Source: Vibrio tubiashii ATCC 19109
GTDB lineage: Bacteria; Pseudomonadota; Gammaproteobacteria; Enterobacterales; Vibrionaceae
Direction: 5' to 3'
DNA length: 64,000 nt
Assembly: GCF_000772105.1 (NCBI RefSeq)
Contig: NZ_CP009354.1
Coordinates: 1,488,001-1,552,000, forward strand
The first letter of the stretch is position 1; each line of letters opens with the position of its first letter. Position numbers and translations under genes: made by a program. Of the stretch, positions 1 to 64,000 are shown piece after piece. The notes under the pieces are model-generated. The model ran no database searches, was not told where the DNA came from, and saw nothing but the letters and a program-made list of their open reading frames with translations.

Positions 1-216
1 CTTGTACTCGCTCTTCAACAGTCAAATGCAGATATACTGCTTGTCTCGAACGAAGTGGGGCTAGGGGTGATTCCTCTGGGCGAAATTTCGCGTTTATTTG
101 TCGATCATGCAGGTTGGATGAACCAAGCGATTGCCAAGATTGCAGATAAGGTGACATTTGTTGCCGCAGGTTTACCGATGACGTTGAAAGAGACCAATGA
201 CTTTGATAAAAGCTGA
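1..216 (+). CDS. cobU: Adenosylcobinamide kinase / guanylyltransferase, C-terminal part (cut by window edge)
   Basis: Only the last 71 codons are present; the gene enters from the left edge. The fragment reads SNEVGLGVIP, then a segment ending in DHAGWMNQ and an ADKV segment, which is the conserved end of CobU. CobU phosphorylates adenosylcobinamide and adds GMP to it during late cobalamin assembly or salvage in the cytoplasm. The stop codon TGA shares its A with the ATG of the next gene (TGATG), so cobU and cobC are translationally coupled. The Walker A motif and active-site histidine lie outside the window and cannot be checked. Confidence 0.88.
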   Translation, partial: LVLALQQSNADILLVSNEVGLGVIPLGEISRLFVDHAGWMNQAIAKIADKVTFVAAGLPMTLKETNDFDKS

Positions 217-845
217 TGAGTGCCAACGTGACTAAAACAATCAATATCTATCTTCTTCGTCATGGAAAAACAGTCGGTGAGCCCGCACTTTATGGCCATA
301 CTGATATTGAGGTTGCACCTGAGAGACAAGCAGAAATTTGCAGCCGTTTACTCGAAGAAGGGCTCGGCTTTTCGGCTGTTCAAACTTCTCCACTCAAACG
401 TTGCAGCGACCTAGCGAAGCTTATCCATGTTCAAAAGCCTGAATTGGAACTTGTTGTTAAGTCTGATTGGAAAGAGACCTACTTTGGCGAATTAGATGGT
501 GTCCCTTTTGAACAGGCGAAGTCGTCATGGGATCTATTGGATGCATTTTGGCAAGACCCAAAACAAAACCCGTTGCCAAAGGCTGAACCGCTTGGCGACT
601 TTTACCTCAGAATTTCAGCATCTTGGGACGCATTTGCAAAAACTGTCGACAATGACACATTAATCGTCTGTCATGGCGGTACGATTAGAATGATTCTTGC
701 AAAGATACTCCAGTTAGATTGGAGCAATGCCGCTCTCTACTCGACGTTAAACATTGCTCATCAATCTTTAACTCACATACAAATTACCAAAGCAGACCAA
801 GACTACTTTCGCGTCTGCATGATAGGGAAACCGTTAATCGGATAG
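216..845 (+). CDS. cobC: Alpha-ribazole phosphatase-like histidine phosphatase
   Basis: A 209-residue member of the histidine phosphatase superfamily. The phosphohistidine motif LLRHGKT places the nucleophile at His16, and the second catalytic histidine lies in CHGG (His153). The length fits CobC, which removes the phosphate from alpha-ribazole phosphate or adenosylcobalamin phosphate. Motifs alone do not separate CobC from other phosphoglycerate-mutase-like enzymes; the one-base overlap with cobU and the nearby btuCD support the cobalamin role. The start has no clear ribosome binding site, as expected if it is reached by coupling from cobU. Confidence 0.82.
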   Translation: MSANVTKTINIYLLRHGKTVGEPALYGHTDIEVAPERQAEICSRLLEEGLGFSAVQTSPLKRCSDLAKLIHVQKPELELVVKSDWKETYFGELDGVPFEQAKSSWDLLDAFWQDPKQNPLPKAEPLGDFYLRISASWDAFAKTVDNDTLIVCHGGTIRMILAKILQLDWSNAALYSTLNIAHQSLTHIQITKADQDYFRVCMIGKPLIG

Positions 846-858
846 CTAAGGAAATAAC

Positions 859-2649
859 ATGACCGCACCTAGCTGGAATTTATCCATCGCTTATCAAAAT
901 CTTAATGACCCAAAAATCGAACAAGATATCGAATTGATCAAACAGTGTATTCAAGCTCTTGGAGCGCACGTAGACAATCGTGAATCGGTATCTGTGACAC
1001 AAAATGCCATTCAAACCAGTGAAGCAGCAGGCAAGCTACTGTCGACAATCAATACTTTTGCTCAGTGTCATGCCTCTATTGATGCGACTGACGCTCTGGC
1101 AAAAGGGTTAGTGGGCAGAGTGGCAAAACTAAGCTCTGAGCTATCTCAAGCATTTGCCCCTTACGAAGATACGCTGACCAACGCCCCAGATAACTTCATT
1201 GATGATGTTCTAAGTCATGAAAGCCCAGATGTTGCTGGTCAGGCATTTCAGATTGATTGTACTCGTAAGCTCGCTGCTACCAAGCTTAGTGTGGCTGAAG
1301 AGCAATTGCTTACTGCCATGGAAGTCGATGGGCGTGATGCTTGGGGCAGACTGTACGACAACATCACCGGGTCGTTGCAAGTCACGCTCGCAGATGGGCA
1401 AGAAAGCAAAGTCGGTTTCTCGCAAGCCGCCAGTATCTTGTATGGAACTGACTTTGAACAGCAAGAGCCAGCTTGGCGTGGTATCCAATCGGCGATGAAA
1501 GACAACCAAGAGTCATTCGCGGCAATATTAAATGCTCTGGCAGGTTGGCGACTCACTGAATACCAAAAACGTTCGACCAAACAAGACGTCCATTTCTTAG
1601 ACCCAAGTTTGCATGGTAGCCGAATTCAAGCGGCGACGCTGGACGCTATGATGTCGACTGCAAAAGACAATCGCGGAATTGGACAAAAAGCAGGGCAGTT
1701 GATGGCGCGAGTTCACGGGCTGCAACAGATGCGCCCTTGGAATCACCTTGCTGGAATGCCGAGCTTAACTGAGGCAGAACCAACGGTTTACAGTTTTGAC
1801 CAAGCGATTGAGATCATTCGAGCTGCTTTTGCGCAAGTGGATGCCGAGATGGCAGACTTTGTCGATTTAATGATTGAAAACGGTTGGATTGATGCTGAGC
1901 CAACAGAGAACCGACGTTTAGGCGCTTACTGCACCAAATTCGCTGCGACACGCACACCTCTGGTGTTTATGACTTGGGGTGGCAGTCGCTCAGATCTTCT
2001 TACACTTGCACATGAACTCGGCCATGCATTCCACAACTGGGTTATGCGCGATATGCCTCTTTGCCAGACTCGCTACCCAATGACGTTAGCAGAGACGGCG
2101 TCTATTTTTGCTGAGAACGTAGTTCGCGACTACTTGTTAGAACAAGTGGCAAATCGCGAAGAAAAGTTAGAAATGCTGTGGGAAGAGCTTTCAAGTTGTT
2201 ATGCACTAATGGTGAATATTCCAGTCCGCTTCGAGTTTGAAAAACGTTTCTATGAGCAGCGCAATGAAGGTGAACTGACCGCATCGCAGTTGTGTGAACT
2301 GATGAGTGAAACGTGGAGCGAATGGTATGGCGACTCCATGTCAGAGCCAGATCCATACTTCTGGGCAAGCAAGCTGCACTTTTCTATCTCTGAGGTGAGC
2401 TTCTATAACTATCCATACTTGTTCGGCTACTTATTTAGTATCGGCGTCTATGCCCAGCGTGAAAGCAGAGGTGAGCGCTTTTACAGCGACTACGTTAACC
2501 TGTTGCGAGACACGGGTTCTATGATGGCTGAAGAGGTGGTCGATAAGCATCTTGGGATGGATTTATCGCAAGCGGATTTCTGGCAACAGAGCATCGATCG
2601 AGTAAAAGCGAAGATTGATGAGTTTGAATTGTTGCTAGATCAAAAATAA
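859..2649 (+). CDS. M3 family oligoendopeptidase (PepF-like)
   Basis: A 596-residue cytoplasmic zinc metallopeptidase. The zinc motif HELGHAFH begins at His385, and the third ligand is probably Glu412 in AETASIFAE, the usual M3 spacing. No signal peptide is visible, so the expected role is hydrolysis of intracellular oligopeptides. It starts 13 bases after cobC, preceded by AAGGAAATAAC, a good ribosome binding site. It may be cotranscribed with cobUC, but nothing links it to cobalamin. Length and motif fit oligoendopeptidase F better than thimet oligopeptidase or Dcp, which are longer. Confidence 0.88.
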   Translation: MTAPSWNLSIAYQNLNDPKIEQDIELIKQCIQALGAHVDNRESVSVTQNAIQTSEAAGKLLSTINTFAQCHASIDATDALAKGLVGRVAKLSSELSQAFAPYEDTLTNAPDNFIDDVLSHESPDVAGQAFQIDCTRKLAATKLSVAEEQLLTAMEVDGRDAWGRLYDNITGSLQVTLADGQESKVGFSQAASILYGTDFEQQEPAWRGIQSAMKDNQESFAAILNALAGWRLTEYQKRSTKQDVHFLDPSLHGSRIQAATLDAMMSTAKDNRGIGQKAGQLMARVHGLQQMRPWNHLAGMPSLTEAEPTVYSFDQAIEIIRAAFAQVDAEMADFVDLMIENGWIDAEPTENRRLGAYCTKFAATRTPLVFMTWGGSRSDLLTLAHELGHAFHNWVMRDMPLCQTRYPMTLAETASIFAENVVRDYLLEQVANREEKLEMLWEELSSCYALMVNIPVRFEFEKRFYEQRNEGELTASQLCELMSETWSEWYGDSMSEPDPYFWASKLHFSISEVSFYNYPYLFGYLFSIGVYAQRESRGERFYSDYVNLLRDTGSMMAEEVVDKHLGMDLSQADFWQQSIDRVKAKIDEFELLLDQK

Positions 2650-2674
2650 ACAGCTTAAAATCATGATATTATCA

Positions 2675-2700
2675 ATTAGCCGGGCGGAAGCTCGGCTAAT
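2675..2700 (+). terminator. Probable intrinsic terminator after the M3 peptidase gene
   Basis: ATTAGCCGGGC pairs with GCTCGGCTAAT around a GGAA loop, an 11-base-pair stem with one G-T pair, starting 26 bases after the stop codon. The sequence after it (TTGTAC) has only a short T run, so termination may be partial. Confidence 0.55.
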
Positions 2701-2852
2701 TTGTACAGCGAGAGCCTTCTTTTCCTCCCCTTAGTGAGGAATTTGATAAATTACGATGAGGCACAGGATTTGTGTCAATAAGTGGGATCGCTCCTACATA
2801 ATTTGTCTGAACAATTCATTAACATACCCGCTGTGCAATAAAGGAGTAGCGC

Positions 2853-3881
2853 ATGACGAAAACCCTCTTTCGCCAATCTTTTCTTTTTGACAGCTTAGAC
2901 TTAGAACAAGAGATGCCAGCAAATGAGATGACAGTTGCTGGTGGAGTTGTCTTTAAATTACATCAACGTGGTGTGCTGGAGGTGATTCCAGCGAATCTTT
3001 CTGAAGAGAGTAAGCACATCATTATTTCGTGTGGTATTCATGGCGATGAAACCGCACCGATGGAAATTGTCGATAAAATCATTACAGACATTCAAACTGG
3101 TTTTCAGCCCGTTACTGAACGGCTGCTGTTTATCAACGCTCACCCAGAAGCGACTAATGCTCATACACGATTTATCGAAATGAATCTAAATCGTCTATTT
3201 GATGATAAAGAGTATGAACCATCAAAAGAGCTTGAAATCGCGAAGGAGCTTAAGCGAGTAGTCACCGAGTTTTATCAAGATACGCCGCAAGATAAACGTT
3301 GGCACTTGGACTTACATTGTGCGATTCGTTTATCGAAGCATTACTCATTTGTCGTTAGTCCTAAAGTTCGCCACCCAGTTCGTAGCGAAGCCTTGATGGA
3401 GTTTGTCTCTAGTGCGCATTTAGAAGCAGTGATGTTCTCTAACGCGCCTTCAAGTACCTTTAGTTGGTTCAGTGCTGAGAACTTTGGTGCTCAAGCTCTG
3501 ACGGTGGAACTAGGTCGAGTGGCTAAAATTGGCGAAAATGAGTTAGATAAACTCGTCGCGTTTGATTTAGCGTTACGCGACCTCGTCTCAAGCAGCGAAT
3601 CTGAGCATTTGCCACGTAAACCGATCATGTATCGTGTCAGCCGCACTATCGTGCGAATTCATGATGATTTTGATTTCCTCTTTGACGATAACGTCGAAAA
3701 CTTTACCGCATTTAAGCATGGCGAAGTGTTTGGTCATGATGGGGATAAACCATTAATGGCGAAAAATGAAGGAGAGGCGATTGTCTTTCCAAACCGACAT
3801 GTTGCAATTGGTCAACGTGCCGCATTGATGGTCTGTCCGGTGAAAACTCGCTATGAAGAAGGGCAGATAGTATACGACTAA
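2853..3881 (+). CDS. astE: Succinylglutamate desuccinylase
   Basis: A 342-residue zinc carboxypeptidase-like hydrolase (M14/AstE-AspA superfamily). Zinc ligands are seen in HGDET (His63, Glu66) and in HLDLHCA (His155). AstE performs the last step of the arginine succinyltransferase pathway, splitting N-succinylglutamate into succinate and glutamate in the cytoplasm. The other ast genes are not in this window, and the gene has its own promoter region of about 200 bases and its own terminator. AAAGGAG lies just upstream of the ATG. I looked for an obvious ArgR box upstream and did not find a convincing one. Confidence 0.92.
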   Translation: MTKTLFRQSFLFDSLDLEQEMPANEMTVAGGVVFKLHQRGVLEVIPANLSEESKHIIISCGIHGDETAPMEIVDKIITDIQTGFQPVTERLLFINAHPEATNAHTRFIEMNLNRLFDDKEYEPSKELEIAKELKRVVTEFYQDTPQDKRWHLDLHCAIRLSKHYSFVVSPKVRHPVRSEALMEFVSSAHLEAVMFSNAPSSTFSWFSAENFGAQALTVELGRVAKIGENELDKLVAFDLALRDLVSSSESEHLPRKPIMYRVSRTIVRIHDDFDFLFDDNVENFTAFKHGEVFGHDGDKPLMAKNEGEAIVFPNRHVAIGQRAALMVCPVKTRYEEGQIVYD

Positions 3882-3913
3882 TCAACTATTATGTTTGATG
3901 TGCTTTCTATTTT

Positions 3914-3948
3914 AATGGCTTAACGGTATCGTTAAGCCATTATTTTTT
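3914..3948 (+). terminator. Intrinsic terminator of astE
   Basis: A perfect 12-base-pair stem (AATGGCTTAACG / CGTTAAGCCATT) with a GTAT loop, followed by six T residues. It lies 33 bases after the astE stop and separates astE from btuC. Confidence 0.88.
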
Positions 3949-3976
3949 AGGGTTTACCCGGCTATTTAGCGACAAC

Positions 3977-4972
3977 ATGGAATTTACTCAGCTCTTGGAT
4001 CGTAGGCGTCAAAGGTGGATGCGCTTTGGCCTACTGTTTATCGTTTCTTTATTACTCATCAGCAGCTTGTATTTGGTTGTTGGCGAGGTGTTCATTTCTC
4101 CCTTTCAAGAGCTCTCTTCTCTTCAGGAGCAATTAATTCTTCAGCTTCGTCTACCGAGGTTGTTTGCCGCAATTGCTGTGGGTGCGGCTTTGGCCGTTTC
4201 TGGGGCAGTACTTCAAGTATTATTGGGCAATGTGCTTGCCGAACCAGGCGTGTTAGGTATCTCCGGTGGCGCCAGTGTGCTTATGGTGTTGGTGCTGTTC
4301 TTTATCCCCGCCTTGGCTACTCCAGTTGGCTTTATGCTTGCTGCCGTTGTGGGGGCGTTAGCGTTTACGCTGCTTTTAGTCTTTGTAGCCAAGAGTATGC
4401 GTTTAACCACAACACGACTTCTTCTGGTTGGCGTAGCATTAGGCATACTTTCTGGCGCAGTGGTCACATGGGCATTTTATTTCAGTGATGATCTCAGTCT
4501 GCGCCAGCTCATGTATTGGCTAATGGGCAGTATCGGCGCTGCGAGTTGGTATCACCACGTGCTAACGCTGATTTTAGTTCCTGTACTTGTCTGGCTGTGT
4601 TGTAAAGGCACACTGTTAGATAAGCTAATGATGGGAGAACAGCATGCTAAGCAACTTGGCATTGATGTCGATGAAGCGCGTTGGAAGCTGATTTTCGCTG
4701 TGTCTATCTTAGTCGGCGGAGCGGTAGCACTGGGCGGAGTCATCGGCTTTGTTGGTCTGGTTGTCCCTCATCTACTTAGGCTCGCATTTGGCAGTGAAAA
4801 CCGTTATCTGTTGCCTATTTCTGCCCTAGCAGGGGCAACCTTGGTGGTGTTTGCCGACCTTATTGCCCGAACGGCGCTCAACTCTGCCGAGTTACCATTA
4901 GGGGTCGTGACAACGTCAATAGGTGCCCCTATCTTTATTTGGATGCTGGTAAGTAATCATGATTCACGTTAA
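3977..4972 (+). CDS. btuC: Vitamin B12 ABC transporter permease
   Basis: 331 residues, very hydrophobic, with about ten membrane segments, as in the FecCD/BtuC permease family. The conserved stretch [16 protein letters not shown], the following SGAVLQ and [14 protein letters not shown] match BtuC closely. It forms the inner-membrane channel for cobalamin with BtuD as ATPase. Its last 14 bases overlap btuD, so the two are cotranscribed. No BtuF gene is adjacent. The ATG lacks a strong ribosome binding site, and only 28 bases separate it from the astE terminator tail, so the btuCD promoter may overlap the astE end. Confidence 0.92.
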
Positions 4973-5714
4973 TAGCCTTTCTGTTGGTTCGCGACTGCTA
5001 CCACTGTCCTTTGAGGTGATGCCGGGAGAGATCCTACATGTGATCGGCCCTAACGGTAGTGGTAAAAGCACTTTGCTTTCTGCCGTCGCGGGGTTATTGG
5101 ATTTTGAAGGCGAGGCGAAGATCTTCGACCAAAAGGTAAAAGGAGCCTCTATTGAAGCCTTATCAAGCACTCGGGCATTTTTGGCGCAAAGTGACCGACC
5201 TGCATTCAACCTTGATGTGGTGCATTACCTATCTTTGTCGTTACCAGCGCTAGTATCGTCTGATTCTTGTCAGTTAACAGCTGTGATTGAAGAGCTTGCG
5301 ACTTTATTAGAGATTGATGACAAGCTAAATAGATCGATACATCATTTGTCTGGTGGTGAATGGCAAAGAGTCAGGCTTTGTGCGATCTGTTTGCAGATCT
5401 GGCCAACATTAAACCCCCACGCAAAATTACTGATTCTCGACGAGCCCGCCGCCCCCCTCGATATTGGTCAAGAAACGCTTCTGTATAAACTGATACAGCG
5501 TGTCGCAGAAATGGGTATTACTGTGCTTATGTCTAATCACGATCTCAATCGTACACTTAAGTATGCGGATAAAGCACTGTTGTTGGAGAAAGGGGTGCTG
5601 CAAAATGTTGGCGCGGTAGATGAGGTGTTATCTGTCTCTGAGTTGTCGCGAGTATTTAGAACTGAGGTCAAGCGTGTAGTTGTCGAAGGTTCTCCCATCC
5701 TTTTGTTTGATTAA
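4959..5714 (+). CDS. btuD: Vitamin B12 ABC transporter ATPase
   Basis: A 251-residue ABC ATPase with all key motifs: Walker [10 protein letters not shown] (residues 30-38), signature LSGGE (130-134), Walker B LLILDEP (Asp161, catalytic Glu162) and a switch histidine in MSNHDLN. It powers cobalamin import through BtuC. It overlaps the end of btuC by 14 bases in another frame, a typical coupled arrangement. There is no strong terminator directly behind it; the first good one is about 275 bases downstream at 5989-6026, behind the candidate small RNA. Confidence 0.92.
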
Positions 5715-5792
5715 GCTTTTAAGATCAACTGCTTTTAGTTACCACTAAAGGGTTATCTTTGGTGCGCCTTGCACTTAAATCGATCGTGTCTA

Positions 5793-5805
5793 CACGCAGT
5801 GCGTG
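5793..5805. promoter_or_regulatory. Short perfect palindrome upstream of the sigma-54 promoter
   Basis: CACGCAGTGCGTG is a 6+1+6 inverted repeat centred about 61 bases upstream of the GG element of the sigma-54 promoter. This is a reasonable position for an activator (enhancer-binding protein) site. It does not match the NtrC, LuxO or GlrR consensus sites I know. The role is inferred from position only. Confidence 0.35.
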
Positions 5806-5857
5806 ACGGTGGATTTTTAATTGTGTTTAAAATCAAAGAGTTAAGGTTTTTACAAAA

Positions 5858-5874
5858 TTGGCACACTATTGGCA
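5858..5874 (+). promoter_or_regulatory. Sigma-54 (RpoN) type promoter, -24/-12
   Basis: TTGGCACACTATTGGCA contains GG (5860-5861) and GC (5872-5873) at the invariant 10-base gap of sigma-54 promoters. It matches TGGCAC-N5-TTGCA at all but one base (TGGCA instead of TTGCA). The predicted start of transcription is near 5885. No protein-coding gene follows on this strand, so the transcript would be non-coding. Confidence 0.7.
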
Positions 5875-5884
5875 ACACTAAGAA

Positions 5885-6026
5885 CGATACATTCTCGTTC
5901 TTGTTAGGCGGATTCAAGCGGAAGTAAGTGACTGTAGGTGGGAACTTATCTGAAGTTTGATGAAGCCATGTTTTGACTATGGCAGCTTACGCCACCTAAG
6001 GGGTTACCCAAGGGTGGCGTCTTTTT
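5885..6026 (+). ncRNA. Candidate sigma-54-dependent small RNA (about 142 nt)
   Basis: The stretch lies between a good sigma-54 promoter and a strong intrinsic terminator on the same strand, and holds no credible reading frame. Visible stems are GTAAGT/ACTTAT (5924-5929 with 5944-5949), GCCAT/ATGGC (5965-5969 with 5979-5983) and the terminator stem. An 8-base inverted repeat (AAGAACGA/TCGTTCTT, 5880-5902) straddles the predicted start. I do not recognise the sequence as Qrr, Spot 42, RyhB, CsrB or GlmZ. The exact 5' end and the existence of the transcript are inferred. Confidence 0.55.
5989..6026 (+). terminator. Intrinsic terminator of the candidate small RNA
   Basis: ACGCCACCT pairs with GGGTGGCGT (9 pairs, last one G-T), followed by CTTTTTAT. 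The T run is on the plus strand only, so it serves a plus-strand transcript and not the minus-strand gene that ends at 6029. Confidence 0.8.
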
Positions 6027-6028
6027 AT

Positions 6029-6610
6029 CTATTTAGTCAGTGGTGCTAAATCCGCAGGGCGGTAGTAAACAGATTTCAGTACTTTGCCTTGGCGAATTGT
6101 CTTGCCTTCTGAAACAAAGTCTTCAGCACATTTTGCGATGATGTAATCACCTTTTTGTACCGCCATCAGCTTGATGCCTTGTTCTGCATAATGCGCTTCG
6201 GTTTCCGCGTACTCTTTTTCGTTGCGGCATACTTTACTCATATTACTTGAATGCACTTCATCCCAACATGGTAAGAACTCGATTCCACGGTTTACAGCAA
6301 CATTAAGCAGTAAGTCGATGAGGTAGTTGATCGCAAGGTTATCTGCAATCTTATCGTGGCCTAGGTGCACCAAACGTCCCATCAAAACATAAACGCTGTC
6401 GATAATCGCGTCCGCTTGTTCTGTTTTATTATCCGCTTCTGCGAGTTCTGTTAGCTCTTCGATAGCCAGAGAAGTATGCAGCGTGTCTGCTTTATCGTCT
6501 AAACTTTCAGGAGAAGCTACAGGTAAATCGAAAGTACTACGAAACTCAGAAATGTCGCGGTAAAGGTGATCAAAAATATCGTTGGTCAGTTTTGAAAGGT
6601 GCATATCCAT
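6029..6610 (-). CDS. MazG/HisE-like nucleoside triphosphate pyrophosphohydrolase
   Basis: 193 residues. The segment EELTELAEADNKTEQADA, then DSVYVLMG, carries the EExxE and later ExxD-type acidic residues of all-alpha NTP pyrophosphatases (MazG / PRA-PH superfamily), which bind magnesium and split a nucleotide to monophosphate and pyrophosphate. A C-terminal extension of about 80 residues (from WDEVHSSNMSKV onward) resembles the phage and bacterial PRA-PH proteins that act on modified nucleotides or dNTPs. The substrate cannot be read from the sequence. The gene stands alone, convergent with the candidate small RNA and divergent from the diguanylate cyclase gene. Confidence 0.72.
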   Translation of the reverse strand: MDMHLSKLTNDIFDHLYRDISEFRSTFDLPVASPESLDDKADTLHTSLAIEELTELAEADNKTEQADAIIDSVYVLMGRLVHLGHDKIADNLAINYLIDLLLNVAVNRGIEFLPCWDEVHSSNMSKVCRNEKEYAETEAHYAEQGIKLMAVQKGDYIIAKCAEDFVSEGKTIRQGKVLKSVYYRPADLAPLTK

Positions 6611-6788
6611 TAATCCGGATGTCTTTAAGATTGAGCAATACTACCAAAGCCGCTTAGCTCTCGCCATGTAGCGATAGAAATTAATGGGCTGAACGGCAAA
6701 TATTTGCTCAGCAAAATGAGAAAACAGTTGCATTCAATATTTCGCTAACTCTATCTTAAATAATAAGATTCTTTATTGGTGGAAAGTT

Positions 6789-7874
6789 ATGGTCGCAGAG
6801 AGTGAAAGTGAGAAGGTGATACGTAGTTTGTATCAGATCACCAATGACTATCAGAAAGGGTTTGATATTCAGGTCAGCCAACTGATTATGATGGGGTTAG
6901 AGCGCTTCGACCTTGATATCGGGATTTTGTCTCACATCGAAGGCAACAAATATACCGTGCTTCACTGTGTAACTCCCGAAGGCGTAGAGCTAGCGGTGGG
7001 TGACACTTTTGAATACGACCATACCTATTGTCAAATTACCTGCAGTTCATACGGCCCCGTCATGATTGAAAATATGGGCGAAAACGATAAGTATGCGACG
7101 CACCCTGCCTATCAAGCTTTTGGTTTAGAATCCTATATTGGCGTACCGATTTTCATTGATGACGAGATTTTTGGCACGCTTAACTTCTCCTCTGCAATTC
7201 CGTATCCGCGTAAATTTAAAGATATTGATGTAGATGCGCTTAAGCTGATGGCGTCTTGGATCGAAGTAGAGCTGATTCGCAGGAAACAGGAAGAGCGTTT
7301 GCAGCAGCTGAATGCGCGTTTAGAGTATCAAGCTTATCACGATGCCCTAACGGGGGTTGCCAATCGTCGTAGTATGTTCAAAACCGTCCACCTAGACATC
7401 GAAAGAATGAAACGTGCGGGTGGCAAGGGAACACTAGCGGTAATCGATATCGACCACTTTAAGCGTGTTAACGATACCCACGGGCATCAAGTTGGTGATA
7501 ATGTTCTGAAAAAAGTGGCGACAGCAATTAAAGCCCAGTTAGTAGAAAGTGATTTCATTGCGCGCTTTGGTGGCGAAGAGTTTGTTGTTTGGCTTCCAGA
7601 GCGAGAAGTTGAAGTTAGGCGTGAGTTTGTTGAGAAGATTCGAACCTGTGTCAACAGTATAGAAGTTGATGATAAGCCGATTACTGTTTCAATAGGTTCG
7701 TGCGAGTTTGATTTTGCTAATTTACAAAGTGATCAATGTGACAAAGCCACGTTGGATGAAATCATTCATGTCGCGGATGATAACCTTTATGCCGCAAAAG
7801 AAGCAGGCCGTAATAACTGTGTCCACTCGAGTTGGTGTGATTCCAGTGCCGCTCACAGTGAGGTACTCAAATAG
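6789..7874 (+). CDS. GAF-GGDEF diguanylate cyclase
   Basis: 361 residues without membrane segments. A GAF domain covers roughly residues 15-165 and a GGDEF domain 190-345. The active site is GGEEF (Gly261-Phe265), a catalytically competent form, preceded by DALTGVANRR. The usual product-inhibition site RxxD, five residues before GGEEF, reads VESD here, so the allosteric arginine is missing. It should make cyclic di-GMP in the cytoplasm under control of a ligand or redox signal bound by GAF. GGTGGAAAG lies eight bases before the ATG. Monocistronic, ending in a strong terminator. Confidence 0.9.
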   Translation: MVAESESEKVIRSLYQITNDYQKGFDIQVSQLIMMGLERFDLDIGILSHIEGNKYTVLHCVTPEGVELAVGDTFEYDHTYCQITCSSYGPVMIENMGENDKYATHPAYQAFGLESYIGVPIFIDDEIFGTLNFSSAIPYPRKFKDIDVDALKLMASWIEVELIRRKQEERLQQLNARLEYQAYHDALTGVANRRSMFKTVHLDIERMKRAGGKGTLAVIDIDHFKRVNDTHGHQVGDNVLKKVATAIKAQLVESDFIARFGGEEFVVWLPEREVEVRREFVEKIRTCVNSIEVDDKPITVSIGSCEFDFANLQSDQCDKATLDEIIHVADDNLYAAKEAGRNNCVHSSWCDSSAAHSEVLK

Positions 7875-7885
7875 GACACGAAAAG

Positions 7886-7910
7886 AAAAAGCGCCCGAGT
7901 GGCGCTTTTT
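7886..7910. terminator. Bidirectional intrinsic terminator
   Basis: A perfect 10-base-pair stem (AAAAAGCGCC / GGCGCTTTTT) with loop CGAGT between two convergent genes. A-run and T-run flanks are symmetrical, so it can stop the cyclase transcript from the left and the MFS-DUF1415 transcript from the right. Confidence 0.9.
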
Positions 7911-7923
7911 AGTATGAGGCTGT

Positions 7924-8496
7924 TTAGCTAAACAAATAGGGGAACAGTTTTCTACGCTCATCATTAGTGAGTGACTCCACTCGGGCAATATTGGTATCTG
8001 GTATCGCCTCTGGGTTAGGGTAGTGCTTGAGGACTTTTTCCATACTCTCTTCACGTATAAGGTGAAACACCGGGTACGGTGAGCGATTGGTGAGGTTCTC
8101 ATCATCTTCTGGTTCAGCACCGCCAAAACAGTAATCAGGGTGGAAAGTCGCCAACTGAAAAATACCTTCCCACTCTTGCTGTCGGATGAGTGCTTCAACC
8201 CAGTCAATAAACAAGTTGTAGTCGTAAAAGTCGCTCAACATATTGGGAACGGCAACAAGCGTCGTTTCTAGTTCTGCAGGCTCGGTTGCGTCTAGCTCCA
8301 TCAGCTGGGCGAGGATATCTTCAAGTAACGCTTCTTCTTTGGTCGCTTCACTAACAAAGATTTTGATCTGCTTATTACGTTGTGGTTTTGCGGCAAAAGG
8401 GCATAGGTTAAGACCAATTACGACATCATCGAGCCATTGATTAACGGCGATTTTCACTTCTTCGACATCGGTTTGGATTGAGCTATTGGTGGTCAT
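7924..8496 (-). CDS. DUF1415 family protein
   Basis: 190 residues. The segments NQWLDDVVIGLNLCPFA, LVAVPNM and FHPDYCFGG are the conserved parts of DUF1415, a small soluble family of unknown function common in gammaproteobacteria. The conserved Cys in LCPFA and the His/Cys of FHPDYCF could bind metal or form an active site, which is a guess. The ATG overlaps the stop of the MFS gene upstream in the ATGA arrangement, so the two genes form an operon. Confidence 0.8.
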   Translation of the reverse strand: MTTNSSIQTDVEEVKIAVNQWLDDVVIGLNLCPFAAKPQRNKQIKIFVSEATKEEALLEDILAQLMELDATEPAELETTLVAVPNMLSDFYDYNLFIDWVEALIRQQEWEGIFQLATFHPDYCFGGAEPEDDENLTNRSPYPVFHLIREESMEKVLKHYPNPEAIPDTNIARVESLTNDERRKLFPYLFS

Positions 8497-9728
8497 TTTG
8501 CTTCCAATTTTGAATTTGGCGCAAGAATAGCAGAATCTTCAAGCTGTGGCTTGTGCTCTTCCCATTTTGATAGCTTACGGCACAGAGCAAAAATAGTGGC
8601 GTAGAGTAAGGATCCCCCAGCAATAACATAGCTCCATCCGCCGTGTTGCCAACAGTAGATCAAGAAGAAACCGCCAATACTGCCCCCAACATAGTAATGA
8701 ACAAGATACAGCGCGGTCGCGGTAGCTTTTGCGTGTGTGGCTTTCTGGCTGACCCAGGCGTATGCCAAGGTGTGGGTGAAAAATGCGCCGAAGCTAATGA
8801 GCAGTAATCCCATCATCATAAAGGCTAAGGAATCCACATAGGCGACAAGCATACCTAATAGACTGATGACGGTTCCTGTTACCATGCCAGAGACGCTCTG
8901 GTGTCGTTTACTCCACACTGAAGTCAGTTTAGAACTTAAGGTTCCAGAAAGGTAACAAAGGAAGATCAGTGATGCTAAACCGACCGGTAAGTTGTGCGGC
9001 GCTGCGACGAGACGGAACCCCATCACGGAATAGAGGTTAACAAACAGAGCGAAGTTTACTCCGCCAATCAACATCGCGATCCAAATTGTTTTGTTCTTTA
9101 GGTGCTTAACCACAGCGCGATTGTGATAGCGAAGCATGCCCCGCTGCGGAGTGAAATTGTTTTGCTTAGGCAAGCTAAATGCGACCACAAGTGCGCCAAT
9201 CAGAGTGAATGCTGCCATGCTGATGACCGCTTGTTGCCAGCCGAACGCATCGGTTAGGGTACCACCGACAATACGCCCCGTGATGCCACCTAAAGAGTTA
9301 GCCGCAATATAGCCGCCGATGGCCTGACTGAACGCTTTGACTGATAGCTCTTCCACCATGTAGGCCACAGCAACAGACGCAAAAGCGGCTAGTGCAATGC
9401 CCATCAAAGCTCGAAGTAAAACAAGCATCACAATCGACTCGCTGATGAGCATTGCTAAACCAATAAAGGGCATAGCGATCAGGCCAAGCAGCATGACGTT
9501 TCGCCGCCCAATGGATTCCGAAGCCACCGCCCAAGGAACTAAAGAGACAGATAAGGCAAGTGTACTTGCTGCGAACACCCAGTTAACTTGTGTTTCTGTC
9601 ACTTCAAAGTGCTGAGCCATGTAGGGCAGCATGGGTTGAAACAAGTAAAGATTACAGAAAACGAGAAAAGAGCCTAAAGCGAGGCTAAAGGTAACTTGCC
9701 GATATTGTTTGGTTTTTAGCTCAATCAT
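8493..9728 (-). CDS. MFS transporter (YnfM-like)
   Basis: 411 residues with about twelve membrane segments and the MFS loop motif near ASESIGRRNVM. Sequence and gene setting resemble E. coli YnfM, an MFS protein whose gene is divergent from the LysR regulator ynfL. Efflux of a small molecule is likely; the substrate is unknown. It is transcribed away from the LysR gene at 9840, with which it shares a 111-base AT-rich intergenic region, and is followed by an overlapping DUF1415 gene. Regulation by the neighbouring LysR protein is the usual pattern for such pairs. Confidence 0.82.
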   Translation of the reverse strand: MIELKTKQYRQVTFSLALGSFLVFCNLYLFQPMLPYMAQHFEVTETQVNWVFAASTLALSVSLVPWAVASESIGRRNVMLLGLIAMPFIGLAMLISESIVMLVLLRALMGIALAAFASVAVAYMVEELSVKAFSQAIGGYIAANSLGGITGRIVGGTLTDAFGWQQAVISMAAFTLIGALVVAFSLPKQNNFTPQRGMLRYHNRAVVKHLKNKTIWIAMLIGGVNFALFVNLYSVMGFRLVAAPHNLPVGLASLIFLCYLSGTLSSKLTSVWSKRHQSVSGMVTGTVISLLGMLVAYVDSLAFMMMGLLLISFGAFFTHTLAYAWVSQKATHAKATATALYLVHYYVGGSIGGFFLIYCWQHGGWSYVIAGGSLLYATIFALCRKLSKWEEHKPQLEDSAILAPNSKLEAK

Positions 9729-9782
9729 AGGTGGCTTTGGCAGTAGAATTTAGTTATGTGAGCAAAATACCAGTCCGTTGGT

Positions 9783-9828
9783 GATATATAAAATATATTA
9801 AAAATATTAACCTGATATATTTTTTATA
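9783..9828. promoter_or_regulatory. AT-rich dyad in the MFS / LysR divergent promoter region
   Basis: Two near-complementary arms, ATATAAAATATAT on the left and ATATATTTTTTATAT on the right, flank TAAAAATATTAACCTG between divergent genes. LysR proteins bind AT-rich T-N11-A dyads in exactly this position. Low complexity makes chance pairing easy. Confidence 0.4.
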
Positions 9829-9839
9829 TGGTGATTTGA

Positions 9840-10709
9840 TTGGACTCGAAACATCTCAAACATTTTGTTGCGGTTGCCGACCACGAAAATTTTACTCATG
9901 CAGCAAAAGCACTACACATCGCTCAACCAGCACTGAGTATTTCAATTAAGAAGCTAGAACAGAGCTTGGGCGTAGAGCTGTTTCGACGAGAAGATAGAAA
10001 AGTCTCATTGACGGATGAAGGCACTGTTTTGTACGACCACGCAAAGCGGGTTCTTCAGCAGCTCGACGATGCACAGTTAGCCATTAATGAGTTAAAGGGT
10101 CTTGAAAAAGGAGAGGTTAGGCTCGGGGCTCCTAGCATGATGGGCTCGTACTTCTTCCCAGAAGTCTTGATGGCGTTTAAGAGCCGTTATCCAAATCTCA
10201 AGCTCACTCTTGTTGATGCGGGTACACGTTCAATTCGACAAATGCTGCTCGATGGTGAACTGGATATTGGTGTCATCAACGATGAAAATGTACCTGATGA
10301 TCTGGAAACTGACCATCTATTACAGTCAGAAATGGTGGCGGTGGTGTCTAAAGAGCATGAGTTTGCTCAGCGGAAATCAATCAGCTTTGAAGAGTTTTTT
10401 GACCATGAACTGGTGATGTTCAAGCCTGGTTACTTCCATCGAGATTTTATTGAAAACCAAGCGACCCAATGCCGTAAAGAGATGAAGTTTTCGTTTGAAA
10501 CTAACTTGTTGCCTATGATTTTGAGTATCGTTAAACATGAGTTTGCCATCACTGCATTACTGGAGCTAGTGACACAACATGAGAAAGAGGTTGTTGCCGT
10601 CCCTTTTAATGACCGAGTTCGGCTTGATTTGGCGCTAGCGTGGCGAAAAGATGGTTACCTATCAATAGCCGATAAAACCTTCATCGAGTTCGTGAAGCAA
10701 TACGTTTAG
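9840..10709 (+). CDS. LysR family transcriptional regulator
   Basis: 289 residues. An N-terminal helix-turn-helix (about residues 1-60, with HFVAVADHENFTHAAKALHIAQPALS) is followed by a LysR substrate-binding domain (about 90-285). The start codon is TTG at 9840; the codon before it is an in-frame TGA, so no earlier start is possible, and there is only a weak ribosome binding site. It is divergent from the YnfM-like MFS gene and probably controls it in response to an unknown inducer. Confidence 0.88.
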   Translation: MDSKHLKHFVAVADHENFTHAAKALHIAQPALSISIKKLEQSLGVELFRREDRKVSLTDEGTVLYDHAKRVLQQLDDAQLAINELKGLEKGEVRLGAPSMMGSYFFPEVLMAFKSRYPNLKLTLVDAGTRSIRQMLLDGELDIGVINDENVPDDLETDHLLQSEMVAVVSKEHEFAQRKSISFEEFFDHELVMFKPGYFHRDFIENQATQCRKEMKFSFETNLLPMILSIVKHEFAITALLELVTQHEKEVVAVPFNDRVRLDLALAWRKDGYLSIADKTFIEFVKQYV

Positions 10710-10826
10710 CATTACTAAGTTTCTGCAAATATCACATTTTGCTGTTTCTCTATCGCGCTATGGCAAGAGTTGGAGTAGTTTGGATCTACTCAATAAACTT
10801 AGACTGAAGGGTAGGGAAACCATTCT

Positions 10827-12290
10827 ATGCAAATAAGCATCAATAACCTCGACATTGAATCTGGCACGAACCAATTGGCAATTGCTCAATGGAAAATTGC
10901 TGAAGGGCAATCTTGGGGGGTATTTAGTACCGAAGGGGATATTGGTTCGGCGTTAGGGTGCTTATTCTGTGGAGAATATGAAGTCTCTTTAGAGTCGTTG
11001 GAAATGGGCTCTGGCAAGATTGCTCAAGTCTCTTTAGTTGAGCAGCAGAGACTGCTTGAAGAAGAAATTGCTAAAGATGACACCGATTTTCTAGACAAAG
11101 TCGATAAAGGCACAAGCGTATATTCACTGATTTTTGAGCAATGCCAATCTGACTCACTTACTGAGCAACTGATTGTCGATTTGGATCTGTCACACCTTGC
11201 GCAGAGTGGATTTCGAGTTCTTTCCACTGGTGAGACTCGTCGCGTCATGCTCGCCCGAGCACTCGCCACCGAGCCGGAATTGATTGTTCTTGATAACCCA
11301 TTCACTGGGTTAGATATCGCTCATCGAGCTTCACTCGCCAATTATTTAACCCAACTTGCCAAATCAACTCAGATGGTAGTGACCTTCAATCGCGAGGAAG
11401 ACATACCAGACTGGATTGAACAAATCGCACTGTTTAACCACGGTAAGCTTGAAAGCGTAATGGGCCGAAGTGAGTGGGAAGCTCACCCTGTTATAAGCCA
11501 GATTAAAGCTCAATCCCAACAGCAAAGTGAGCAGATGCTGGATTTAATTCACAGGTATCAACACGAACATCACTTTGACAACCCAGTATTCGAGATACGT
11601 AATGGTAAGGTCGCTTATACCGAGAAGACCATCTTTACCGACTTAAACTGGCGAATCGATAACGGCCAACATTGGCAAATCAAAGGCCCGAACGGGTGCG
11701 GAAAAAGTACTCTGTTAGGTCTAATATTCGGCGATCATCCACAATGTTATTCCAACGACATTCAAATCTTTGGGAATCAACGAGGATCAGGCGAGTCGAT
11801 TTGGGAAATTAAAAAGAACATCGGTATGGTTTCTTCGGCGCTGCATCTGCAATATCGAGTGAGTTGCAAAGCTATTGAAGTTATTTTGTCAGGTTTTTAC
11901 GATTCGATCGGTCTATATCAACAGCCAAGTAAAAAAGAGATTCAAGTGGCGCGAGAATGGTTGGAGATACTTCACATGAGTGAGTATGCCAACACCTCGT
12001 TCAGACAACTGGAATACGGTCAGCAGAGACTGCTTTTGATTGCCAGAGCGATTGTGAAGCAACCTGCTTTACTCATTTTGGATGAGCCATATCAAGGGCT
12101 AGATTATCTGGGCAGAAGGTTAGTTAAAAATACCTTAGAGCTGATAGCGCAAGAAAACCTTAGTCAACTGCTCTATGTGTCGCATTATCAGAAAGATAAG
12201 CTTGAGAGCATTAGGAATGAAGTTGAGTTTGTTTATGATCAGGAGGCGAGCTGCTATAAGCCTCATGTTCGCTCCAATCTTTTACTTTAA
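10827..12290 (+). CDS. modF: ModF-like tandem ABC ATPase
   Basis: 487 residues, two ABC ATPase halves without membrane segments, matching E. coli ModF in length and in the signature LSTGETRR and the later GQHWQIKGPNGCGKSTLLG. The C-terminal half is intact (Walker A GPNGCGKST, Walker B LLILDEP). The N-terminal half is not: the P-loop reads STEGDIGSA where E. coli has GSNGSGKSA, and the Walker B glutamate is replaced (VLDNP instead of LDEP). Only one ATP site half is therefore canonical. ModF is associated with molybdate transport but its job is not settled. It stands alone here with no mod genes around it. Confidence 0.82.
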   Translation: MQISINNLDIESGTNQLAIAQWKIAEGQSWGVFSTEGDIGSALGCLFCGEYEVSLESLEMGSGKIAQVSLVEQQRLLEEEIAKDDTDFLDKVDKGTSVYSLIFEQCQSDSLTEQLIVDLDLSHLAQSGFRVLSTGETRRVMLARALATEPELIVLDNPFTGLDIAHRASLANYLTQLAKSTQMVVTFNREEDIPDWIEQIALFNHGKLESVMGRSEWEAHPVISQIKAQSQQQSEQMLDLIHRYQHEHHFDNPVFEIRNGKVAYTEKTIFTDLNWRIDNGQHWQIKGPNGCGKSTLLGLIFGDHPQCYSNDIQIFGNQRGSGESIWEIKKNIGMVSSALHLQYRVSCKAIEVILSGFYDSIGLYQQPSKKEIQVAREWLEILHMSEYANTSFRQLEYGQQRLLLIARAIVKQPALLILDEPYQGLDYLGRRLVKNTLELIAQENLSQLLYVSHYQKDKLESIRNEVEFVYDQEASCYKPHVRSNLLL

Positions 12291-12315
12291 CTGACTGTTA
12301 TATAAGGAAGTCTAA

Positions 12316-12684
12316 ATGCTGTTGAACCATGTTTCTGTTGGCACGTCTAATGTTAAGTTAGCCGTAGAATTTTATGACAAGGTGTTCGCTACATTGGGTA
12401 TAAAAAGGGCGCATTATATCGAAGATGTTGCTGCCGCGTATGGCGACAATTTTGAATTTTGGGTTGGATTACCCAGTGAAAACAGAGCGAATGCTGGCAA
12501 CGGAACACATATCGCTTTTAATGCACCTGACCAAGTGTCTGTTGACGAGTTTTATCGTGTGGCTCTGGCACAGGGCGCTAGCTGTGAAGGACAGCCGGGG
12601 TTAAGGCCAGAGTATGGTGAAAGCTACTACGCAGCGTTTGTACGTGATCTTGATGGCAACAAGATAGAGGCTGTGCATTTATAG
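12316..12684 (+). CDS. VOC (glyoxalase/bleomycin resistance-like) family protein
   Basis: 122 residues, a single vicinal-oxygen-chelate fold. It starts LLNHVSVGTSNVKLAVEFYD and ends FVRDLDGNKIEAV, with metal-site residues His (residue 4 region), His in GTHIAFNA and Glu near the end. These small proteins are usually metal-dependent lyases, isomerases or dioxygenases of unknown substrate. ATAAGGAAG precedes the ATG. It follows modF by 25 bases and may be cotranscribed. Confidence 0.8.
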   Translation: MLLNHVSVGTSNVKLAVEFYDKVFATLGIKRAHYIEDVAAAYGDNFEFWVGLPSENRANAGNGTHIAFNAPDQVSVDEFYRVALAQGASCEGQPGLRPEYGESYYAAFVRDLDGNKIEAVHL

Positions 12685-12711
12685 CGTGATAACAAGGATT
12701 TGAGGGAGATT

Positions 12712-12957
12712 ATGATTAGCTGTAACGACTACGATTATATCGAAATTGTGTGCATGTACCGTTATCCGGTAAGGCTGCATCTCAAATCTGGTGTTTACAT
12801 TGAAGGTGAAGCATTAGATACGGCTCGTAACGAAGAGAAGCAAGAGTGTATCAAGGTGTGCATGAGTGGTATCGAGCACCTAGTTGTGCTCGATGATCTA
12901 TCCGAGTTAGAAGTGCTCACCGATAACCCGCACTTCGTTAGTAAGCTGTTTTATTAA
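12712..12957 (+). CDS. rof: Rho-binding antiterminator (Rof/YaeO family)
   Basis: 81 residues from the ATG at 12712, chosen because GAGGGA sits five bases upstream; an earlier in-frame TTG at 12700 would overlap that ribosome binding site. The start ISCNDYDYIEIVCMY and the following LHLKSGVYIEGEA match the Rof family, which has a small beta-barrel that binds Rho and blocks its RNA loading. The acidic C-terminal half fits. It lies 27 bases after the VOC gene and its end overlaps the convergent glutaredoxin gene by four bases. Confidence 0.78.
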   Translation: MISCNDYDYIEIVCMYRYPVRLHLKSGVYIEGEALDTARNEEKQECIKVCMSGIEHLVVLDDLSELEVLTDNPHFVSKLFY

Positions 12958-13187
12958 CCCTTTGACTTGTACATTTTCTCAAAGTTACTTGCGTTCCAGC
13001 CAATCATATAGCGGTCGCCAATCTTAAGTACGGGTAGCGAACGAGCACCAATTGCGTCTAACTCTTTACGGCCACGCTGCATCTTGGCGTTGGTTAATCG
13101 GTACTGATAGCCCTTCGAGTCAAGGTAGCGCTGTGCATCTTTGCAGTGAGGGCATTTGTCTTTTACGTACAGTACAAGTCGTTTCAT
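12954..13187 (-). CDS. Glutaredoxin-like small thiol protein
   Basis: 77 residues with the redox motif CPHC at about residues 13-16 and a cis-proline segment RSLPVLKIGDRYMIGW, both typical of the glutaredoxin/NrdH fold. The CPHC motif differs from the CPYC of standard glutaredoxins. It probably reduces disulfides in the cytoplasm; the partner is unknown. GTAGGAAC precedes the ATG. Its 3' end overlaps rof by four bases on the opposite strand. Confidence 0.85.
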   Translation of the reverse strand: MKRLVLYVKDKCPHCKDAQRYLDSKGYQYRLTNAKMQRGRKELDAIGARSLPVLKIGDRYMIGWNASNFEKMYKSKG

Positions 13188-13290
13188 GGTTTGTTCCTAC
13201 TCGTTTATTAGGCGCAGAGTTTAATGAAAAGGTCGTGAATGGCAAGTACGAATAGAGTAGACTTGTGCCCCTTTATTTACGCTCAACGCC

Positions 13291-13806
13291 ATGACAGTCA
13301 CTATGAATCCCGCACTTCGTTATATTCAAGGTTACCCAGAACATATCGTTACTCCCGTAACTCAAATGGTAGATTCGGGTCGTTTGGCAGCGTGGTTTGA
13401 AAAACGTTATCCAGACAACCACACCATAAAGAGTGAGAAAGCGCTGTTTGAATATACAATGGTGCTAAAGAACCGCTATATGAAGAAGACGGCGCCTTTG
13501 AGCAAAGTCATCTACGACAACAAAATTCACCTTATCAACAATGCTCTCGGGCTACATACCTATGTGGCTAAGGTTCATGGTGGCAAAATTAGATCAAAGA
13601 ATGAGATTCGTATTGCCAGTGTGTTTAAGAATGCACCTGAGCCTTTGCTTCGAATGTTAGTGGTTCACGAACTTGCCCACCTAAAAGAGAAAGAGCACAA
13701 CAAAGCCTTCTATCAGCTCTGCTGCCATATGGAGCCTGACTATCATCAACTTGAGTTAGATGCTCGCTTGTTTATGATCTATCTAGAAACTGCCAAACAA
13801 AAATAA
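13291..13806 (+). CDS. YgjP-like zinc metallopeptidase
   Basis: 171 residues. The motif HELAH (His126, Glu127, His130) and the following KEKEHN (His136) are the zinc site of the YgjP/WLM-type M48-related family. Length agrees with E. coli YgjP (about 167). Substrate unknown. A second possible start (ATG at 13303) would remove only four residues; neither has a good ribosome binding site. The gene is five bases before rlmF and probably forms an operon with it and the small membrane protein gene. Confidence 0.82.
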
Positions 13807-13810
13807 AACT

Positions 13811-14863
13811 ATGACGCGCCCAAATAAACAATTTCAATCTAAGAAAGCCGATAAAAAAGACACGCCAAATAACAGCGAGATGAAAGTCGTCACGATTAAA
13901 GGGCAGAAAGGTCTGCATCAGCGCAATTTGCACCAAGGGCGATATGACTTCGCAAAGCTGACAGCGGCTCTACCAGAGCTGAAAAAGCACGTAGTGAAGA
14001 ATCCTAAAGGGGAGCCGAGCATTAACTTTTCCGATCCTTTGGCGGTTAAGCTACTCAACAAAGCATTACTTGCTTACCACTACGGAGTCACCGAGTGGGA
14101 CATTCCACAAGGTTACTTGTGCCCACCTATTCCTGGGCGCGCAGACTACATTCACCGTCTCGCTGAGATATTAACCAAAGAAAGTAAAAGCTTTAAACAT
14201 AACCAAGTTCGCGCGTTAGACATCGGGCTTGGGGCCAACTGCATTTACCCTATCGTTGGTGCGACTCAGTATGGCTGGCACTACGTAGGCTCTGATGTTG
14301 ATTCTGTTTCAGTTGATAATTCTAATCACATTGCCCAGTCGAATAAGGTACTGAGTGGGCGCGTTGAAGCTCGATTGCAAAAAGATAGCCGTCATTTCTT
14401 CAAAGACATCATCAAACCAAACGAGTTTTATGATGTAACCACCTGTAATCCGCCGTTTCATAAGTCGCTTGAAGAAGCACAGCAGGGAACAGAGAGAAAG
14501 ATCAAAAACTTATCGGCCAGTAAAAGTAAACGTGGGCAACCTACCGGACAAATGAAAGCTAAATCGTCACCTATACTTAACTTTGGTGGTCAAAAAGCAG
14601 AGCTCTGGTGTCCAGGTGGTGAGGCGGCATTTGTAAAAAACATGGCATTTGAAAGCCGTGATTTTGCGCAGCAGGTACTGTGGTTCTCTACGCTTATCTC
14701 CAAAAAAGAGAATGTGCGATGGATGCGAAAAAACCTCGAAAAAGCGGGTGCTAAAGAGGTGAAAGTGGTTGAAATGAGCCAAGGACAAAAAGTAAGTCGC
14801 TTTATCGCTTGGACATTCAAAACAGAAGTTGAACGCCAAAAGTGGCTGAAACTTAAGAGTTAA
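13811..14863 (+). CDS. rlmF: 23S rRNA (adenine-1618-N6)-methyltransferase
   Basis: 350 residues. SAM-binding motif [13 protein letters not shown] (about residues 135-147) and catalytic NPPFH (Asn213-His217) identify the RlmF/YbiN/METTL16-type N6-adenine methyltransferase. It methylates A1618 of 23S rRNA. The basic N-terminal extension fits RNA binding. It begins five bases after the ygjP stop. Confidence 0.93.
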
Positions 14864-14883
14864 CCTTATTTAACGGAGGGCAT

Positions 14884-15069
14884 ATGGAGTTTGAAATTTA
14901 TATGCCCTGCGAACCAATTTGGATCTGTGAAAGTTTTCTAATCCTGTTTGCGCTTTTATCTGTGTTGGGAATCGCTGCTTTTATTTACATTCTCTATAAA
15001 GAATATCTTAAGATTCAACGTGCATCACGGGTGATAAGTCGTCGAAAAAAACACCACTCAAAGCGTTAG
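14884..15069 (+). CDS. Small single-pass membrane protein, unknown
   Basis: 61 residues. GGAGGG six bases before the ATG makes translation likely. A short N-terminus with two cysteines (MPCEPIWICE) leads into one membrane segment (about residues 18-40), then a strongly basic tail (SRRKKHHSKR), so the C-terminus should stay in the cytoplasm. I do not recognise a family. It is 20 bases after rlmF and its stop overlaps the convergent PilW-like gene by four bases. Confidence 0.65.
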   Translation: MEFEIYMPCEPIWICESFLILFALLSVLGIAAFIYILYKEYLKIQRASRVISRRKKHHSKR

Positions 15070-15764
15070 CTAATGCTGTCTAGCTTGCGCTTATACCCCT
15101 CTGCCAGTGTTGGATTCCCCGCTCGGTGCTCTAATTCAATCAACAACTTTAGAGACGGTTTATGCAGCCCAAACTTATGGTGGAATCGAAGCAATCTCAA
15201 CCTTGCATCTTCCAATGAACCAACTCCAATTTCCAATTCAGCCAGTGTTAGAGCTGAGCGAACTCTGTCGGGCTCAAAGTCTAAGGCGCGTTTGAAGTAA
15301 CTGATGGCTTGCTCTGTTTGTTGTGCTTTCATTGCGCACAGGGCTGCGTTTTCGTAACTGGTTGAGGTTAAATAGTAATTCTGTTGCTGGATTGCTTGAT
15401 TAAAGTACCTGTCCGCAAGAGTGAATTCCCCCTGTTTACACAAGAAAGTACCATAGTTGTTAAGTACATCTCCGTTGTTTGGGTGACGCTTTAGGGCCTT
15501 TTTGTAGAAGGACTCGGCGGATTGAGTTTCTCCAACTTGTTCGTAATAGTGAGCGATAGAGAGTTGTGCTCGATAATAGTTTGGTGAGTGTTTCAGTGCT
15601 TGTTCTAGATTTTCTCGTGCTTTGCGCATGTCGCCTCTTTGCATGTAACCAATACCGAGTTCAATGCGGGCTTCTGAACGTTGCTGGGCATCAGAATTTT
15701 GAATTTGGGTAGAAGCCATACAGCCAGTTAGCAATAGGGTTGAAATTAGAATGATTAGTCTCAT
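15066..15764 (-). CDS. TPR lipoprotein of the PilW/PilF type
   Basis: 232 residues. A lipoprotein signal peptide (LLLTGC, lipid-modified Cys15) is followed by about five TPR repeats, including NNYGTFLCKQGEFTLADRYF, the hallmark of PilW/PilF, which helps the type IV pilus secretin assemble in the outer membrane. In vibrios pilW usually sits between rlmN and rodZ; here the neighbours are rlmF and a hydrolase gene and no pilus genes are near, so this may be a second copy with another client. I leave the symbol blank for that reason. Confidence 0.72.
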   Translation of the reverse strand: MRLIILISTLLLTGCMASTQIQNSDAQQRSEARIELGIGYMQRGDMRKARENLEQALKHSPNYYRAQLSIAHYYEQVGETQSAESFYKKALKRHPNNGDVLNNYGTFLCKQGEFTLADRYFNQAIQQQNYYLTSTSYENAALCAMKAQQTEQAISYFKRALDFEPDRVRSALTLAELEIGVGSLEDARLRLLRFHHKFGLHKPSLKLLIELEHRAGNPTLAEGYKRKLDSIS

Positions 15765-15886
15765 AGGAATACATAAGTTCTCAGACGAGATTGAATGTAT
15801 ATCTCAACTCATCCGGTCTGATTAGCGAGATAAGAAAAGTATGCGACATGTTTTGCAGATAACCGTGTAATCAACTGAGGTGAAGA

Positions 15887-16705
15887 GTGAGAAACAAAGC
15901 GGCAGTTCTAACAACTATTATAAGTTTTTTCATTGGTTTAGCAGTCAAACCTTCGTCTGCAACTGAGTTAAATGCAGAGGTTGAGCAAACAAAAGATGGC
16001 CTTGCTTTTGTCAGAATAGCTAACCCAACTGCGAGTCATAGGGTGGTGTTTATTCATGGCTCTCCAGGTAGCCATACCGCGTATGCAGACTACCTCGCCA
16101 ACGAATCACTTCAGGAACAAGCAGAGCTGATCTCTGTTGATCGCTTAGGCTATGGTGCATCAACATCGGATTTGGTCTCTAGTCTCGATAAACAAGCGCA
16201 AGTCATCGGTGAACTGCTAACCAGTGATAAATCCAATATATTGGTTGGACATTCGCTCGGAGCGCCTATCGCTTTGGCACTTGCACTTCAGCAACCGGAT
16301 AGGGTTGATGGGATGGTTTTGGTCGCGCCCGCTTTTGACCCTAAGCTCGAAGAACCTAAGTGGTACAACGTAATTGCTGATACTTGGCTTATCAATTGGG
16401 CATTGTCTAATGATTGGCAGACATCGAATGGGGAGATGATGCCACTGGCTGAAGAGTTAAATGAATTGAGTGGTAAAGATTGGCGCGTACTGGATACGCT
16501 TCCGGTAACGATCATTCATGGCAAAGAGGATACCATCGCAGATCCTGACAACTCTATCTTTGCGATTCAAAAATTAACTGGCACATCAAAGCAGTTGATT
16601 GAGGTAGAAAAAGAGGGCCATTTTATTCTTTGGCAAAATGTCCCTCTAATATCTAAGCAGATCCAAGATCTTTTGTCTGAAACTCAGCAAATGAGCAAGT
16701 ACTAA
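15887..16705 (+). CDS. Secreted alpha/beta hydrolase
   Basis: 272 residues. A signal peptide (about residues 1-25, ending KPSSA) is followed by an alpha/beta hydrolase fold: oxyanion HGSPG (57-61), nucleophile elbow GHSLG (Ser123), a likely Asp in HGKEDTIAD, and the catalytic His in KEGHFILW. The substrate is unknown; an esterase or peptidase in the periplasm is likely. The start is GTG at 15887 with GAGG six bases upstream. Its end overlaps the convergent metA gene by four bases. Confidence 0.8.
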
Positions 16706-17643
16706 TCGTCTTTAGTAAAATTGGCTTCGCTGAAGTGATCCAAGTCGTATGGCGTTTGTTGGTAAACGCAATAATTTAGCCAGTTGGAAAACAGCAAGTG
16801 TCCGTGGCTGCGCCAGCTTGCAGTTGGCTTATTATCTGGGTTGTTATTCGGGTAGTAATTGACTGGAATAACTGGCTCCATGCCTTCACCTAAGTCACGA
16901 ATATACTCATTGTGTAAGGTGTGAGAATCGTACTCAGGGTGACCGGTGACAAATACATTTCGCTTATCTTTGGTGGCTGCCAGATACACACCTGCGACGT
17001 CTGATGTTGCAAGAATATCTAAGTCAGTATGTTCGGCAAGGAACTCTGGAGAGAAATCAGCGTAGCGGGAGTGTGGTGCTAAGAAGGTGTCATCAAAACC
17101 ACGCAACACAGGGTGATAAGGCTGGTGGATCTTATGGTGATATACCCCAGACAGCTTATCCTTACGAGTACGTTTAGGCAGATCGTAGAGTAACTTCAAG
17201 CCTGCTTGGGCTGCCCAACAAACATACAGCGTTGAAGTGACATGTTCTTTCGCCCAACTCATGATGGTTTGCAAGTGTTCCCAGTAGATCACATCTTCAA
17301 ATTGAACCAGGCCTAATGGTGCACCAGTGATGATCAGTCCATCAAAGTTACGTCCTTTGACCATTTCAAACTGACGATAGAAGTTATCTAAGTGTTCTGT
17401 AGGCGTGTTTTTGCTTGGTCTATCATCAATGCGTAGCAGCTCAATATCCACCTGTAGTGGGCTGTTTGATAGCAAACGTAGGAACTGGGTTTCCGTCTCA
17501 ATTTTCTTAGGCATAAGATTGAGGATCAGCACCTTAAGCGGACGAATTTCCTGTGTTGACGCACGAGACTCAGGCATGATGAAGATATTCTCGGTACGCA
17601 ATACGTCAGATGCGGGTAATTGATCGGGGATCTTAATTGGCAC
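16702..17643 (-). CDS. metA: Homoserine O-succinyltransferase
   Basis: 313 residues, matching MetA along its whole length, including the start ([11 protein letters not shown]), [11 protein letters not shown] and the catalytic VCWAAQAG (Cys142). It commits homoserine to methionine synthesis by transferring a succinyl group from succinyl-CoA; some family members use acetyl-CoA, which motifs alone do not settle. The start codon is GTG, with GGGAG upstream. A MetJ-type operator lies 25 bases before it (17668-17683), so repression by S-adenosylmethionine and MetJ is expected. Confidence 0.95.
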
Positions 17644-17667
17644 AGCTTACTCCCTAAGCGTATTTAT

Positions 17668-17683
17668 GGACGTCTATACTTCT
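17668..17683 (-). promoter_or_regulatory. MetJ operator (tandem met boxes) upstream of metA
   Basis: On the minus strand two adjacent octamers, AGAAGTAT and AGACGTCC, match the met box AGACGTCT at 6 of 8 and 7 of 8 positions. MetJ binds tandem met boxes cooperatively. A TATAGA at the junction could be the -10 element of the metA promoter. Confidence 0.78.
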
Positions 17684-17773
17684 AAACTTAACCCAATCAG
17701 AATGAGATGTCGATAGCCAATTTGGTCCAATTTATATTAATATTCGTGCGCGAACTCACTAGTTAAACTCACT

Positions 17774-18169
17774 ATGACCTTAAAACTCACCTTGATTCGA
17801 GGGTTGCCTGGATCAGGTAAAAGCACATTGGCAAAGACAATCGATGCCAAACACTATGAAGCTGATATGTATTTTATCAACGACTGCGGCGAATATGTCT
17901 ATCAGCCGGAGCAAATCGCAATGGCTCATCAGTGGTGTCAACAGATGACTGAGCAAGCCTTGCTCAACGGTGACAGTGTCGTTGTTTCAAACACATTTGT
18001 TCAACGCTGGGAAATTGTTCCTTACCTGAAGCTGGCTAAGCGCGTTAAAGCCCAATTTGAAGTACTCGAATGTCATAACAATTACGGCAACATTCATGGC
18101 GTTGCGCCTAACACGATAAAATCTATGAAAAAACGGTGGCAAGAATGGCAAAGCGTTCCCCAGTTGTAG
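17774..18169 (+). CDS. Small P-loop ATPase/kinase-like protein
   Basis: 131 residues. Walker A GLPGSGKST is near the N-terminus (about residues 10-18). It resembles the AAA_33 / polynucleotide-kinase-like proteins, including the N4BP2-type nucleotide-binding domain. The segment DMYFINDCGEY after it fits the second conserved acidic strand. Substrate unknown. No clear ribosome binding site. Its last 25 bases overlap the next gene in another frame. Confidence 0.72.
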   Translation: MTLKLTLIRGLPGSGKSTLAKTIDAKHYEADMYFINDCGEYVYQPEQIAMAHQWCQQMTEQALLNGDSVVVSNTFVQRWEIVPYLKLAKRVKAQFEVLECHNNYGNIHGVAPNTIKSMKKRWQEWQSVPQL

Positions 18170-18582
18170 AGATGACCTCTTACGGTATTTATAAAGAGTG
18201 GGATTCCAAATCTAAGCACTTGCCTAAGATTCAAGAGTTCACGACCAAAGTCCCCGCCGATGAAGAAATTGAATTTGGTTTCATCGTCAACATCAAGAAA
18301 GCCAAGGGTGAAGTGATAGAGTTTTGTATTGCCCATCCTGGAGTGAAAGGTAAAAAAGGACAGACTTTAGAACCATTTTGTGGCGACTTGCATGTCGGAA
18401 GTAATGACTGGGATTTTTATCTGGGTGACACTATTCAGTTACTTGATCCAGTTGACGGGTTTGAATCAAACATTGGCAAATGGCGCATGACTATCACGTT
18501 GAATGATAAGGTGATTGCTGAAAAAACGTTTGACGTGTATGCGCGAGATGAAGGTGAGTTTTGGAAAAAGCGAGGTTTTTAG
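18145..18582 (+). CDS. DUF3859 family protein
   Basis: 145 residues from the ATG at 18145. It begins MAKRSPVVEMTSYGIYKEWD and contains VGSNDWDFYLGDTI and ends DEGEFWKKRGF, all typical of DUF3859, a beta-rich family of unknown function. An in-frame GTG nine bases earlier is possible but less like the family start. The overlap with the P-loop gene suggests translational coupling. Confidence 0.78.
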   Translation: MAKRSPVVEMTSYGIYKEWDSKSKHLPKIQEFTTKVPADEEIEFGFIVNIKKAKGEVIEFCIAHPGVKGKKGQTLEPFCGDLHVGSNDWDFYLGDTIQLLDPVDGFESNIGKWRMTITLNDKVIAEKTFDVYARDEGEFWKKRGF

Positions 18583-18667
18583 TGGTTTGTCGAAGGAAAA
18601 CATCGGGTATCTAAGGGCGCACAGTGTATATAAACCTGTTCGGCGCCCTGAGTCATAGCTTGTTAAC

Positions 18668-19051
18668 TCAAATACTAGAGAAGTCATACCCAGCAGCGAG
18701 CAACAAACCGCGTTCATGTTTAATGAGTTGAGCGCGGTCTTCAATCAGTTCATGCAACGCTTGGCGCGGTTTACTTGCCAGAGTTCTAAAATCTTCAAAA
18801 GACTGCGACGCTTCAATTTCAGCAAACATTTTGCTGATCACGTTTCTAGCTTCACATGGGTTGCTTTCAGTTTTGAAGTATTCAACACCTCGCGCAGCTT
18901 CACGCATTTCTGCCAGTAGCTCAATTGGGCTTGATTCCTGCGCCACAGACAAATAGTTATCTAACACTCGCTTGGCAAACAGTAGCTCTTGTAATGGTAT
19001 GTCACGACCACTTTCAATCAGTGTCGGACTAAGAATGTTATTTGAGCTCAT
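18668..19051 (-). CDS. Hypothetical protein
   Basis: 127 residues, soluble, mostly helical by composition, with no signal peptide or motif I recognise. AAGGA lies before the ATG, which supports translation. It has its own promoter region and is convergent with the DUF3859 gene. An inverted repeat AGGGCGC/GCGCCCT between the two is a weak terminator at best. Confidence 0.6.
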   Translation of the reverse strand: MSSNNILSPTLIESGRDIPLQELLFAKRVLDNYLSVAQESSPIELLAEMREAARGVEYFKTESNPCEARNVISKMFAEIEASQSFEDFRTLASKPRQALHELIEDRAQLIKHERGLLLAAGYDFSSI

Positions 19052-19317
19052 CGACTATCCTTGGTTCAAATGTATCAATTGCCTAAGCAGTCTAAATTAT
19101 CATCGCGCGAAAGGGAACAATCTAATTTGCCCAAACAGTAAGGCAGTGCCGATTATTTTCTCTTAGTAATTCGTATCTTGCGCATCTTGTCGATTACTGA
19201 GCCTCGGCAAGTGGTCAAAGCAGCGCCAATAAACAGTGATATTCGATAATTTATATCTGAGTGATGACTATAATTACAGCACTATAAGTAAGTGTATTGC
19301 CCAAGGAAGGTTAATTT

Positions 19318-20613
19318 ATGTTGTTTTTTAAAAATAACGAACCACCCCAGACATCTAACCATTCTGATCATGTCTATGCTGCAATCAAAAAGCATGTTGC
19401 TTGGATAGAGTTTAGTCCTGAGGGGGTCATTCAAGATGCGAGTAGACTGTTTTTAAGTGTTGTTGGGTACTCGTTAGAAGAAGTAAAAGGAAAGCATCAT
19501 CGGATTTTTTGTTCTGACAGTTATATTAGCTCTGCGGCCTATCAGAGTTTTTGGCGCGACTTGGCCAAAGGCGTGACCAAAGAGGGGACATTTGAGAGAA
19601 AGAACAAGCAGGGTGAAACCATTGTTCTAGAGGCAACGTATTTTCCTATCTACGATTCCGAAGGTAAGGTGTCTAGCGTGGCGAAGATTGCTTCAGACAT
19701 CACTGAGATGTTCTATAAAAACCAAAAAAATGATGCACTGTTTTCTGCATTGGATAAGTCGCAAGCTATTATTGAGTTTGATCCCAAGGGCACCGTCATT
19801 TCAGCCAATCCCAATTTCTTGAGCACACTCGGTTACAGCTCTTCCCAAGTGGTTGGGCAACACCACCGAATGTTCTGCTTCGACGATTTTTACAAAGACA
19901 ACCCTCATTTTTGGCGAGATCTCGAAGATGGACAGATCAAATCAGGTCTTTTTCAGAGACGTAGTTCTCATGGAGCGAGCGTTTGGATTGAAGCCACATA
20001 CAATCCTATTAGAGATGAAACAGGGAAAGTGGTGAAGGTTGTAAAATTTGCAAGTGATATAACTGCGCGCATCGAACGCAACCAAGCAATCGCGGAGGCT
20101 TCTGAAGTGGCTTATTCGACTTCAGTTGAGACAGCGCAAATTGCGCAAGAGGGATCCCAACTACTAGCGGACTCAGTTGAGGTGTCACAGAATGTCTCCA
20201 AAAAGGCGCAAGAAACGGTTGAGAAAGTTCAGCAATTAAATGCCAGCTCCCAAAATATTCAAAACATTGTTTCTACTATTCAAGGTATTGCCGACCAGAC
20301 GAATTTGCTAGCACTGAATGCGGCGATAGAAGCTGCGAGGGCAGGCGAGCATGGCCGCGGTTTTGCTGTCGTTGCTGACGAAGTTCGACAGCTTGCCTCT
20401 CGCACTTCAGAATCTACTGATGAGATTGTAAAAGTTGTCGAAGAAAATCAAGGCTTAATCAATGAGGTGACAGGCATGATGAGTGAGGTTTCAACGATTT
20501 CTGAACAAGGGAACTCGAAAATAACGGAGGTTTCAACCGTTATGGATGAGATTCATAAAGGGGCCAAAAATGTTTCTAACACTGTTATGGGGCTTTCGGA
20601 AAGTCAATCGTAG
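19318..20613 (+). CDS. Soluble methyl-accepting chemotaxis protein with two PAS domains
   Basis: 431 residues without membrane segments. Two similar PAS domains (about residues 20-130 and 145-250; each has a GKHHR/GQHHR and a FCxDxF-type stretch) are followed by a chemoreceptor signalling domain whose hairpin tip (about 323-365) reads [19 protein letters not shown]. This is the layout of BdlA and related cytoplasmic receptors, which sense redox or oxygen through PAS-bound cofactors and signal to CheA. AAGGAAGG precedes the ATG. There is no CheB/CheR pentapeptide at the C-terminus. Confidence 0.9.
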
Positions 20614-20635
20614 TCGTTAATCTAATGTGTATACG

Positions 20636-20656
20636 GGCCTGTTTGACGGGCAGGCC
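20636..20656 (+). terminator. Possible terminator after the chemoreceptor gene
   Basis: GGCCTG pairs with CAGGCC over a nine-base loop, followed by TCTCTTAT. The stem is short and the T run broken. Confidence 0.4.
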
Positions 20657-20709
20657 TCTCTTATATAGAGCAATGCAGCAGAGCTAAGAATCTCTCACGC
20701 TATCTTGCG

Positions 20710-21219
20710 TTACAGTTGACGAATCTTCACTATTTCCTCTTGCTTAATTCCTAGTGACTCTAGGAATTTTTGATGCTCTTCTGGCTCCATCTCTTCAAAC
20801 TTTTGATGCCACTTCTTCATGTCATCTTTATTGAAGCCAGCCGCGGACATGATTTCAACCCAACGCTGTTTGTTGACTATGTTTTCATTAAGTAATTCAG
20901 GCTCTTGGAGTAACACAACAATCGCTTTTTGTTGGTTGCGTAGTGCTTGAATTTCTCTCTCCAAATCACTGAAATGATCTTTTAACAGTTGAGTTTGAGA
21001 TTGGCCCTGCTTGTTTAGCAGAGACTTGATGCTCGCAATAGAAAGGCCATATGAGCGATAAGAGATGATAGCGTCGAGTCTTTCAACTTGTTTTTCACCA
21101 TACCATCGGTAACCGTTAGCGGAACGATGAGATGGCAGTAGAAGGTTTTCTCGCTCGTAATACAAAATAGTGGTGCGGGAAATACCGAATTGTTTAGCAA
21201 GTTGAGTGACGGTGAGCAT
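20710..21219 (-). CDS. MerR family transcriptional regulator
   Basis: 169 residues from the ATG at 21219, chosen because GGAG lies five bases upstream; a longer frame adds nine residues without such a site. The N-terminal winged helix-turn-helix (LTVTQLAKQFGISRTTILYYE) and a long dimer helix are typical of MerR. There is no cysteine-based metal site, which suggests an organic effector. The C-terminal part (about 100-169) is unusual, acidic and without a known ligand domain. A dyad upstream (21256-21276) may be its own operator. Confidence 0.85.
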   Translation of the reverse strand: MLTVTQLAKQFGISRTTILYYERENLLLPSHRSANGYRWYGEKQVERLDAIISYRSYGLSIASIKSLLNKQGQSQTQLLKDHFSDLEREIQALRNQQKAIVVLLQEPELLNENIVNKQRWVEIMSAAGFNKDDMKKWHQKFEEMEPEEHQKFLESLGIKQEEIVKIRQL

Positions 21220-21255
21220 AGAAACTCCAAGCGTTGGTCGATTCACTAAAGTTAA

Positions 21256-21276
21256 ACCCTATACCAATAGACGGGT
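21256..21276 (-). promoter_or_regulatory. Possible MerR autoregulatory operator
   Basis: On the minus strand ACCCGTCTATTGG is followed by TATAGGGT, so ACCC and GGGT are the ends of an imperfect 21-base dyad. It starts inside a good -35 element (TTGACC) and ends before a weak -10 (TTTAAC or TAACTT). MerR proteins bind a dyad in the stretched spacer between -35 and -10. Confidence 0.4.
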
Positions 21277-21373
21277 CAAGTTTAGCAGGAACGACGGGAA
21301 GAAAAGTGATGTCATAAGAGTGATGACGCAAGGCAAAGAGTTGTACCTTGCGTATCAAGAGAAAGAAGGGGGG

Positions 21374-22003
21374 CTACTTTTGGAACAGAATATAAGCGTC
21401 ATGCACGCCTTGAATCAGCATCTGCATTCCAATTACCGTTAGAATCAGTCCCATTAAACGGGTGACGATATTGATTCCACTCTCACCAAGTTTATCGACC
21501 AGTTTGGGGCCAAACAAAAAACAGACAAAGGTGATAAGACAAAGCAAGGCAAACGCCGCGATCGTCACCACGATGCTGAAGATATCGCCCGAGGCAGAGT
21601 AGTTCATTGCCGTAGCTATGGTTCCTGGGCCCGCTAAGATGGGTAGGGCAAGTGGGGAGATGGCAATATCACCGTCTTGAGCGGCCTCTTCGCTGTCATG
21701 ACTGTGCATCTTCGAAGAGTTGCCTTGCAGCATATGATAGCCGACGAGAAAGACGAGAATGCCACCTGCTAAGCGAAGGGCTGGCAGGGTTATGCCAAAT
21801 ACTTCAAAGATCCCTTTACCAAGAAAACTAAACGCAGCGACAATGGCGAATGCTGTTGCCAGCGCTTTAAATGCTGTTTGCTTGCGTTGCTCCGCAGTTT
21901 GCTGGCCGGTCATTCCGACGAAGACAGCCGTATTCGCAATCGGGTTCATCATGGCGAAGAAACCCATAAATACGGTGACAGCAGTGGTGGTTAAATCGTG
22001 CAT
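21374..22003 (-). CDS. MarC family integral membrane protein
   Basis: 209 residues with about six membrane segments. The start (FMGFFAMMNPIANTAVFVG) and LPILAGPGTIATAM are the conserved MarC/YhgN motifs. The family's function is not known in spite of the name. It follows the efflux operon on the same strand after a 91-base gap, so it may or may not be part of it. Confidence 0.85.
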   Translation of the reverse strand: MHDLTTTAVTVFMGFFAMMNPIANTAVFVGMTGQQTAEQRKQTAFKALATAFAIVAAFSFLGKGIFEVFGITLPALRLAGGILVFLVGYHMLQGNSSKMHSHDSEEAAQDGDIAISPLALPILAGPGTIATAMNYSASGDIFSIVVTIAAFALLCLITFVCFLFGPKLVDKLGESGINIVTRLMGLILTVIGMQMLIQGVHDAYILFQK

Positions 22004-22094
22004 CAGTCAATCACTTATGTAGTCAGTTTAGTAATCACATTAGCACAATTTATAAAAGTTGAGCTATCCATAGCTGTAAATAAATGGCATCTAG

Positions 22095-23228
22095 CTATCT
22101 GATTTTAAGCCTGTTTTTTAGACTCCACAGCGCAATAGAGAACCAAACCAAGCTTTGCAACCAAAGTTGAGTATAGTTTTCTCCAATGCTCTGCCACGTG
22201 CCGCCCATTTGATTCAAGGTCAAGAAACTTTGAATAGCTGGGGTACTCGGAAAGAGTTCCGACAACCAAACCATTGGGGCAGGAATCGCTTCAATTGGCC
22301 ATATAAAGCCCGCACTAAACACGAGTGGCATTGAGCTGACTAACACGACTAACGTCACTAATTCGCGTCTTGGAGTGATTGATCCTAACCAAATACCTAT
22401 CGCACAAGATGCTATCAAAAAGGGCAGTAGCAGGGTTAAAAGCTCTGTTGCATGTGCCAGTTGGTTAACGCCATGCATAGAAAAACTGGCGCCAAAGTAG
22501 TACATGCTTAATAAGTAATAAACCGCGATTAAAACCAGCATACGAACTGAGATGAGTTTTAGTGGAGAGGTATGACTCCAGTAACCCGTTCCGTGTTTCT
22601 GCGTCCCTACCATTAACCCTGCTGCCATTGCTAGAGTTTGTTGCAAAATGAGCACAAATACCGCAGGCACGACGTAATCCACATAGCCCATACGCGGGTT
22701 AAATGTTGGTTTTAGATTCAGCTTAGTCGCGGCATATTGATCGGCGGCTTTTGATAGCGGCTGACCGTCAATGAGCAGTTTAGCCACCTTAGTTTGCGCC
22801 GCTAAGGTTACGCCGGCTTGTGCAAGACCTTCCACTATAGTGCCATACACCAAAAAGTAAGACGCATCTCCAGCGTATGAGAGTGTCGGGCTTTTCCCAA
22901 GCATTAAGTCTTTATAAAAGTGCTCTGGAATGACGAGTATTCCGCTCACGTCACCATTGAGAAAAGCTTGGTGTGCGTCTTCTAATGTGTAATCTCGCTG
23001 AACAACGTTGACCTGTGGCGTTGCATCAACCATACGTTCCAATTGGTAGCTCGTTTGGCTTCTGTCTAAGTTCACCACACTGATCTTTTGCTCTCGCGGC
23101 GTTTGATGGCTGTAAGGTAAAGGGTATAGGAATGAATAAAACACCACGCCGCCAAATACGGTAAGAACCACCACAGGATTGGTCAGTAGTGCTTTAAATT
23201 CCGCTTTGACCAATTCAAAGAAACTCAT
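22095..23228 (-). CDS. ABC-2 type transporter permease (second of two)
   Basis: 377 residues. One membrane segment near the N-terminus, a periplasmic domain (about 45-175) and about five membrane segments in the C-terminal half make the ABC-2/YhhJ-YbhR layout. Such permeases export drugs or hydrophobic compounds together with an HlyD-type adaptor. Its ATG overlaps the stop of the preceding permease by four bases (ATGA). No ABC ATPase gene lies in or next to the operon. Confidence 0.85.
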   Translation of the reverse strand: MSFFELVKAEFKALLTNPVVVLTVFGGVVFYSFLYPLPYSHQTPREQKISVVNLDRSQTSYQLERMVDATPQVNVVQRDYTLEDAHQAFLNGDVSGILVIPEHFYKDLMLGKSPTLSYAGDASYFLVYGTIVEGLAQAGVTLAAQTKVAKLLIDGQPLSKAADQYAATKLNLKPTFNPRMGYVDYVVPAVFVLILQQTLAMAAGLMVGTQKHGTGYWSHTSPLKLISVRMLVLIAVYYLLSMYYFGASFSMHGVNQLAHATELLTLLLPFLIASCAIGIWLGSITPRRELVTLVVLVSSMPLVFSAGFIWPIEAIPAPMVWLSELFPSTPAIQSFLTLNQMGGTWQSIGENYTQLWLQSLVWFSIALWSLKNRLKIR

Positions 23229-24388
23229 AGTGTCCCCTCACTTACGACTTTGGACTCTTGATTGTTTAAGTGCTTTTTCGCTAGCCCAATGGTCAACAAA
23301 GCGGGGACTAGGTAACCAAGCATAGGCAGTAGATGGTGTAAAGATTCCATCCATGCTTGACCGTAACTGACTTGGCTGACCTGTACTTCGATGTAGTGGC
23401 TGATAGGCAATAAACTGCGCCACGCTTGGGCAAGGCTATTCATATCGGTGACAGGGAAGGTAATCCCCATAAAAGCGAAGCTTGGAGCGGTAAATGCGCC
23501 TGCGAAACTCATCGCACGCGCGGCGTCGAGAGTTAAAAAGAAAAACAGGCTGCCCATGATCATACAGGCGATGATGGTTATCCATTGAGCGACGAGCAAA
23601 ACCAAAAAGCTACCATTCATCGGCCACTTAAACCCTAAGTAGAACCAACACAAGAAAGCGAAACCTTGTATAGCGAACACCCAAGAGTAGGGGGCAAGCG
23701 TTTGAAAGATTGCTCGAGCAGGGTTATTGCCAAGCCAATGATTGAACCCTCTGTCGCGTAAATTCGCCGATAAGACGAGAATGGTGGTCACAACCACAAC
23801 AATCTGCCAAAGCGCGGGGACCACCGCTGAAACTAAGAACTGCGCGTAATTGGAGTTCTTATTAAATAGGGGAGTGATTTGCGTACGAATCGGTACCGCT
23901 TTTCCGAGCGCAGAGCTTAAAGTCGCATTACCTTGACTCAAATTGCCGACAGCACTGACTTGCGCATTAAACGTTCCTTGAGCTTGAAGAAAGGCAGAGT
24001 TGATCAACTTACCCACCAAGATCATTTGGCTGTTGTAAAAGACACTCACCTGAGGCGCTAACTGTTTATACGTATCTTGTTCAAAGTTAGGTGGGATAAC
24101 GGCATAAGCGTATATTTCACCTTCAACCAAGGCTTGTTTGGCTTCTAGCGCGCTCGTGAACTGCCTATCGACCTTCATTGCCGATGTTGCGTCGTAGTAC
24201 CGAATCAGCTGCTGAGACATTTTGCCAGAGTCTAGATTTACGACACCGATGGGCAAATCTCGCGCGATACCTTGCGAGAAAATTGCCCAAATCATCACGG
24301 CCAGCATGACAGGTAGCCATGTCAAACTAGACAATAGCCATTTGTCGCGTCGGATAATTGAAAACTGGGAAACGCTATGATCCACCAT
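23225..24388 (-). CDS. ABC-2 type transporter permease (first of two)
   Basis: 387 residues with the same layout as its downstream neighbour: an N-terminal membrane segment (about 20-40), a periplasmic domain and a C-terminal bundle of five to six membrane segments. The two permeases probably pair in the inner membrane. It lies 12 bases after the adaptor gene. The missing ATPase partner is discussed in the findings. Confidence 0.85.
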   Translation of the reverse strand: MVDHSVSQFSIIRRDKWLLSSLTWLPVMLAVMIWAIFSQGIARDLPIGVVNLDSGKMSQQLIRYYDATSAMKVDRQFTSALEAKQALVEGEIYAYAVIPPNFEQDTYKQLAPQVSVFYNSQMILVGKLINSAFLQAQGTFNAQVSAVGNLSQGNATLSSALGKAVPIRTQITPLFNKNSNYAQFLVSAVVPALWQIVVVVTTILVLSANLRDRGFNHWLGNNPARAIFQTLAPYSWVFAIQGFAFLCWFYLGFKWPMNGSFLVLLVAQWITIIACMIMGSLFFFLTLDAARAMSFAGAFTAPSFAFMGITFPVTDMNSLAQAWRSLLPISHYIEVQVSQVSYGQAWMESLHHLLPMLGYLVPALLTIGLAKKHLNNQESKVVSEGTL

Positions 24389-24400
24389 ATCGCGACCTAA

Positions 24401-25381
24401 TTATCCCTTTAGTTCAACAACTAGGCTCATGCCCATACGCAGATTCTGTACCGGTTGAGTTGGCCTTGCTTCTACCTCGAATGTTCTTAGGTCAAAGCCC
24501 TGAGCTGCATCGGTTGAACGCCAGGTTGCAAAATCGCCCATAACGGCAATGTGAGACACTTTAAACTCAATTTGTTTGTTAAGCGCTGGAACGAAAGCGG
24601 AGAAAGTCTGACCTTTTTCAAAGTGACTGAGCAGATCTTCACGTACGTTCAAGACTGCCCAAGAATCATCGGTATCAATCACAGTCACAACAGGAAAGCC
24701 CTGAGGAGCAAGTTCACCACTTTGAAGCAGTACTTGGGACACTTCACCGTCGAACCAGCTTTCGATAGTTGTGTCTTCGGCATAGGCTTCAACTTCTGCA
24801 ACTGCACCCGCTGCCATACGTGCTTTTTCTGCGGCGGCCAGCTTGGTCTCACTACGCGCACCTTCTTGTGCCATTTGGTACATTTGGAAAGCTGCACTTT
24901 CAGTGTACTTAGCGGCATCCCATTGGGTTTTCGCTTCGTCACGTTTTTGTTCGGCGACCACCCCTTCCTTATAGAGGTTGTTGACGCGAAGATAGGTTTT
25001 TTCCATCAGAGCCGATGCCGCTTTCGCTTTTTGCCACTGGTCTTTCGCCGCTTGGATTTGCTGAGCGCGTGCGCCTTTTTCCGCTTCCATTGCAAGGGCT
25101 CCCGCCGCTTTTTCACCTGCTTTTGCCTGTTCTAGCTTTGCTTCAATTTCTGGGCTGTGGAGCGTAAAGATGAGCTCGCCTTTTTCGACATGATCGCCTT
25201 TGCGCACCATTACCTGATCAATTCTTCCCGGTACTTTGGATGAGATACTGTATTGCTGAGATTCAATCTGACCTTGCAAGCGAACCGGTTTTGGTTGATA
25301 GGCTTGGTAAAAGCTATAGCCAACCCAAGATGCAACGCTCAATGCGACAGCCGTAAGTAGAAGTGGTTTTGCATTTTTCAT
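24401..25381 (-). CDS. HlyD/EmrA-type membrane fusion protein
   Basis: 326 residues. An N-terminal membrane anchor (about 8-26) is followed by a lipoyl half (GRIDQVMVRKGDHVEKGELIF), a long helical hairpin (about 75-190) with many Ala, Lys and Glu, and a second lipoyl/beta-barrel half. It bridges the inner-membrane permeases and the TolC-like channel. The closest layout known to me is YhiI/YbhG. AAGGATCTAAG precedes the ATG. Confidence 0.87.
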   Translation of the reverse strand: MKNAKPLLLTAVALSVASWVGYSFYQAYQPKPVRLQGQIESQQYSISSKVPGRIDQVMVRKGDHVEKGELIFTLHSPEIEAKLEQAKAGEKAAGALAMEAEKGARAQQIQAAKDQWQKAKAASALMEKTYLRVNNLYKEGVVAEQKRDEAKTQWDAAKYTESAAFQMYQMAQEGARSETKLAAAEKARMAAGAVAEVEAYAEDTTIESWFDGEVSQVLLQSGELAPQGFPVVTVIDTDDSWAVLNVREDLLSHFEKGQTFSAFVPALNKQIEFKVSHIAVMGDFATWRSTDAAQGFDLRTFEVEARPTQPVQNLRMGMSLVVELKG

Positions 25382-25390
25382 CTTAGATCC

Positions 25391-26779
25391 TTATTTGCTC
25401 GAAATGTTGATAGCGTTGTGTTGGTATTGGCCGAATGCATCCATCTCACTCGATAGTGCAAGTAACTTGGATAGGGAGATTAAGTAGTTAAAGCTTGCTG
25501 CTGCTTTCTGAGTTTGAACGCTTGCGACGTAAAGCTGCGCGTCTACCACATCGGTGGAGGTGGATAGCCCTTGAGAGAAGGCTTTTTGACGTAGATTGAG
25601 ATTTTCACTCGCTAACTCTATGCTTGACTCTAGGCCCAGAACTTCCTCTTGGGCTTGCTGCGCTTCAAGGTATGTTTTCTGAACCAGTACGGAAAGATCT
25701 TGTTTTGCTTGCGCTTTGAGGTAGCGGACTTGCGAAACTGCGCTGTGCGCGGCTTTAACCTGATCACTACGTCCAGAATTCTCAATCAAAGGAATATTCA
25801 CACCAACACCGACCAACCAATCGGGTTTCATTTGGCTCGCGAGAGAGTCATCTTCATGGAGGCTGTAATCCCCATACAGATAAACTTCTGGGTAGTATTT
25901 GCCTTTTTCTGCCTTGATCAAACTATCAGCTTGTTTCTCTTTCGCATCAAGTAGCGCTAAGCCGGGGTAGGTATCAAGAGTACGTTCTACGAACAAACTC
26001 TGCTCTGGTAAGTTTTGGTTGATAAATAGGCTGTCCGCAGGCTCAACATTGGTTGTTTGGTTTAGGATCTGGGTGAGCGCCGATTGAGCAATCTCTAAAC
26101 TCTTCTCTGCTTTCTTACGTTCAATGACCGCTTTATCTAACGCGGACTCTGCTTGCAAGCGCTCGACACGGGCGATCTGTCCTTGTTGCTCTAATTTCAG
26201 AGCGTTGTCTCTATGCTTAGTTAAACCTTGCTCGACGAGTCGGCGAGTTTCCACCACCTCTTGAGCCAGCAGAACCGAAAAGTAGTATTTGCTGAGATCT
26301 TCAAAACGAGCTTGGGTTTCCATAGCCAACTCACTTTGCGCTTGTTCTTTACGACCTTCAGCGGCAGATTGAGCCGCGTTGATGCGCCCACCAGTAAAGA
26401 TTGGCCAAACGGCGCGGATTGAAGAGCTGAAAATATCTCTTTCAGTGATAGTAGAGGTGACGTCTTTAAACAAAGGCAAAATAGCTTGTCCCAACGGTGA
26501 TACATGCCCGAGTGATGCTGTTAAGTCTTCTCCTGATAGAGTCACATCAGTATCTAATCGCGTGTAGTTAGCGCCTACAGTGACTGAAGGTAAGTTAAGG
26601 TTATCCGTTGCGTTTTTGAGATGTTCATAGCGCTCTACATTTGAGCGTTGGGCAGCTAACGAGTTGTTTTCTTGCTGTAAGACTTGCCAAGCTTGATCGA
26701 AGCTGATCGCAGCTGCGTTAGAGAGAGGAGAGTAGACGCCAAGAAAACCGATCAACAGCGCTATGGGACGCAATGACAT
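25391..26779 (-). CDS. TolC family outer membrane efflux channel
   Basis: 462 residues with a signal peptide (about 1-23, ending SNAAA) and two outer membrane efflux protein repeats made of long helices. It is the first gene of the four-gene efflux operon. The ribosome binding site is weak. A TAGAGT/ACTCTA dyad 27-42 bases before the ATG overlaps the presumed -10 region and looks like a repressor or MerR-type operator. Confidence 0.87.
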   Translation of the reverse strand: MSLRPIALLIGFLGVYSPLSNAAAISFDQAWQVLQQENNSLAAQRSNVERYEHLKNATDNLNLPSVTVGANYTRLDTDVTLSGEDLTASLGHVSPLGQAILPLFKDVTSTITERDIFSSSIRAVWPIFTGGRINAAQSAAEGRKEQAQSELAMETQARFEDLSKYYFSVLLAQEVVETRRLVEQGLTKHRDNALKLEQQGQIARVERLQAESALDKAVIERKKAEKSLEIAQSALTQILNQTTNVEPADSLFINQNLPEQSLFVERTLDTYPGLALLDAKEKQADSLIKAEKGKYYPEVYLYGDYSLHEDDSLASQMKPDWLVGVGVNIPLIENSGRSDQVKAAHSAVSQVRYLKAQAKQDLSVLVQKTYLEAQQAQEEVLGLESSIELASENLNLRQKAFSQGLSTSTDVVDAQLYVASVQTQKAAASFNYLISLSKLLALSSEMDAFGQYQHNAINISSK

Positions 26780-26805
26780 AGTGATGTACTCTATTTGTTA
26801 AAAAA

Positions 26806-26821
26806 TAGAGTTTATACTCTA
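26806..26821 (-). promoter_or_regulatory. Operator-like palindrome upstream of the efflux operon
   Basis: TAGAGT-TTAT-ACTCTA is a perfect 6-4-6 dyad, and a third half-site ACTCTA lies at 26788-26793. On the minus strand TATAAA in its centre fits a -10 element, with a TTGCCT 15 bases upstream as a weak -35. The geometry suits a TetR- or MerR-type regulator of the efflux genes. Confidence 0.5.
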
Positions 26822-26976
26822 GTTTTTGTGCAGGCAATCACTAAATTGTAAAAAGTACGGCGTTTTGACATTGATCAGGGCTTGTAATAAATGAATGCCA
26901 TTTAAGTGGTAATTCGATCGAAATAAAAGCGTATTATTTGCTCTAAGTAGTTAATTATCCGAGGGAAGTAAAAATG

Positions 26977-27010
26977 AAAGGCAGTCTACGAATGGGCACA
27001 AACTGCCTTT
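26977..27010 (-). terminator. Intrinsic terminator of the elaA-like gene
   Basis: AAAGGCAGT pairs with ACTGCCTTT (9 pairs) over a 16-base loop. It starts seven bases after the stop at 27017 and is followed on the minus strand by CATTTTTAC. Confidence 0.65.
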
Positions 27011-27016
27011 TAAGTC

Positions 27017-27505
27017 TTAAGGTGTGTATCGGAGCCCAAGCATCTTACAATTGTCTTCTAGATACGGCTTAGAGATGACGTTGAATCCAAAGCTTCCGTA
27101 GTAATCTTTTAAGTGCTCTTGAGCCGAAATAAAAATGGAGTCTTGGGGATAAAGCTCTTTTGTTGACTCGAAGCTTACCCGCATTAGTTCGTTGCCAACA
27201 CCTTGTCCTCTGTATTTGAGGCTAACAATTACCCTGCCAATACATACATCGTTAGCGTCATCTTCAATTAGGGGGAGTACTTCTTTAGGGTAACCAAGTT
27301 GCTGCGGCATGATTCGGCTGTACGCTACGAGTTCTTCGCCGTCAAATCCCATTACATGATATGTCTCAGGATGATTGTCTTTTCCGTCTAGGTCACTATA
27401 GGGCTCTTCCATCTCGACGATAAAAATATCTACCCGAAGACGTAAAAAAGCGTAAAGCTCGTGAACGTTTAGCTGATCAAATTTTTTGATTCTCCACTCT
27501 AGCAT
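27017..27505 (-). CDS. elaA: GNAT acetyltransferase, ElaA-like
   Basis: 162 residues from the ATG at 27505, chosen because AAGGAGAG lies just upstream and because ElaA proteins start MxxWRxKxFDQL; a longer frame would add 19 residues. Conserved parts are ELYAFLRLRVDIFIVE, IGRVIVS and KYRGQGVGNELM (acetyl-CoA binding). The substrate of ElaA is not known. Monocistronic. Confidence 0.85.
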   Translation of the reverse strand: MLEWRIKKFDQLNVHELYAFLRLRVDIFIVEMEEPYSDLDGKDNHPETYHVMGFDGEELVAYSRIMPQQLGYPKEVLPLIEDDANDVCIGRVIVSLKYRGQGVGNELMRVSFESTKELYPQDSIFISAQEHLKDYYGSFGFNVISKPYLEDNCKMLGLRYTP

Positions 27506-27678
27506 TATTTCTCTCCTTATCTGCGTGTAGAACAAAATAGAAGACTCTCGTTGTTGACTCATTAACTTTTGTTAAGAATTCATACTTTGAATGAATTTTG
27601 TCGGAGGATTAGTTGGAAGCGATTATTTGATGCCGGAAATGGAGTATGGATTAATGCAGAAAGCTCAATGCCTCAACC

Positions 27679-27707
27679 AAAAAAAGCCAGTCGGGTTACG
27701 ACTGGCT
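27679..27707 (-). terminator. Intrinsic terminator of the tctBA transcript
   Basis: AGCCAGTCG pairs with CGACTGGCT (9 pairs) over a five-base loop, followed on the minus strand by seven T residues. It lies 37 bases after the tctA stop. Confidence 0.92.
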
Positions 27708-27743
27708 CCGGTCAAATCAAACCAAATTACACAGGAGTGATAG

Positions 27744-29270
27744 TTACTGCTCTACTTTTTGAGGTGTTGGCTTTAACTTTTGGAACAGTTTGACAAACAG
27801 TGGGCTGAACAAGACAAGCACCGCTAAGATGGAGAAGGTCATAGTAATTGGACGTTCCCAAAGGAAGCTCAGTTCACCGTCGCTGATCATTAATGCTCGG
27901 CGTAGGTTCTCTTCCATCAAACCACCAAGAATGAATCCAAGTAGTAGGGGGGCGAGCGGGAAGTTGGCCAACCTGAGTGCGATTGCTCCCATTGCGATCA
28001 ACAGCATAATGAAGACATCCATTGTGTTGAACGAGACAAGGTATACACCTGTGATTGAGAAGAACAAAATCATAGGGAGTAGAACCGTTCTCGGAACTGC
28101 AAGTAGCTTGGAGATGTACGGAATAAGCGGTAAGTTCAAGATCACCAGCACAATGTTACCAAAGTACATTGAGATGATAACTGACCAGAACACATCTGGA
28201 TGCTCGACAAATAGACGTGGTCCTGGCTGAATGCCGTAAGCAATCAAAGCACCAAGCATAATAGCGGTGGTACCAGATCCCGGAATACCCAAAGTTAGAA
28301 GAGGAACAAACGAGCCACTTGACGCCGCATTGTTAGCTGATTCTGGTGCGACTAGACCACGGATGCTGCCTTTACCAAATTCTTCTTTCTTCTCTTTTGG
28401 CGCGAGATTACGTTCCATACCGTAGCTAAGGAATGCTGCAATGGTGGCTCCTGCACCTGGAAGTACACCGGTAAAGAAACCAAGAATAGATGAGCGAATC
28501 GAAACTGGCGCCACTTCTTTCACTTCTTCTTTAGTGACTTTCATGCTGCCGATATTGCTCATTTTATCTTGTTCGTCTGAACGCGTGTCTTGCTCAGGCT
28601 TTAAGATTCCCATCAAGGTTTCGCCTAGGGCAAAGGTAGCCATTGCCAAAAGTAGGAAGCTAAAGCCATCCATTAGATCTGTTAGGCCAAAGGTAAAGCG
28701 TTCAACACCAACCCCTTTGTCGATACCAACGGTTGATAGCATCAAGCCTAAAATCGTCATCATCCATGCTTTAAGCACTTGTCCTTTACCTGCAAAGCCA
28801 GCAACTGCAGAAAGACCGAGTAACATCAAGGCAAAGTAGTCTGAAGATTGGAAGCTCAGCGAGACGTTAGCCAGAGCTGGAGCGGCAACTAATAGCATGA
28901 TCGCGGATAATGTTCCACCCGTGAATGATGAGTATGCCGCAAGTGCAAGGGCTTTACCTGCCTGACCTTTTTGCGCCATAGGGTAGCCGTCAAAGGCGGT
29001 AACAACGGTTGAAGAACAACCCGGAGCGTTGATTAGGATTGATGATGTTGAACCACCAAAAACCGCGCCGTAATAGACCCCAGCCATCAAGATAAGACCT
29101 GAAGATGGCTCCAAACCATAGGTAATTGGGATCATCAGAGCGATTGCCGAAATTGGGCCAAGGCCCGGTAACATGCCAATAAAGGTACCGACAAAACAAC
29201 CAACAATCACCATCATGATGTTCATTGGCATCACTGCGGTCGAAAGACCTTGTAAAATTCCATCTAACAT
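27744..29270 (-). CDS. tctA: Tripartite tricarboxylate transporter, large permease
   Basis: 508 residues with about eleven membrane segments. The motifs GLGPISAIALMIP, GVYYGAVFGGSTSSILINAPG and LTLGIPGSGTTAIMLGAL are the TctA family signatures. It forms the main channel for citrate-like carboxylates or related compounds in a sodium- or proton-driven system. AAGGAAATAAC precedes the ATG and tctB ends 17 bases upstream. Confidence 0.93.
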   Translation of the reverse strand: MLDGILQGLSTAVMPMNIMMVIVGCFVGTFIGMLPGLGPISAIALMIPITYGLEPSSGLILMAGVYYGAVFGGSTSSILINAPGCSSTVVTAFDGYPMAQKGQAGKALALAAYSSFTGGTLSAIMLLVAAPALANVSLSFQSSDYFALMLLGLSAVAGFAGKGQVLKAWMMTILGLMLSTVGIDKGVGVERFTFGLTDLMDGFSFLLLAMATFALGETLMGILKPEQDTRSDEQDKMSNIGSMKVTKEEVKEVAPVSIRSSILGFFTGVLPGAGATIAAFLSYGMERNLAPKEKKEEFGKGSIRGLVAPESANNAASSGSFVPLLTLGIPGSGTTAIMLGALIAYGIQPGPRLFVEHPDVFWSVIISMYFGNIVLVILNLPLIPYISKLLAVPRTVLLPMILFFSITGVYLVSFNTMDVFIMLLIAMGAIALRLANFPLAPLLLGFILGGLMEENLRRALMISDGELSFLWERPITMTFSILAVLVLFSPLFVKLFQKLKPTPQKVEQ

Positions 29271-29287
29271 AATGTTATTTCCTTAAA

Positions 29288-29806
29288 TTACGACCACATG
29301 GTGAAAATAACACCTGGCTCTAAGTAGATATCTAGGCCTTGGGTGAGCAGCAGGTAGAAAGCGATGACAAACGGGAAGGATGCACCAAAAAGTACTTTCT
29401 TACGTCGTTCTCCCAACAGATAGAAACCTGCAAGCAAAAAGAATCCTGTAGCAATGACGAAGCCGACATAGGTGAGTCCAACACCATAAAGCGCCATTAG
29501 AACTAAAAAGCCGATAAGCAGTTTCCAGTTGAAATCGACCACGGCACCGCTTTTTACATCAGGCTGTCCCGTTACCAATAAAAGTAACGAAAGGCCGATA
29601 CCTGCGAATGTTAATAGCGTTGGTAGAGTGCGAGCCGTAAAGGGTTCGTATTCATCGCCAGGAAATAATGGGATTTGGGTTGTCTGGTAGCCATAACAAA
29701 GGCAGACAAGCAAAAATATCATCGCGCCAACACGGTCGCGACAGAGTAGGTTTTCTTTTGAGAAAAAATTACCTTTAGTGAATGAGTTCGTTGGCAAGTC
29801 CGACAT
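29288..29806 (-). CDS. tctB: Tripartite tricarboxylate transporter, small permease
   Basis: 172 residues from the ATG at 29806, chosen because GGAG lies six bases upstream; the longer frame adds 16 residues without such support. Four membrane segments. TctB sequences are weakly conserved, and the call rests mainly on size, topology and position between tctC and tctA. The gap to tctC is unusually wide (373 bases). Confidence 0.85.
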   Translation of the reverse strand: MSDLPTNSFTKGNFFSKENLLCRDRVGAMIFLLVCLCYGYQTTQIPLFPGDEYEPFTARTLPTLLTFAGIGLSLLLLVTGQPDVKSGAVVDFNWKLLIGFLVLMALYGVGLTYVGFVIATGFFLLAGFYLLGERRKKVLFGASFPFVIAFYLLLTQGLDIYLEPGVIFTMWS

Positions 29807-30179
29807 ATCCAACTCCATTTGCGTTACAGGTAAGGAAAGAAAAAAGCCGTACACGAGAGTTAATGAGCATGTTTCACCAACGAATAAGCCATTTGCTGCT
29901 AGTCAAAAGGCCGGATACCAATCAGAACAAATATCTGGTCATTCTTGCTGGTTAAAATCGCTAATAGCTACGTTATAGATTTTGTAGGTAGAATAACTAG
30001 CTAGCTGCAATCTATGCCTTGCTCTAAGCGATTTTTCCTGCGCAATTATCTGACCATCTATTCATCCCGAATGGTATAACTGTTTATAAATAAACAGAGG
30101 AGATTGTGTGTAGTTAGCCCATGTACGGCGAAAAGGGATGAGGGTGGTGCAAGTCACCCTCATACAATCGGTTTAACGA
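29807..30179 (-). other. Long non-coding gap between tctC and tctB
   Basis: 373 bases without a credible gene. It holds the hairpin behind tctC (30138-30163) and, at 30080-30097, a perfect inverted repeat CTGTTTA-TAAA-TAAACAG that looks like an operator or a short RNA stem. tctB and tctA therefore probably have a promoter of their own here. No strong -35/-10 pair stands out. Confidence 0.5.
30138..30163 (-). terminator. Terminator-like hairpin after tctC
   Basis: ATGAGGGTG pairs with CACCCTCAT (9 pairs) over an eight-base loop, then CCCTTTTC on the minus strand. The T run is weak, so partial termination between tctC and tctBA is the best reading; such a step would give more binding protein than permease. 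Confidence 0.55.
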
Positions 30180-31151
30180 TTATTTTAGGAAACCAAGTTC
30201 ACGCATCAGGTCGCCCATTTGCTTCTCTTGATCTTCTAGGAATGCGTAGAACTCTTTGTCCGCTTTGTAGTTATCAATCCAACCGTTACGGTCACGAACT
30301 ACTTGCCACTCGTCTGTGTTGTACATCTTAGTCAGAGCTGCGTTCCACTCGTTAATCTTCTCTTGGCTAGCGCCAGGTGCTGCGAAGAATCCACGCCAGT
30401 TAGCAAACACAGTTTCGTTACCGTATTCCGTTAGTGTCGGAATATCAGGTGCTGCGTCCAGACGTTTCGGTGCCGTTACTGCAAGAATCTTAACTTGACC
30501 AGATTTAGACATTTCAAGAACTTCACCTAAGCCTGTAGAAAGCAATTGCGTTTCTCCTGATAGAAGGGCAGCCATTGCTTTACCGCCTGCATCATAAGCG
30601 ATGTAACGTACTTTCTTAGCATCGAAGCCTTCGCCTTTGAATGCAGCCGCAACAACAAGGTGATCCATGCTGCCTCGTGCTGAGCCACCAGCGATTTTCA
30701 CTTTACGTGGGTTCGATTCAAATTCTTTAACAACGTCTTCCCATGTGTTGTATTTGGAGTCAACGGAAGTCACGATCGCGCCGTAGTCAGCGATAGTCGC
30801 TGCAACAGGTGTCAGGTCGCGGAAGGATTGTGGGAAAATACCGGTTAGTGAGCGTACTACGATTGGTGTTGAGTTCACCATAAGCGTATCTTCTTGACGC
30901 TCTGCCGTTTCGATTAGGTGGGCAATTGCTTTACCGCCGCCACCACCAGACAGGTTCTGGAAAGAGACGTTATCGACGATATCAGATTTAACTAACACAT
31001 CACCTGTGCCACGAGCTGTCATGTCCCAGCCACCACCTGCACCACCAGGGATTAAGAAGTGGATTTTCTCTACATCAGCTGCAAAAGCGTTAAAAGAAAA
31101 AGACGCAGCGATGATAGAAGCGGCTAGGGTTGGTTTTAGTACCTTAAACAT
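30180..31151 (-). CDS. tctC: Tripartite tricarboxylate transporter, periplasmic binding protein
   Basis: 323 residues with a signal peptide (about 1-24, ending FNAFA). The start HFLIPGGAGGGWDMTARGTGDVLVKS is the ligand loop of the TctC/Bug family, which binds a carboxylate via two water molecules. The ligand cannot be read from the sequence. It is the first gene of the tct set, with AAGGAAC before the ATG. No tctDE two-component genes are nearby. Confidence 0.92.
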   Translation of the reverse strand: MFKVLKPTLAASIIAASFSFNAFAADVEKIHFLIPGGAGGGWDMTARGTGDVLVKSDIVDNVSFQNLSGGGGGKAIAHLIETAERQEDTLMVNSTPIVVRSLTGIFPQSFRDLTPVAATIADYGAIVTSVDSKYNTWEDVVKEFESNPRKVKIAGGSARGSMDHLVVAAAFKGEGFDAKKVRYIAYDAGGKAMAALLSGETQLLSTGLGEVLEMSKSGQVKILAVTAPKRLDAAPDIPTLTEYGNETVFANWRGFFAAPGASQEKINEWNAALTKMYNTDEWQVVRDRNGWIDNYKADKEFYAFLEDQEKQMGDLMRELGFLK

Positions 31152-31537
31152 GATTCACGTTCCTTATGTATGGGCATATTCTTCTTTGAGAACACGCTTA
31201 TCGTTATCAATTCTCTAGTAACAAGGAGGGAACTTGTTGCTAGATGCGTTTAAGGTTAATGGTCTGTTAAATCTATGTCTCCAATACGTTGATAAAAAGA
31301 ATATTGGTCATTGTGGGGGTTTTGTTCATAAAGTTCACGTACTCAAGTTATGAGTCTGTGCACGTATGCAATAGACGTGTAAATATATTGCAAGCTGTCT
31401 CATATTTTTATGGAATGATATTTGGTTTTTTAGGTTAAGTATTCTAATAATCTATTGATCTGGATAAGAAAGACCCAAGTAAAAATAATATTGGGAAGTT
31501 GAACCGTTCACTCGATGCCATCGGAGGGCGTTCAAGA
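31152..31537. other. Divergent promoter region between tctC and the HD-GYP gene
   Basis: 386 bases without a gene. It contains the 31215-31243 inverted repeat listed separately and AT-rich sequence next to the HD-GYP gene. I see no riboswitch and no reading frame with a ribosome binding site. Confidence 0.55.
31215..31243 (-). repeat. Inverted repeat in the tctC leader
   Basis: CTAGTAACAAG and CTTGTTGCTAG form an 11-base stem with one G-T pair around a seven-base spacer, 64-92 bases before the tctC ATG. It could be an operator for the tct regulator or a leader hairpin. It has no T run on the minus strand. Confidence 0.6.
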
Positions 31538-34500
31538 ATGAACCAAAACAAACGTCAAGCTAGAAAGTTCTCTATTCAATTTACCGTAGGGACGATGTTT
31601 ATATTCGCGACTCTGTTTACCGCTTCCTGTGCAATTGGGTTGCAATACTATTTTGGTAAACAGATGTCAGAAGAGAATGTGTTAGCTAAGCTGACTACAG
31701 CCTCTTCTGGTATGGGCTCTTACTTGGAGCTCGTCGATAAAAATGCGACCAACAGTGTGCAGATACTAAAAAGTGTCGCCGAATCAACTAACCACACCTT
31801 TATTGAGGCTGAAATTCGCAAAACCTTCACCTTAATTCTCGAAGACAATCCTCTTTTCTATAGCCTGTATATTGGGCGAGATGATGATGACTTTTATCAA
31901 ATAATCAACTTGGAGTCGTCGCCTATCGTGCGGCAAAAGATTGATGCTGGCATTAATGATCGCTGGGTGATCATTAAAATATCAGGACCCGAAGAGAGCC
32001 GTATTCGCACGACGAGCTATTTTACAGAAGGTTTTGAACTGACCAAAAGTGTCGCACAAGACAGTAACTATTTCCCCACTCAAAGACCTTGGTATTTAGG
32101 CAGTAAGGAAACAAAGATTTTTAAGACGGAGCCTTATCTATTTCAGCATCTAAAGATTACCGGTCAGACATACTCTATTCGCACTCAATCGCGCGTGATT
32201 GGGGTAGACATTGTTCACTCAGCAATGAAAGAGAAGATGATGCCAACACAGCTCGGGCTTTCACCTGATAGTGGAACAGAGTCTTTTGTTTTTAATGACA
32301 AAGGCGAGGTCATTGCTTCTAATGTTGAGCTGTATCATGAAGTGCGTATTCCGAGCCCAAAGCCCCTTGCTCTTAGTGATAGCGAGAAGGCTGAAATAGC
32401 AGCTGTAGGTTCACTTATGGTCTCAAATCAAAATGATTGGGGACCTTACGATTATGCTCAGTCAGGAGAGCCAAAAGGGTATGCGATAGATCTTCTCAAC
32501 TTACTTTCGAAAATGACAGGTGTAGAGCTAGAGTTTGTTAATGGCTTTGATTCTGTGACGCTGTCACAGATGTATCACCAAGGTGACATCGATTTACTTC
32601 ACTCTGTGCCTGAGACTAAGGCGGTGGAGGGAGCCAGGAGCGCCACTCTGTTTAGTGGCCAGTTAGCGGTAGCGTCAAATACAAATAAACCGGTTTACTC
32701 GACACTGGCAAACTTCTCTCAAGAGTCGATCGCTGTCGTCGGTGGTTATGGGATGAAATCATGGTTGCTAGAACGAGTACCCACGCTAAACATTACCGAA
32801 GTGGCAAGTTTGGATGAAGCTAAGCAAGGGCTTACAACTCAGAGTTATGACTACATTATTGATACCTTTCATACACTTTCTGAGCTGAATGAACTATCGA
32901 ATACTGATCAAACTAAGGTATCAAAACTGACAGACACTGAGTTGCTACCTTTTCACTTTTATATGAAAAAGGATAACAACTCAATTGTCGATATTTTAGA
33001 TAAGGCTTTGCTCGCCATTACCCCGCAGCAACGAACGGCCTTGCAAAAAAAATGGTTGGACTCCAATCAGTGGCGAGGAACGTTTGTGCCTTATCCGGAG
33101 CTGTTTTCCGCATCACGCAATCCTAGCCTGCATAACAAGATGGTTAAAATTGATATTGAAGGACGACAGTACTTTATCTATGTGACACCGCTGTTGTCTG
33201 AACAAGGCCACAATGAGTTTTTCGCCGTCGTTCTACCTGAAAACATCATCTACGAGCAAGTATGGCCTAAGCTGATCACCTCGATTGGGTTAACCGTTTT
33301 AGTCATGATGGTTTTGCTTCCTTTAGCATGGAAGTTCAGTGCGCCCATTGTCGTTCCAATTAAAGCGCTACGCGTAGAAACGAAGAAGATAAAAGCAAGA
33401 GATTATGATGCGGTGTCGTTGGTTAACACACGCATCAAAGAGGTGTCTGAACTTTCTGAGTCTATCGCTTCGATGGGGGCTGCACTAAAACAACATGAGA
33501 AACAACAAGAGGATTTTGTTGAATCTTTCATAAAACTGATTGCTCAAGCGATTGATGATAAATCTCCTTATACAGCAGGGCATTGTAATCGTGTTCCTGA
33601 ACTTGGCATGATGTTAGCCAAGGCAGTAGAAGAGTGCCAAGAAGGTAAATTCAAACAGTTTAAATTCGAGAATGATGATGAAAGGCGGGAATTTAGAATC
33701 GCGGCTTGGCTGCATGATTGTGGAAAGATTACGACTCCAGAGCATATCGTTGATAAAGGCACTAAACTCGAAGCGAACTATAATCGTATCCATGAAATTC
33801 GTATGCGTTTTGAAGTGCTTTGGCGTGATGCCGAAATTGAGTATTTGAATTCGCAACTCGCTGCAACTAAAGATAAGAGCGCGGCTCTAGCGGAGCTTAA
33901 ACTGTATAAGCAAACTTTACAGGAGGAGTTTGAGTTTATCGCCAAATCCAATATCGGCGGGGAGTTTATGGGTCAAGAAGAAGTTGAACGAATCAAGCAA
34001 ATTGCTAGTAGAACTTGGCAAAGGAACTTTGATGATCGCTTAGGTCTTTCCCCATTCGAAGACTTGAATAAACCTCAATCGGACGTTGTGCTTCCGACCG
34101 CCGAACCGTTACTTTCTGACAAACCAGAGCACATACAAAAGCGCATCAGACCACTCGAATTTGATGAGAAGTTTGGTATAAAAGTGGATGTGCCAGAACA
34201 TCAGTATAACTTGGGCGAGATCTACAACTTATCTATTTCGCGCGGCACATTGACCACAGAAGACCGCTTTAAGATAAACGAGCATATGATCAGTGGAATA
34301 AAAATGCTTGAGGCTTTGCCATTTCCAAAAGAGCTGAGTCGAGTCCCTCGTTACGCTTCTACTCACCATGAAACCCTTAAAGGCACTGGCTATCCACGTA
34401 GGTTATCAGCAGAAGAGATTTCAATTCCAGAGAGAGTGCTAGTGATTGCTGATATTTTTGAGGCGCTCACGGCGGCAGATCGGCCCTATAAGAAAGCAAA

Positions 34501-34684
34501 ACCTGTCAGTGTAGCCGTAGATATCTTGCATAAAATGGCTCTCGATGAACACGTTGATATGGAGCTATTCTTGCTGTTCCTCGAAAGCGGGGTTTATATG
34601 GATTACGCGCAAGCGTTTCTTCCAGAAAGCCAAATCGATGATGTTGACATCAGTCAGTATTTTTCAAAACAACAAGTCGCTTAG
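31538..34684 (+). CDS. Membrane HD-GYP phosphodiesterase with periplasmic sensor and solute-binding-type domain
   Basis: 1048 residues from the ATG at 31538, chosen because GGAGGG lies nine bases upstream; an earlier TTG at 31499 has no such site. Order: membrane segment near residues 14-33; extracytoplasmic Cache-like region (about 40-250); a bacterial solute-binding family 3 domain (about 290-510, DWGPYDYAQSGEPKGYAIDLL); second membrane segment (about 579-600); HAMP-like linker; HD-GYP domain. Catalytic HD is His726-Asp727, the HH pair is near 940 and GYP is 951-953. A charged insert of about 190 residues separates HD from GYP. It should hydrolyse cyclic di-GMP in response to a periplasmic ligand. 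Its end overlaps the convergent T6SS kinase gene by 35 bases. Confidence 0.88.
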   Translation: MNQNKRQARKFSIQFTVGTMFIFATLFTASCAIGLQYYFGKQMSEENVLAKLTTASSGMGSYLELVDKNATNSVQILKSVAESTNHTFIEAEIRKTFTLILEDNPLFYSLYIGRDDDDFYQIINLESSPIVRQKIDAGINDRWVIIKISGPEESRIRTTSYFTEGFELTKSVAQDSNYFPTQRPWYLGSKETKIFKTEPYLFQHLKITGQTYSIRTQSRVIGVDIVHSAMKEKMMPTQLGLSPDSGTESFVFNDKGEVIASNVELYHEVRIPSPKPLALSDSEKAEIAAVGSLMVSNQNDWGPYDYAQSGEPKGYAIDLLNLLSKMTGVELEFVNGFDSVTLSQMYHQGDIDLLHSVPETKAVEGARSATLFSGQLAVASNTNKPVYSTLANFSQESIAVVGGYGMKSWLLERVPTLNITEVASLDEAKQGLTTQSYDYIIDTFHTLSELNELSNTDQTKVSKLTDTELLPFHFYMKKDNNSIVDILDKALLAITPQQRTALQKKWLDSNQWRGTFVPYPELFSASRNPSLHNKMVKIDIEGRQYFIYVTPLLSEQGHNEFFAVVLPENIIYEQVWPKLITSIGLTVLVMMVLLPLAWKFSAPIVVPIKALRVETKKIKARDYDAVSLVNTRIKEVSELSESIASMGAALKQHEKQQEDFVESFIKLIAQAIDDKSPYTAGHCNRVPELGMMLAKAVEECQEGKFKQFKFENDDERREFRIAAWLHDCGKITTPEHIVDKGTKLEANYNRIHEIRMRFEVLWRDAEIEYLNSQLAATKDKSAALAELKLYKQTLQEEFEFIAKSNIGGEFMGQEEVERIKQIASRTWQRNFDDRLGLSPFEDLNKPQSDVVLPTAEPLLSDKPEHIQKRIRPLEFDEKFGIKVDVPEHQYNLGEIYNLSISRGTLTTEDRFKINEHMISGIKMLEALPFPKELSRVPRYASTHHETLKGTGYPRRLSAEEISIPERVLVIADIFEALTAADRPYKKAKPVSVAVDILHKMALDEHVDMELFLLFLESGVYMDYAQAFLPESQIDDVDISQYFSKQQVA

Positions 34685-35393
34685 CTAGGCGGATCTGTTG
34701 AGCGAGTAAGACCTGATACTTTGAAGCAACAGCTCTCGAATCTGGGAGCTTATTTGCTGTTACGAATTCTGTAATGGGCAGCCCTTGATATGGGTGCTTA
34801 CCCAACACGGTCTGAAGAGCTACTGCTAACGAGACGAAGTCATCTTGAGTAGTAACAAGACCATGACGTTTTATTGCGCTTAAACTTCCGAAACTCGGAG
34901 TAACAGAAGAATGGGGTTGTTTCGAATAAGCTTGACCGATTGGTAGAACGCTACCAAAGTCGACAAAGATGGGTTCACCGTTTGCACTGATCACGATGTT
35001 TGCAGGTTTAATGTCGCCATGAATAAAACCCGTTTCATGAATGGTTTTCAGACCGTCTTCAAGTTTTGAGATCAACGCAACGTCGTTGAGGAAATTACAC
35101 TGCGCTAGCGAATGGCCTTCTACAAATTCGCACATCAACCAACTGGCCTGGTGATGGCTATCGGCATCGATAAAGCTGGGCCAATAGCTAGAGGAGTACT
35201 TCGCGAGAAAACTAGCTTCGTTGTGAAGTTGAGACTTAGCAAGTGTGGAAAGGGCAAATTTGAGGGCAATCTTTCCATGTGAGGCGCTGTCGACGAGATA
35301 CACTTGATGACCAATATGCGAGCAATAGGAAACCCCTAAAGCTCGCATAGTGTTTAGGATGCTAGGGTTGAGTTCAGAACTCGAATCCTTCAT
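34650..35393 (-). CDS. T6SS-associated Ser/Thr protein kinase (PpkA-like, kinase domain only)
   Basis: 247 residues. Kinase motifs are ALKFA (Lys45), Glu59, HGDIKPAN (catalytic Asp127) and DFG (145-147); the HRD arginine is Gly here. Unlike PpkA of Pseudomonas there is no membrane segment or periplasmic or VWA domain. It starts two bases after tssM, as last gene of the T6SS operon, and probably phosphorylates the FHA protein or another T6SS component. No PppA-type phosphatase gene is in the window. The 3' end overlaps the convergent HD-GYP gene. Confidence 0.85.
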   Translation of the reverse strand: MKDSSSELNPSILNTMRALGVSYCSHIGHQVYLVDSASHGKIALKFALSTLAKSQLHNEASFLAKYSSSYWPSFIDADSHHQASWLMCEFVEGHSLAQCNFLNDVALISKLEDGLKTIHETGFIHGDIKPANIVISANGEPIFVDFGSVLPIGQAYSKQPHSSVTPSFGSLSAIKRHGLVTTQDDFVSLAVALQTVLGKHPYQGLPITEFVTANKLPDSRAVASKYQVLLAQQIRLAKRLVVLKNTD

Positions 35394-35395
35394 CT

Positions 35396-38300
35396 TTAAA
35401 TGCTGGCTGGAAGCGAGAAAGCAGAGAAGAAGTTTGGAACAAATGGGTTATTTTGCCCTTGCGTCTTAATGCTTAATTCAACCTGACTATCGTCATACAC
35501 AAACTTCACAGTAGTATCTTGAGAGGTTGTCGATACTACTCTTGGTTCAATCAACTTGAACCAAGCCCAGCTTCCGGTGAACTTCTCATCGGCTACCTGC
35601 GTTTCTTGCGCTTGTAGTTTGAATCCTATCGAGTTTTTGTCCACGTCTTTTGCTGACCACGTCTGCTTGCTCCATAGCCTTGGGCCGTGTTGATAGCTAA
35701 ACAGAGACTTCTCTGCAATGATAGAGAACTGAGTCAGGTTCGAGCTCATCTCCATCGCTTTTAGTTGGAACTGAAGCGTTAGGTTTTGCGGATCTTGTAA
35801 GAATAGCGCATTACGAATGTCCGTCGCTTTGCTAATCATCTGCCAAACATTAGGATCAAGTGCCAACCCTGAGTTCGGTAGCAGCCCCGGCAAGAAAGGA
35901 GAACGTTCATCGGTAGAGAAACCTTTTAGTTTGCTCTGGTAGAACTTATCCAATACACCATTACTCTTAAAGAAAGAGGCGACATCGCTCGTTGTTGCAT
36001 CCACTGAAGCAGCTTTGTTAAATGGATAGTACGCTGCAATCGTATCTTGATAGGTTTGGAATACCTCGCTTTGCCAAGCCGTGTTGAGATAACCATGTGC
36101 CAGTAGCATCACCATTTCATTTGCCTGCGTAGTCACGCCATTAATGATGTCGAGTGATAGTTGCGGCTGTTTCTCAGTTTGTTTTGCGACAGAGGAAACT
36201 GGGTTACTCACCTTTAGCTCTGCGGTCAGGGTAGAGAAAGCAAGCTTTTGAGGTTTGTCTGAAGAGTAAAACTTCTCTAGATACGTCTCCATTTCTGTAA
36301 ATTGACTAAGAAGTGTATCTATTGCTTTTGTTCCCTGATCATTAGCCTCCACTTGCTGGTGGTAAGGCATAAAGGCAATGTAAATCTGGCGAGCGGACTC
36401 TTTCTTATCGGCATCTTGAGCCGGTGGTTGTGTTTCACCTTCTTTGGCTTTTGGCACCTCAATTTCGACTGACGTGTATTTGCTGATCGTGCCATACAGC
36501 TGAGCCAATGGGTTATTTGATGCCGTTGTAAGCACAGACAGTGTTGCTTTTAGTGAGTCAGCACTATCAACGTTATTCGCTTGAATATGAGCGGTAAAAT
36601 CTCGCCAGTAATTGATGTAGTCGTTTTGATACATCTGCTTAAGATCGCGACTAATACGGTAGAGCTCTAGCGCACTTGGTGAGCTACCAGCCACCCCCTC
36701 ATATGCTTGCAATGCTTCAGTCAGAACAGGTGAACCGACAGAAAGATCAAGCTCATTAAAGCCTGATGGCGTATACAAGTAGGGTACTAAGTAACCGACA
36801 TAATTCGGTGAGAAACTGAGTAGTTGAGAGAAGTTTGATCCTAACTCTTGACGCACATCGACACGCTTAGAGTAGGTTGGCGAGTTTAAGATATGCTCGT
36901 ACAACAGAGTCTCAACTCCAGTTTGGTTGATGACTTTCTTAGCTAACTTCTCAAGATCAAAATTGGCTTTAGTGGGAACCAAATCTTGAGCGAAGACGTC
37001 ATCAAGCAAAATCTTGAGCTGAGCAAGGTTTACGCTATCTGCTTCGCCTTGGTCAGTCAATGATGACATAAAGTAGCTCTTTAGCTCTTCAATGTTGGTA
37101 CGCTTAGGGTCGAACAGTAAGCGATAGTTATTCAACAAAGATAAGGTCTTAGCTTGATCTTCAAGGTTTACGTAGACAAACAGATCTTTTTCTAGGGTGT
37201 TTTCCATCGAAGGAATAAGAACACGGGCTAGCTCATCGAAATAAGCGGCTTCCACTTCCGTCTTAATGCTTGAACTAGGCATGAAGGGCAGGGTATACCA
37301 AGGATCGGGCTGAAGGTAGAGCGCGTAGATACGATTGAGAGAGTATAAGTTCGGAATATTGTCCGCCATATTCTCAATATCGTAAGGTGACGCAGCGATC
37401 GCCTCTTTGTAGCGCTCTAACATGTTATCGGCACGTGTTTCACGCGCGTTTTGGTAATCAAAATCTAACTTAATGATCGCTAAGATAGCAATTAGAAGCA
37501 CGGCACAAAACACAGTGTAAGCACCTTGCCAGAATATCAGCATATTCTCTTTACGGCGGTTGACGCCGACAAGCTCATTTTCGTTCAAGACCACGTGGTT
37601 CATGATGTGCTGAGCAAACAGGGTCTGGGTGACTGGAATTTGCTGGTGCTGCTGGAACTTCTCGTTGCCTAGAGATTCATTGACGACATTGGCCAGCAGG
37701 TCATACTGCTTTTCACCTGAGCCACTATGAGTAAAATAAAATCCACGGAAGTTGAGACCATTACTTAGCTGATCACCTCGATACAGCCTTTGTAAGAAAT
37801 GCCACAGACTTTGTTTTAGCAAACCAAACTGGTAAGGCGCTGCACAGATAGAGTTACGATATTCTTGATTAAGCTGTGAGGAAAGCGCGCTGCTGGTGTT
37901 AGCAATTAATTGACTGATTAAGTGGTCATACTCTTCGTGATACCAATCTGCGTCTATCCCACCATTTTTAAGGACCGGAGACGTTGCGCCAAATACATCG
38001 TTGCGCTTGGCTTCATCAAATGCAGAAAAGAACTGACAGAAATCGTTCACCTGACCCATGTTGGTGATCAGGTTATATACGGGCAGATTCAGTCCGAATG
38101 TGTCATTGAACGTTTTAATAGTCGATTTAACGTCATCAGCTCGTTGAGTAAGTTTCTCTTGGTTGCCGAGTAGTGTAGCGATTTCGGTCGTCAACAATAA
38201 CCCGTTTATAGCCTGACGTGGACGCCATTTATTGAGGCTATCCGAGAGGGTTTTCAGATACTGAGGTTGTTGATCTTCACCCATGCTAATAGAGATAAGA

Positions 38301-38770
38301 ATAGAGTGTTCGCTTAGCCAGAATAGAATCGGAAATTCGATGTCATTACCGAAATCATCAACCTTGTACGCCTCGTATCCCATTTGTGTAATGATGCTCT
38401 TATCTTTACATGGGTCGTCACTCAACAATAGGTAGATAGGTTGGTCATAACGACTGTTAAGCCTTTTCTTGCGCTTTTGTACACCAATCATGCGTTTAAA
38501 GTGCAAAGCCAAAAGCTTACTTCGTTTCTGGATCAGCAATCTTTGTTGATCGGGTGTTTTACTTGCTCCGCCTTTACGTCGCATCAACCAGTAAGTGAGT
38601 AAACCGATAACGAGACCTGTGATGAATGATACGATACCACCGATAATAAGTTTCTCTGGATAGAGCCACCAGGTTAAGGCACCACCTATCAGCATGACAA
38701 GCAAAGCAAGCAGTATAGACCAGACAAGGCTACGCTTTGTTGAATTCTGTGTGGGTTTAGCATCACTCAT
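35396..38770 (-). CDS. tssM: T6SS membrane complex protein TssM (IcmF)
   Basis: 1124 residues. Two N-terminal membrane segments (about 14-36 and 42-62), a cytoplasmic domain, a third membrane segment (about 417-437) and a long periplasmic part ending in an IcmF C-terminal domain. It forms the envelope-spanning channel with TssL and TssJ. The P-loop found in many TssM proteins is missing: after SRYDQPIYLLL the sequence reads SDDPCKDKSII (117-127) rather than GxxGxGKT. It lies two bases after tssL. Confidence 0.93.
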   Translation of the reverse strand: MSDAKPTQNSTKRSLVWSILLALLVMLIGGALTWWLYPEKLIIGGIVSFITGLVIGLLTYWLMRRKGGASKTPDQQRLLIQKRSKLLALHFKRMIGVQKRKKRLNSRYDQPIYLLLSDDPCKDKSIITQMGYEAYKVDDFGNDIEFPILFWLSEHSILISISMGEDQQPQYLKTLSDSLNKWRPRQAINGLLLTTEIATLLGNQEKLTQRADDVKSTIKTFNDTFGLNLPVYNLITNMGQVNDFCQFFSAFDEAKRNDVFGATSPVLKNGGIDADWYHEEYDHLISQLIANTSSALSSQLNQEYRNSICAAPYQFGLLKQSLWHFLQRLYRGDQLSNGLNFRGFYFTHSGSGEKQYDLLANVVNESLGNEKFQQHQQIPVTQTLFAQHIMNHVVLNENELVGVNRRKENMLIFWQGAYTVFCAVLLIAILAIIKLDFDYQNARETRADNMLERYKEAIAASPYDIENMADNIPNLYSLNRIYALYLQPDPWYTLPFMPSSSIKTEVEAAYFDELARVLIPSMENTLEKDLFVYVNLEDQAKTLSLLNNYRLLFDPKRTNIEELKSYFMSSLTDQGEADSVNLAQLKILLDDVFAQDLVPTKANFDLEKLAKKVINQTGVETLLYEHILNSPTYSKRVDVRQELGSNFSQLLSFSPNYVGYLVPYLYTPSGFNELDLSVGSPVLTEALQAYEGVAGSSPSALELYRISRDLKQMYQNDYINYWRDFTAHIQANNVDSADSLKATLSVLTTASNNPLAQLYGTISKYTSVEIEVPKAKEGETQPPAQDADKKESARQIYIAFMPYHQQVEANDQGTKAIDTLLSQFTEMETYLEKFYSSDKPQKLAFSTLTAELKVSNPVSSVAKQTEKQPQLSLDIINGVTTQANEMVMLLAHGYLNTAWQSEVFQTYQDTIAAYYPFNKAASVDATTSDVASFFKSNGVLDKFYQSKLKGFSTDERSPFLPGLLPNSGLALDPNVWQMISKATDIRNALFLQDPQNLTLQFQLKAMEMSSNLTQFSIIAEKSLFSYQHGPRLWSKQTWSAKDVDKNSIGFKLQAQETQVADEKFTGSWAWFKLIEPRVVSTTSQDTTVKFVYDDSQVELSIKTQGQNNPFVPNFFSAFSLPASI

Positions 38771-38772
38771 CG

Positions 38773-39972
38773 TTATTGTGCCTCTTTATCGTTTTTATTG
38801 TCGTTTTGCGTGTTTCTCACGATGATGGGTGTGAGCTGATCTTTTTCTATATACCAACTCTTAATTTCTCTTGCTTGCTCAGAGGACTCACTTCGTACAA
38901 TGACGCGGAAGTAGGAATCAAACTCGTCAACAACCGCCTCATACTTTGATGGCGCGAGCGTAGAAACAAAGTTTTCAGCATTTTTCTGCGAAGAGAACGT
39001 TGCTAATTGAACCAACCAAGAGGAATGGCTGGTACCTAAATTCGGCGGTGGCGGAGCGTCCACTAGCTCAACTTTACTGGCTCGTTGGGGCATGGTTTCC
39101 AAGTCAGCGTCATCACTGATAAAGACAATATCATTCACTTGGCCTGACATTACATAGCGAGCGCTGAAGTCCGGTAAGTTGTTAAAGTCGCGAGCTCGTT
39201 GCGAATGCGTTTTGTTGTACCAAAAATAGGTCAGGGCAATGCTGGTAAAGATCAGGCATAAGAAGAAAACAGTAGTGATAAAGTAGCGTTTACGACGAGT
39301 CGGCTTACGAACTTTAGGCAGTTTAATTCGAGTACGGCAATGGATCGCGCTCGTTTGTCGATACTGGCTAATTAACTGCTCCAACTGATGTATGAAGGAT
39401 TTAAGTTGGTCATTTCCTGTCTCTCGGTACTGACCTTTAAATCCAATGTTTAGGAAAATGTAGATGATCTCAAGTAGGTCAATCATCTTGTGCGGCTGTC
39501 TGAGTGCTTTATCAGCGACAGTAAAGAACAGCTCACCACCATTTCGCATACCGAAAAGTTCGCTCAGCAGGGTTTTGTTTTCCCAGCCGCGTGACTCACC
39601 CCATTCACTGTAAATAATCAGTTCGTCTAACACGACCGCGTAGAGGAAGCAGAGTTTATCAATGACTGCGACAGGGTAGGAAAGCTCAGCGCCTTTTGTT
39701 TTGATGTCATTAATCCCGTCAACTAGCTGATGACGTAAAGTTGTGACGTCTTCTGGCTCGGGAAGCGTAGAGACTTTTAATGTGATCGCTAATAGCTCAC
39801 TGCTTATATTGAGTAGCTGGTTTTCTGCTTTATCGAAATAGTGCAGAAATTCACTGCGACCTCGGCTCGCATCAACAGAGATCCATGAACTGTCGCTGAC
39901 ATCGTCTTCTTTAGCGACAAACTCGGACTCTTTTGCATCCCAGACTAGGGTTTCTTCATCCAAATAGTCCAT
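38773..39972 (-). CDS. tssL: T6SS membrane complex protein TssL (DotU) with SPOR domain
   Basis: 399 residues. A DotU domain (about 40-215, with LDELIIYSEWG) is followed by one membrane segment (231-251) and a periplasmic part ending in a SPOR domain (about 318-385, WLVQLATFSSQKNAENFV). SPOR domains bind peptidoglycan stripped of stem peptides, so this TssL carries its own cell-wall anchor instead of relying on TagL or a similar partner. It starts four bases after tssK. Confidence 0.93.
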   Translation of the reverse strand: MDYLDEETLVWDAKESEFVAKEDDVSDSSWISVDASRGRSEFLHYFDKAENQLLNISSELLAITLKVSTLPEPEDVTTLRHQLVDGINDIKTKGAELSYPVAVIDKLCFLYAVVLDELIIYSEWGESRGWENKTLLSELFGMRNGGELFFTVADKALRQPHKMIDLLEIIYIFLNIGFKGQYRETGNDQLKSFIHQLEQLISQYRQTSAIHCRTRIKLPKVRKPTRRKRYFITTVFFLCLIFTSIALTYFWYNKTHSQRARDFNNLPDFSARYVMSGQVNDIVFISDDADLETMPQRASKVELVDAPPPPNLGTSHSSWLVQLATFSSQKNAENFVSTLAPSKYEAVVDEFDSYFRVIVRSESSEQAREIKSWYIEKDQLTPIIVRNTQNDNKNDKEAQ

Positions 39973-39976
39973 AGCA

Positions 39977-41308
39977 TTATCTCAGGGCATATAGCATAAC
40001 TTCGAGGTCTGCGATTCGAGTATCGACATGGAGAGCAATCGCATCGCGGTTTTCGAGCATTTCTAACCACATACGATCGGCAGTGTCGACTTCAAAGTAA
40101 GACACCCCTTGCATCGGTTTAAGTTCACTTGGTGCAACTGGTAACGGTGACAGCGCAATACCCGATAGGCCGTTTCGTACGATCTCAACAATGCGCGCGT
40201 TGTTACTTAACTTGGCAGCGATAGGGAACAGCTCATTGAGCTCAGCACTGCTAATGGTCGATTTAACAGAGAGGACAAATCGACGATTCGACACGCTTGC
40301 GGTGTCTTTGATTAAGGTTCTAAGCAATCGACGACGTTCGAACAAAGAGCTATCCCAAGCAAACTCAAGTACAGAGTCTTGTTGAACCAGCGTGAGCATG
40401 TTACGCAGAGAGGCGAATAAAGGATTAAAGCTCTCGTAAAGCTTGTGATACTGCAATGGCAAACATGGTTCCGGAATCGCTGGAGTTAATGCCATGATTT
40501 GCGCTTCGAACTTACGCAACTCGCCGTAGACTTGGTGCGTTTGTAGCTTTGGATTGGTAATGGAAAGGTCAAACCACGGCAGCCAACTGTTCAATGTTTG
40601 CAACCACAAGTAATCTTGCATCATTGATTGCGGGCTTTTTTGCCCTTGGCCAGCTTGAATTCTCTGCAATAGGGTCGTTGCGCGATTGGCAGTCAGGGCA
40701 TGTATTTCTTTTAAACGCTCAAGTAGCAGTTGAGAGGCACCGTAATGTAGACATGCTGGAATAAATGCGCGGTCAAGAATCACTTCACCCGCTTCTGTGC
40801 ATTCTAAAATCTTGGCGACAGGTATAAGCGTAAAGCCAGAGGTATCTTCACCTTCCAACTTAATAGAAATATTCAGATGAGCGACATCTATCTCAACACT
40901 CGCATTTTCTGATGTTGATGTGTCAAATACATTGATAGAGCGAGATAGGTAACGACCTTGATCCGATTGCTCTTGCCCGTAGTCGTTGTTGCCTTGTAAA
41001 GAGATAGGAAGTGCCAAGTAGACCACAGTTTCAATGCTGCCTTGGATAACATCTCGGGCAACCTCGTGCTTCATTTCAAACTGAGTACCGTCAGGAAACA
41101 CACCTGCGCTACTGGCGATAGAAAGCTTACCGATTTTTAATAATTCGTGATTGATGGTGAGTTCTGTCACACCATAAAAGGGAGCAAATCCAGCTAGAGT
41201 CTCAACGTTCTGACGAACATAATTCTGTACGTAGCGATCCTGTTGCTGAAAATGTTGTGGGGCAATAAACATGCCTTCTTGCCAAACTACTTTTTTAAAC
41301 GCGTCCAC
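39977..41308 (-). CDS. tssK: T6SS baseplate protein TssK
   Basis: 443 residues. The start KVVWQEGMFIAPQHFQQQDRY is the family signature, and the end (DRMWLEMLENRDAIALHVD) matches the C-terminal domain that docks on TssL-TssM. TssK links the baseplate wedges to the membrane complex. Confidence 0.95.
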   Translation of the reverse strand: MDAFKKVVWQEGMFIAPQHFQQQDRYVQNYVRQNVETLAGFAPFYGVTELTINHELLKIGKLSIASSAGVFPDGTQFEMKHEVARDVIQGSIETVVYLALPISLQGNNDYGQEQSDQGRYLSRSINVFDTSTSENASVEIDVAHLNISIKLEGEDTSGFTLIPVAKILECTEAGEVILDRAFIPACLHYGASQLLLERLKEIHALTANRATTLLQRIQAGQGQKSPQSMMQDYLWLQTLNSWLPWFDLSITNPKLQTHQVYGELRKFEAQIMALTPAIPEPCLPLQYHKLYESFNPLFASLRNMLTLVQQDSVLEFAWDSSLFERRRLLRTLIKDTASVSNRRFVLSVKSTISSAELNELFPIAAKLSNNARIVEIVRNGLSGIALSPLPVAPSELKPMQGVSYFEVDTADRMWLEMLENRDAIALHVDTRIADLEVMLYALR

Positions 41309-41328
41309 GTTAATTCCCTATATACTGA

Positions 41329-41814
41329 CTAAAATACTTGCCACCAGCTGGATTCAGGTGTGACTATTTCTAACGAGGCTTTTGCCCCTTGTATGTTGAG
41401 CTGCAGATATTGATCTGCTTGTACTGGCAAAGTGGAAAATGCCTTTGTTTCACTATTCTGGTAATCAACAAACTCAACAAGTACGGCAACGTACTGGGTC
41501 GTTTTGTTAATATCTAATACCTGCTCAGTGCTTGTGTCTGGAAGTATTACCGGCAACACTTGTTTTGACACTAGGTTCGCGCTTAACAGCTGAACATCAT
41601 TTGAATACAGATCGATAAACGGTACTTGTTTGAACATCTGTACGTCGGTTAATTGATACAATCTAACGACGACAGGGTTTGCAGTGTTTGAATCAGACGG
41701 ATTCATTGCTGCATCTGACTTTATTGTTAAGTTGTATTGAGAAACGACAGGAACTGGATCAGAAGAACATCCAGCTAACAACAGCACTGCCGCTAAATAC
41801 CACTTCCTCATCAA
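41329..41814 (-). CDS. tssJ: T6SS outer membrane lipoprotein TssJ
   Basis: 161 residues. A lipoprotein signal (LLLAGC, Cys16) precedes a beta-sandwich domain with PVVVRLYQLTDVQMF, the TssJ signature. It anchors the membrane complex in the outer membrane and binds the TssM periplasmic domain. Its ATG overlaps the FHA gene stop by four bases. Confidence 0.93.
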   Translation of the reverse strand: MMRKWYLAAVLLLAGCSSDPVPVVSQYNLTIKSDAAMNPSDSNTANPVVVRLYQLTDVQMFKQVPFIDLYSNDVQLLSANLVSKQVLPVILPDTSTEQVLDINKTTQYVAVLVEFVDYQNSETKAFSTLPVQADQYLQLNIQGAKASLEIVTPESSWWQVF

Positions 41815-42755
41815 CCTTCCTCTCGCTGTTTCTGCATATTTTCCAAAAACAAAGCTTTGAACTGGCGACGAAAGTCTCCATTTTGTTGTCTGTGCTGGAA
41901 GTGCTTACGATAGATCTTCCAATACTTTTTCTCTTTGTTGCTGAACAGTCCGACAGACAGGTACTCGCTAAACTGATTTTCAAGTTCTTTAGGAGCGAAC
42001 TCATTGAGAAACTGATCAACGGTTTTTTCTAATGCATCAAACAAGGCATCGTGGTGAAGCATTGGGTTTTGCAAATATTGTTGGTTTTTCTCAGATAGCG
42101 TAAGTAGCTTCTCAATAGACGCTTCCAACTGAGTATTGTTGCTTGGTGTATCGACAGGCAGATACTCTAGATCGGTGGCCTGTTCGAACGTCTTTGTTTG
42201 TGCCACTTCGTCCACTTCGACATGAGCAGCGATTTCGTCGCTATCTAGATCTTCAAACGGGTCTGAGGCAAAAGGATCATCGCTTAGAACATTTTTATGC
42301 GAAAACGAAGCGCCGCTTTGTTTTTGCTTTGGTGCTTCTGTTTGTTCTAAGAACTCAGTTTCGTCATCGTTAAGGTTTAACTCAAATGGTTGAGAGAGAA
42401 AGTCGTCATCGTCTTGTTGAGGTGGCTCAGCACTTGATGAAACAAGAGTAGAAACAAGCATGGTGTAGTTTTCTACTTTTATGATGTCTCCGTCATTGAG
42501 TGGGTATTCTTTATCTCTCACCATGACTTTGTCGTTTAATGAAGCGCAATTTTGACCACGACTAATCAATACATAGCCTCGGTCGGTTAGGCGGACTTCG
42601 CCATGAGTACGGGAAATACGTTTGCTTTGGTCGGGTAAACAGATATCACACGCAGGGGCACGACCAAGAGTGCCTCCTGATTCTGGAAGATACACAACTC
42701 TTGAGGCTACAACCTCTTCAGTGGGTACAGAAATCAAATGGATACTGACGGCCAC
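41811..42755 (-). CDS. tagH: T6SS FHA-domain protein (TagH/Fha)
   Basis: 314 residues. An FHA domain (about 24-100: GGTLGRAPACDICL, SKRISRTHGEV, then the SLND stretch) reads phosphothreonine. The middle is acidic and low in complexity; the C-terminal part (about 200-314) matches the TagH C-terminal region. With the kinase at the end of the operon it forms a likely threonine-phosphorylation switch controlling assembly. Confidence 0.9.
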   Translation of the reverse strand: MAVSIHLISVPTEEVVASRVVYLPESGGTLGRAPACDICLPDQSKRISRTHGEVRLTDRGYVLISRGQNCASLNDKVMVRDKEYPLNDGDIIKVENYTMLVSTLVSSSAEPPQQDDDDFLSQPFELNLNDDETEFLEQTEAPKQKQSGASFSHKNVLSDDPFASDPFEDLDSDEIAAHVEVDEVAQTKTFEQATDLEYLPVDTPSNNTQLEASIEKLLTLSEKNQQYLQNPMLHHDALFDALEKTVDQFLNEFAPKELENQFSEYLSVGLFSNKEKKYWKIYRKHFQHRQQNGDFRRQFKALFLENMQKQREEG

Positions 42756-42758
42756 TAG

Positions 42759-43481
42759 TTACCTCTCACACTTAGATACGGCTGCATTGAATGCAGACAA
42801 GAAACCAGAATACTTAGTTAGGAAACGATTTGAAAAATAGACGCCCATCGGTTTAGTTTCGAGAACTTGATACTGGAAAAAATCGCTCGGTAAACCTGCT
42901 TCATCTAGCTCGCTTTTGAAGACCAAATCATCTTCTAAAGCAATGTCAATTTCCCTTTGTTTTAAAAGCTTTAGTAATACTTTAGCATCTCTAGGCTGTT
43001 TGACTACGTTATAGCCGTTACGTTTTAGCCAAAACCACTTATTCGACCCAAATTTAGCCGAGAATTTAAGGTTAAGCTTTGACAACTCATCTATTTTAGG
43101 CTCGACACCGGGGCCGAAATACCACATAAGTTTTTGTTCTGCGATAGGTGCCGAAAGTGTGGCGTATTCATCTCGCTCATCAGTTTGGGTAGCAACAAAG
43201 AAACCGTGTTGCGCGCCACTGTGTACGCGTAGTTGCGCATCAGACCAACTGGTCATTGTGAGTTGGTATGGTTGGCCCATTTTTCCAAGGATGCATTTTA
43301 CTTTATCTAGTGCTAAACCCTGCATTTGTCCGTGCTTGTACTCTTGGTAAGGCGCCCACTCTTGAGTGGTTAACAGTAATCGAGCAGGTCCAATGCTAGT
43401 TTGTGCGAAAGCATGGGTGCTGCTAAGCAGTCCCATCATAATCATTAGGCAGAAAGCAAAACATGGCATCATTCTGACCAT
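42759..43481 (-). CDS. Periplasmic solute-binding family 3-like protein in the T6SS operon
   Basis: 240 residues. Signal peptide (about 1-27, ending HAFAQ), then EWAPYQEYKHGQMQGLALDKVKCIL, the ligand-site start of family 3 binding proteins. It is shorter than amino-acid binding proteins in transporters. The start at 43481 has GGAGG six bases before it, and it overlaps the previous gene by 13 bases. No permease or ATPase partner is present, so a sensing rather than transport role is likely. Confidence 0.8.
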   Translation of the reverse strand: MVRMMPCFAFCLMIMMGLLSSTHAFAQTSIGPARLLLTTQEWAPYQEYKHGQMQGLALDKVKCILGKMGQPYQLTMTSWSDAQLRVHSGAQHGFFVATQTDERDEYATLSAPIAEQKLMWYFGPGVEPKIDELSKLNLKFSAKFGSNKWFWLKRNGYNVVKQPRDAKVLLKLLKQREIDIALEDDLVFKSELDEAGLPSDFFQYQVLETKPMGVYFSNRFLTKYSGFLSAFNAAVSKCER

Positions 43482-44476
43482 TCATTTCCTCCAATTAACT
43501 CGGAAATTTTTAAAATTGAAACAGGGGGATAATAATCCAAAGTGCGTGCGGCACCCACATTGACAATGTATGAATACTGGCTAAGTGGCTCAATAGGCAA
43601 ATCTTGGGCTTTACGTTTGTTGCTCAATATTTGCTCTGCTTTGTGTCCGGCAAATTCACCAACGTTATAATAACGGCTAACTATACCAAATAGCGCGTTA
43701 TGATTGCGAATAGGGGATTCAGTTGCTGAAAAAGTAGCTATTCCCTGGGCGTGAAGGCTATCTACGATGCCTTTCCCTTGGCTGATGATGTAGGAATCGG
43801 GTGGTAAATAAGCAAGCTGGACCCTATCTTCAAGCATGGTTTCGATCACTTTCGAGAGTGAGCTTAGGTCTGGTTTACCATCTTTAGTTCGAAGAGGATA
43901 CAAGTAGACATCCATACCGAACTTCGCAGACAGCATTTGAATCTTACGTGCGGTAATCACCGCGTTGTTTTCCAACGGATTGAACACGATGCCCATTGTC
44001 GAAATATTGGGCAGTTTTTGAATCGCGTTAAATTGAACCTTGTGGGGCACAATATGACTTACACCAGTAAAATTACGATGCTGAGAATTGTCATCTGAAA
44101 TTATTTTTGAACCCACAGGGTCGGTCACGATACTAAATACCACAGGGGTATTGCTGTGCTGTCTAAATGACGTTGGTTTGTCTTCTGTTCCTAAGAGTGA
44201 GAGGGTAGTCGTAGTGCCGAATGTATAAACAAGGTCTGCATCGTAAGAGTCTATGTTATTAATATAATTAGACAATGTCTCTCTGTCTCTTTTGGCGTCA
44301 AGCAAGGTGTAGCTGACGGGCATTTTACTAGAAAGGTATTCCATAAAGCCTTTTTCAGCATCAGTGACACCTCGCCATAAGATCATGACAACATGCTTTT
44401 TCTCTGCTGCGAATGCCAACGTTGGTACTGAGAACTGCGTGACCAAGGTGATCAAAACTAAGATTAAAACTCTCAT
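43469..44476 (-). CDS. Periplasmic ABC-type substrate-binding protein (PF04392-like) in the T6SS operon
   Basis: 335 residues. Signal peptide (about 1-23, ending TLAFA), then a two-lobe binding fold of the ABC_sub_bind family (VVMILWRGVTDAEKGF; FGTTTTLSLLG; GIVFNPLENNAV). Members often serve sensor proteins or orphan uptake systems. The ATG overlaps the stop of the sensor-MFS gene (ATGA), so the two are translationally coupled. Confidence 0.82.
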   Translation of the reverse strand: MRVLILVLITLVTQFSVPTLAFAAEKKHVVMILWRGVTDAEKGFMEYLSSKMPVSYTLLDAKRDRETLSNYINNIDSYDADLVYTFGTTTTLSLLGTEDKPTSFRQHSNTPVVFSIVTDPVGSKIISDDNSQHRNFTGVSHIVPHKVQFNAIQKLPNISTMGIVFNPLENNAVITARKIQMLSAKFGMDVYLYPLRTKDGKPDLSSLSKVIETMLEDRVQLAYLPPDSYIISQGKGIVDSLHAQGIATFSATESPIRNHNALFGIVSRYYNVGEFAGHKAEQILSNKRKAQDLPIEPLSQYSYIVNVGAARTLDYYPPVSILKISELIGGNEWSE

Positions 44477-47016
44477 TTTGCTACCTCTAGTTGTCTATCT
44501 TTTTTAGTAAAGAATGCGTAGAAACCCACCAACACCGTAGAGCTGATAAACAACGTGATGCCAAACAGTATGATGGTGTCTTGGAAACCAAATAGGCTCA
44601 GGCACAAGCCTGCTAACATAGGCCCTGCGATGTTTCCGATGCGCTCGGTAAGTCGGAAAATACCGATTGTTTTTCCTTTATCGATTCCTTCGTTGGCCAG
44701 TAAGTCCATGACCAACGGAATCTGCGGTGAGACACTGATGCCGTGTGCGATACCAATCAGAATCACGATCATCAATAGCCCCATAGTACCTGGCAGGAAG
44801 ACGATGTTAACTAAGGCTAACGCTGAAAGTAGACCGCCAAATACGATGAACTTAATTTTGTTATCCCAACGGTCTACGAGGAAAGCACTCAAAGGTGATA
44901 TGACAATAATCGCGATACCATAACTCATCATGACACGACCCGACACTGCACTGCTTTCGCCTAAATACTGTAAATAAACTGGGCAGATGTAATAGAGGAA
45001 GCCTGTGAGAACGACCTTGGCTGGTATCGCACTGAAAAAAGTGATCAACGAGAAGTATTTGTTGCTGAGCAAGACTTTAAAGTCATTGAGCCGAACTGGC
45101 TTACTTTGAGCGTTTGAACTACCACGACTGAAAAAGCTCATAACAAACAAAACGCTTACCAAGGCTAAGACAGATGCGAGCATAAAGGTCACGCTATAGC
45201 CAAGCTTGTCCGCTAAGATGCCACCGATTGCCGCGCCACACAGAGAACCAGAGAAAAACGAAGATAAGAAGGTAGACATACCTTTAGTTCGGTTTTTGGT
45301 CGTCGTTGTATCAGTGATATACCCTTGGGCAGAAATGAAGACAATACCATAACCAACTGCCGTATAAGCTCTCGCAATAAGTAGCAGCTCAAGTGTTTGA
45401 CAGATTGCGGTAAGAGCGAGGCCTGTACTCGTGATTAAGCCTCCGACTATTAAAGACTTGCGACGGCCTACTTTATCTGACCAATAGCCAGCAAAGGGTA
45501 GGGAGATTGCCCAGCAGAACATAAACAGAGAGATAGGTAAGCTGGTGACTAAGCTTTCAGGTATCCAATCTTGCGAGCGAGATAAGCTGGCTACAAAGTT
45601 TGGGAAAAATGCTAATGAAGCTGCTTCTGCGAAGACCAGCATAAACAATGGCAGTCGAATAAAGCGATAGTCTTGAAGATTTTTTACTTTAAGCGTTTTG
45701 TTTGAATGTTGTCTTTGGATAATCGAGTTGATGCTATGAGTCACACGCCCAAGCTCATCTTTGGCAGAAATACGCGCGAGCCACAATGATGCGCCAATTT
45801 TTGAGTCTGTTAGTAATTGTTTGATCTGGTGCCAAGGTTTTATGATCATGAAATTACAGACAAAAAGTATAATTTCGATGACCACAAGGGCAGACGCGAT
45901 AAGTACCGTCAACATATCCATTAAGCTATCTTCGATTAGCTGAGGGATAATGTTCATGTCGGTGGTCATCTTAATCGATGTTAGTGAATCTGGATCGATT
46001 TCCAGATTTATCGAAGACGAATGGTCGTTACCCGTAAAGTTATTTGGGTAATGGTACAAAGACGTTTCAGCCTGTTGAAGCTCAATAGAGAGCAGTTCTT
46101 TATGCTGACTAAGATACTCAGCAAACTCATCTTCAAGCCCATAGAGTCTATCTAGAGGAACACCTTGGTTGAGCAGTCTTTGGATCATGCTGCTAAGCGT
46201 GTCACCAATGACGATAGATTTCTGTTCTAATTGAGTTTCGTAAGTGGTCGAGAATTTATCGAGAGCCTGATACGAACTACCCACATTAGACGCGATAGTC
46301 AGAACGATAGCCAGTGCAATAATCAGCAGCGGGAAATACTTATCACGAAAGCGCTGCCAACCATTTTTACCTTTTTTAGCAAAAAAGCGTTGATTGGCGT
46401 TTTCGATAAGCTCTTTGTCAGTCAGCTCTGGTTGTTCAAGTGTTTCTGAGAACCCTTTCAGCTTCTTCAACAAAAAGTCTAGGCCGGTGTATAAAGCTAC
46501 GTAGCCAATAAAGCATGCAATCAACACCCACATTAATGTGTCAAATAGTTGCTGCATAAGCAACTTATGCTTAATGCTGTTTAAGTATCCCGTTGAGTAG
46601 TAAAGCTGAAGAGCACCTTCTTTGACATCAAAAGTATTGGTGATGTCAGACGCGATAAGTCGTTCGTTCTCAGTGGCTTCACCAGCAGAGTAGAGGACAT
46701 CCCCTTTATTGTTGACGACTTGCATTCGGCTAATTCCGTCAACAAGCGATAGGCGTCTCTCTAAAAGAGATTGGATGTTTGAAATAGAAGAAAGTGGCAG
46801 GCCTAAACTTATAGCCTGCTTAATATCGTGATCGGTTTCGTTTAAGACGACTTGATAAGTAGAATCACTGGTTTGGGTTAGCCGTTTCTCAAAGTTTAGA
46901 TAGTTTAATGTGCTGTTTAAGCCATTGGAAAACAGTAAGACTGAGAAAATCGCTAACACGAGTTTGACTCTTAACGAGAAAAACGTACGACGTGAAGTGA
47001 CATGGTTACTGCTCAT
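44473..47016 (-). CDS. Tandem-sensor / HAMP / MFS transporter fusion protein
   Basis: 847 residues. Membrane segments at about 17-38 and 158-180 flank a first extracytoplasmic domain; segments at about 228-246 and 367-393 flank a second; a HAMP-like stretch follows (394-445); then about twelve MFS segments (453-840) with loop motif GYWSDKVGRRK. The two periplasmic domains look alike (QAISLGLPLSSI and QRLLNQGVPLDRL at matching places), so they may be a duplication. Such a sensor-transporter fusion is unusual. It sits 25 bases after tssH and overlaps the next binding-protein gene. Confidence 0.85.
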   Translation of the reverse strand: MSSNHVTSRRTFFSLRVKLVLAIFSVLLFSNGLNSTLNYLNFEKRLTQTSDSTYQVVLNETDHDIKQAISLGLPLSSISNIQSLLERRLSLVDGISRMQVVNNKGDVLYSAGEATENERLIASDITNTFDVKEGALQLYYSTGYLNSIKHKLLMQQLFDTLMWVLIACFIGYVALYTGLDFLLKKLKGFSETLEQPELTDKELIENANQRFFAKKGKNGWQRFRDKYFPLLIIALAIVLTIASNVGSSYQALDKFSTTYETQLEQKSIVIGDTLSSMIQRLLNQGVPLDRLYGLEDEFAEYLSQHKELLSIELQQAETSLYHYPNNFTGNDHSSSINLEIDPDSLTSIKMTTDMNIIPQLIEDSLMDMLTVLIASALVVIEIILFVCNFMIIKPWHQIKQLLTDSKIGASLWLARISAKDELGRVTHSINSIIQRQHSNKTLKVKNLQDYRFIRLPLFMLVFAEAASLAFFPNFVASLSRSQDWIPESLVTSLPISLFMFCWAISLPFAGYWSDKVGRRKSLIVGGLITSTGLALTAICQTLELLLIARAYTAVGYGIVFISAQGYITDTTTTKNRTKGMSTFLSSFFSGSLCGAAIGGILADKLGYSVTFMLASVLALVSVLFVMSFFSRGSSNAQSKPVRLNDFKVLLSNKYFSLITFFSAIPAKVVLTGFLYYICPVYLQYLGESSAVSGRVMMSYGIAIIVISPLSAFLVDRWDNKIKFIVFGGLLSALALVNIVFLPGTMGLLMIVILIGIAHGISVSPQIPLVMDLLANEGIDKGKTIGIFRLTERIGNIAGPMLAGLCLSLFGFQDTIILFGITLFISSTVLVGFYAFFTKKDRQLEVAK

Positions 47017-47041
47017 ACTTACTGCTTTCCTTGGCTACTTG

Positions 47042-49654
47042 TTACTTAATGGTTAGCTCAAAACCCGCTGGGTTTGATGCTGCAACAACCGAAACTTGAG
47101 AAATAGGCTGTTGTTGGCTCAGGCGGCTGATACATTCTTCCGCCAACTTAGGCATCAGAGAACGGTTGATGATCTGTTCAACGGCGCGACCACCTGTTGT
47201 TGGGTCCGTATTTTTGTTAACAACAAAGTCGACAAAACCCTTGTCCCAAGTGAAGCTTGCTTGATACTGTTCAGCCAATTTTTTCTTAATTCGATTAAGA
47301 GAAATTTCGGTAATCTTCGATAGCTCTTCATCGTTAAGTGGGTAATAAGGCACGATCGTGGTACGGCCCAAGAATGCTGGCTTAAAGTAATGTTGTAAGT
47401 CAGGGCGAATGCTTTCTAGAAGCTCTTCATTGGTCATACGTTCTTCACGATCTTCACACGCATCACAAATCGCTTGGTCTGCTGCGTTGGAAGTCATAAT
47501 GATAATGGTGTTTTTGAAATCAACCGTGCGGCCTTCACTGTCTTTGATATGCCCTTTATCAAAGATTTGATAGAACAAGTCGTGAACACCTGGGTGTGCT
47601 TTTTCCATTTCATCAAGAAGAAGAACAGAATAAGGGTTGCGTCGAATTGCTTCAGTTAACACACCACCTTCACCAAAACCAACATAACCAGCAGGAGACC
47701 CCAAAAGCATAGAGATCTTATGTTCTTCTTTAAATTCGGTCATGTTGATCACGGTTAGGTCATTGCTTCCGCCGTACAGTTGCTCAGCAAGTGCCATGGC
47801 TGTTTCTGTCTTACCAACACCACTTGGACCACACATGAGGAACACACCAATTGGTTTGCGGCTGTCTGTTAGACCTGCACGAGAGATACGAATAGCCTTA
47901 GCAAGCTCTTGTTTAGCCACATTTTGACCGATAACACGTTTATCTAGCTCTTCCTCAAGCGAAAGTAATCGAGCAATCTCATCACTCATCATGTTACCAA
48001 CCGGAATACCTGTCCAGTTAGCAATGATCTGAGCAATCGTATTGTCATCGACCATTGCATTTACGAGAGGCAATTCACCTTGCAACTCGTGAAGTTCGTC
48101 TAGCGTGTCATTGAGGGCTGTCTGCTTGGTAAGGTCACCTTTGTCTTCACCTTCAGCGTTGCTAATTTCCTCTTGCAAAGCCTTGATTTGATCAACCAGC
48201 TCAACTTCTTGTTTCCAACGAACGTTCAGGGCTTCAAGCTCTGATTCATTGGTTTCGATTTCGCCTGTGATCTCTTTGATCTCTTCTTCAGCAATACCGA
48301 AAAGCGCATTCTCTTTTTCTAGAGCAGCTTTTTCGTTCTTTTGATAACGAATGGTTTGCTCTAGAGATTCAATAACTTCAGGTTTAGCACCTTGGGTCAG
48401 GGCAATACGTGCACTGGCAGTATCAAGAAGGCTGATCGCTTTGTCTGGTAACTGACGACTAGGCAAGTAACGAATAGACAGATTGACCGCTGCATCAATG
48501 GCGGTTTCAGCGATGAAAGCACCGTGGTGTTTCTGTAGTGAAGCTGCTACGCCGCGCAGCATCTGCTTTGCATCTTCTGCATTAGGCTCTTCGATAGAAA
48601 CCACTTGGAAACGACGAGTAAGAGCAGGGTCTTTTTCAAAGTACTTTTTGTACTCTGCCCAAGTCGTTGCAGCAATTGTTTTGAACTCGCCACGCGCTAA
48701 TGCGGGTTTAAGTAAGTTCGCCGCGTCATTCTGACCAGCAGCACCGCCAGCACCGATGAGAGTATGAGCCTCATCAATGAATACGATGATAGGTACTTCA
48801 CTGTTTTTTACTTCGTTGATGACGTCTTTAAGTCGGTTTTCAAACTCACCTTTAACGCTTGCTCCGGCTTGAAGCAATCCCAAATCCAGTGAATGGATTT
48901 GCACCCCTTGCAGTGCCCCTGGGACTTCATCCGCTGCAATTCGAAGTGCTAGCCCTTCCACAACGGCTGTTTTACCTACGCCCGGTTCACCGACCATGAT
49001 TGGGTTGTTTTGACGCTTTCTACAAAGAATATCGATGGCCTTGCGAACTTCGGCGTTTCGGCCTGATATTGGGTCAATATTACCGTCAATCGCTTGTTGA
49101 GTTAGGTTAATCGTATACTTACTTAGCGCATCGTTTGCAGACGGTTGACCAGCCGGTGCGCCACCTTCTGCTGCTGACGTTTTACTGCGAGCAACGGCGG
49201 TTTTATTGATCAGTCCCTGTAAAGATTCAAGTGACACTGATTGCAAGCTTTCCAGTTGAAGCGTGTTCACACCCAATACGTTTTGCTGCAATAAAGCTTG
49301 TACTAAATGCAAGCTGATCACTTCGCCATGAGCATAGTTTACTGAGGCGATCATCCAAGCGTCTTTAATTAGTTCAGTCAGACCGTGGCTCAGAGTCGGT
49401 TGCCCTTCGCTTCCTTTTGGAAGTCGTGCAATCTTGGTCGACAGCTCATTAACAATCGCGTCTTGAGACAGCTTTTGAGATTGCATCAAGTTGCTCAAGT
49501 TGGCATCTTGCTGAGAAATTAATTGCAGCAACCAATGCTCAATCTCGATAGAAGGAACGCCTTGGTTCATGGCAGCACCAGCAGAGACTTCAAGAGCCTG
49601 TTTTAGCTCGGGAGAAAGCTTGGCGACTAAATTTGTTAGTGTTACTTGTGTCAT
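47042..49654 (-). CDS. tssH: T6SS ATPase TssH (ClpV)
   Basis: 870 residues. A Clp N-terminal domain, two AAA+ modules with Walker A GEPGVGKT (about 220) and GPSGVGKT (about 606), Walker B VFIDEAH and LLLDEMEKAHP, and the ClpV middle domain. It disassembles contracted TssB-TssC sheaths. AAGGAAAAC precedes the ATG. Confidence 0.95.
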   Translation of the reverse strand: MTQVTLTNLVAKLSPELKQALEVSAGAAMNQGVPSIEIEHWLLQLISQQDANLSNLMQSQKLSQDAIVNELSTKIARLPKGSEGQPTLSHGLTELIKDAWMIASVNYAHGEVISLHLVQALLQQNVLGVNTLQLESLQSVSLESLQGLINKTAVARSKTSAAEGGAPAGQPSANDALSKYTINLTQQAIDGNIDPISGRNAEVRKAIDILCRKRQNNPIMVGEPGVGKTAVVEGLALRIAADEVPGALQGVQIHSLDLGLLQAGASVKGEFENRLKDVINEVKNSEVPIIVFIDEAHTLIGAGGAAGQNDAANLLKPALARGEFKTIAATTWAEYKKYFEKDPALTRRFQVVSIEEPNAEDAKQMLRGVAASLQKHHGAFIAETAIDAAVNLSIRYLPSRQLPDKAISLLDTASARIALTQGAKPEVIESLEQTIRYQKNEKAALEKENALFGIAEEEIKEITGEIETNESELEALNVRWKQEVELVDQIKALQEEISNAEGEDKGDLTKQTALNDTLDELHELQGELPLVNAMVDDNTIAQIIANWTGIPVGNMMSDEIARLLSLEEELDKRVIGQNVAKQELAKAIRISRAGLTDSRKPIGVFLMCGPSGVGKTETAMALAEQLYGGSNDLTVINMTEFKEEHKISMLLGSPAGYVGFGEGGVLTEAIRRNPYSVLLLDEMEKAHPGVHDLFYQIFDKGHIKDSEGRTVDFKNTIIIMTSNAADQAICDACEDREERMTNEELLESIRPDLQHYFKPAFLGRTTIVPYYPLNDEELSKITEISLNRIKKKLAEQYQASFTWDKGFVDFVVNKNTDPTTGGRAVEQIINRSLMPKLAEECISRLSQQQPISQVSVVAASNPAGFELTIK

Positions 49655-49711
49655 ACAGTTTTCCTTGTATTTCGAAGCATCAAAACAACGAAGCTACGGA
49701 GTGTTTTTCCA

Positions 49712-50641
49712 TTATTTGAGCAAGATACTTATCATTTGGTGCGGCTTTCTTTCCGGAGCGAGGCAATCAACCTCTCCCAGTTTTGCTGCACGGTTGATGT
49801 TGCTGGAAAGTGTCGGTCGCGAAAGATATTCGCGTTTAACTTTGAGATAAATCGAAACTGGAGTGTTATCGCGAAGGTAATGCTGAATGAGTTCACGCAT
49901 ACTACTTGCAAGCATTCGATCGTTTTGAATATCTAAAAGGTCTTGTTCATTGGCCGGTTTAATCGAGACAACCAAATGACTAAAGTGCGTTAAACAGGTT
50001 TTTCCAATTAGAAACCCTTGTCCAATACGGCTGTTGTAAGTGCGATTAATGCCAAGCTTGGTCAGTGAATCTACTGGGAGTTGACGGCGTTCTTGGTGCT
50101 TTGTAGAGACTTCAATTTCGTACGGGAAGTAGTCATTCAGCATTTGCTCTAAGCTACTTAGATTACGGCTATTTTGCCCAAGCAAGAATGAGTATTGGAA
50201 AAAGTTTCCATGATCGTCATTAAGTGCAGCTATGTGGTTCAGTAGACGAGACTTTTCAGGATGTAGCTCATTCTGAACCACTAACCAAGGAGAGGTCTCA
50301 AGCTGAGCGACAAGTTCAAAATACCGCTGATTGAATACATCGAGAAAGTCTTTTAAAGCATGATCGTCGTCATGCAGTGCGGCTAGAAGCTCTTCATAAA
50401 TGTAGTAAGGGATTACGCCTTTAACGCCAGATAAAGCTTGCTTAGCAAGTCTTAGCTTGGCGTTGTTATTCTTTAAAGAAAAATACTGGATTTCACTTGC
50501 ATCACCGGTTGGCATTGCTTCGGCTTTAAGCACCAAGCGAATTCGTTGCTCCGATTCAGAGATAAAGTGCGACAGTAAACGCATCGCTTGAGCGAAATCG
50601 TATTTTTCAGTGTTATTGGTTAGGTCATTGACTACGTTCAT
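49712..50641 (-). CDS. tssG: T6SS baseplate protein TssG
   Basis: 309 residues from the ATG at 50641, which has GGTGG six bases upstream; a GTG nine bases earlier is possible. FAQAMRLLSHFI near the start and the central GxKGVIPYYIYEEL stretch are TssG features. It forms baseplate wedges with TssF and TssE. It begins 15 bases after tssF. Confidence 0.92.
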   Translation of the reverse strand: MNVVNDLTNNTEKYDFAQAMRLLSHFISESEQRIRLVLKAEAMPTGDASEIQYFSLKNNNAKLRLAKQALSGVKGVIPYYIYEELLAALHDDDHALKDFLDVFNQRYFELVAQLETSPWLVVQNELHPEKSRLLNHIAALNDDHGNFFQYSFLLGQNSRNLSSLEQMLNDYFPYEIEVSTKHQERRQLPVDSLTKLGINRTYNSRIGQGFLIGKTCLTHFSHLVVSIKPANEQDLLDIQNDRMLASSMRELIQHYLRDNTPVSIYLKVKREYLSRPTLSSNINRAAKLGEVDCLAPERKPHQMISILLK

Positions 50642-50656
50642 GATTTCCACCCAACT

Positions 50657-52408
50657 CTATAAAGCGCTCTGGCTACCGTGAATTTTGGGGTAGCGCTTAA
50701 CGTAACCATCACGGCCATAGACTTTTATCGACAGCTGAATGTAGCGATCAAAACTACAAAACTGCTGGAAAAAGCGGTTCAGAACGTCGCTGAAAACTAA
50801 AAAGCCACCAGTGGTATCCAATGTGATTTCAATCTCTGTTCCTGGTGAGAAGACGTTTTTGCCCAGAATTCTTAGCGCAGACACTTGTGAGCGAATATTA
50901 ACGTTACGAATCGTCTGGATTTCGTCAGCAGAGATCTGACTCCTACTACATAAACGCAGCATTCTCTTTAACGCTTCCTCGGGGTGCTCTGCATGAAGCA
51001 GAGAGACAAAGTTAGCATTGAGCAGGGCGATAAATTGCCAGTGTAAATGCGGGTCTTGCTCTCGTGAAATAGGCGCTGAGGGTGGATAAATCGGGCTAAA
51101 CTCGCCCGGTAAATCGATACTCTCCAGACATTCGAAATCCCCTTGAACAGCACAAGCACGTTTTCCGTTAGTACAAAGAAGGCGAGTACCATAGAGTTTG
51201 TTGAACTCGAGGTCTTGTTGATTATTTAAGCTGATTGCGAGTCTGAACTCGTTGTCGCTACCGCGCGTACATTGCCAATGATCGGCTTTTGGGTCTGAGC
51301 GATAGCTGTCTTTGAACAGAGGCGTGAGAGTTTTTTCTCCCATCGAAGTGATTTCGTACACTTCTGTGACTTCAACGATCTCAATATCACCATCGCTGTG
51401 CGCGTCGGCATTAACGGGAATACTCAGACTCCGTTGGTCATAGGTTGTCGGTTCGCCGGTTTGTTCGAACAGGTTAATCGCTGGAACGATGTTTAGCTTA
51501 AACACTTGGTTGTCGAATAAGCGCATAAACTCCGTTGGTAAGCTATGCATAAACAAGTTCAATACTATTTCTGATGTATCAAATTGTTTGATTGCTTGAC
51601 CGAATTCTTTAAGGCGGAAGAATTGACGTTTTTCTTTAAAGAAAAAGAACTCACTGATCAGTTGATAACCGGCAAACTGATTGCCTTTCTGCGGCAGAAA
51701 CTGAAAATTTGTATCGCTAATTCTACTTTTTAAACGCTCGGGTTCGAGTACAGCATGTTTCTCGCACGCTGCATCAGAAATTGAGATGGCTTGGGTTTCA
51801 GCAAGTAATAGCTCGACCAGCGAATCCGCATTGTTTTCAAAACCCTGAACAAAAAAATCGAGGTCTTCACAATCTAAAGATGAGAAAAATACATCTGGAT
51901 CACCCGTAGAAAAGCTGAGCTGTATGACCGCCGTTGTTTGCTCTGTACCTGCTGGGCGATTGAACTTGAATGGCGCACTAGAGGCAGTGGTATCCATCAA
52001 CTTAAATGAGGTGGTTTTTAGCTCATCGATAGTGGTAAAGGTGCAACTTTGACCTTGCGCTATGGCTGAGAACTGCGAACCTTTAGGCAGTGTTACAGAT
52101 TCCGCCAGATCGGCTTCTTCATCAAGCTGGAGGTAAGCAATGCTCGGAACGGTTTGAATGTAGCTTGGGTATAAAACACCAAGTAATCCTTCAACGACTT
52201 CTGGCAACTGGTCTGATAGTTTCTTTTCGACGGTAGCGTTGAGTAAAGCTACACCATCAAGCAGTCGAGCAAGGCTCGGGTCTTCAATTTGACCTTGATG
52301 GATGTTTAAACGTTCAGCATGACTAGGGTGCTGGTGTCCAAATTGGCCTAAGGCGCGTCGAACAAGAGTCAGTTCCTGTTCGAAATATCTTAATAACGGA
52401 TCACTCAT
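50657..52408 (-). CDS. tssF: T6SS baseplate protein TssF
   Basis: 583 residues. The start DPLLRYFEQELTLVRRALGQF and the segment ARLLDGVALLNATVEKKLSD are the TssF signature. Main wedge component. It overlaps tssE by eight bases. Confidence 0.95.
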   Translation of the reverse strand: MSDPLLRYFEQELTLVRRALGQFGHQHPSHAERLNIHQGQIEDPSLARLLDGVALLNATVEKKLSDQLPEVVEGLLGVLYPSYIQTVPSIAYLQLDEEADLAESVTLPKGSQFSAIAQGQSCTFTTIDELKTTSFKLMDTTASSAPFKFNRPAGTEQTTAVIQLSFSTGDPDVFFSSLDCEDLDFFVQGFENNADSLVELLLAETQAISISDAACEKHAVLEPERLKSRISDTNFQFLPQKGNQFAGYQLISEFFFFKEKRQFFRLKEFGQAIKQFDTSEIVLNLFMHSLPTEFMRLFDNQVFKLNIVPAINLFEQTGEPTTYDQRSLSIPVNADAHSDGDIEIVEVTEVYEITSMGEKTLTPLFKDSYRSDPKADHWQCTRGSDNEFRLAISLNNQQDLEFNKLYGTRLLCTNGKRACAVQGDFECLESIDLPGEFSPIYPPSAPISREQDPHLHWQFIALLNANFVSLLHAEHPEEALKRMLRLCSRSQISADEIQTIRNVNIRSQVSALRILGKNVFSPGTEIEITLDTTGGFLVFSDVLNRFFQQFCSFDRYIQLSIKVYGRDGYVKRYPKIHGSQSAL

Positions 52409-52826
52409 AACTGTCCTCCGTCATTAGTGTTCTTAAATCATTCAGTGAAATTTTTGAGTCAAATACCAACTCGGTTTCTCCTTGAGTGGTTTTGGCTTTT
52501 GCAACGATGTTAAACGCAATGGCGTTTTCATTTTCTTTGCGCTCTCCGAGTTCAACCATCACATTGGTTAATCTTGGCTCGAAGTGTTTGATATAACTTT
52601 CCAATCGAAGGGCTAGTTGCGCTTGATCTAGGCTAGCGCTCAGTAGTTGCACGTCTTCAATGCCATAACGAAAGTTAGAGCGCTGCAGTTCAATAAAACG
52701 GTCGTCTATCTCAAGTAGAGATGCCTCGGACTCAAGTAGTTTAGTTAAGTTGTACTTGATGTCTTCAATGTCATCATTAGGACCTGAGTTTTCGTGTGGC
52801 TGAACAAAAGTTTTCCAGAAACTCAT
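52401..52826 (-). CDS. tssE: T6SS baseplate protein TssE
   Basis: 141 residues with the gp25-like fold (IKYNLTKLLESEAS; LESYIKHFEPRLTNVMV). The usual position of the family's EPR-like motif reads FEPRL here. It shares one base with the stop of the tssC-like gene (TAATG). Confidence 0.92.
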   Translation of the reverse strand: MSFWKTFVQPHENSGPNDDIEDIKYNLTKLLESEASLLEIDDRFIELQRSNFRYGIEDVQLLSASLDQAQLALRLESYIKHFEPRLTNVMVELGERKENENAIAFNIVAKAKTTQGETELVFDSKISLNDLRTLMTEDSYE

Positions 52827-54223
52827 TACGCCACCTCATCCAGTTCAGTTGTCAGGACCACTTCACCAGTGAAATGGTCATACTGGTATTGGGGAAGAAT
52901 GCGTAAAGTGCAAGAAAAACTGCCTTTGTGATGTGGCGATTCTGTAACACTGATCTTGGCGAAGCTTAGCGGGTATTTAGACAATGTTTCTTCATTGGCA
53001 AATGAGACGTTGCTGGAGAATTTTTCAATCCAATGCGTTAAGAAAAGCTCACATTCTGATGCGGTATTGAAACTACCAATCATTTCTCTCACTTGTACCT
53101 TCAAGTAGTGAGCGATGCGGCAGGACATAAGGCTGGTTTGGATTTGTGTAAGCACTTTCTCGTTATCTGTTTGAGAGTGACTTTGCCAAATCGAATTGTT
53201 GCCATTAAAGTAAAATTTTTCGCTCAAGGCACTCTTAGTCAAAGGAATAAAACCGTTCTGAGCATAAAAAGTCGAAATCTGACCAAACAAAACCACATCA
53301 GTTTCAGGACGAGATAAAAACTGGCTATCGTGATGCTCTAAATTAACCAAAGCCCCTTGAGCTTTATCGTTCCAGCGAGACTTTAAAAAACCGAACCAGT
53401 TTACTCGATGGTGTTCTCTCATCATGGTAGCCGCAAAAGCGAACGCGGCATTGCCCCAAAGTCCTTGACCAGCTTCATTGTAGATAAAGCCCACTTTGGC
53501 ATTCTTGTAGCAGTTACGCATACGAATGGAAGGCATGACTAAGCCAACAAATTTAGACGATGCTTTCTGTCTTAGCTCTTGCCAAGGTTTGTAGTCCTCT
53601 CCTGTAAGGATTTTTTCAATTCGGTTAGTATCTGATAACCAATCCGCAGTCGGTTGGACAAAAAACTGCTCATCAGGAGAAAAAAGCATAGGGCATAGAG
53701 TGACTTCGCCTAACTTACCTAATAGTTCCAAGGTGAATAGGTCGTCATAGTCCGCATCAAAATCCATATCAAGCGAGATTTTGTGCGTAAAAACAATGCT
53801 ACCAAATGGGTGCCCGCCTAGCGTGTTGAGCTCTTTGTTACCAATTTTGTTGTAAAGCTCAGATCCTTTGATGGTATAGGCTTGGTTGACGTCGTTTGAT
53901 ATCTCGGACCAATCCATATCAAGCAATTTGAGTTTAGTTCGTTGCTTGTTAACGGGCAGCTTGGCTAAGCCTTCAAGCCCGAGCCAACTACCATGAAGAG
54001 TCTCGAAATCATTGTGGTGCAGAATCTCATCAAGCTGCTTTGAAATACCGCTGTCTAACTCGGTGATCAGCTGGGCGAGAAAAACCGTTAAACGTCCTTT
54101 ACTGGTGAGTGCTTCCGGAGCAATCTCAGACAGCAGAGATAGCGACTCTTTCAAAAAGTCGTTGTCTGTGGTGTCTAATCCGGCAAAATTCCGTTGCCAT
54201 TCTGAATCGATGTTCAAATTCAT
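52826..54223 (-). CDS. Second TssC-like sheath protein (divergent paralogue)
   Basis: 465 residues from the ATG at 54223; the frame extends upstream to a TTG, but that start lies inside a hairpin. It aligns with TssC along its length: HGSWLGLEGLAKL (TssC: EGSWRGLQKLVKE), a PFGSIVF stretch (TssC: PYGTFIG), SCRIAHYLKVQVRE (TssC: SGRIAHYLKVMGR). It is clearly diverged and has no second TssB. A modified sheath subunit, a cap or baseplate adaptor, or a regulator are all possible. Confidence 0.85.
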   Translation of the reverse strand: MNLNIDSEWQRNFAGLDTTDNDFLKESLSLLSEIAPEALTSKGRLTVFLAQLITELDSGISKQLDEILHHNDFETLHGSWLGLEGLAKLPVNKQRTKLKLLDMDWSEISNDVNQAYTIKGSELYNKIGNKELNTLGGHPFGSIVFTHKISLDMDFDADYDDLFTLELLGKLGEVTLCPMLFSPDEQFFVQPTADWLSDTNRIEKILTGEDYKPWQELRQKASSKFVGLVMPSIRMRNCYKNAKVGFIYNEAGQGLWGNAAFAFAATMMREHHRVNWFGFLKSRWNDKAQGALVNLEHHDSQFLSRPETDVVLFGQISTFYAQNGFIPLTKSALSEKFYFNGNNSIWQSHSQTDNEKVLTQIQTSLMSCRIAHYLKVQVREMIGSFNTASECELFLTHWIEKFSSNVSFANEETLSKYPLSFAKISVTESPHHKGSFSCTLRILPQYQYDHFTGEVVLTTELDEVA

Positions 54224-54248
54224 CATGTCCTGAGAATAGAGAAAGAAT

Positions 54249-54268
54249 AGGCCGGACAAGTCCGGCCT
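54249..54268 (-). other. Perfect hairpin between tssC and the tssC-like gene
   Basis: AGGCCGGAC and GTCCGGCCT form a 9-base-pair GC-rich stem with a two-base loop, 11 bases after the tssC stop. On the minus strand it is followed by ATTCTTTCTC. It may stop part of the transcripts or protect the 3' end of the hcp-tssB-tssC message, whose products are needed in excess. Confidence 0.7.
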
Positions 54269-54278
54269 GATTTCTGAT

Positions 54279-55757
54279 TTAGCCTGGAATCTTAGCTACC
54301 ATTCGAACTGAGGTCGTCAGCTCTTCAAGTTGTAGCCATGGGCGTAGATGCGCTACCGCAGAATAAGAACCTGGGCGGCCTGGTTGTTCTACAACCTCAA
54401 TACGTGATTCAGCTAGTGGTGTTTTCGCACGTTGCTCATTACCAATTGCACCAGCGTTAGTGTATTGGTCGATCCAAAGTTGCAGTTCACGTTGGATATC
54501 TGGAGCTTCGAGGTTTGAGCCTAGTTTGTCACGGCCCATTACCTTCAAGTAGTGAGCGATACGGCCACTTGCCATGATGTAAGGCAGACGAGCAGAGATT
54601 GCAGCGTTTGCTGTTGCATCAGGATCAGTGAAAGTTTTTGGTTTTTGAGTCGTTTGACCACCAATAAACACACCGTAGTTTGAGTTCTTGTAATGAACCA
54701 GTGGTAGGAAGCCTAGATCGCTAAGCTCTTTTTCACGTTCATCCGTCAAGTTAACCTCAGTAGGACATTGCTGTACTAGGTCACCCGCTTCCGTTTTGTA
54801 GGTTAAGTTAGGTAGGTTTTCTACTTTACCACCATTATCTAGGCCACGAATCGCGGTACACCAGCCTGACGCGGTGTAAGCTTGGGTCATCTTAAGACCT
54901 AAATCATAAGCTGCATTAGACCACACTAGCTCATCGTTGTTTGCAGGATTTGGATTACCATCCATATCCGTACCTAACTCTTCGTAATCAAATAAGTTAG
55001 TGCTTAGACCTTTAGAGCCGTATGGCAGGCGAGCCATAGTGCGAGGAAGCGTGAGTGTCACATAGCGAGCATCATCACTTTCACGGAACGAGTTCCAAGC
55101 TGCATAAGCTGGAGAGTCGAAACCTGCCGCTACAGGTTTGCCTTCGTCAAATGTCGTGAAATCATTGAATTCAAACATTTGAGCATTTGCAGCAGCAACA
55201 AATGGTGCGTGACATGCAGCCGCAACTTCACCCATGTAGCGAAGTAGGGCAACATCTTCGTCTTTAGCGCTGAACTCATAGTCGCCGATAAAGGTGCCGT
55301 ATGGTTCACCACCAGCCGTACCAAACTCACCTTGGTAAACTGCGTTGAATAGCGGACTACGATCAATCGCAGGAGCGTCTTCGAATTGCTCTAGCAGCTC
55401 TTCTTGAGTGAAGTCGACCATCTTGATCTTAAGGTCGCGGCCAAGTTCACTCTCTTTGACAAGCTTTTGCAGACCACGCCAAGAGCCTTCAAGCTTTTGG
55501 AAATCATTTTGCTGCATGACCTGAGATAGCTGCTGTGAAAGCTTCTTATCGATCTCAGAAATTGCGTTTTCAATGGTCTTAGTTAGGTTCTTGTCCCAAG
55601 TAACCGTGCCAGATAGCGCCTGCTCAGCAAGAACAGAGAAAAGTTCTTTTGTAGTATCAGCCGGAGTCTGAGTCGTCGCTTCAATCGCTCTGTCTAGAAA
55701 ACTAAGAGCACCTTCTGCAGCTTCCGGTTGGGCTTGATTTTCAGCTTCTGTGCTCAT
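54279..55757 (-). CDS. tssC: T6SS contractile sheath large subunit TssC (VipB)
   Basis: 492 residues. EGSWRGLQKLV, EPYGTFIGDYEF, FGGQ-like GVFIGGQTTQKPK and RIAHYLKVMGRDKLGS are TssC signatures. With TssB it forms the contractile sheath. One-base overlap with the tssB stop (TAATG). Confidence 0.96.
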   Translation of the reverse strand: MSTEAENQAQPEAAEGALSFLDRAIEATTQTPADTTKELFSVLAEQALSGTVTWDKNLTKTIENAISEIDKKLSQQLSQVMQQNDFQKLEGSWRGLQKLVKESELGRDLKIKMVDFTQEELLEQFEDAPAIDRSPLFNAVYQGEFGTAGGEPYGTFIGDYEFSAKDEDVALLRYMGEVAAACHAPFVAAANAQMFEFNDFTTFDEGKPVAAGFDSPAYAAWNSFRESDDARYVTLTLPRTMARLPYGSKGLSTNLFDYEELGTDMDGNPNPANNDELVWSNAAYDLGLKMTQAYTASGWCTAIRGLDNGGKVENLPNLTYKTEAGDLVQQCPTEVNLTDEREKELSDLGFLPLVHYKNSNYGVFIGGQTTQKPKTFTDPDATANAAISARLPYIMASGRIAHYLKVMGRDKLGSNLEAPDIQRELQLWIDQYTNAGAIGNEQRAKTPLAESRIEVVEQPGRPGSYSAVAHLRPWLQLEELTTSVRMVAKIPG

Positions 55758-56260
55758 TATTCAGCTCCTTCTTTATTGATACCTAATTCTTCAGAAAGTG
55801 CGTTGATTGTGTCAGCGCTTTGAAGAACTTCTTTAAGTAGCTTTTCTAGGTCACGAGAGCGGTCAGCTTTTGAAAGCAGAACCTTAAGCTGATTACGTGT
55901 CTCTACAAGTTTTTTCAGTGGTTCTACTTGCTCAACAATAGCTTCCGGTTCGAAGTCTTTCATTGAGTTAAACTGTAGGTTGGCTTCAAACTGGCTATCA
56001 TCGTCAGCCAGTACGTTGTCAACTTTTAGGCTCAATTCTGGGCCGACGCGCTTCATGACATTGTCGAAGTTGTCTTTGTCGACGTTGTAAAACGTGCGCT
56101 CTTCAACATCTTCTTTATCTTGCTTATGACCCGAGTAGTCACCAATTACCCCAACAACAAATGGGAGTTCTTTGGTTTCTACAGCGCCATTAGTTTCCAC
56201 ATCGTAAGTAATACTTACGCGGTTCTTACTTACGCGTTTGTGTTGGGAATTAAGTGCCAC
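55757..56260 (-). CDS. tssB: T6SS contractile sheath small subunit TssB (VipA)
   Basis: 167 residues. ELPFVVGVIGDYSGH and the R-x-FYNVDKDNFDNVM stretch are TssB signatures. The C-terminal helix carries the ClpV recognition site in this family. It begins 19 bases after hcp. Confidence 0.95.
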   Translation of the reverse strand: MALNSQHKRVSKNRVSITYDVETNGAVETKELPFVVGVIGDYSGHKQDKEDVEERTFYNVDKDNFDNVMKRVGPELSLKVDNVLADDDSQFEANLQFNSMKDFEPEAIVEQVEPLKKLVETRNQLKVLLSKADRSRDLEKLLKEVLQSADTINALSEELGINKEGAE

Positions 56261-56279
56261 AATGGATCTCCTTATTCAA

Positions 56280-56801
56280 TTACGCTGCAGTCGAAGTCAC
56301 TTTAGCTGCAGTTGCATCGAAGCCAACTTCAGGGCCTTTCTCGATCTTACCGCCTTCGCCTTCGATGTAGTACGCTTTAGAAATTTCAGTGTACGTCAGG
56401 CTGAATGATTCGTTTGGTAGTGTGCCGTCTGATGCAGCCATGTTGTAGCTAGACATACGAGCAGCTTTAAGTGTTAGGATTAGGTATGGATCAGCACCAG
56501 AACCTTCACGGTTAGGCTTAGTCATTACGATCTCAACAGTTTTACCTTCACCACCTGGTGCGTATAGGAATGTTGTTAGGTGAGGAGTTGCACCGTCACA
56601 TCCACGTGTCACGTTTACTTCACCTAGTGCAACCATACCTTGGTCTGCGTTGTTAGCATTACCGACATCAATGCCTACACCACGTACAGCATTCCAAGTG
56701 ATAGTGTCGATAGCGAAGAAGCCATCTTTACCACCAATCTTTTCTACTGTTGCAGCGCCTTTAGGTTTTGTACCGTCGATTCTCATGAAAATAGAAGCCA
56801 T
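56280..56801 (-). CDS. hcp: T6SS tube protein Hcp (TssD)
   Basis: 173 residues. It starts MASIFMRIDG and contains VTRGCDGATPHLTTFLY and SLTYTEISKAYY, typical Hcp. Forms the hexameric inner tube. It lies 29 bases after tssA, too short a gap for much more than a ribosome binding site (AAAGGAGAA). Confidence 0.96.
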   Translation of the reverse strand: MASIFMRIDGTKPKGAATVEKIGGKDGFFAIDTITWNAVRGVGIDVGNANNADQGMVALGEVNVTRGCDGATPHLTTFLYAPGGEGKTVEIVMTKPNREGSGADPYLILTLKAARMSSYNMAASDGTLPNESFSLTYTEISKAYYIEGEGGKIEKGPEVGFDATAAKVTSTAA

Positions 56802-56830
56802 TTTATTCTCCTTTGCTGATCAGCATTTGG

Positions 56831-58237
56831 TTACCACTCGAAGTCATTCAGATTACCTGATGATTCAGTGGAGCTTGCTTCAGTTTGTGATGATTGATTA
56901 GTATCGGTCTTTTCCTGAGTTGGTATTTCTACAGGAGAAGTCTGATTAGTAGGTGCAGCTGCCCCATTTGAAGCAGCTGCGGTTGGAATAACGTTAGAAG
57001 AGGTTGTTAACGTTTTATCGCTCAGATCAAGTTGAACTAAGTTATCCATCCCCGTTAATTGATTAATTTGTTGTATTACGCCGCTATTGCCGCCTGTCAT
57101 CTCTTGCATGAGTTCAGGCAGGCTCATGTAACCCCAGCGTATTGCTCTTTCTAGCAAGAACGAAATTGGGCTATGTGGCTCAGTTTGTTTGAAAAACTCA
57201 GAGATCTTTCTCAGTTCCTGAAAAGCTTGGTCTCGGCTAGCGATCTGGCCTGCACTTACTGGTATCTGCGCAACAACAGTTGTTGAAGTTACTTGAGGCG
57301 CAACCTGAGCAGTAATACTGGAAGCTTCAGTTGATACCGTCTGAGCACTTTCGGCAGGTGCGCTATTGACTTGAGCAGGGCTCTCTATCTGTTGCGTCTC
57401 AGTTACCTCTTCTTTACGAGGTAGGTAGTCATCACCTAACGGCCAGAAAGCGAACTTGTCTTCTGTAAGAAAGCGGATTGCATTGATTGAATCAGCAAGA
57501 TTAGCTTTAGCAAAACGGAAGCTAATTGGTGTCACACCGACTTGTTGACACTCTTTGGCAATGGCGAGTTCCGCTTCAGTAAAGTTCTGATAGGCATCAG
57601 AAAGCAAAAGTACTGTTTGCTCGACGTCACTATTGAATAGCTGTTGGGCTTTTTTCTTGAGCTCTTCAAGCTCACCAGAGCGTTCTGCTCTTAAATAATC
57701 ACCAAAAGTAATGTCATCAATCAGACCGATAAGCTGTAGAGGCATAAACAGGGCTGTTGAGTCGTTGCTTTCACCTACCAGTTGTAACAATGGCTTGATA
57801 CGAAAATCTGCGATCTCTCTTAGCTTACCTTGTTCATCGTCGCTCTTAATTTTGTTGTCTGGAAGAGTAGGGTGCAGGTTGCCCCAAAATTCTTCGATGA
57901 AGCTTTTTAGTACTTTAGTTGAGTCAGCTAGGTTCTGATAAGGCTGCGTGGTAAACAGTTGGCTTGATATATACCAGCCAAGCAACTCTAAATCTTTGGT
58001 TGATTGAGTGAGTGCTTCTAATGTGCTGTTACGCAGTTGAGTCCAGTTCGATTCATTGGCTTCTAACAACGCCTCATCGCTAGAAGCATCAGGTGTTTCG
58101 ATAAGCTGCCGGAACGAAGATTGCGCGGCATTATAGCTGTTACGTAACGCGCGATAGATCGAGCGATCAAGTTTAAGGTAGTTACCAGTAGGGGATTCTT
58201 CTGAAATAGGAGCCAACAAGTGCGCAATATCTACCAT
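56831..58237 (-). CDS. tssA: T6SS cap/baseplate protein TssA
   Basis: 468 residues. An ImpA N-terminal domain (about 5-110: LLAPISEESPTGNYLKLD) and a C-terminal module (about 330-400: SPISFLLERAIRWGYMSLPELMQEM) are TssA features, linked by a Ser/Thr/Ala-rich stretch. The last 65 residues are again low in complexity. TssA guides tube and sheath growth. First gene of the core cluster, with a 212-base non-coding region upstream. Confidence 0.92.
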   Translation of the reverse strand: MVDIAHLLAPISEESPTGNYLKLDRSIYRALRNSYNAAQSSFRQLIETPDASSDEALLEANESNWTQLRNSTLEALTQSTKDLELLGWYISSQLFTTQPYQNLADSTKVLKSFIEEFWGNLHPTLPDNKIKSDDEQGKLREIADFRIKPLLQLVGESNDSTALFMPLQLIGLIDDITFGDYLRAERSGELEELKKKAQQLFNSDVEQTVLLLSDAYQNFTEAELAIAKECQQVGVTPISFRFAKANLADSINAIRFLTEDKFAFWPLGDDYLPRKEEVTETQQIESPAQVNSAPAESAQTVSTEASSITAQVAPQVTSTTVVAQIPVSAGQIASRDQAFQELRKISEFFKQTEPHSPISFLLERAIRWGYMSLPELMQEMTGGNSGVIQQINQLTGMDNLVQLDLSDKTLTTSSNVIPTAAASNGAAAPTNQTSPVEIPTQEKTDTNQSSQTEASSTESSGNLNDFEW

Positions 58238-58350
58238 GCATTTTCCGTTACGTAATTATTGTAATTTAGTTAACGTAAGCAATTGTTAGAATAGTAATTT
58301 ATTAGTCATTGCTCACAAATGATAGTCTAGGCTTATTTTTAAAAAAGGCT

Positions 58351-58404
58351 CGTCCAAATTTATTATTTACGCAAAAAGGTGACATACATCTAGAAAATTG
58401 GACG
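58351..58404 (-). promoter_or_regulatory. Spaced inverted repeat upstream of tssA
   Basis: CGTCCAAATTT (58351-58361) and AAAATTGGACG (58394-58404) are near-perfect inverted arms 32 bases apart, in the AT-rich region between PAAR and tssA. Position and symmetry suit a regulator that binds two sites and loops the DNA, or an RNA stem in the leader. The PAAR gene also ends in a short stem (GGTGGTT/AACCACC) at its stop codon without a T run. Confidence 0.45.
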
Positions 58405-58449
58405 GAGCACGCTCATTATTTATTAAACCCTTGTTCGCGAGGTGGTTTT

Positions 58450-58749
58450 TTAACCACCGATCATGACGGTCGGCATACCTAGAACGATTGTGCCACCATG
58501 TGCAGTGGTATCTCCCATTCGGGCGGCGGGTTTGTTCATAATAAGAACAGTAGCGCTGCCTTTAATAATGGAATCTGGTGGCCCCACACATACGCACATG
58601 TCACCGAGTGTGGCGGCAGGCATGCTACCTATGAGCACAGTGGGTACTCCAGGGCCCGTAATTGGTCCACCTACATGAGGAATTGGTGGCACAGCAGGGG
58701 TTTGCATCGGACATACATGCATGTCTGTTAAGCGGGCTGCTAAGGTCAT
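58450..58749 (-). CDS. PAAR domain spike tip protein
   Basis: 99 residues, a single PAAR domain with two MPAA/KPAARMGD repeats and histidine and cysteine residues placed for zinc binding (DMHVC, DMCVC, TAHGG). It sharpens the VgrG spike. There is no C-terminal toxin extension. The ATG overlaps the DUF6931 stop by four bases. Confidence 0.92.
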   Translation of the reverse strand: MTLAARLTDMHVCPMQTPAVPPIPHVGGPITGPGVPTVLIGSMPAATLGDMCVCVGPPDSIIKGSATVLIMNKPAARMGDTTAHGGTIVLGMPTVMIGG

Positions 58750-59318
58750 CCTTTTCCTCCATTGCCGCCGGCAGCGATATCCAGCGCATAGTTTACAGAT
58801 TGACTATAGTACTCTTCTGAGCCTTCCCAATTGGGAAGAGCCGCAGCATGGTTAATTGAGCCAGCTACAGCTTTAGCATAGAGGAAAGGGTCAGGAAGAA
58901 CTGCAGGAAGATCTGGGGCCACTATGCTGCCAGAACCATTCCAAAATATTGCTTGTGCTAACCATGAAGGTCCACAGTTTAATTCGAGTCTGTTAGACAG
59001 TAGTTCTGCTTTGCGTCGAAGGTCTTCTGCTGGAGCTTGTACCCACTGCTGAGCGGTTTGAATACATTGTGCTTGAGTGGCGTTCCAAACGTCATTACGA
59101 AGCTGTATGCAGAGACTTGCCCACCAAATCGCTTCACGAACGGGTAGAGCATGGGCGAGAAACTGCACTAGATCATTGTTGAGTGCGTTGTCTTGGAGCA
59201 ATTGAATTGTCTGCTCTACGGACAACTCTTCGTTAAGTAACTCTTTCGCTTCGTCTGAAGCAGTAAATCGAGGCAGGATTTGCCCACAGGTTTGATAAGG
59301 AATTTTTTTGTAAGTCAT
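58746..59318 (-). CDS. DUF6931-type protein between vgrG and PAAR genes
   Basis: 190 residues, soluble, helix-rich with many tryptophans (REAIWWASLCIQLRNDVW). I associate it with DUF6931, a family found in vgrG-PAAR operons, with unknown function. Overlaps on both sides (one base with vgrG, four with PAAR) suggest it acts with the spike, perhaps as loading adaptor or chaperone. It does not resemble DUF4123 or DUF1795 adaptors. Confidence 0.65.
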   Translation of the reverse strand: MTYKKIPYQTCGQILPRFTASDEAKELLNEELSVEQTIQLLQDNALNNDLVQFLAHALPVREAIWWASLCIQLRNDVWNATQAQCIQTAQQWVQAPAEDLRRKAELLSNRLELNCGPSWLAQAIFWNGSGSIVAPDLPAVLPDPFLYAKAVAGSINHAAALPNWEGSEEYYSQSVNYALDIAAGGNGGKG

Positions 59319-61300
59319 TAATTTACCTTAACGATAGCGCCTTTTACTTCACCCATCACACCGCCATTAAACGTTGCTTTAAGTCCGGATTTAAATTCCG
59401 CACTTAATGAACCTTCAGCGGAAAGCGTTGTGTCTGCTTTTATTGCTACGCTCAAGCCCTTAATTGAATTTGAACTTGTCGCTTCTAAAGCCGTTGTTGT
59501 ACCAGACACTTTGTTCGCTGAGGTGGCTTTACTCGTGACGTTAGTGCCTTGAAGGTTTAAGCCGCTACTAGCTTTAATGTCAATATTGGTTGCTTCAATG
59601 GATATCGAGGAAGATGAAATCGAAATTTTGCTCGAACCCACTTTGATGTCGATGCTGTCATCGGCTTCGATAGTGATCGATTTCGCGCTCTCAGACATCG
59701 CTTTAGTGACTGTCAGGCTGTAATTATCTTCTGTAGAGATAGCCATTTGCTTGGTCACTTTTTGCGTCAATTCACCTTTAATCGTTTCCGTATGGTTGTT
59801 CTCTACTTCTTGCGTGATGTCCTTCGCGGCGTGTAGGTAAATCAACTCATTATCTTTTTTATCATCAAAATAGAGTTCATTGGATTGTCCGGTAAGCTTG
59901 GTCTTTATGCCACTCTTCGTTGAATTAGCTTCCTTGTAAGGTGGTGCATTTTTACTGTTGTATACACTGCCAGTAATGATGGGTTGGTCAGGATCACCAT
60001 CAATGAACGCCACCAGAACTTCTTGACCTACACGAGGAATGAATTGGGCACCATAGCCGCTTCCTGCCATCATTTGAGCCACGCGCACATAGCAACTGGT
60101 TTTGTCGCCACTCGCCTCTGTGTCCCAGTGGAACTGGATTCGAACTCGCCCTTGGTCATCTTGATTGATTTCACCTGCCGTTGAGCCCGCGACAGTGGCA
60201 CTTTGTAGTCCGTGAACTCTTTGTTTGGCGACCGGATTTGGATAGTAAGAGGTTGTTTTAGGTACTGCTTTTATTTCGGTGTCACACACCACATCTTCAG
60301 AGTAGTGCGTCTTGATCGAAATAATCGAATAATCGGATAGCTGCGACTTGTCTAGGTGGCTAGAGAGGGAGAACCATGTCGCGATATCAAATAAATCATG
60401 TTTAGCAGTTGCGACAATGGTTTGGTAATCCTGTGCTAGATGCTCAGCGCGTCGCTTGGCAAGATTACTGGCCAGATCGGTTTTATCTCCCGAAACGCCC
60501 AAAGGTGGGTAGTGGACATTAGTCAGTTTGGTATTGTTTGCGATGGTGTTGCTGCTCTTTTGCGCCTTGCTCGTTACCAATTTTGTTTGGCTGTAGTCGT
60601 AAGCGGTGAGCTCTACACTTGCGCCGTGAAATGCGACGGCTGGTGACCAAGACTCTAATAAAGGTAAAGATCCTGTCGGTGTTTCCACCATATCAAATTT
60701 TGCATTGTCAGCTTTATCGAAAGGCGATTGCGCATCTTGCAGTACAAGTGTGTGCTCTTTATCAGAATGGGTGAAATAGTAATGAACCCCTTCTTCCGCA
60801 AGTAAACGTGTGACAAAGTCAAAATCGGACTCGTTGTATTGCAGACAGTACTCGCGCTTGGTCGTCGGCATTTTGGCTATTTTGTAGCAGCCCTTGAAAC
60901 CCGCATTATCGAAAATATCGCTAACAATGTCCTTGGTTGATTGGTTTTGGTAGACCCGAAAAGCGTGAGTATGTTTGAGAAGCTCTAACCATGGCTTTAA
61001 AGTGACTTGGTACAAAACGTATTGTAGGTTGCTGTCCATCCCTAAGCTTTCAATACGCGTGATAATGCCATTGAAAGAACGGGTTAGGGTCGCGCTACCT
61101 GCTATGTTTGAATATCGGTTAATCGTGAGAAGTTGCCCTAATTGGCTTTGGACGTCGAAGTTACTAGAGACAAGGGTAGCGGAAACCTCGAAAGACTCAG
61201 AGAGAGTTTGAGCCGCAGAAAACTGACTGACCTTGTGTTCTTGCCCTTTGTAATCCTTCGCAGAAATAGGGCTCGCCGACGCCGAATATTTTTCAGCCAT
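59318..61300 (-). CDS. vgrG: T6SS spike protein VgrG (TssI)
   Basis: 660 residues from the ATG at 61300, chosen because AAAGGAAG lies just upstream; an earlier in-frame ATG adds nine residues. gp27-like part (about 10-350, with YCLQYNESDFDFVTRLLAEEG) and gp5 OB-fold (about 370-450, DQGRVRIQFHWD; GQEVLVAFIDGDPDQPIITG) are followed by a repetitive Ser/Thr-rich beta-needle (about 490-660). No enzymatic C-terminal domain is visible. First gene of the vgrG-DUF6931-PAAR set. Confidence 0.94.
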   Translation of the reverse strand: MAEKYSASASPISAKDYKGQEHKVSQFSAAQTLSESFEVSATLVSSNFDVQSQLGQLLTINRYSNIAGSATLTRSFNGIITRIESLGMDSNLQYVLYQVTLKPWLELLKHTHAFRVYQNQSTKDIVSDIFDNAGFKGCYKIAKMPTTKREYCLQYNESDFDFVTRLLAEEGVHYYFTHSDKEHTLVLQDAQSPFDKADNAKFDMVETPTGSLPLLESWSPAVAFHGASVELTAYDYSQTKLVTSKAQKSSNTIANNTKLTNVHYPPLGVSGDKTDLASNLAKRRAEHLAQDYQTIVATAKHDLFDIATWFSLSSHLDKSQLSDYSIISIKTHYSEDVVCDTEIKAVPKTTSYYPNPVAKQRVHGLQSATVAGSTAGEINQDDQGRVRIQFHWDTEASGDKTSCYVRVAQMMAGSGYGAQFIPRVGQEVLVAFIDGDPDQPIITGSVYNSKNAPPYKEANSTKSGIKTKLTGQSNELYFDDKKDNELIYLHAAKDITQEVENNHTETIKGELTQKVTKQMAISTEDNYSLTVTKAMSESAKSITIEADDSIDIKVGSSKISISSSSISIEATNIDIKASSGLNLQGTNVTSKATSANKVSGTTTALEATSSNSIKGLSVAIKADTTLSAEGSLSAEFKSGLKATFNGGVMGEVKGAIVKVN

Positions 61301-61329
61301 AACACTTCCTTTGAAACTGACGATCATGC

Positions 61330-61349
61330 TTCGAGTAAATCTATTCGAA
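61330..61349. promoter_or_regulatory. Imperfect palindrome in the vgrG leader
   Basis: TTCGAGTAAATCTATTCGAA pairs with itself at 8 of 10 positions, 30-49 bases before the vgrG ATG. Possible operator; no known consensus recognised. Confidence 0.35.
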
Positions 61350-61508
61350 ACAATGGGTTGTGATGTCTGTTAATAATTCATTAAAAAGTAGCAGGTATTC
61401 ATAAGTAAATAAATCAAATTAACTGAGATTTATAATCCAGATTAGAGTGGTAAGAGGTTATTTGAGTGTTTTTTGAGCGTTTGCCGTTGAAATGGGTGAA
61501 AGTCGTAT

Positions 61509-61539
61509 AAAAAGCCGCGCATTGTACACGCGCGGCTTT
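61509..61539 (-). terminator. Intrinsic terminator of the M28 peptidase gene
   Basis: AAAGCCGCGC pairs with GCGCGGCTTT (10 pairs) over a nine-base loop, with TTTTTAT following on the minus strand, 24 bases after the stop. It shields the T6SS locus from upstream transcription. Confidence 0.92.
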
Positions 61540-61562
61540 GGTTTTATGGACAATAAGAACAG

Positions 61563-63350
61563 TTACTCGCGGTCTTGGTCGAAGTCACCATGGAAGTGAT
61601 CATGATCAGAAACACTATCTGCAGCTTTAAGCTTCTGACCTACACGAAGCTTGCTAGTTGGAGCAGATTCGCTGCTTAAAGAGCGAAGCACTTGTTGTGC
61701 TTGCGGTTGTTGCTCTGGGAAGACAGGCTCACTGAAGGCATAGAAAGTCGTGACGTAGGCAAGTGATTGAGTGTTGACGTATAATGCTTCTTGGCTCACG
61801 TTGTTTAGGTCATCACAGGCTTGGTGGTAGCATTTGTCATAAGCGACATCAATTTCGCCACCAAACTTTTCGACTTCCTGCGCGGACTTCACTTTCTCTG
61901 CACCAGTGAACAAGCCGCCAAAAGCGATGCCCCAATCAGCAAAACCAGCGTAATCCGAACGTTTAGATAAAGCTTGTGGAACGGTAGACTCTGATTTTTC
62001 AGTAAAGAACTTGTTAAAAATGGACTCGATATGTGATGTGCCATATGGCGGTTGGAAATCACCTGTGTAAGCGTTATCTGGGCTGTCTTTCGTATCTGAT
62101 AAGTCTCCGTCCATAACGCCAAAGATGTAGTTAGGCGAGCCAATCATATCGAAGTTTAGGTAGAGCTTAACTTTGTTTAACTCATAGTAGCGAGCATCGA
62201 CGAGATCTAGCTGTTCAGGTGTTAACTGGCTAGGGTCTTCCAAGCCTAGTTCTTTTAGGATTTCCTGTTGAACTTGATTACGCAGTGGTGCGAAGAGCTC
62301 GTTGGTGTAGTACTCAGAGCCGACTAGACCTGCTTCTTCAGCTGCCCACCAAGCAAAACGTACTTTATTCTTAACCGGTGCTTTCAAATTCGCAAGGGTT
62401 ACCGCATATTCGAGCAGACCTGCCGTACCTGAACCGTTGTCATTGATTCCAGGGCCTTCTGGAACTGAGTCCAAGTGTGCGCCAAGCATGACAACCTCAT
62501 TAGCATTACCGCCTTTGGTCTCAGCAATGATGTTTTGGGTGAGTACCTCTTCATCTTGGACGTTAATATTCAATGCGATAGGCACTGCAGCGGTTTGGCT
62601 CAACTCATACCATTGCTTACCAAGTGCGTAACGAGCACCGAGAGCCGGAATAGTGGCCGTACTATCGCTACCTAATGTACCATTTACGACCGCTGTACGG
62701 CCTTCAGCGTTACCTTGGTTAAAGACAATAACACCTTTAGCTCCAGCGTTTTGAGCGTTGACAACTTTGGTATTGAAACTACATCCGCCACGTTGGATGA
62801 CAGCAATTTTGTCCGTCACATTTTTGCCAGCGAAGTCGGAAGACTCACAGCCGTCAGTACTGTCATAATCAGGCGCATCGAATCTAAAATCAGGAGTAAT
62901 GAAAACGGCATCTGCGGAAAGTAAGCCGTTTGAGTTACCAGAGTATGACATAGCGGCAAAGTCTGGCTCTACGCCTTCACTGGCATTGCGCACACCGATT
63001 AGATCGGTTCCATTTACATTGAGGGTTGTACCCGCAAGCTCTTCCCATGCACGAAAATCAAACTCTTGTATTGCCACATCGTAGTTATGGGCACGCATGG
63101 TATCAACAATATAGTTGAGAGACTGTGCATAGCCTTCGGTACCAGCCGCTCGAGTAACGGACGCTCCATCAGTTGTTTTCGATGCCCTCGCTTCAAGCTC
63201 TTCTAGGTGTTCCACGACCTCTTCGCGATCAATTTTACTACTGACGTACTTCGCTGCCTTTTCTGGATCATCCCAGTAACACCCAGATAGTAGCGTTGAG
63301 CTAATAATGGTAGCGAGCATAGTTTTTGTTGTTGTGACGCTTACTTGCAT
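61563..63350 (-). CDS. Secreted M28 family aminopeptidase lipoprotein with PA domain
   Basis: 595 residues. Signal peptide with lipobox LLSGC (Cys24). A PA domain (about 145-255, KIAVIQRGGCSFNTKVVNAQNAGA) is inserted before the M28 zinc peptidase core: GAHLDSVPEGPG, NDNGSGTAGLLE, FAWWAAEEAGLVGSEYY, and a late YHQACDD histidine. The metal ligands His, Asp, Glu, Asp and His all appear present. It probably releases amino acids from peptides outside the cell. A short His/Asp-rich tail (DHDHFHGDFDQD) may bind metal. AAGGAGT precedes the ATG. Confidence 0.9.
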   Translation of the reverse strand: MQVSVTTTKTMLATIISSTLLSGCYWDDPEKAAKYVSSKIDREEVVEHLEELEARASKTTDGASVTRAAGTEGYAQSLNYIVDTMRAHNYDVAIQEFDFRAWEELAGTTLNVNGTDLIGVRNASEGVEPDFAAMSYSGNSNGLLSADAVFITPDFRFDAPDYDSTDGCESSDFAGKNVTDKIAVIQRGGCSFNTKVVNAQNAGAKGVIVFNQGNAEGRTAVVNGTLGSDSTATIPALGARYALGKQWYELSQTAAVPIALNINVQDEEVLTQNIIAETKGGNANEVVMLGAHLDSVPEGPGINDNGSGTAGLLEYAVTLANLKAPVKNKVRFAWWAAEEAGLVGSEYYTNELFAPLRNQVQQEILKELGLEDPSQLTPEQLDLVDARYYELNKVKLYLNFDMIGSPNYIFGVMDGDLSDTKDSPDNAYTGDFQPPYGTSHIESIFNKFFTEKSESTVPQALSKRSDYAGFADWGIAFGGLFTGAEKVKSAQEVEKFGGEIDVAYDKCYHQACDDLNNVSQEALYVNTQSLAYVTTFYAFSEPVFPEQQPQAQQVLRSLSSESAPTSKLRVGQKLKAADSVSDHDHFHGDFDQDRE

Positions 63351-63615
63351 TTGTGACTCCTTGTATTAAATAAGCGAAGCCATAGTTGCTGAAATGCAAG
63401 GTTAAAAAAATGTTAAATTCAAATGGGTTTATAAAATATGAACGTATATCAAATTAGTTTCATTTATTAAAATTGTCAGTTACATATGTAATCGATATAC
63501 AATCACATATTCAACATAAACAATAACTTAGTGTTTGAGGGGCGATTTTGTACACACAGGGAACCGGCCAGAATAGTTACTAGCCGATGTTTGTCGCAAA
63601 GTGAGAGATTGGATT

Positions 63616-64000
63616 TTACCTGCTATCTACAACCAGTAGCTTGGCGCTTCGGTAGGCGAAATCCATACTTTCGATTTCGTTAGGGCGACTGACGAGGTGA
63701 TCAACAGAAGGAAGAACAACGAAGAAGATAAGCGGATCAGGATGCATATATCTCCAAGTGTGTGCTTTGTTGTCTTTTTTATACGCCTTCAAATTAACGG
63801 TCAGCACTAAGCTTTCAGGTGGTAACTGGCTGCCCTTAAAGTGACCGAGTTCATGCACTGCACCCCAAAGGGATTCTAACGGACGTTCATGGGTGCTTTT
63901 AAGAAACATCTCGAGCTGCAACGTATCACTTTCATTTTGTTTGATCGTACTTAGACGCTGAGCTGTACGTAAACCTTGCTCAAAAGGCAGGTAATCTAGT
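63616..64000 (-). CDS. Unrecognised protein, 3' part (5' end beyond the window)
   Basis: The frame is open from the right edge to the stop at 63616, about 128 codons, so the start lies outside. It has no signal or motif I recognise in the visible part; WGAVHELGHFKG resembles a zinc HExxH motif only superficially (HELGH is an exact HExxH match, but the surrounding sequence reads as a loop, not a catalytic helix). The segments LPPESLVLTVNLKAYKKD and FFVVLPSVDHLVSRP look like beta-strands. Confidence 0.5.
   Translation of the reverse strand, partial: LDYLPFEQGLRTAQRLSTIKQNESDTLQLEMFLKSTHERPLESLWGAVHELGHFKGSQLPPESLVLTVNLKAYKKDNKAHTWRYMHPDPLIFFVVLPSVDHLVSRPNEIESMDFAYRSAKLLVVDSR

Follow-up and report, generated by a model that had tools for sequence, protein, structure and literature searches.

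A candidate two-unit periplasmic signal-input module in a Vibrio T6SS cluster

The window analyzed here is a 64,000-nucleotide stretch of DNA from Vibrio tubiashii ATCC 19109, and it contains a T6SS cluster of the V. tubiashii/europaeus type in which three overlapping genes are placed between tssH and tagH (Table 1). These genes encode a sensor-MFS protein (sMFS), an ABC_sub_bind periplasmic binding protein and a family-3 periplasmic binding protein (SBP3). The series is joined by overlaps of 4 and then 13 bases, with 25 bp separating the end of the upstream tssH from sMFS and 3 bp separating SBP3 from the start of tagH. A preliminary description of this DNA had reported both the overlaps and the site, and the coordinates bear it out. 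It had also stated that the binding proteins lack ABC partners. Consistent with this, Pfam and NCBIfam searches of every ORF of 120 aa or more in the interval running from tssB through the kinase gene revealed no TagQ and neither the permease nor the ATPase that would accompany the binding protein of an ABC uptake transporter in the window cluster. All ORFs of this size in the interval were assigned to T6SS genes or to sMFS, ABC_sub_bind and SBP3, the sole exception being an antisense ORF inside sMFS (44555-44923).

Table 1. Features of the T6SS cluster, with positions in the window
Feature	Position	Strand	Basis or remark
tssH (ClpV)	47042..49654	-	Pfam AAA_2, ClpB_D2-small, AAA_lid_9; position conserved; upstream neighbor of sMFS
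sMFS, 847 aa: two periplasmic sensor-like domains and a 12-TM MFS domain	44473..47016	-	
First sensor-like periplasmic domain of sMFS, about residues 38-140	46597..46905	-	AlphaFold secondary structure
Putative second sensor-like periplasmic domain of sMFS, about residues 255-355	45952..46254	-	AlphaFold model
MFS domain of sMFS, about residues 446-842	44491..45681	-	Conserved charged/polar residues across T6SS types
ABC_sub_bind (PF04392) periplasmic binding protein, 335 aa	43469..44476	-	Pfam ABC_sub_bind E 1e-24, 87.7 bits, cut-off 25.9
SBP3, family-3 periplasmic binding protein, 240 aa	42759..43481	-	GlnBP/ArtJ fold; particular to this T6SS type
SBP3 R103 codon	43173..43175	-	Alignment with Arg of ArtJ TDER motif
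SBP3 K148 codon	43038..43040	-	Alignment: loop matching GT loop of GlnP-type binding domains
tagH (FHA domain)	41811..42755	-	Pfam FHA E 9.7e-11, T6SS_FHA_C E 4.3e-10; VI_FHA 88 bits, below its cut-off
tssJ	41329..41814	-	TIGR03352
tssK	39977..41308	-	TIGR03353
tssL, C-terminal SPOR domain	38773..39972	-	DotU E 9.4e-40, SPOR E 4.3e-6
tssM	35396..38770	-	IcmF domains
Small Ser/Thr kinase-like protein of 247 aa lacking a predicted transmembrane helix	34650..35393	-	Pfam Pkinase E 3.8e-14; hydropathy

With respect to domain architecture, sMFS matches Pfam MFS_1 (E 9.7e-44), and its AlphaFold model (mean pLDDT 82, starting at residue 2) has long membrane helices with two alpha/beta domains set between them. 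These sensor-like regions gave no Pfam match above cut-off, the best being HisK_sensor (E 0.037) and Cache_WalK (E 0.074); in the model, their topology and alpha/beta pattern appear to fit a Cache-type sensor, and a HAMP-like linker may also be present. In most vgrG-type and non-T6SS loci, the first of these domains has its own gene, with a product of about 250-300 aa. The C-terminal part of sMFS is the MFS domain, and no known output domain was revealed by Pfam or AlphaFold. Periplasmic binding proteins that report to a membrane sensor without ABC partners are familiar from LuxP-LuxQ, NspS-MbaA and TorT-TorS, and sensors of the LuxQ, MbaA and TorS type end in histidine kinase or GGDEF/EAL domains. 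Unlike these, sMFS lacks a catalytic output domain and ends in a 12-TM MFS domain.

This MFS domain might mean that sMFS is a working transporter, fed by the binding proteins or gated by its sensor-like half, and that the transported molecule (a nutrient, precursor or exported signal), and not a phosphorylation switch, is what matters for the T6SS. The 12-TM fold was confirmed as DHA1 type, with NorA, VMAT2 and SotB among the closest folds, from which sMFS differs in its N-terminal 440-residue sensor-like half. The intramembrane charges are fully conserved: E464, R549, Q564 and K667 are kept in 102 of 102 T6SS-linked sMFS proteins, and H758, R788, E791 and R792 wherever aligned, with 1-2 gaps. 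Motif A (G-x-x-x-D-K/R-x-G-R-R/K) is complete in all 37 type 1 proteins, and an ATP-grasp gene resembling D-Ala-D-Ala ligase is found at most 60 bp upstream of sMFS in 30 of 30 type 2 loci, which could suggest local synthesis of a small product. Speaking against transport, type 2 proteins have a degenerate motif A (the Asp remains in 3/32, and Gly is replaced by Asp in 29/32) at the same T6SS position. To our knowledge, MFS transport fed by a solute-binding protein has not been described so far, which also counts against this explanation, and the sensor-like domains, along with the SpoIIE and kinase neighbors described below, are better suited to signaling. Overall, we regard a transporter role as somewhat unlikely.

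In terms of distribution, 247 Vibrionaceae genomes were surveyed, with an sMFS site defined by E<=1e-60 and no more than four candidates scored per genome. All 68 sites found lie in T6SS clusters, a count to be read as at least 68 since this scoring may have missed some sites, and the arrangement is for this reason not attributable to chance. When one genome per GTDB species was scanned, 58 of the 78 loci kept were likewise T6SS-linked. Both surveys agree with the earlier suggestion of conservation in related T6SS loci, and in neither is the cassette found mostly outside such loci, an outcome that had been named as speaking against it. SBP3 adjoins tagH at 76 of 76 Vibrionaceae sites and lies between tssH and tagH in all 16 T6SSs read in other orders (Oceanospirillales-type and Rhodobacteraceae genomes, with sMFS beside vgrG). 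It is also the best conserved of the three proteins, with 38-42% identity between types 1 and 2 versus 18-22% for sMFS and ABC_sub_bind.

The preliminary description had treated the three genes as a single unit, and on this point our results disagree. SBP3 keeps its slot between tssH and tagH where sMFS and ABC_sub_bind have relocated or are absent, and these two genes also occur outside T6SSs in genomes that yielded no full-length strong SBP3 match. Specifically, T6SS-type SBP3 (E<=2.6e-61) was recovered from 17 of 17 queried genomes with sMFS inside a T6SS, whereas among eight queried genomes with sMFS outside a T6SS, six gave no match at E<=1e-8, one a weak 52-bit match and one a truncated 126-bit match. 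The arrangement is thus one of two units, SBP3 fixed at tagH and a movable pair of sMFS and ABC_sub_bind. The members of this pair adjoin each other in nearly all loci read, inside and outside T6SSs, the 4-base overlap recurs in 25 of 28 type 1 loci, and the alternative sites of the pair are beside vgrG or outside the T6SS. Of 22 non-T6SS loci, seven have SpoIIE phosphatases nearby and two have sensor Ser/Thr kinases; in 13, neither was found in the DNA examined, which for one locus (L107) is a 3.6-kb contig. That all three are ordinary transport genes trapped in the cluster as passengers, with no T6SS role, would accord with the existence of T6SSs of the same type that lack the whole set (L193-195). 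This explanation is very improbable given the constant position across Vibrionaceae, the retention of the SBP3 position across two proteobacterial classes, the superior conservation of SBP3 between types and the maintained 4-base overlap.

A connection between the two units comes from the SBP3 pocket. The AlphaFold model of SBP3 (pLDDT 89) has a type II periplasmic binding protein fold, with PDB fold matches to GlnBP/ArtJ (E 1.3e-14 at best), and the protein scores just below the cut-off for SBP_bac_3 (PF00497; E 2.1e-5, 24.8 bits, cut-off 26.4). In solute-binding protein family 3, amino-acid ligands are held by an Arg for the carboxylate and an Asp for the amine. R103 is present in 91 of 91 sMFS-positive T6SSs (75/75 and 16/16 more) and K148 in 90 (74/75 and 16/16 more). 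D184, which aligns with the amine-binding Asp, is kept in 36/36 type 1 proteins, is Asn in type 2 and Tyr in the vgrG type, and W42 is Leu in the seven Rhodobacteraceae SBP3 proteins. Eight T6SSs retain SBP3 in the absence of sMFS; six of these have lost both R103 and K148, and the genomes of the two that retain the pocket residues carry another sMFS. Loss of R103 was observed only where sMFS is absent. On the tree there are four sMFS losses, and both R103 losses fall on those branches, which make up 12% of the tree length. A sign test on four independent pairs, too few to reach significance, gave two in the same direction, none opposite and two without difference. Because the pocket residues disappear together with sMFS, the SBP3 ligand site is linked to sMFS, with only two independent losses carrying the signal, and the functional link to the sensor that had been suggested for the binding proteins is upheld for this one.

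The persistence of SBP3 without sMFS means that SBP3 must also have a role independent of it. Alternatively, SBP3 could have a structural or assembly function in the T6SS membrane complex, serving the periplasmic parts of TssJ/TssM, with sMFS and ABC_sub_bind forming a separate system that shares the operon. SBP3 indeed remains by tagH-tssJ-tssK-tssL-tssM when sMFS has moved or been lost, and the six proteins that persist without sMFS have a changed pocket. Such a role is harder to reconcile with a pocket that is kept alongside sMFS and loses R103 only without it, or with the lack of strong full-length SBP3 matches in the eight queried genomes whose sMFS is outside a T6SS, and we consider this explanation improbable.

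Turning to the cytoplasmic side, both a Ser/Thr kinase and an FHA protein, features of a threonine phosphorylation pathway, are encoded in the T6SS cluster. The small kinase is encoded no farther than 35 kb from 64 of the 68 Vibrionaceae sMFS sites, and three further clusters (L205, L206, L221) proved to contain it; at the remaining site (G187) there is a contig break, with a kinase on another contig. Residues H125, D127, P130, N132 and D145 are invariant in 22 aligned kinase rows. The kinase and TagH remain in the T6SSs that have none of the three genes, and the same kinase family also occurs outside T6SSs (4 of 17 fetched sites). At about 250 aa and with no hydrophobic segment by hydropathy, the window kinase is not a transmembrane protein of the PpkA type, which has a periplasmic domain in the part of the literature available to us (PMC6082577). 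A kinase without a transmembrane helix would need a transmembrane receptor.

Building from the gene order, predicted folds, conservation and joint loss of pocket and sMFS documented above, we propose with moderate confidence that SBP3 and the sMFS/ABC_sub_bind pair form a two-unit periplasmic signal-input module for an i5-type T6SS that biases the kinase/TagH phosphorylation switch. In this proposal SBP3 would be an amino-acid-type binding protein dedicated to the T6SS, and sMFS would serve as membrane receptor with ABC_sub_bind as its own binding protein. A small ligand, probably carrying a carboxylate in the case of SBP3, would be captured by SBP3 (and ABC_sub_bind), and the loaded proteins would dock onto sMFS at its periplasmic domains. 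The resulting change may run inward via the linker into the MFS domain and, on the cytoplasmic side, bias the small kinase and TagH and thereby T6SS assembly. Further points in favor are the conserved intramembrane charges of T6SS-linked sMFS and the SpoIIE phosphatases and sensor kinases near the pair outside T6SSs. Points against are the variable D184 and W42, the persistence of SBP3 without sMFS and of the kinase and TagH without any of the three genes, the lack of a known output domain in sMFS, the 13 non-T6SS loci with neither type of neighbor, the occurrence of the kinase family outside T6SSs and the small number of pairs in the sign test. The output may run through TagH or the membrane complex, and the gene neighborhood points to TagH with the soluble kinase. 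More tentatively, and with less conviction, sMFS might be the first representative of a class of receptors whose MFS fold works as a signal transducer (instead of, or in addition to, a transporter) and is acted on by periplasmic binding proteins via sensor domains. Such receptors would control Ser/Thr-phosphorylation switches, namely T6SS firing and, in non-T6SS relatives, SpoIIE/sensor-kinase pathways.

The proposed module would fill the place held in other T6SSs by TagQRST or RtkS; a TssW-PpkA-Fha axis is reportedly a further input to the T6SS phosphorylation switch. Like the TagQRST/PpkA/Fha pathway of the Pseudomonas aeruginosa H1-T6SS, in which TagR is described as periplasmic (PMC10482370, PMC6082577), the window cluster combines periplasmic accessory proteins with a T6SS Ser/Thr kinase and an FHA protein. 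It differs in having no TagS/TagT ABC transporter or TagQ gene, and its proposed receptor belongs to the MFS. RtkS of the Serratia marcescens T6SS is periplasmic, is encoded beside fha and pppA, and acts upstream of PpkA, whose periplasmic domain it binds; the sections of that report available to us describe it as unrelated to known small-molecule-binding proteins, although its authors suggest a small-molecule ligand as possible (PMC6082577). SBP3, by contrast, is a binding protein of GlnBP/ArtJ type.

If correct, this proposal would assign a role to a widespread sensor-MFS family whose members are called just 'MFS transporter', 'transporter' or predicted permease in the sources consulted. For most systems the cue for T6SS firing is an open question, and SBP3 and ABC_sub_bind are soluble, easily purified handles for finding that of this T6SS type. 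The pocket changes of SBP3 in systems lacking sMFS also offer a ready testable prediction. The same type includes the V. europaeus plasmid T6SS, reported to be close to a V. crassostreae T6SS linked to oyster hemocyte cytotoxicity (PMC12824646, as far as the accessible text goes), and from its gene order the anti-eukaryotic T6SS2 of V. coralliilyticus probably belongs here as well.

None of the published T6SS descriptions that we found gives a role for the three genes. In the T6SS of Vibrio sp. J383, an MFS transporter, an ABC transporter protein and a transporter protein lie between tssH and the FHA gene (PMC10385127), and in V. fluvialis VflT6SS1 the left junction contains an ABC periplasmic component together with an MFS transporter, both treated as flanking (PMC5371669). 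These are apparently the same set, and the available portions of both papers assign it no role. VS_1324/VS_1325 are reported in the latter as absent (PMC5371669, in the part accessible), and are probably the sMFS and ABC_sub_bind pair; in the related V. furnissii this pair is found beside vgrG (L106; L043).

On the minus strand of the window, tssH is followed by the genes for a sensor-MFS protein (sMFS), an ABC_sub_bind-type protein and a family 3 binding protein (SBP3), and then by tagH. Neighboring reading frames among the three overlap by 4 and 13 bases, and the gaps to the flanking T6SS genes are 25 and 3 bp, which confirms the positions and overlaps previously reported for the three genes between tssH and tagH. 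Pfam scans matched MFS_1 and ABC_sub_bind, the SBP_bac_3 match fell slightly below cut-off, and the sensor halves of sMFS gave no Pfam match exceeding cut-off; the VIA-align fold comparison of sMFS covered almost only its MFS part, the sensor folds lying outside its reach. Both binding proteins begin with a hydrophobic signal-like segment. The sMFS alignment and structure model start at residue 2, as the reference sequence lacked the start codon; sMFS residue numbers given here are those of the complete protein.

Features in the window and in related loci (L-numbers)
Feature	Location	Strand	Description
TctA, TctB, TctC	27744-31151		tripartite tricarboxylate transporter set
SBP_bac_3/HD protein	31499-34684		1061 aa
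Kinase	34650-35393	-	small, Ser/Thr kinase-like
TssL	38773-39972		SPOR domain at C-terminus
tagH	41811-42755	-	FHA gene
SBP3	42759-43481	-	240 aa
ABC_sub_bind	43469-44476	-	335 aa
sMFS	44473-47016	-	847 aa
TssC-like	52826-54259		additional sheath gene, VipB domains
tssC	54279-55757		usual copy
ATP-grasp	L031 7823-8974		D-Ala-D-Ala-ligase-like
Protein after sMFS	L048 6390-7826		478-497 aa
Protein after sMFS	L052 10615-12108		478-497 aa
SBP3-TagH ORF	L182 9865-11613		582 aa

The window sMFS is 98% identical to that of Vibrio tubiashii/V. europaeus. According to the accessible text of PMC12824646, V. europaeus has a chromosomal T6SS1 and a plasmid-borne T6SS2, both of subtype i5. A further copy in the window's genome (L031, on the 251-kb contig G000:C3) fits a plasmid T6SS2 of the V. 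europaeus type, and we infer that the window cluster is T6SS1.

At E<=1e-60, with at most four candidates scored per genome, sMFS occurs at no fewer than 68 sites in 66 of 247 Vibrionaceae genomes, and all 68 sites found are T6SS clusters, every neighborhood having been read (12, 55 and the window). Thirty have the window's layout (type 1), although in one the contig ends inside sMFS and in one sMFS is broken; 30 have the order tssH-[0-3 ORFs]-ATP-grasp-sMFS-ABC_sub_bind-SBP3-tagH (type 2); and eight carry a split sensor, sMFS and ABC_sub_bind immediately upstream of vgrG (vgrG type). In a single genome (L041), a break in sMFS leaves ORFs of 747 and 114 aa beside intact ABC_sub_bind and SBP3 genes. 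A GTDB scan (18-row profile, one genome per species) gave 78 loci from the best 80 of 116 relatives, a selection that under-counts distant members, which are probably more often non-T6SS. T6SS clusters account for 58 of them, with 29 each of type 1 and the vgrG type. Type 1 occurs in Vibrio and Motilimonas, with one contig that stops within sMFS; the vgrG type occurs in Rhodobacteraceae, Marinomonas, Marinobacterium, Oceanospirillum and some Vibrio and Photobacterium, among others. At the other 20 loci, two of them on contigs below 8 kb, no T6SS gene lay near sMFS in the DNA examined. The surmise that the arrangement is conserved in related T6SS loci is thus upheld, and this conservation makes it unlikely that the genes are passengers with no T6SS role.

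Other genes accompany sMFS in places. In two small genomes (L048, L052) with no T6SS genes nearby, it is followed by a further protein, which had no Pfam match in the copy scanned (L052). At three alphaproteobacterial loci, the sMFS/ABC_sub_bind pair precedes an NMT1-like binding protein, a secretin-LysM protein and a pentapeptide-repeat protein, identified by domain scan in L088 and by homology in L085 and L095.

With respect to organization, the preliminary description had regarded the three genes as a single periplasmic sensing cassette that would tune the T6SS through TagH or the membrane complex. That interpretation finds partial support. The single unit did not survive comparison, as SBP3 and the sMFS/ABC_sub_bind pair relocate independently. 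In the vgrG type, SBP3 lies away from sMFS yet between tssH and tagH, both in Vibrionaceae (8/8) and in other orders (16/16). An SBP3 profile found 76 sites at E<=2.9e-70 in the 247 Vibrionaceae genomes, all adjoining tagH (the TagH profile TIGR03354, too weak on this TagH type, was dropped for counting). Sixty-seven are in sMFS-bearing clusters and nine in clusters without sMFS, one of which sits at a contig end and was omitted from later counts. The remaining eight T6SSs rule out an SBP3 that acts solely via sMFS. Since SBP3 stays beside tagH with or without sMFS, it is the accessory gene fixed in this type of T6SS; the sMFS/ABC_sub_bind pair is the movable part. Three T6SSs (L193-195) contain none of the three genes. 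Across 369 sampled genomes of the class, the window genome alone yielded a T6SS-type SBP3; four further genomes with SBP3 matches (L231-234) had no T6SS gene in the stretch examined. In L182, SBP3 and TagH form a single uninterrupted ORF, which might be read as a sign of contact; given that this contig also has split tssK and tssM genes and that contamination of the genome is 6%, we take it as an assembly fault.

The predicted pocket residues of SBP3, R103 and K148, offer the best evidence here for a functional connection between SBP3 and sMFS. Among 83 distinct T6SS SBP3 proteins (reduced from 109 by removing near-duplicates over the last 200 residues; sequences of <216 or >299 aa, including the L182 fusion and a truncated L222, were excluded), those from sMFS-bearing T6SSs retain R103 in 75/75 and K148 in 74/75 cases, and 16 of 16 further SBP3 from such T6SSs have both. 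Of the eight from T6SSs without sMFS, six have lost both residues, replaced by His/Thr, His/Ser or Ile/Ser. Both are retained in the remaining two, which come from genomes (G287, G260) that each carry another sMFS cluster; in the other six genomes, no sMFS was found at E<=1e-60 with up to four candidates scored per genome. An SBP3 tree built with these trait columns omitted implies at least four sMFS losses and two R103 losses, each of the latter on an sMFS-less branch. Such branches account for 12.4% of the total length of the tree, so the chance of two random losses landing there is ~0.015, a rough figure from few events; a paired sign test had too few pairs for significance. These patterns suggest that the SBP3 ligand site serves sMFS. 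They also show that SBP3 has some use involving neither that site nor sMFS.

In terms of what sMFS itself does, E464, R549, Q564 and K667 are invariant in 102 T6SS-linked sMFS of all three types, and H758, R788, E791 and R792 do not vary in any protein that aligns at these positions (1-2 gaps), with overall identity of about 20% between types 1 and 2; the non-T6SS class of this count includes L128, which is in fact a T6SS locus whose contig is short. Such conserved intramembrane charges argue for a bound ligand. Many MFS transporters depend on motif A; type 1 sMFS have it intact, and in type 2 it is degenerate, which argues against transport as the function common to the types. That sMFS represents a class of MFS-fold signal receptors is a tentative proposal, which we hold to be less likely than not. 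All 30 type 2 T6SSs have an ATP-grasp gene <=60 bp upstream of sMFS; the gene is retained in L196 despite sMFS loss.

At the end of the window's T6SS cluster is a kinase-like protein of 247 aa that has no membrane segment and whose H125, D127, P130, N132 and D145 are invariant in 22 aligned rows; TagH bears an FHA domain. Small kinases (<310 aa, among the matches listed, to E 7.6e-27) lie within 35 kb of at least 64 of the 68 sMFS sites. Three more clusters (L205, L206, L221) contained one when read, and at the last site (G187) there is a contig break and a kinase is present on a different contig. Among the matches listed, 18 of 82 small-kinase sites have no sMFS inside 35 kb; 17 of these were read, being T6SS clusters or fragments in 13 cases and non-T6SS in four. 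Around non-T6SS sMFS pairs, SpoIIE-type phosphatases occur at 7 of 22 loci and a dCache-HAMP Ser/Thr kinase at two, one locus also having an anti-sigma-type ATPase; 13 have neither SpoIIE nor such a kinase nearby. SpoIIE was absent from 58 T6SS loci and from 16 other loci, the latter a thin control with four picked for a kinase. In P. aeruginosa and S. marcescens, as described in the accessible parts of PMC10482370 and PMC6082577, periplasmic TagQRST and RtkS feed a kinase-FHA switch. A soluble kinase depends on a membrane-spanning receptor, for which sMFS would be the obvious candidate. Our best reading, which we rate as about as likely as not, is that the three genes form a variant form of T6SS input. 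Adjoining the kinase is a binding-protein-sensing HD-domain protein, with relatives at the same place in L188-190; the T6SS next to it already encodes an SBP3.

Related genes appear in published loci. Between tssH and the FHA gene, Table 5 of PMC10385127 has entries for an MFS transporter, an ABC transporter protein and a transporter protein; after tssM it has an 'AarF/UbiB family protein', which occupies the position of the window kinase. In PMC5371669, the left junction of VflT6SS1 carries genes named as ABC periplasmic component and MFS transporter, and VS_1324/VS_1325 are reported missing; V. furnissii, related to V. fluvialis, has the sMFS pair beside vgrG (L106, L043). The accessible text of neither paper gives these genes a role. 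By title or abstract, no paper found in the full-text literature, in which few subscription journals are covered, describes a binding-protein/MFS input to T6SS. A T6SS survey (PMC2660368) makes no mention of COG0834, COG2984 or transporter, permease, periplasmic or solute components, and transporter and substrate-binding components go unmentioned in PMC9545535 and PMC11371242. The accessible text of PMC11371242 describes V. coralliilyticus T6SS2 as anti-eukaryotic and includes strain BAA-450, whose locus L060 has all three genes; by gene spacing (Hcp VIC_RS20130, VgrG VIC_RS20150) and elimination, L060 is probably that T6SS2.

Additional features mark the cluster. The SPOR domain of TssL (E 4.3e-6) belongs to a family that usually binds denuded peptidoglycan, and it could position the window T6SS. 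The second TssC-like gene adjoins tssC and is also present in type 1 loci; a tssC duplication is reported in the accessible text of PMC10385127. Past the kinase end of the cluster lies the TctA, TctB and TctC set.
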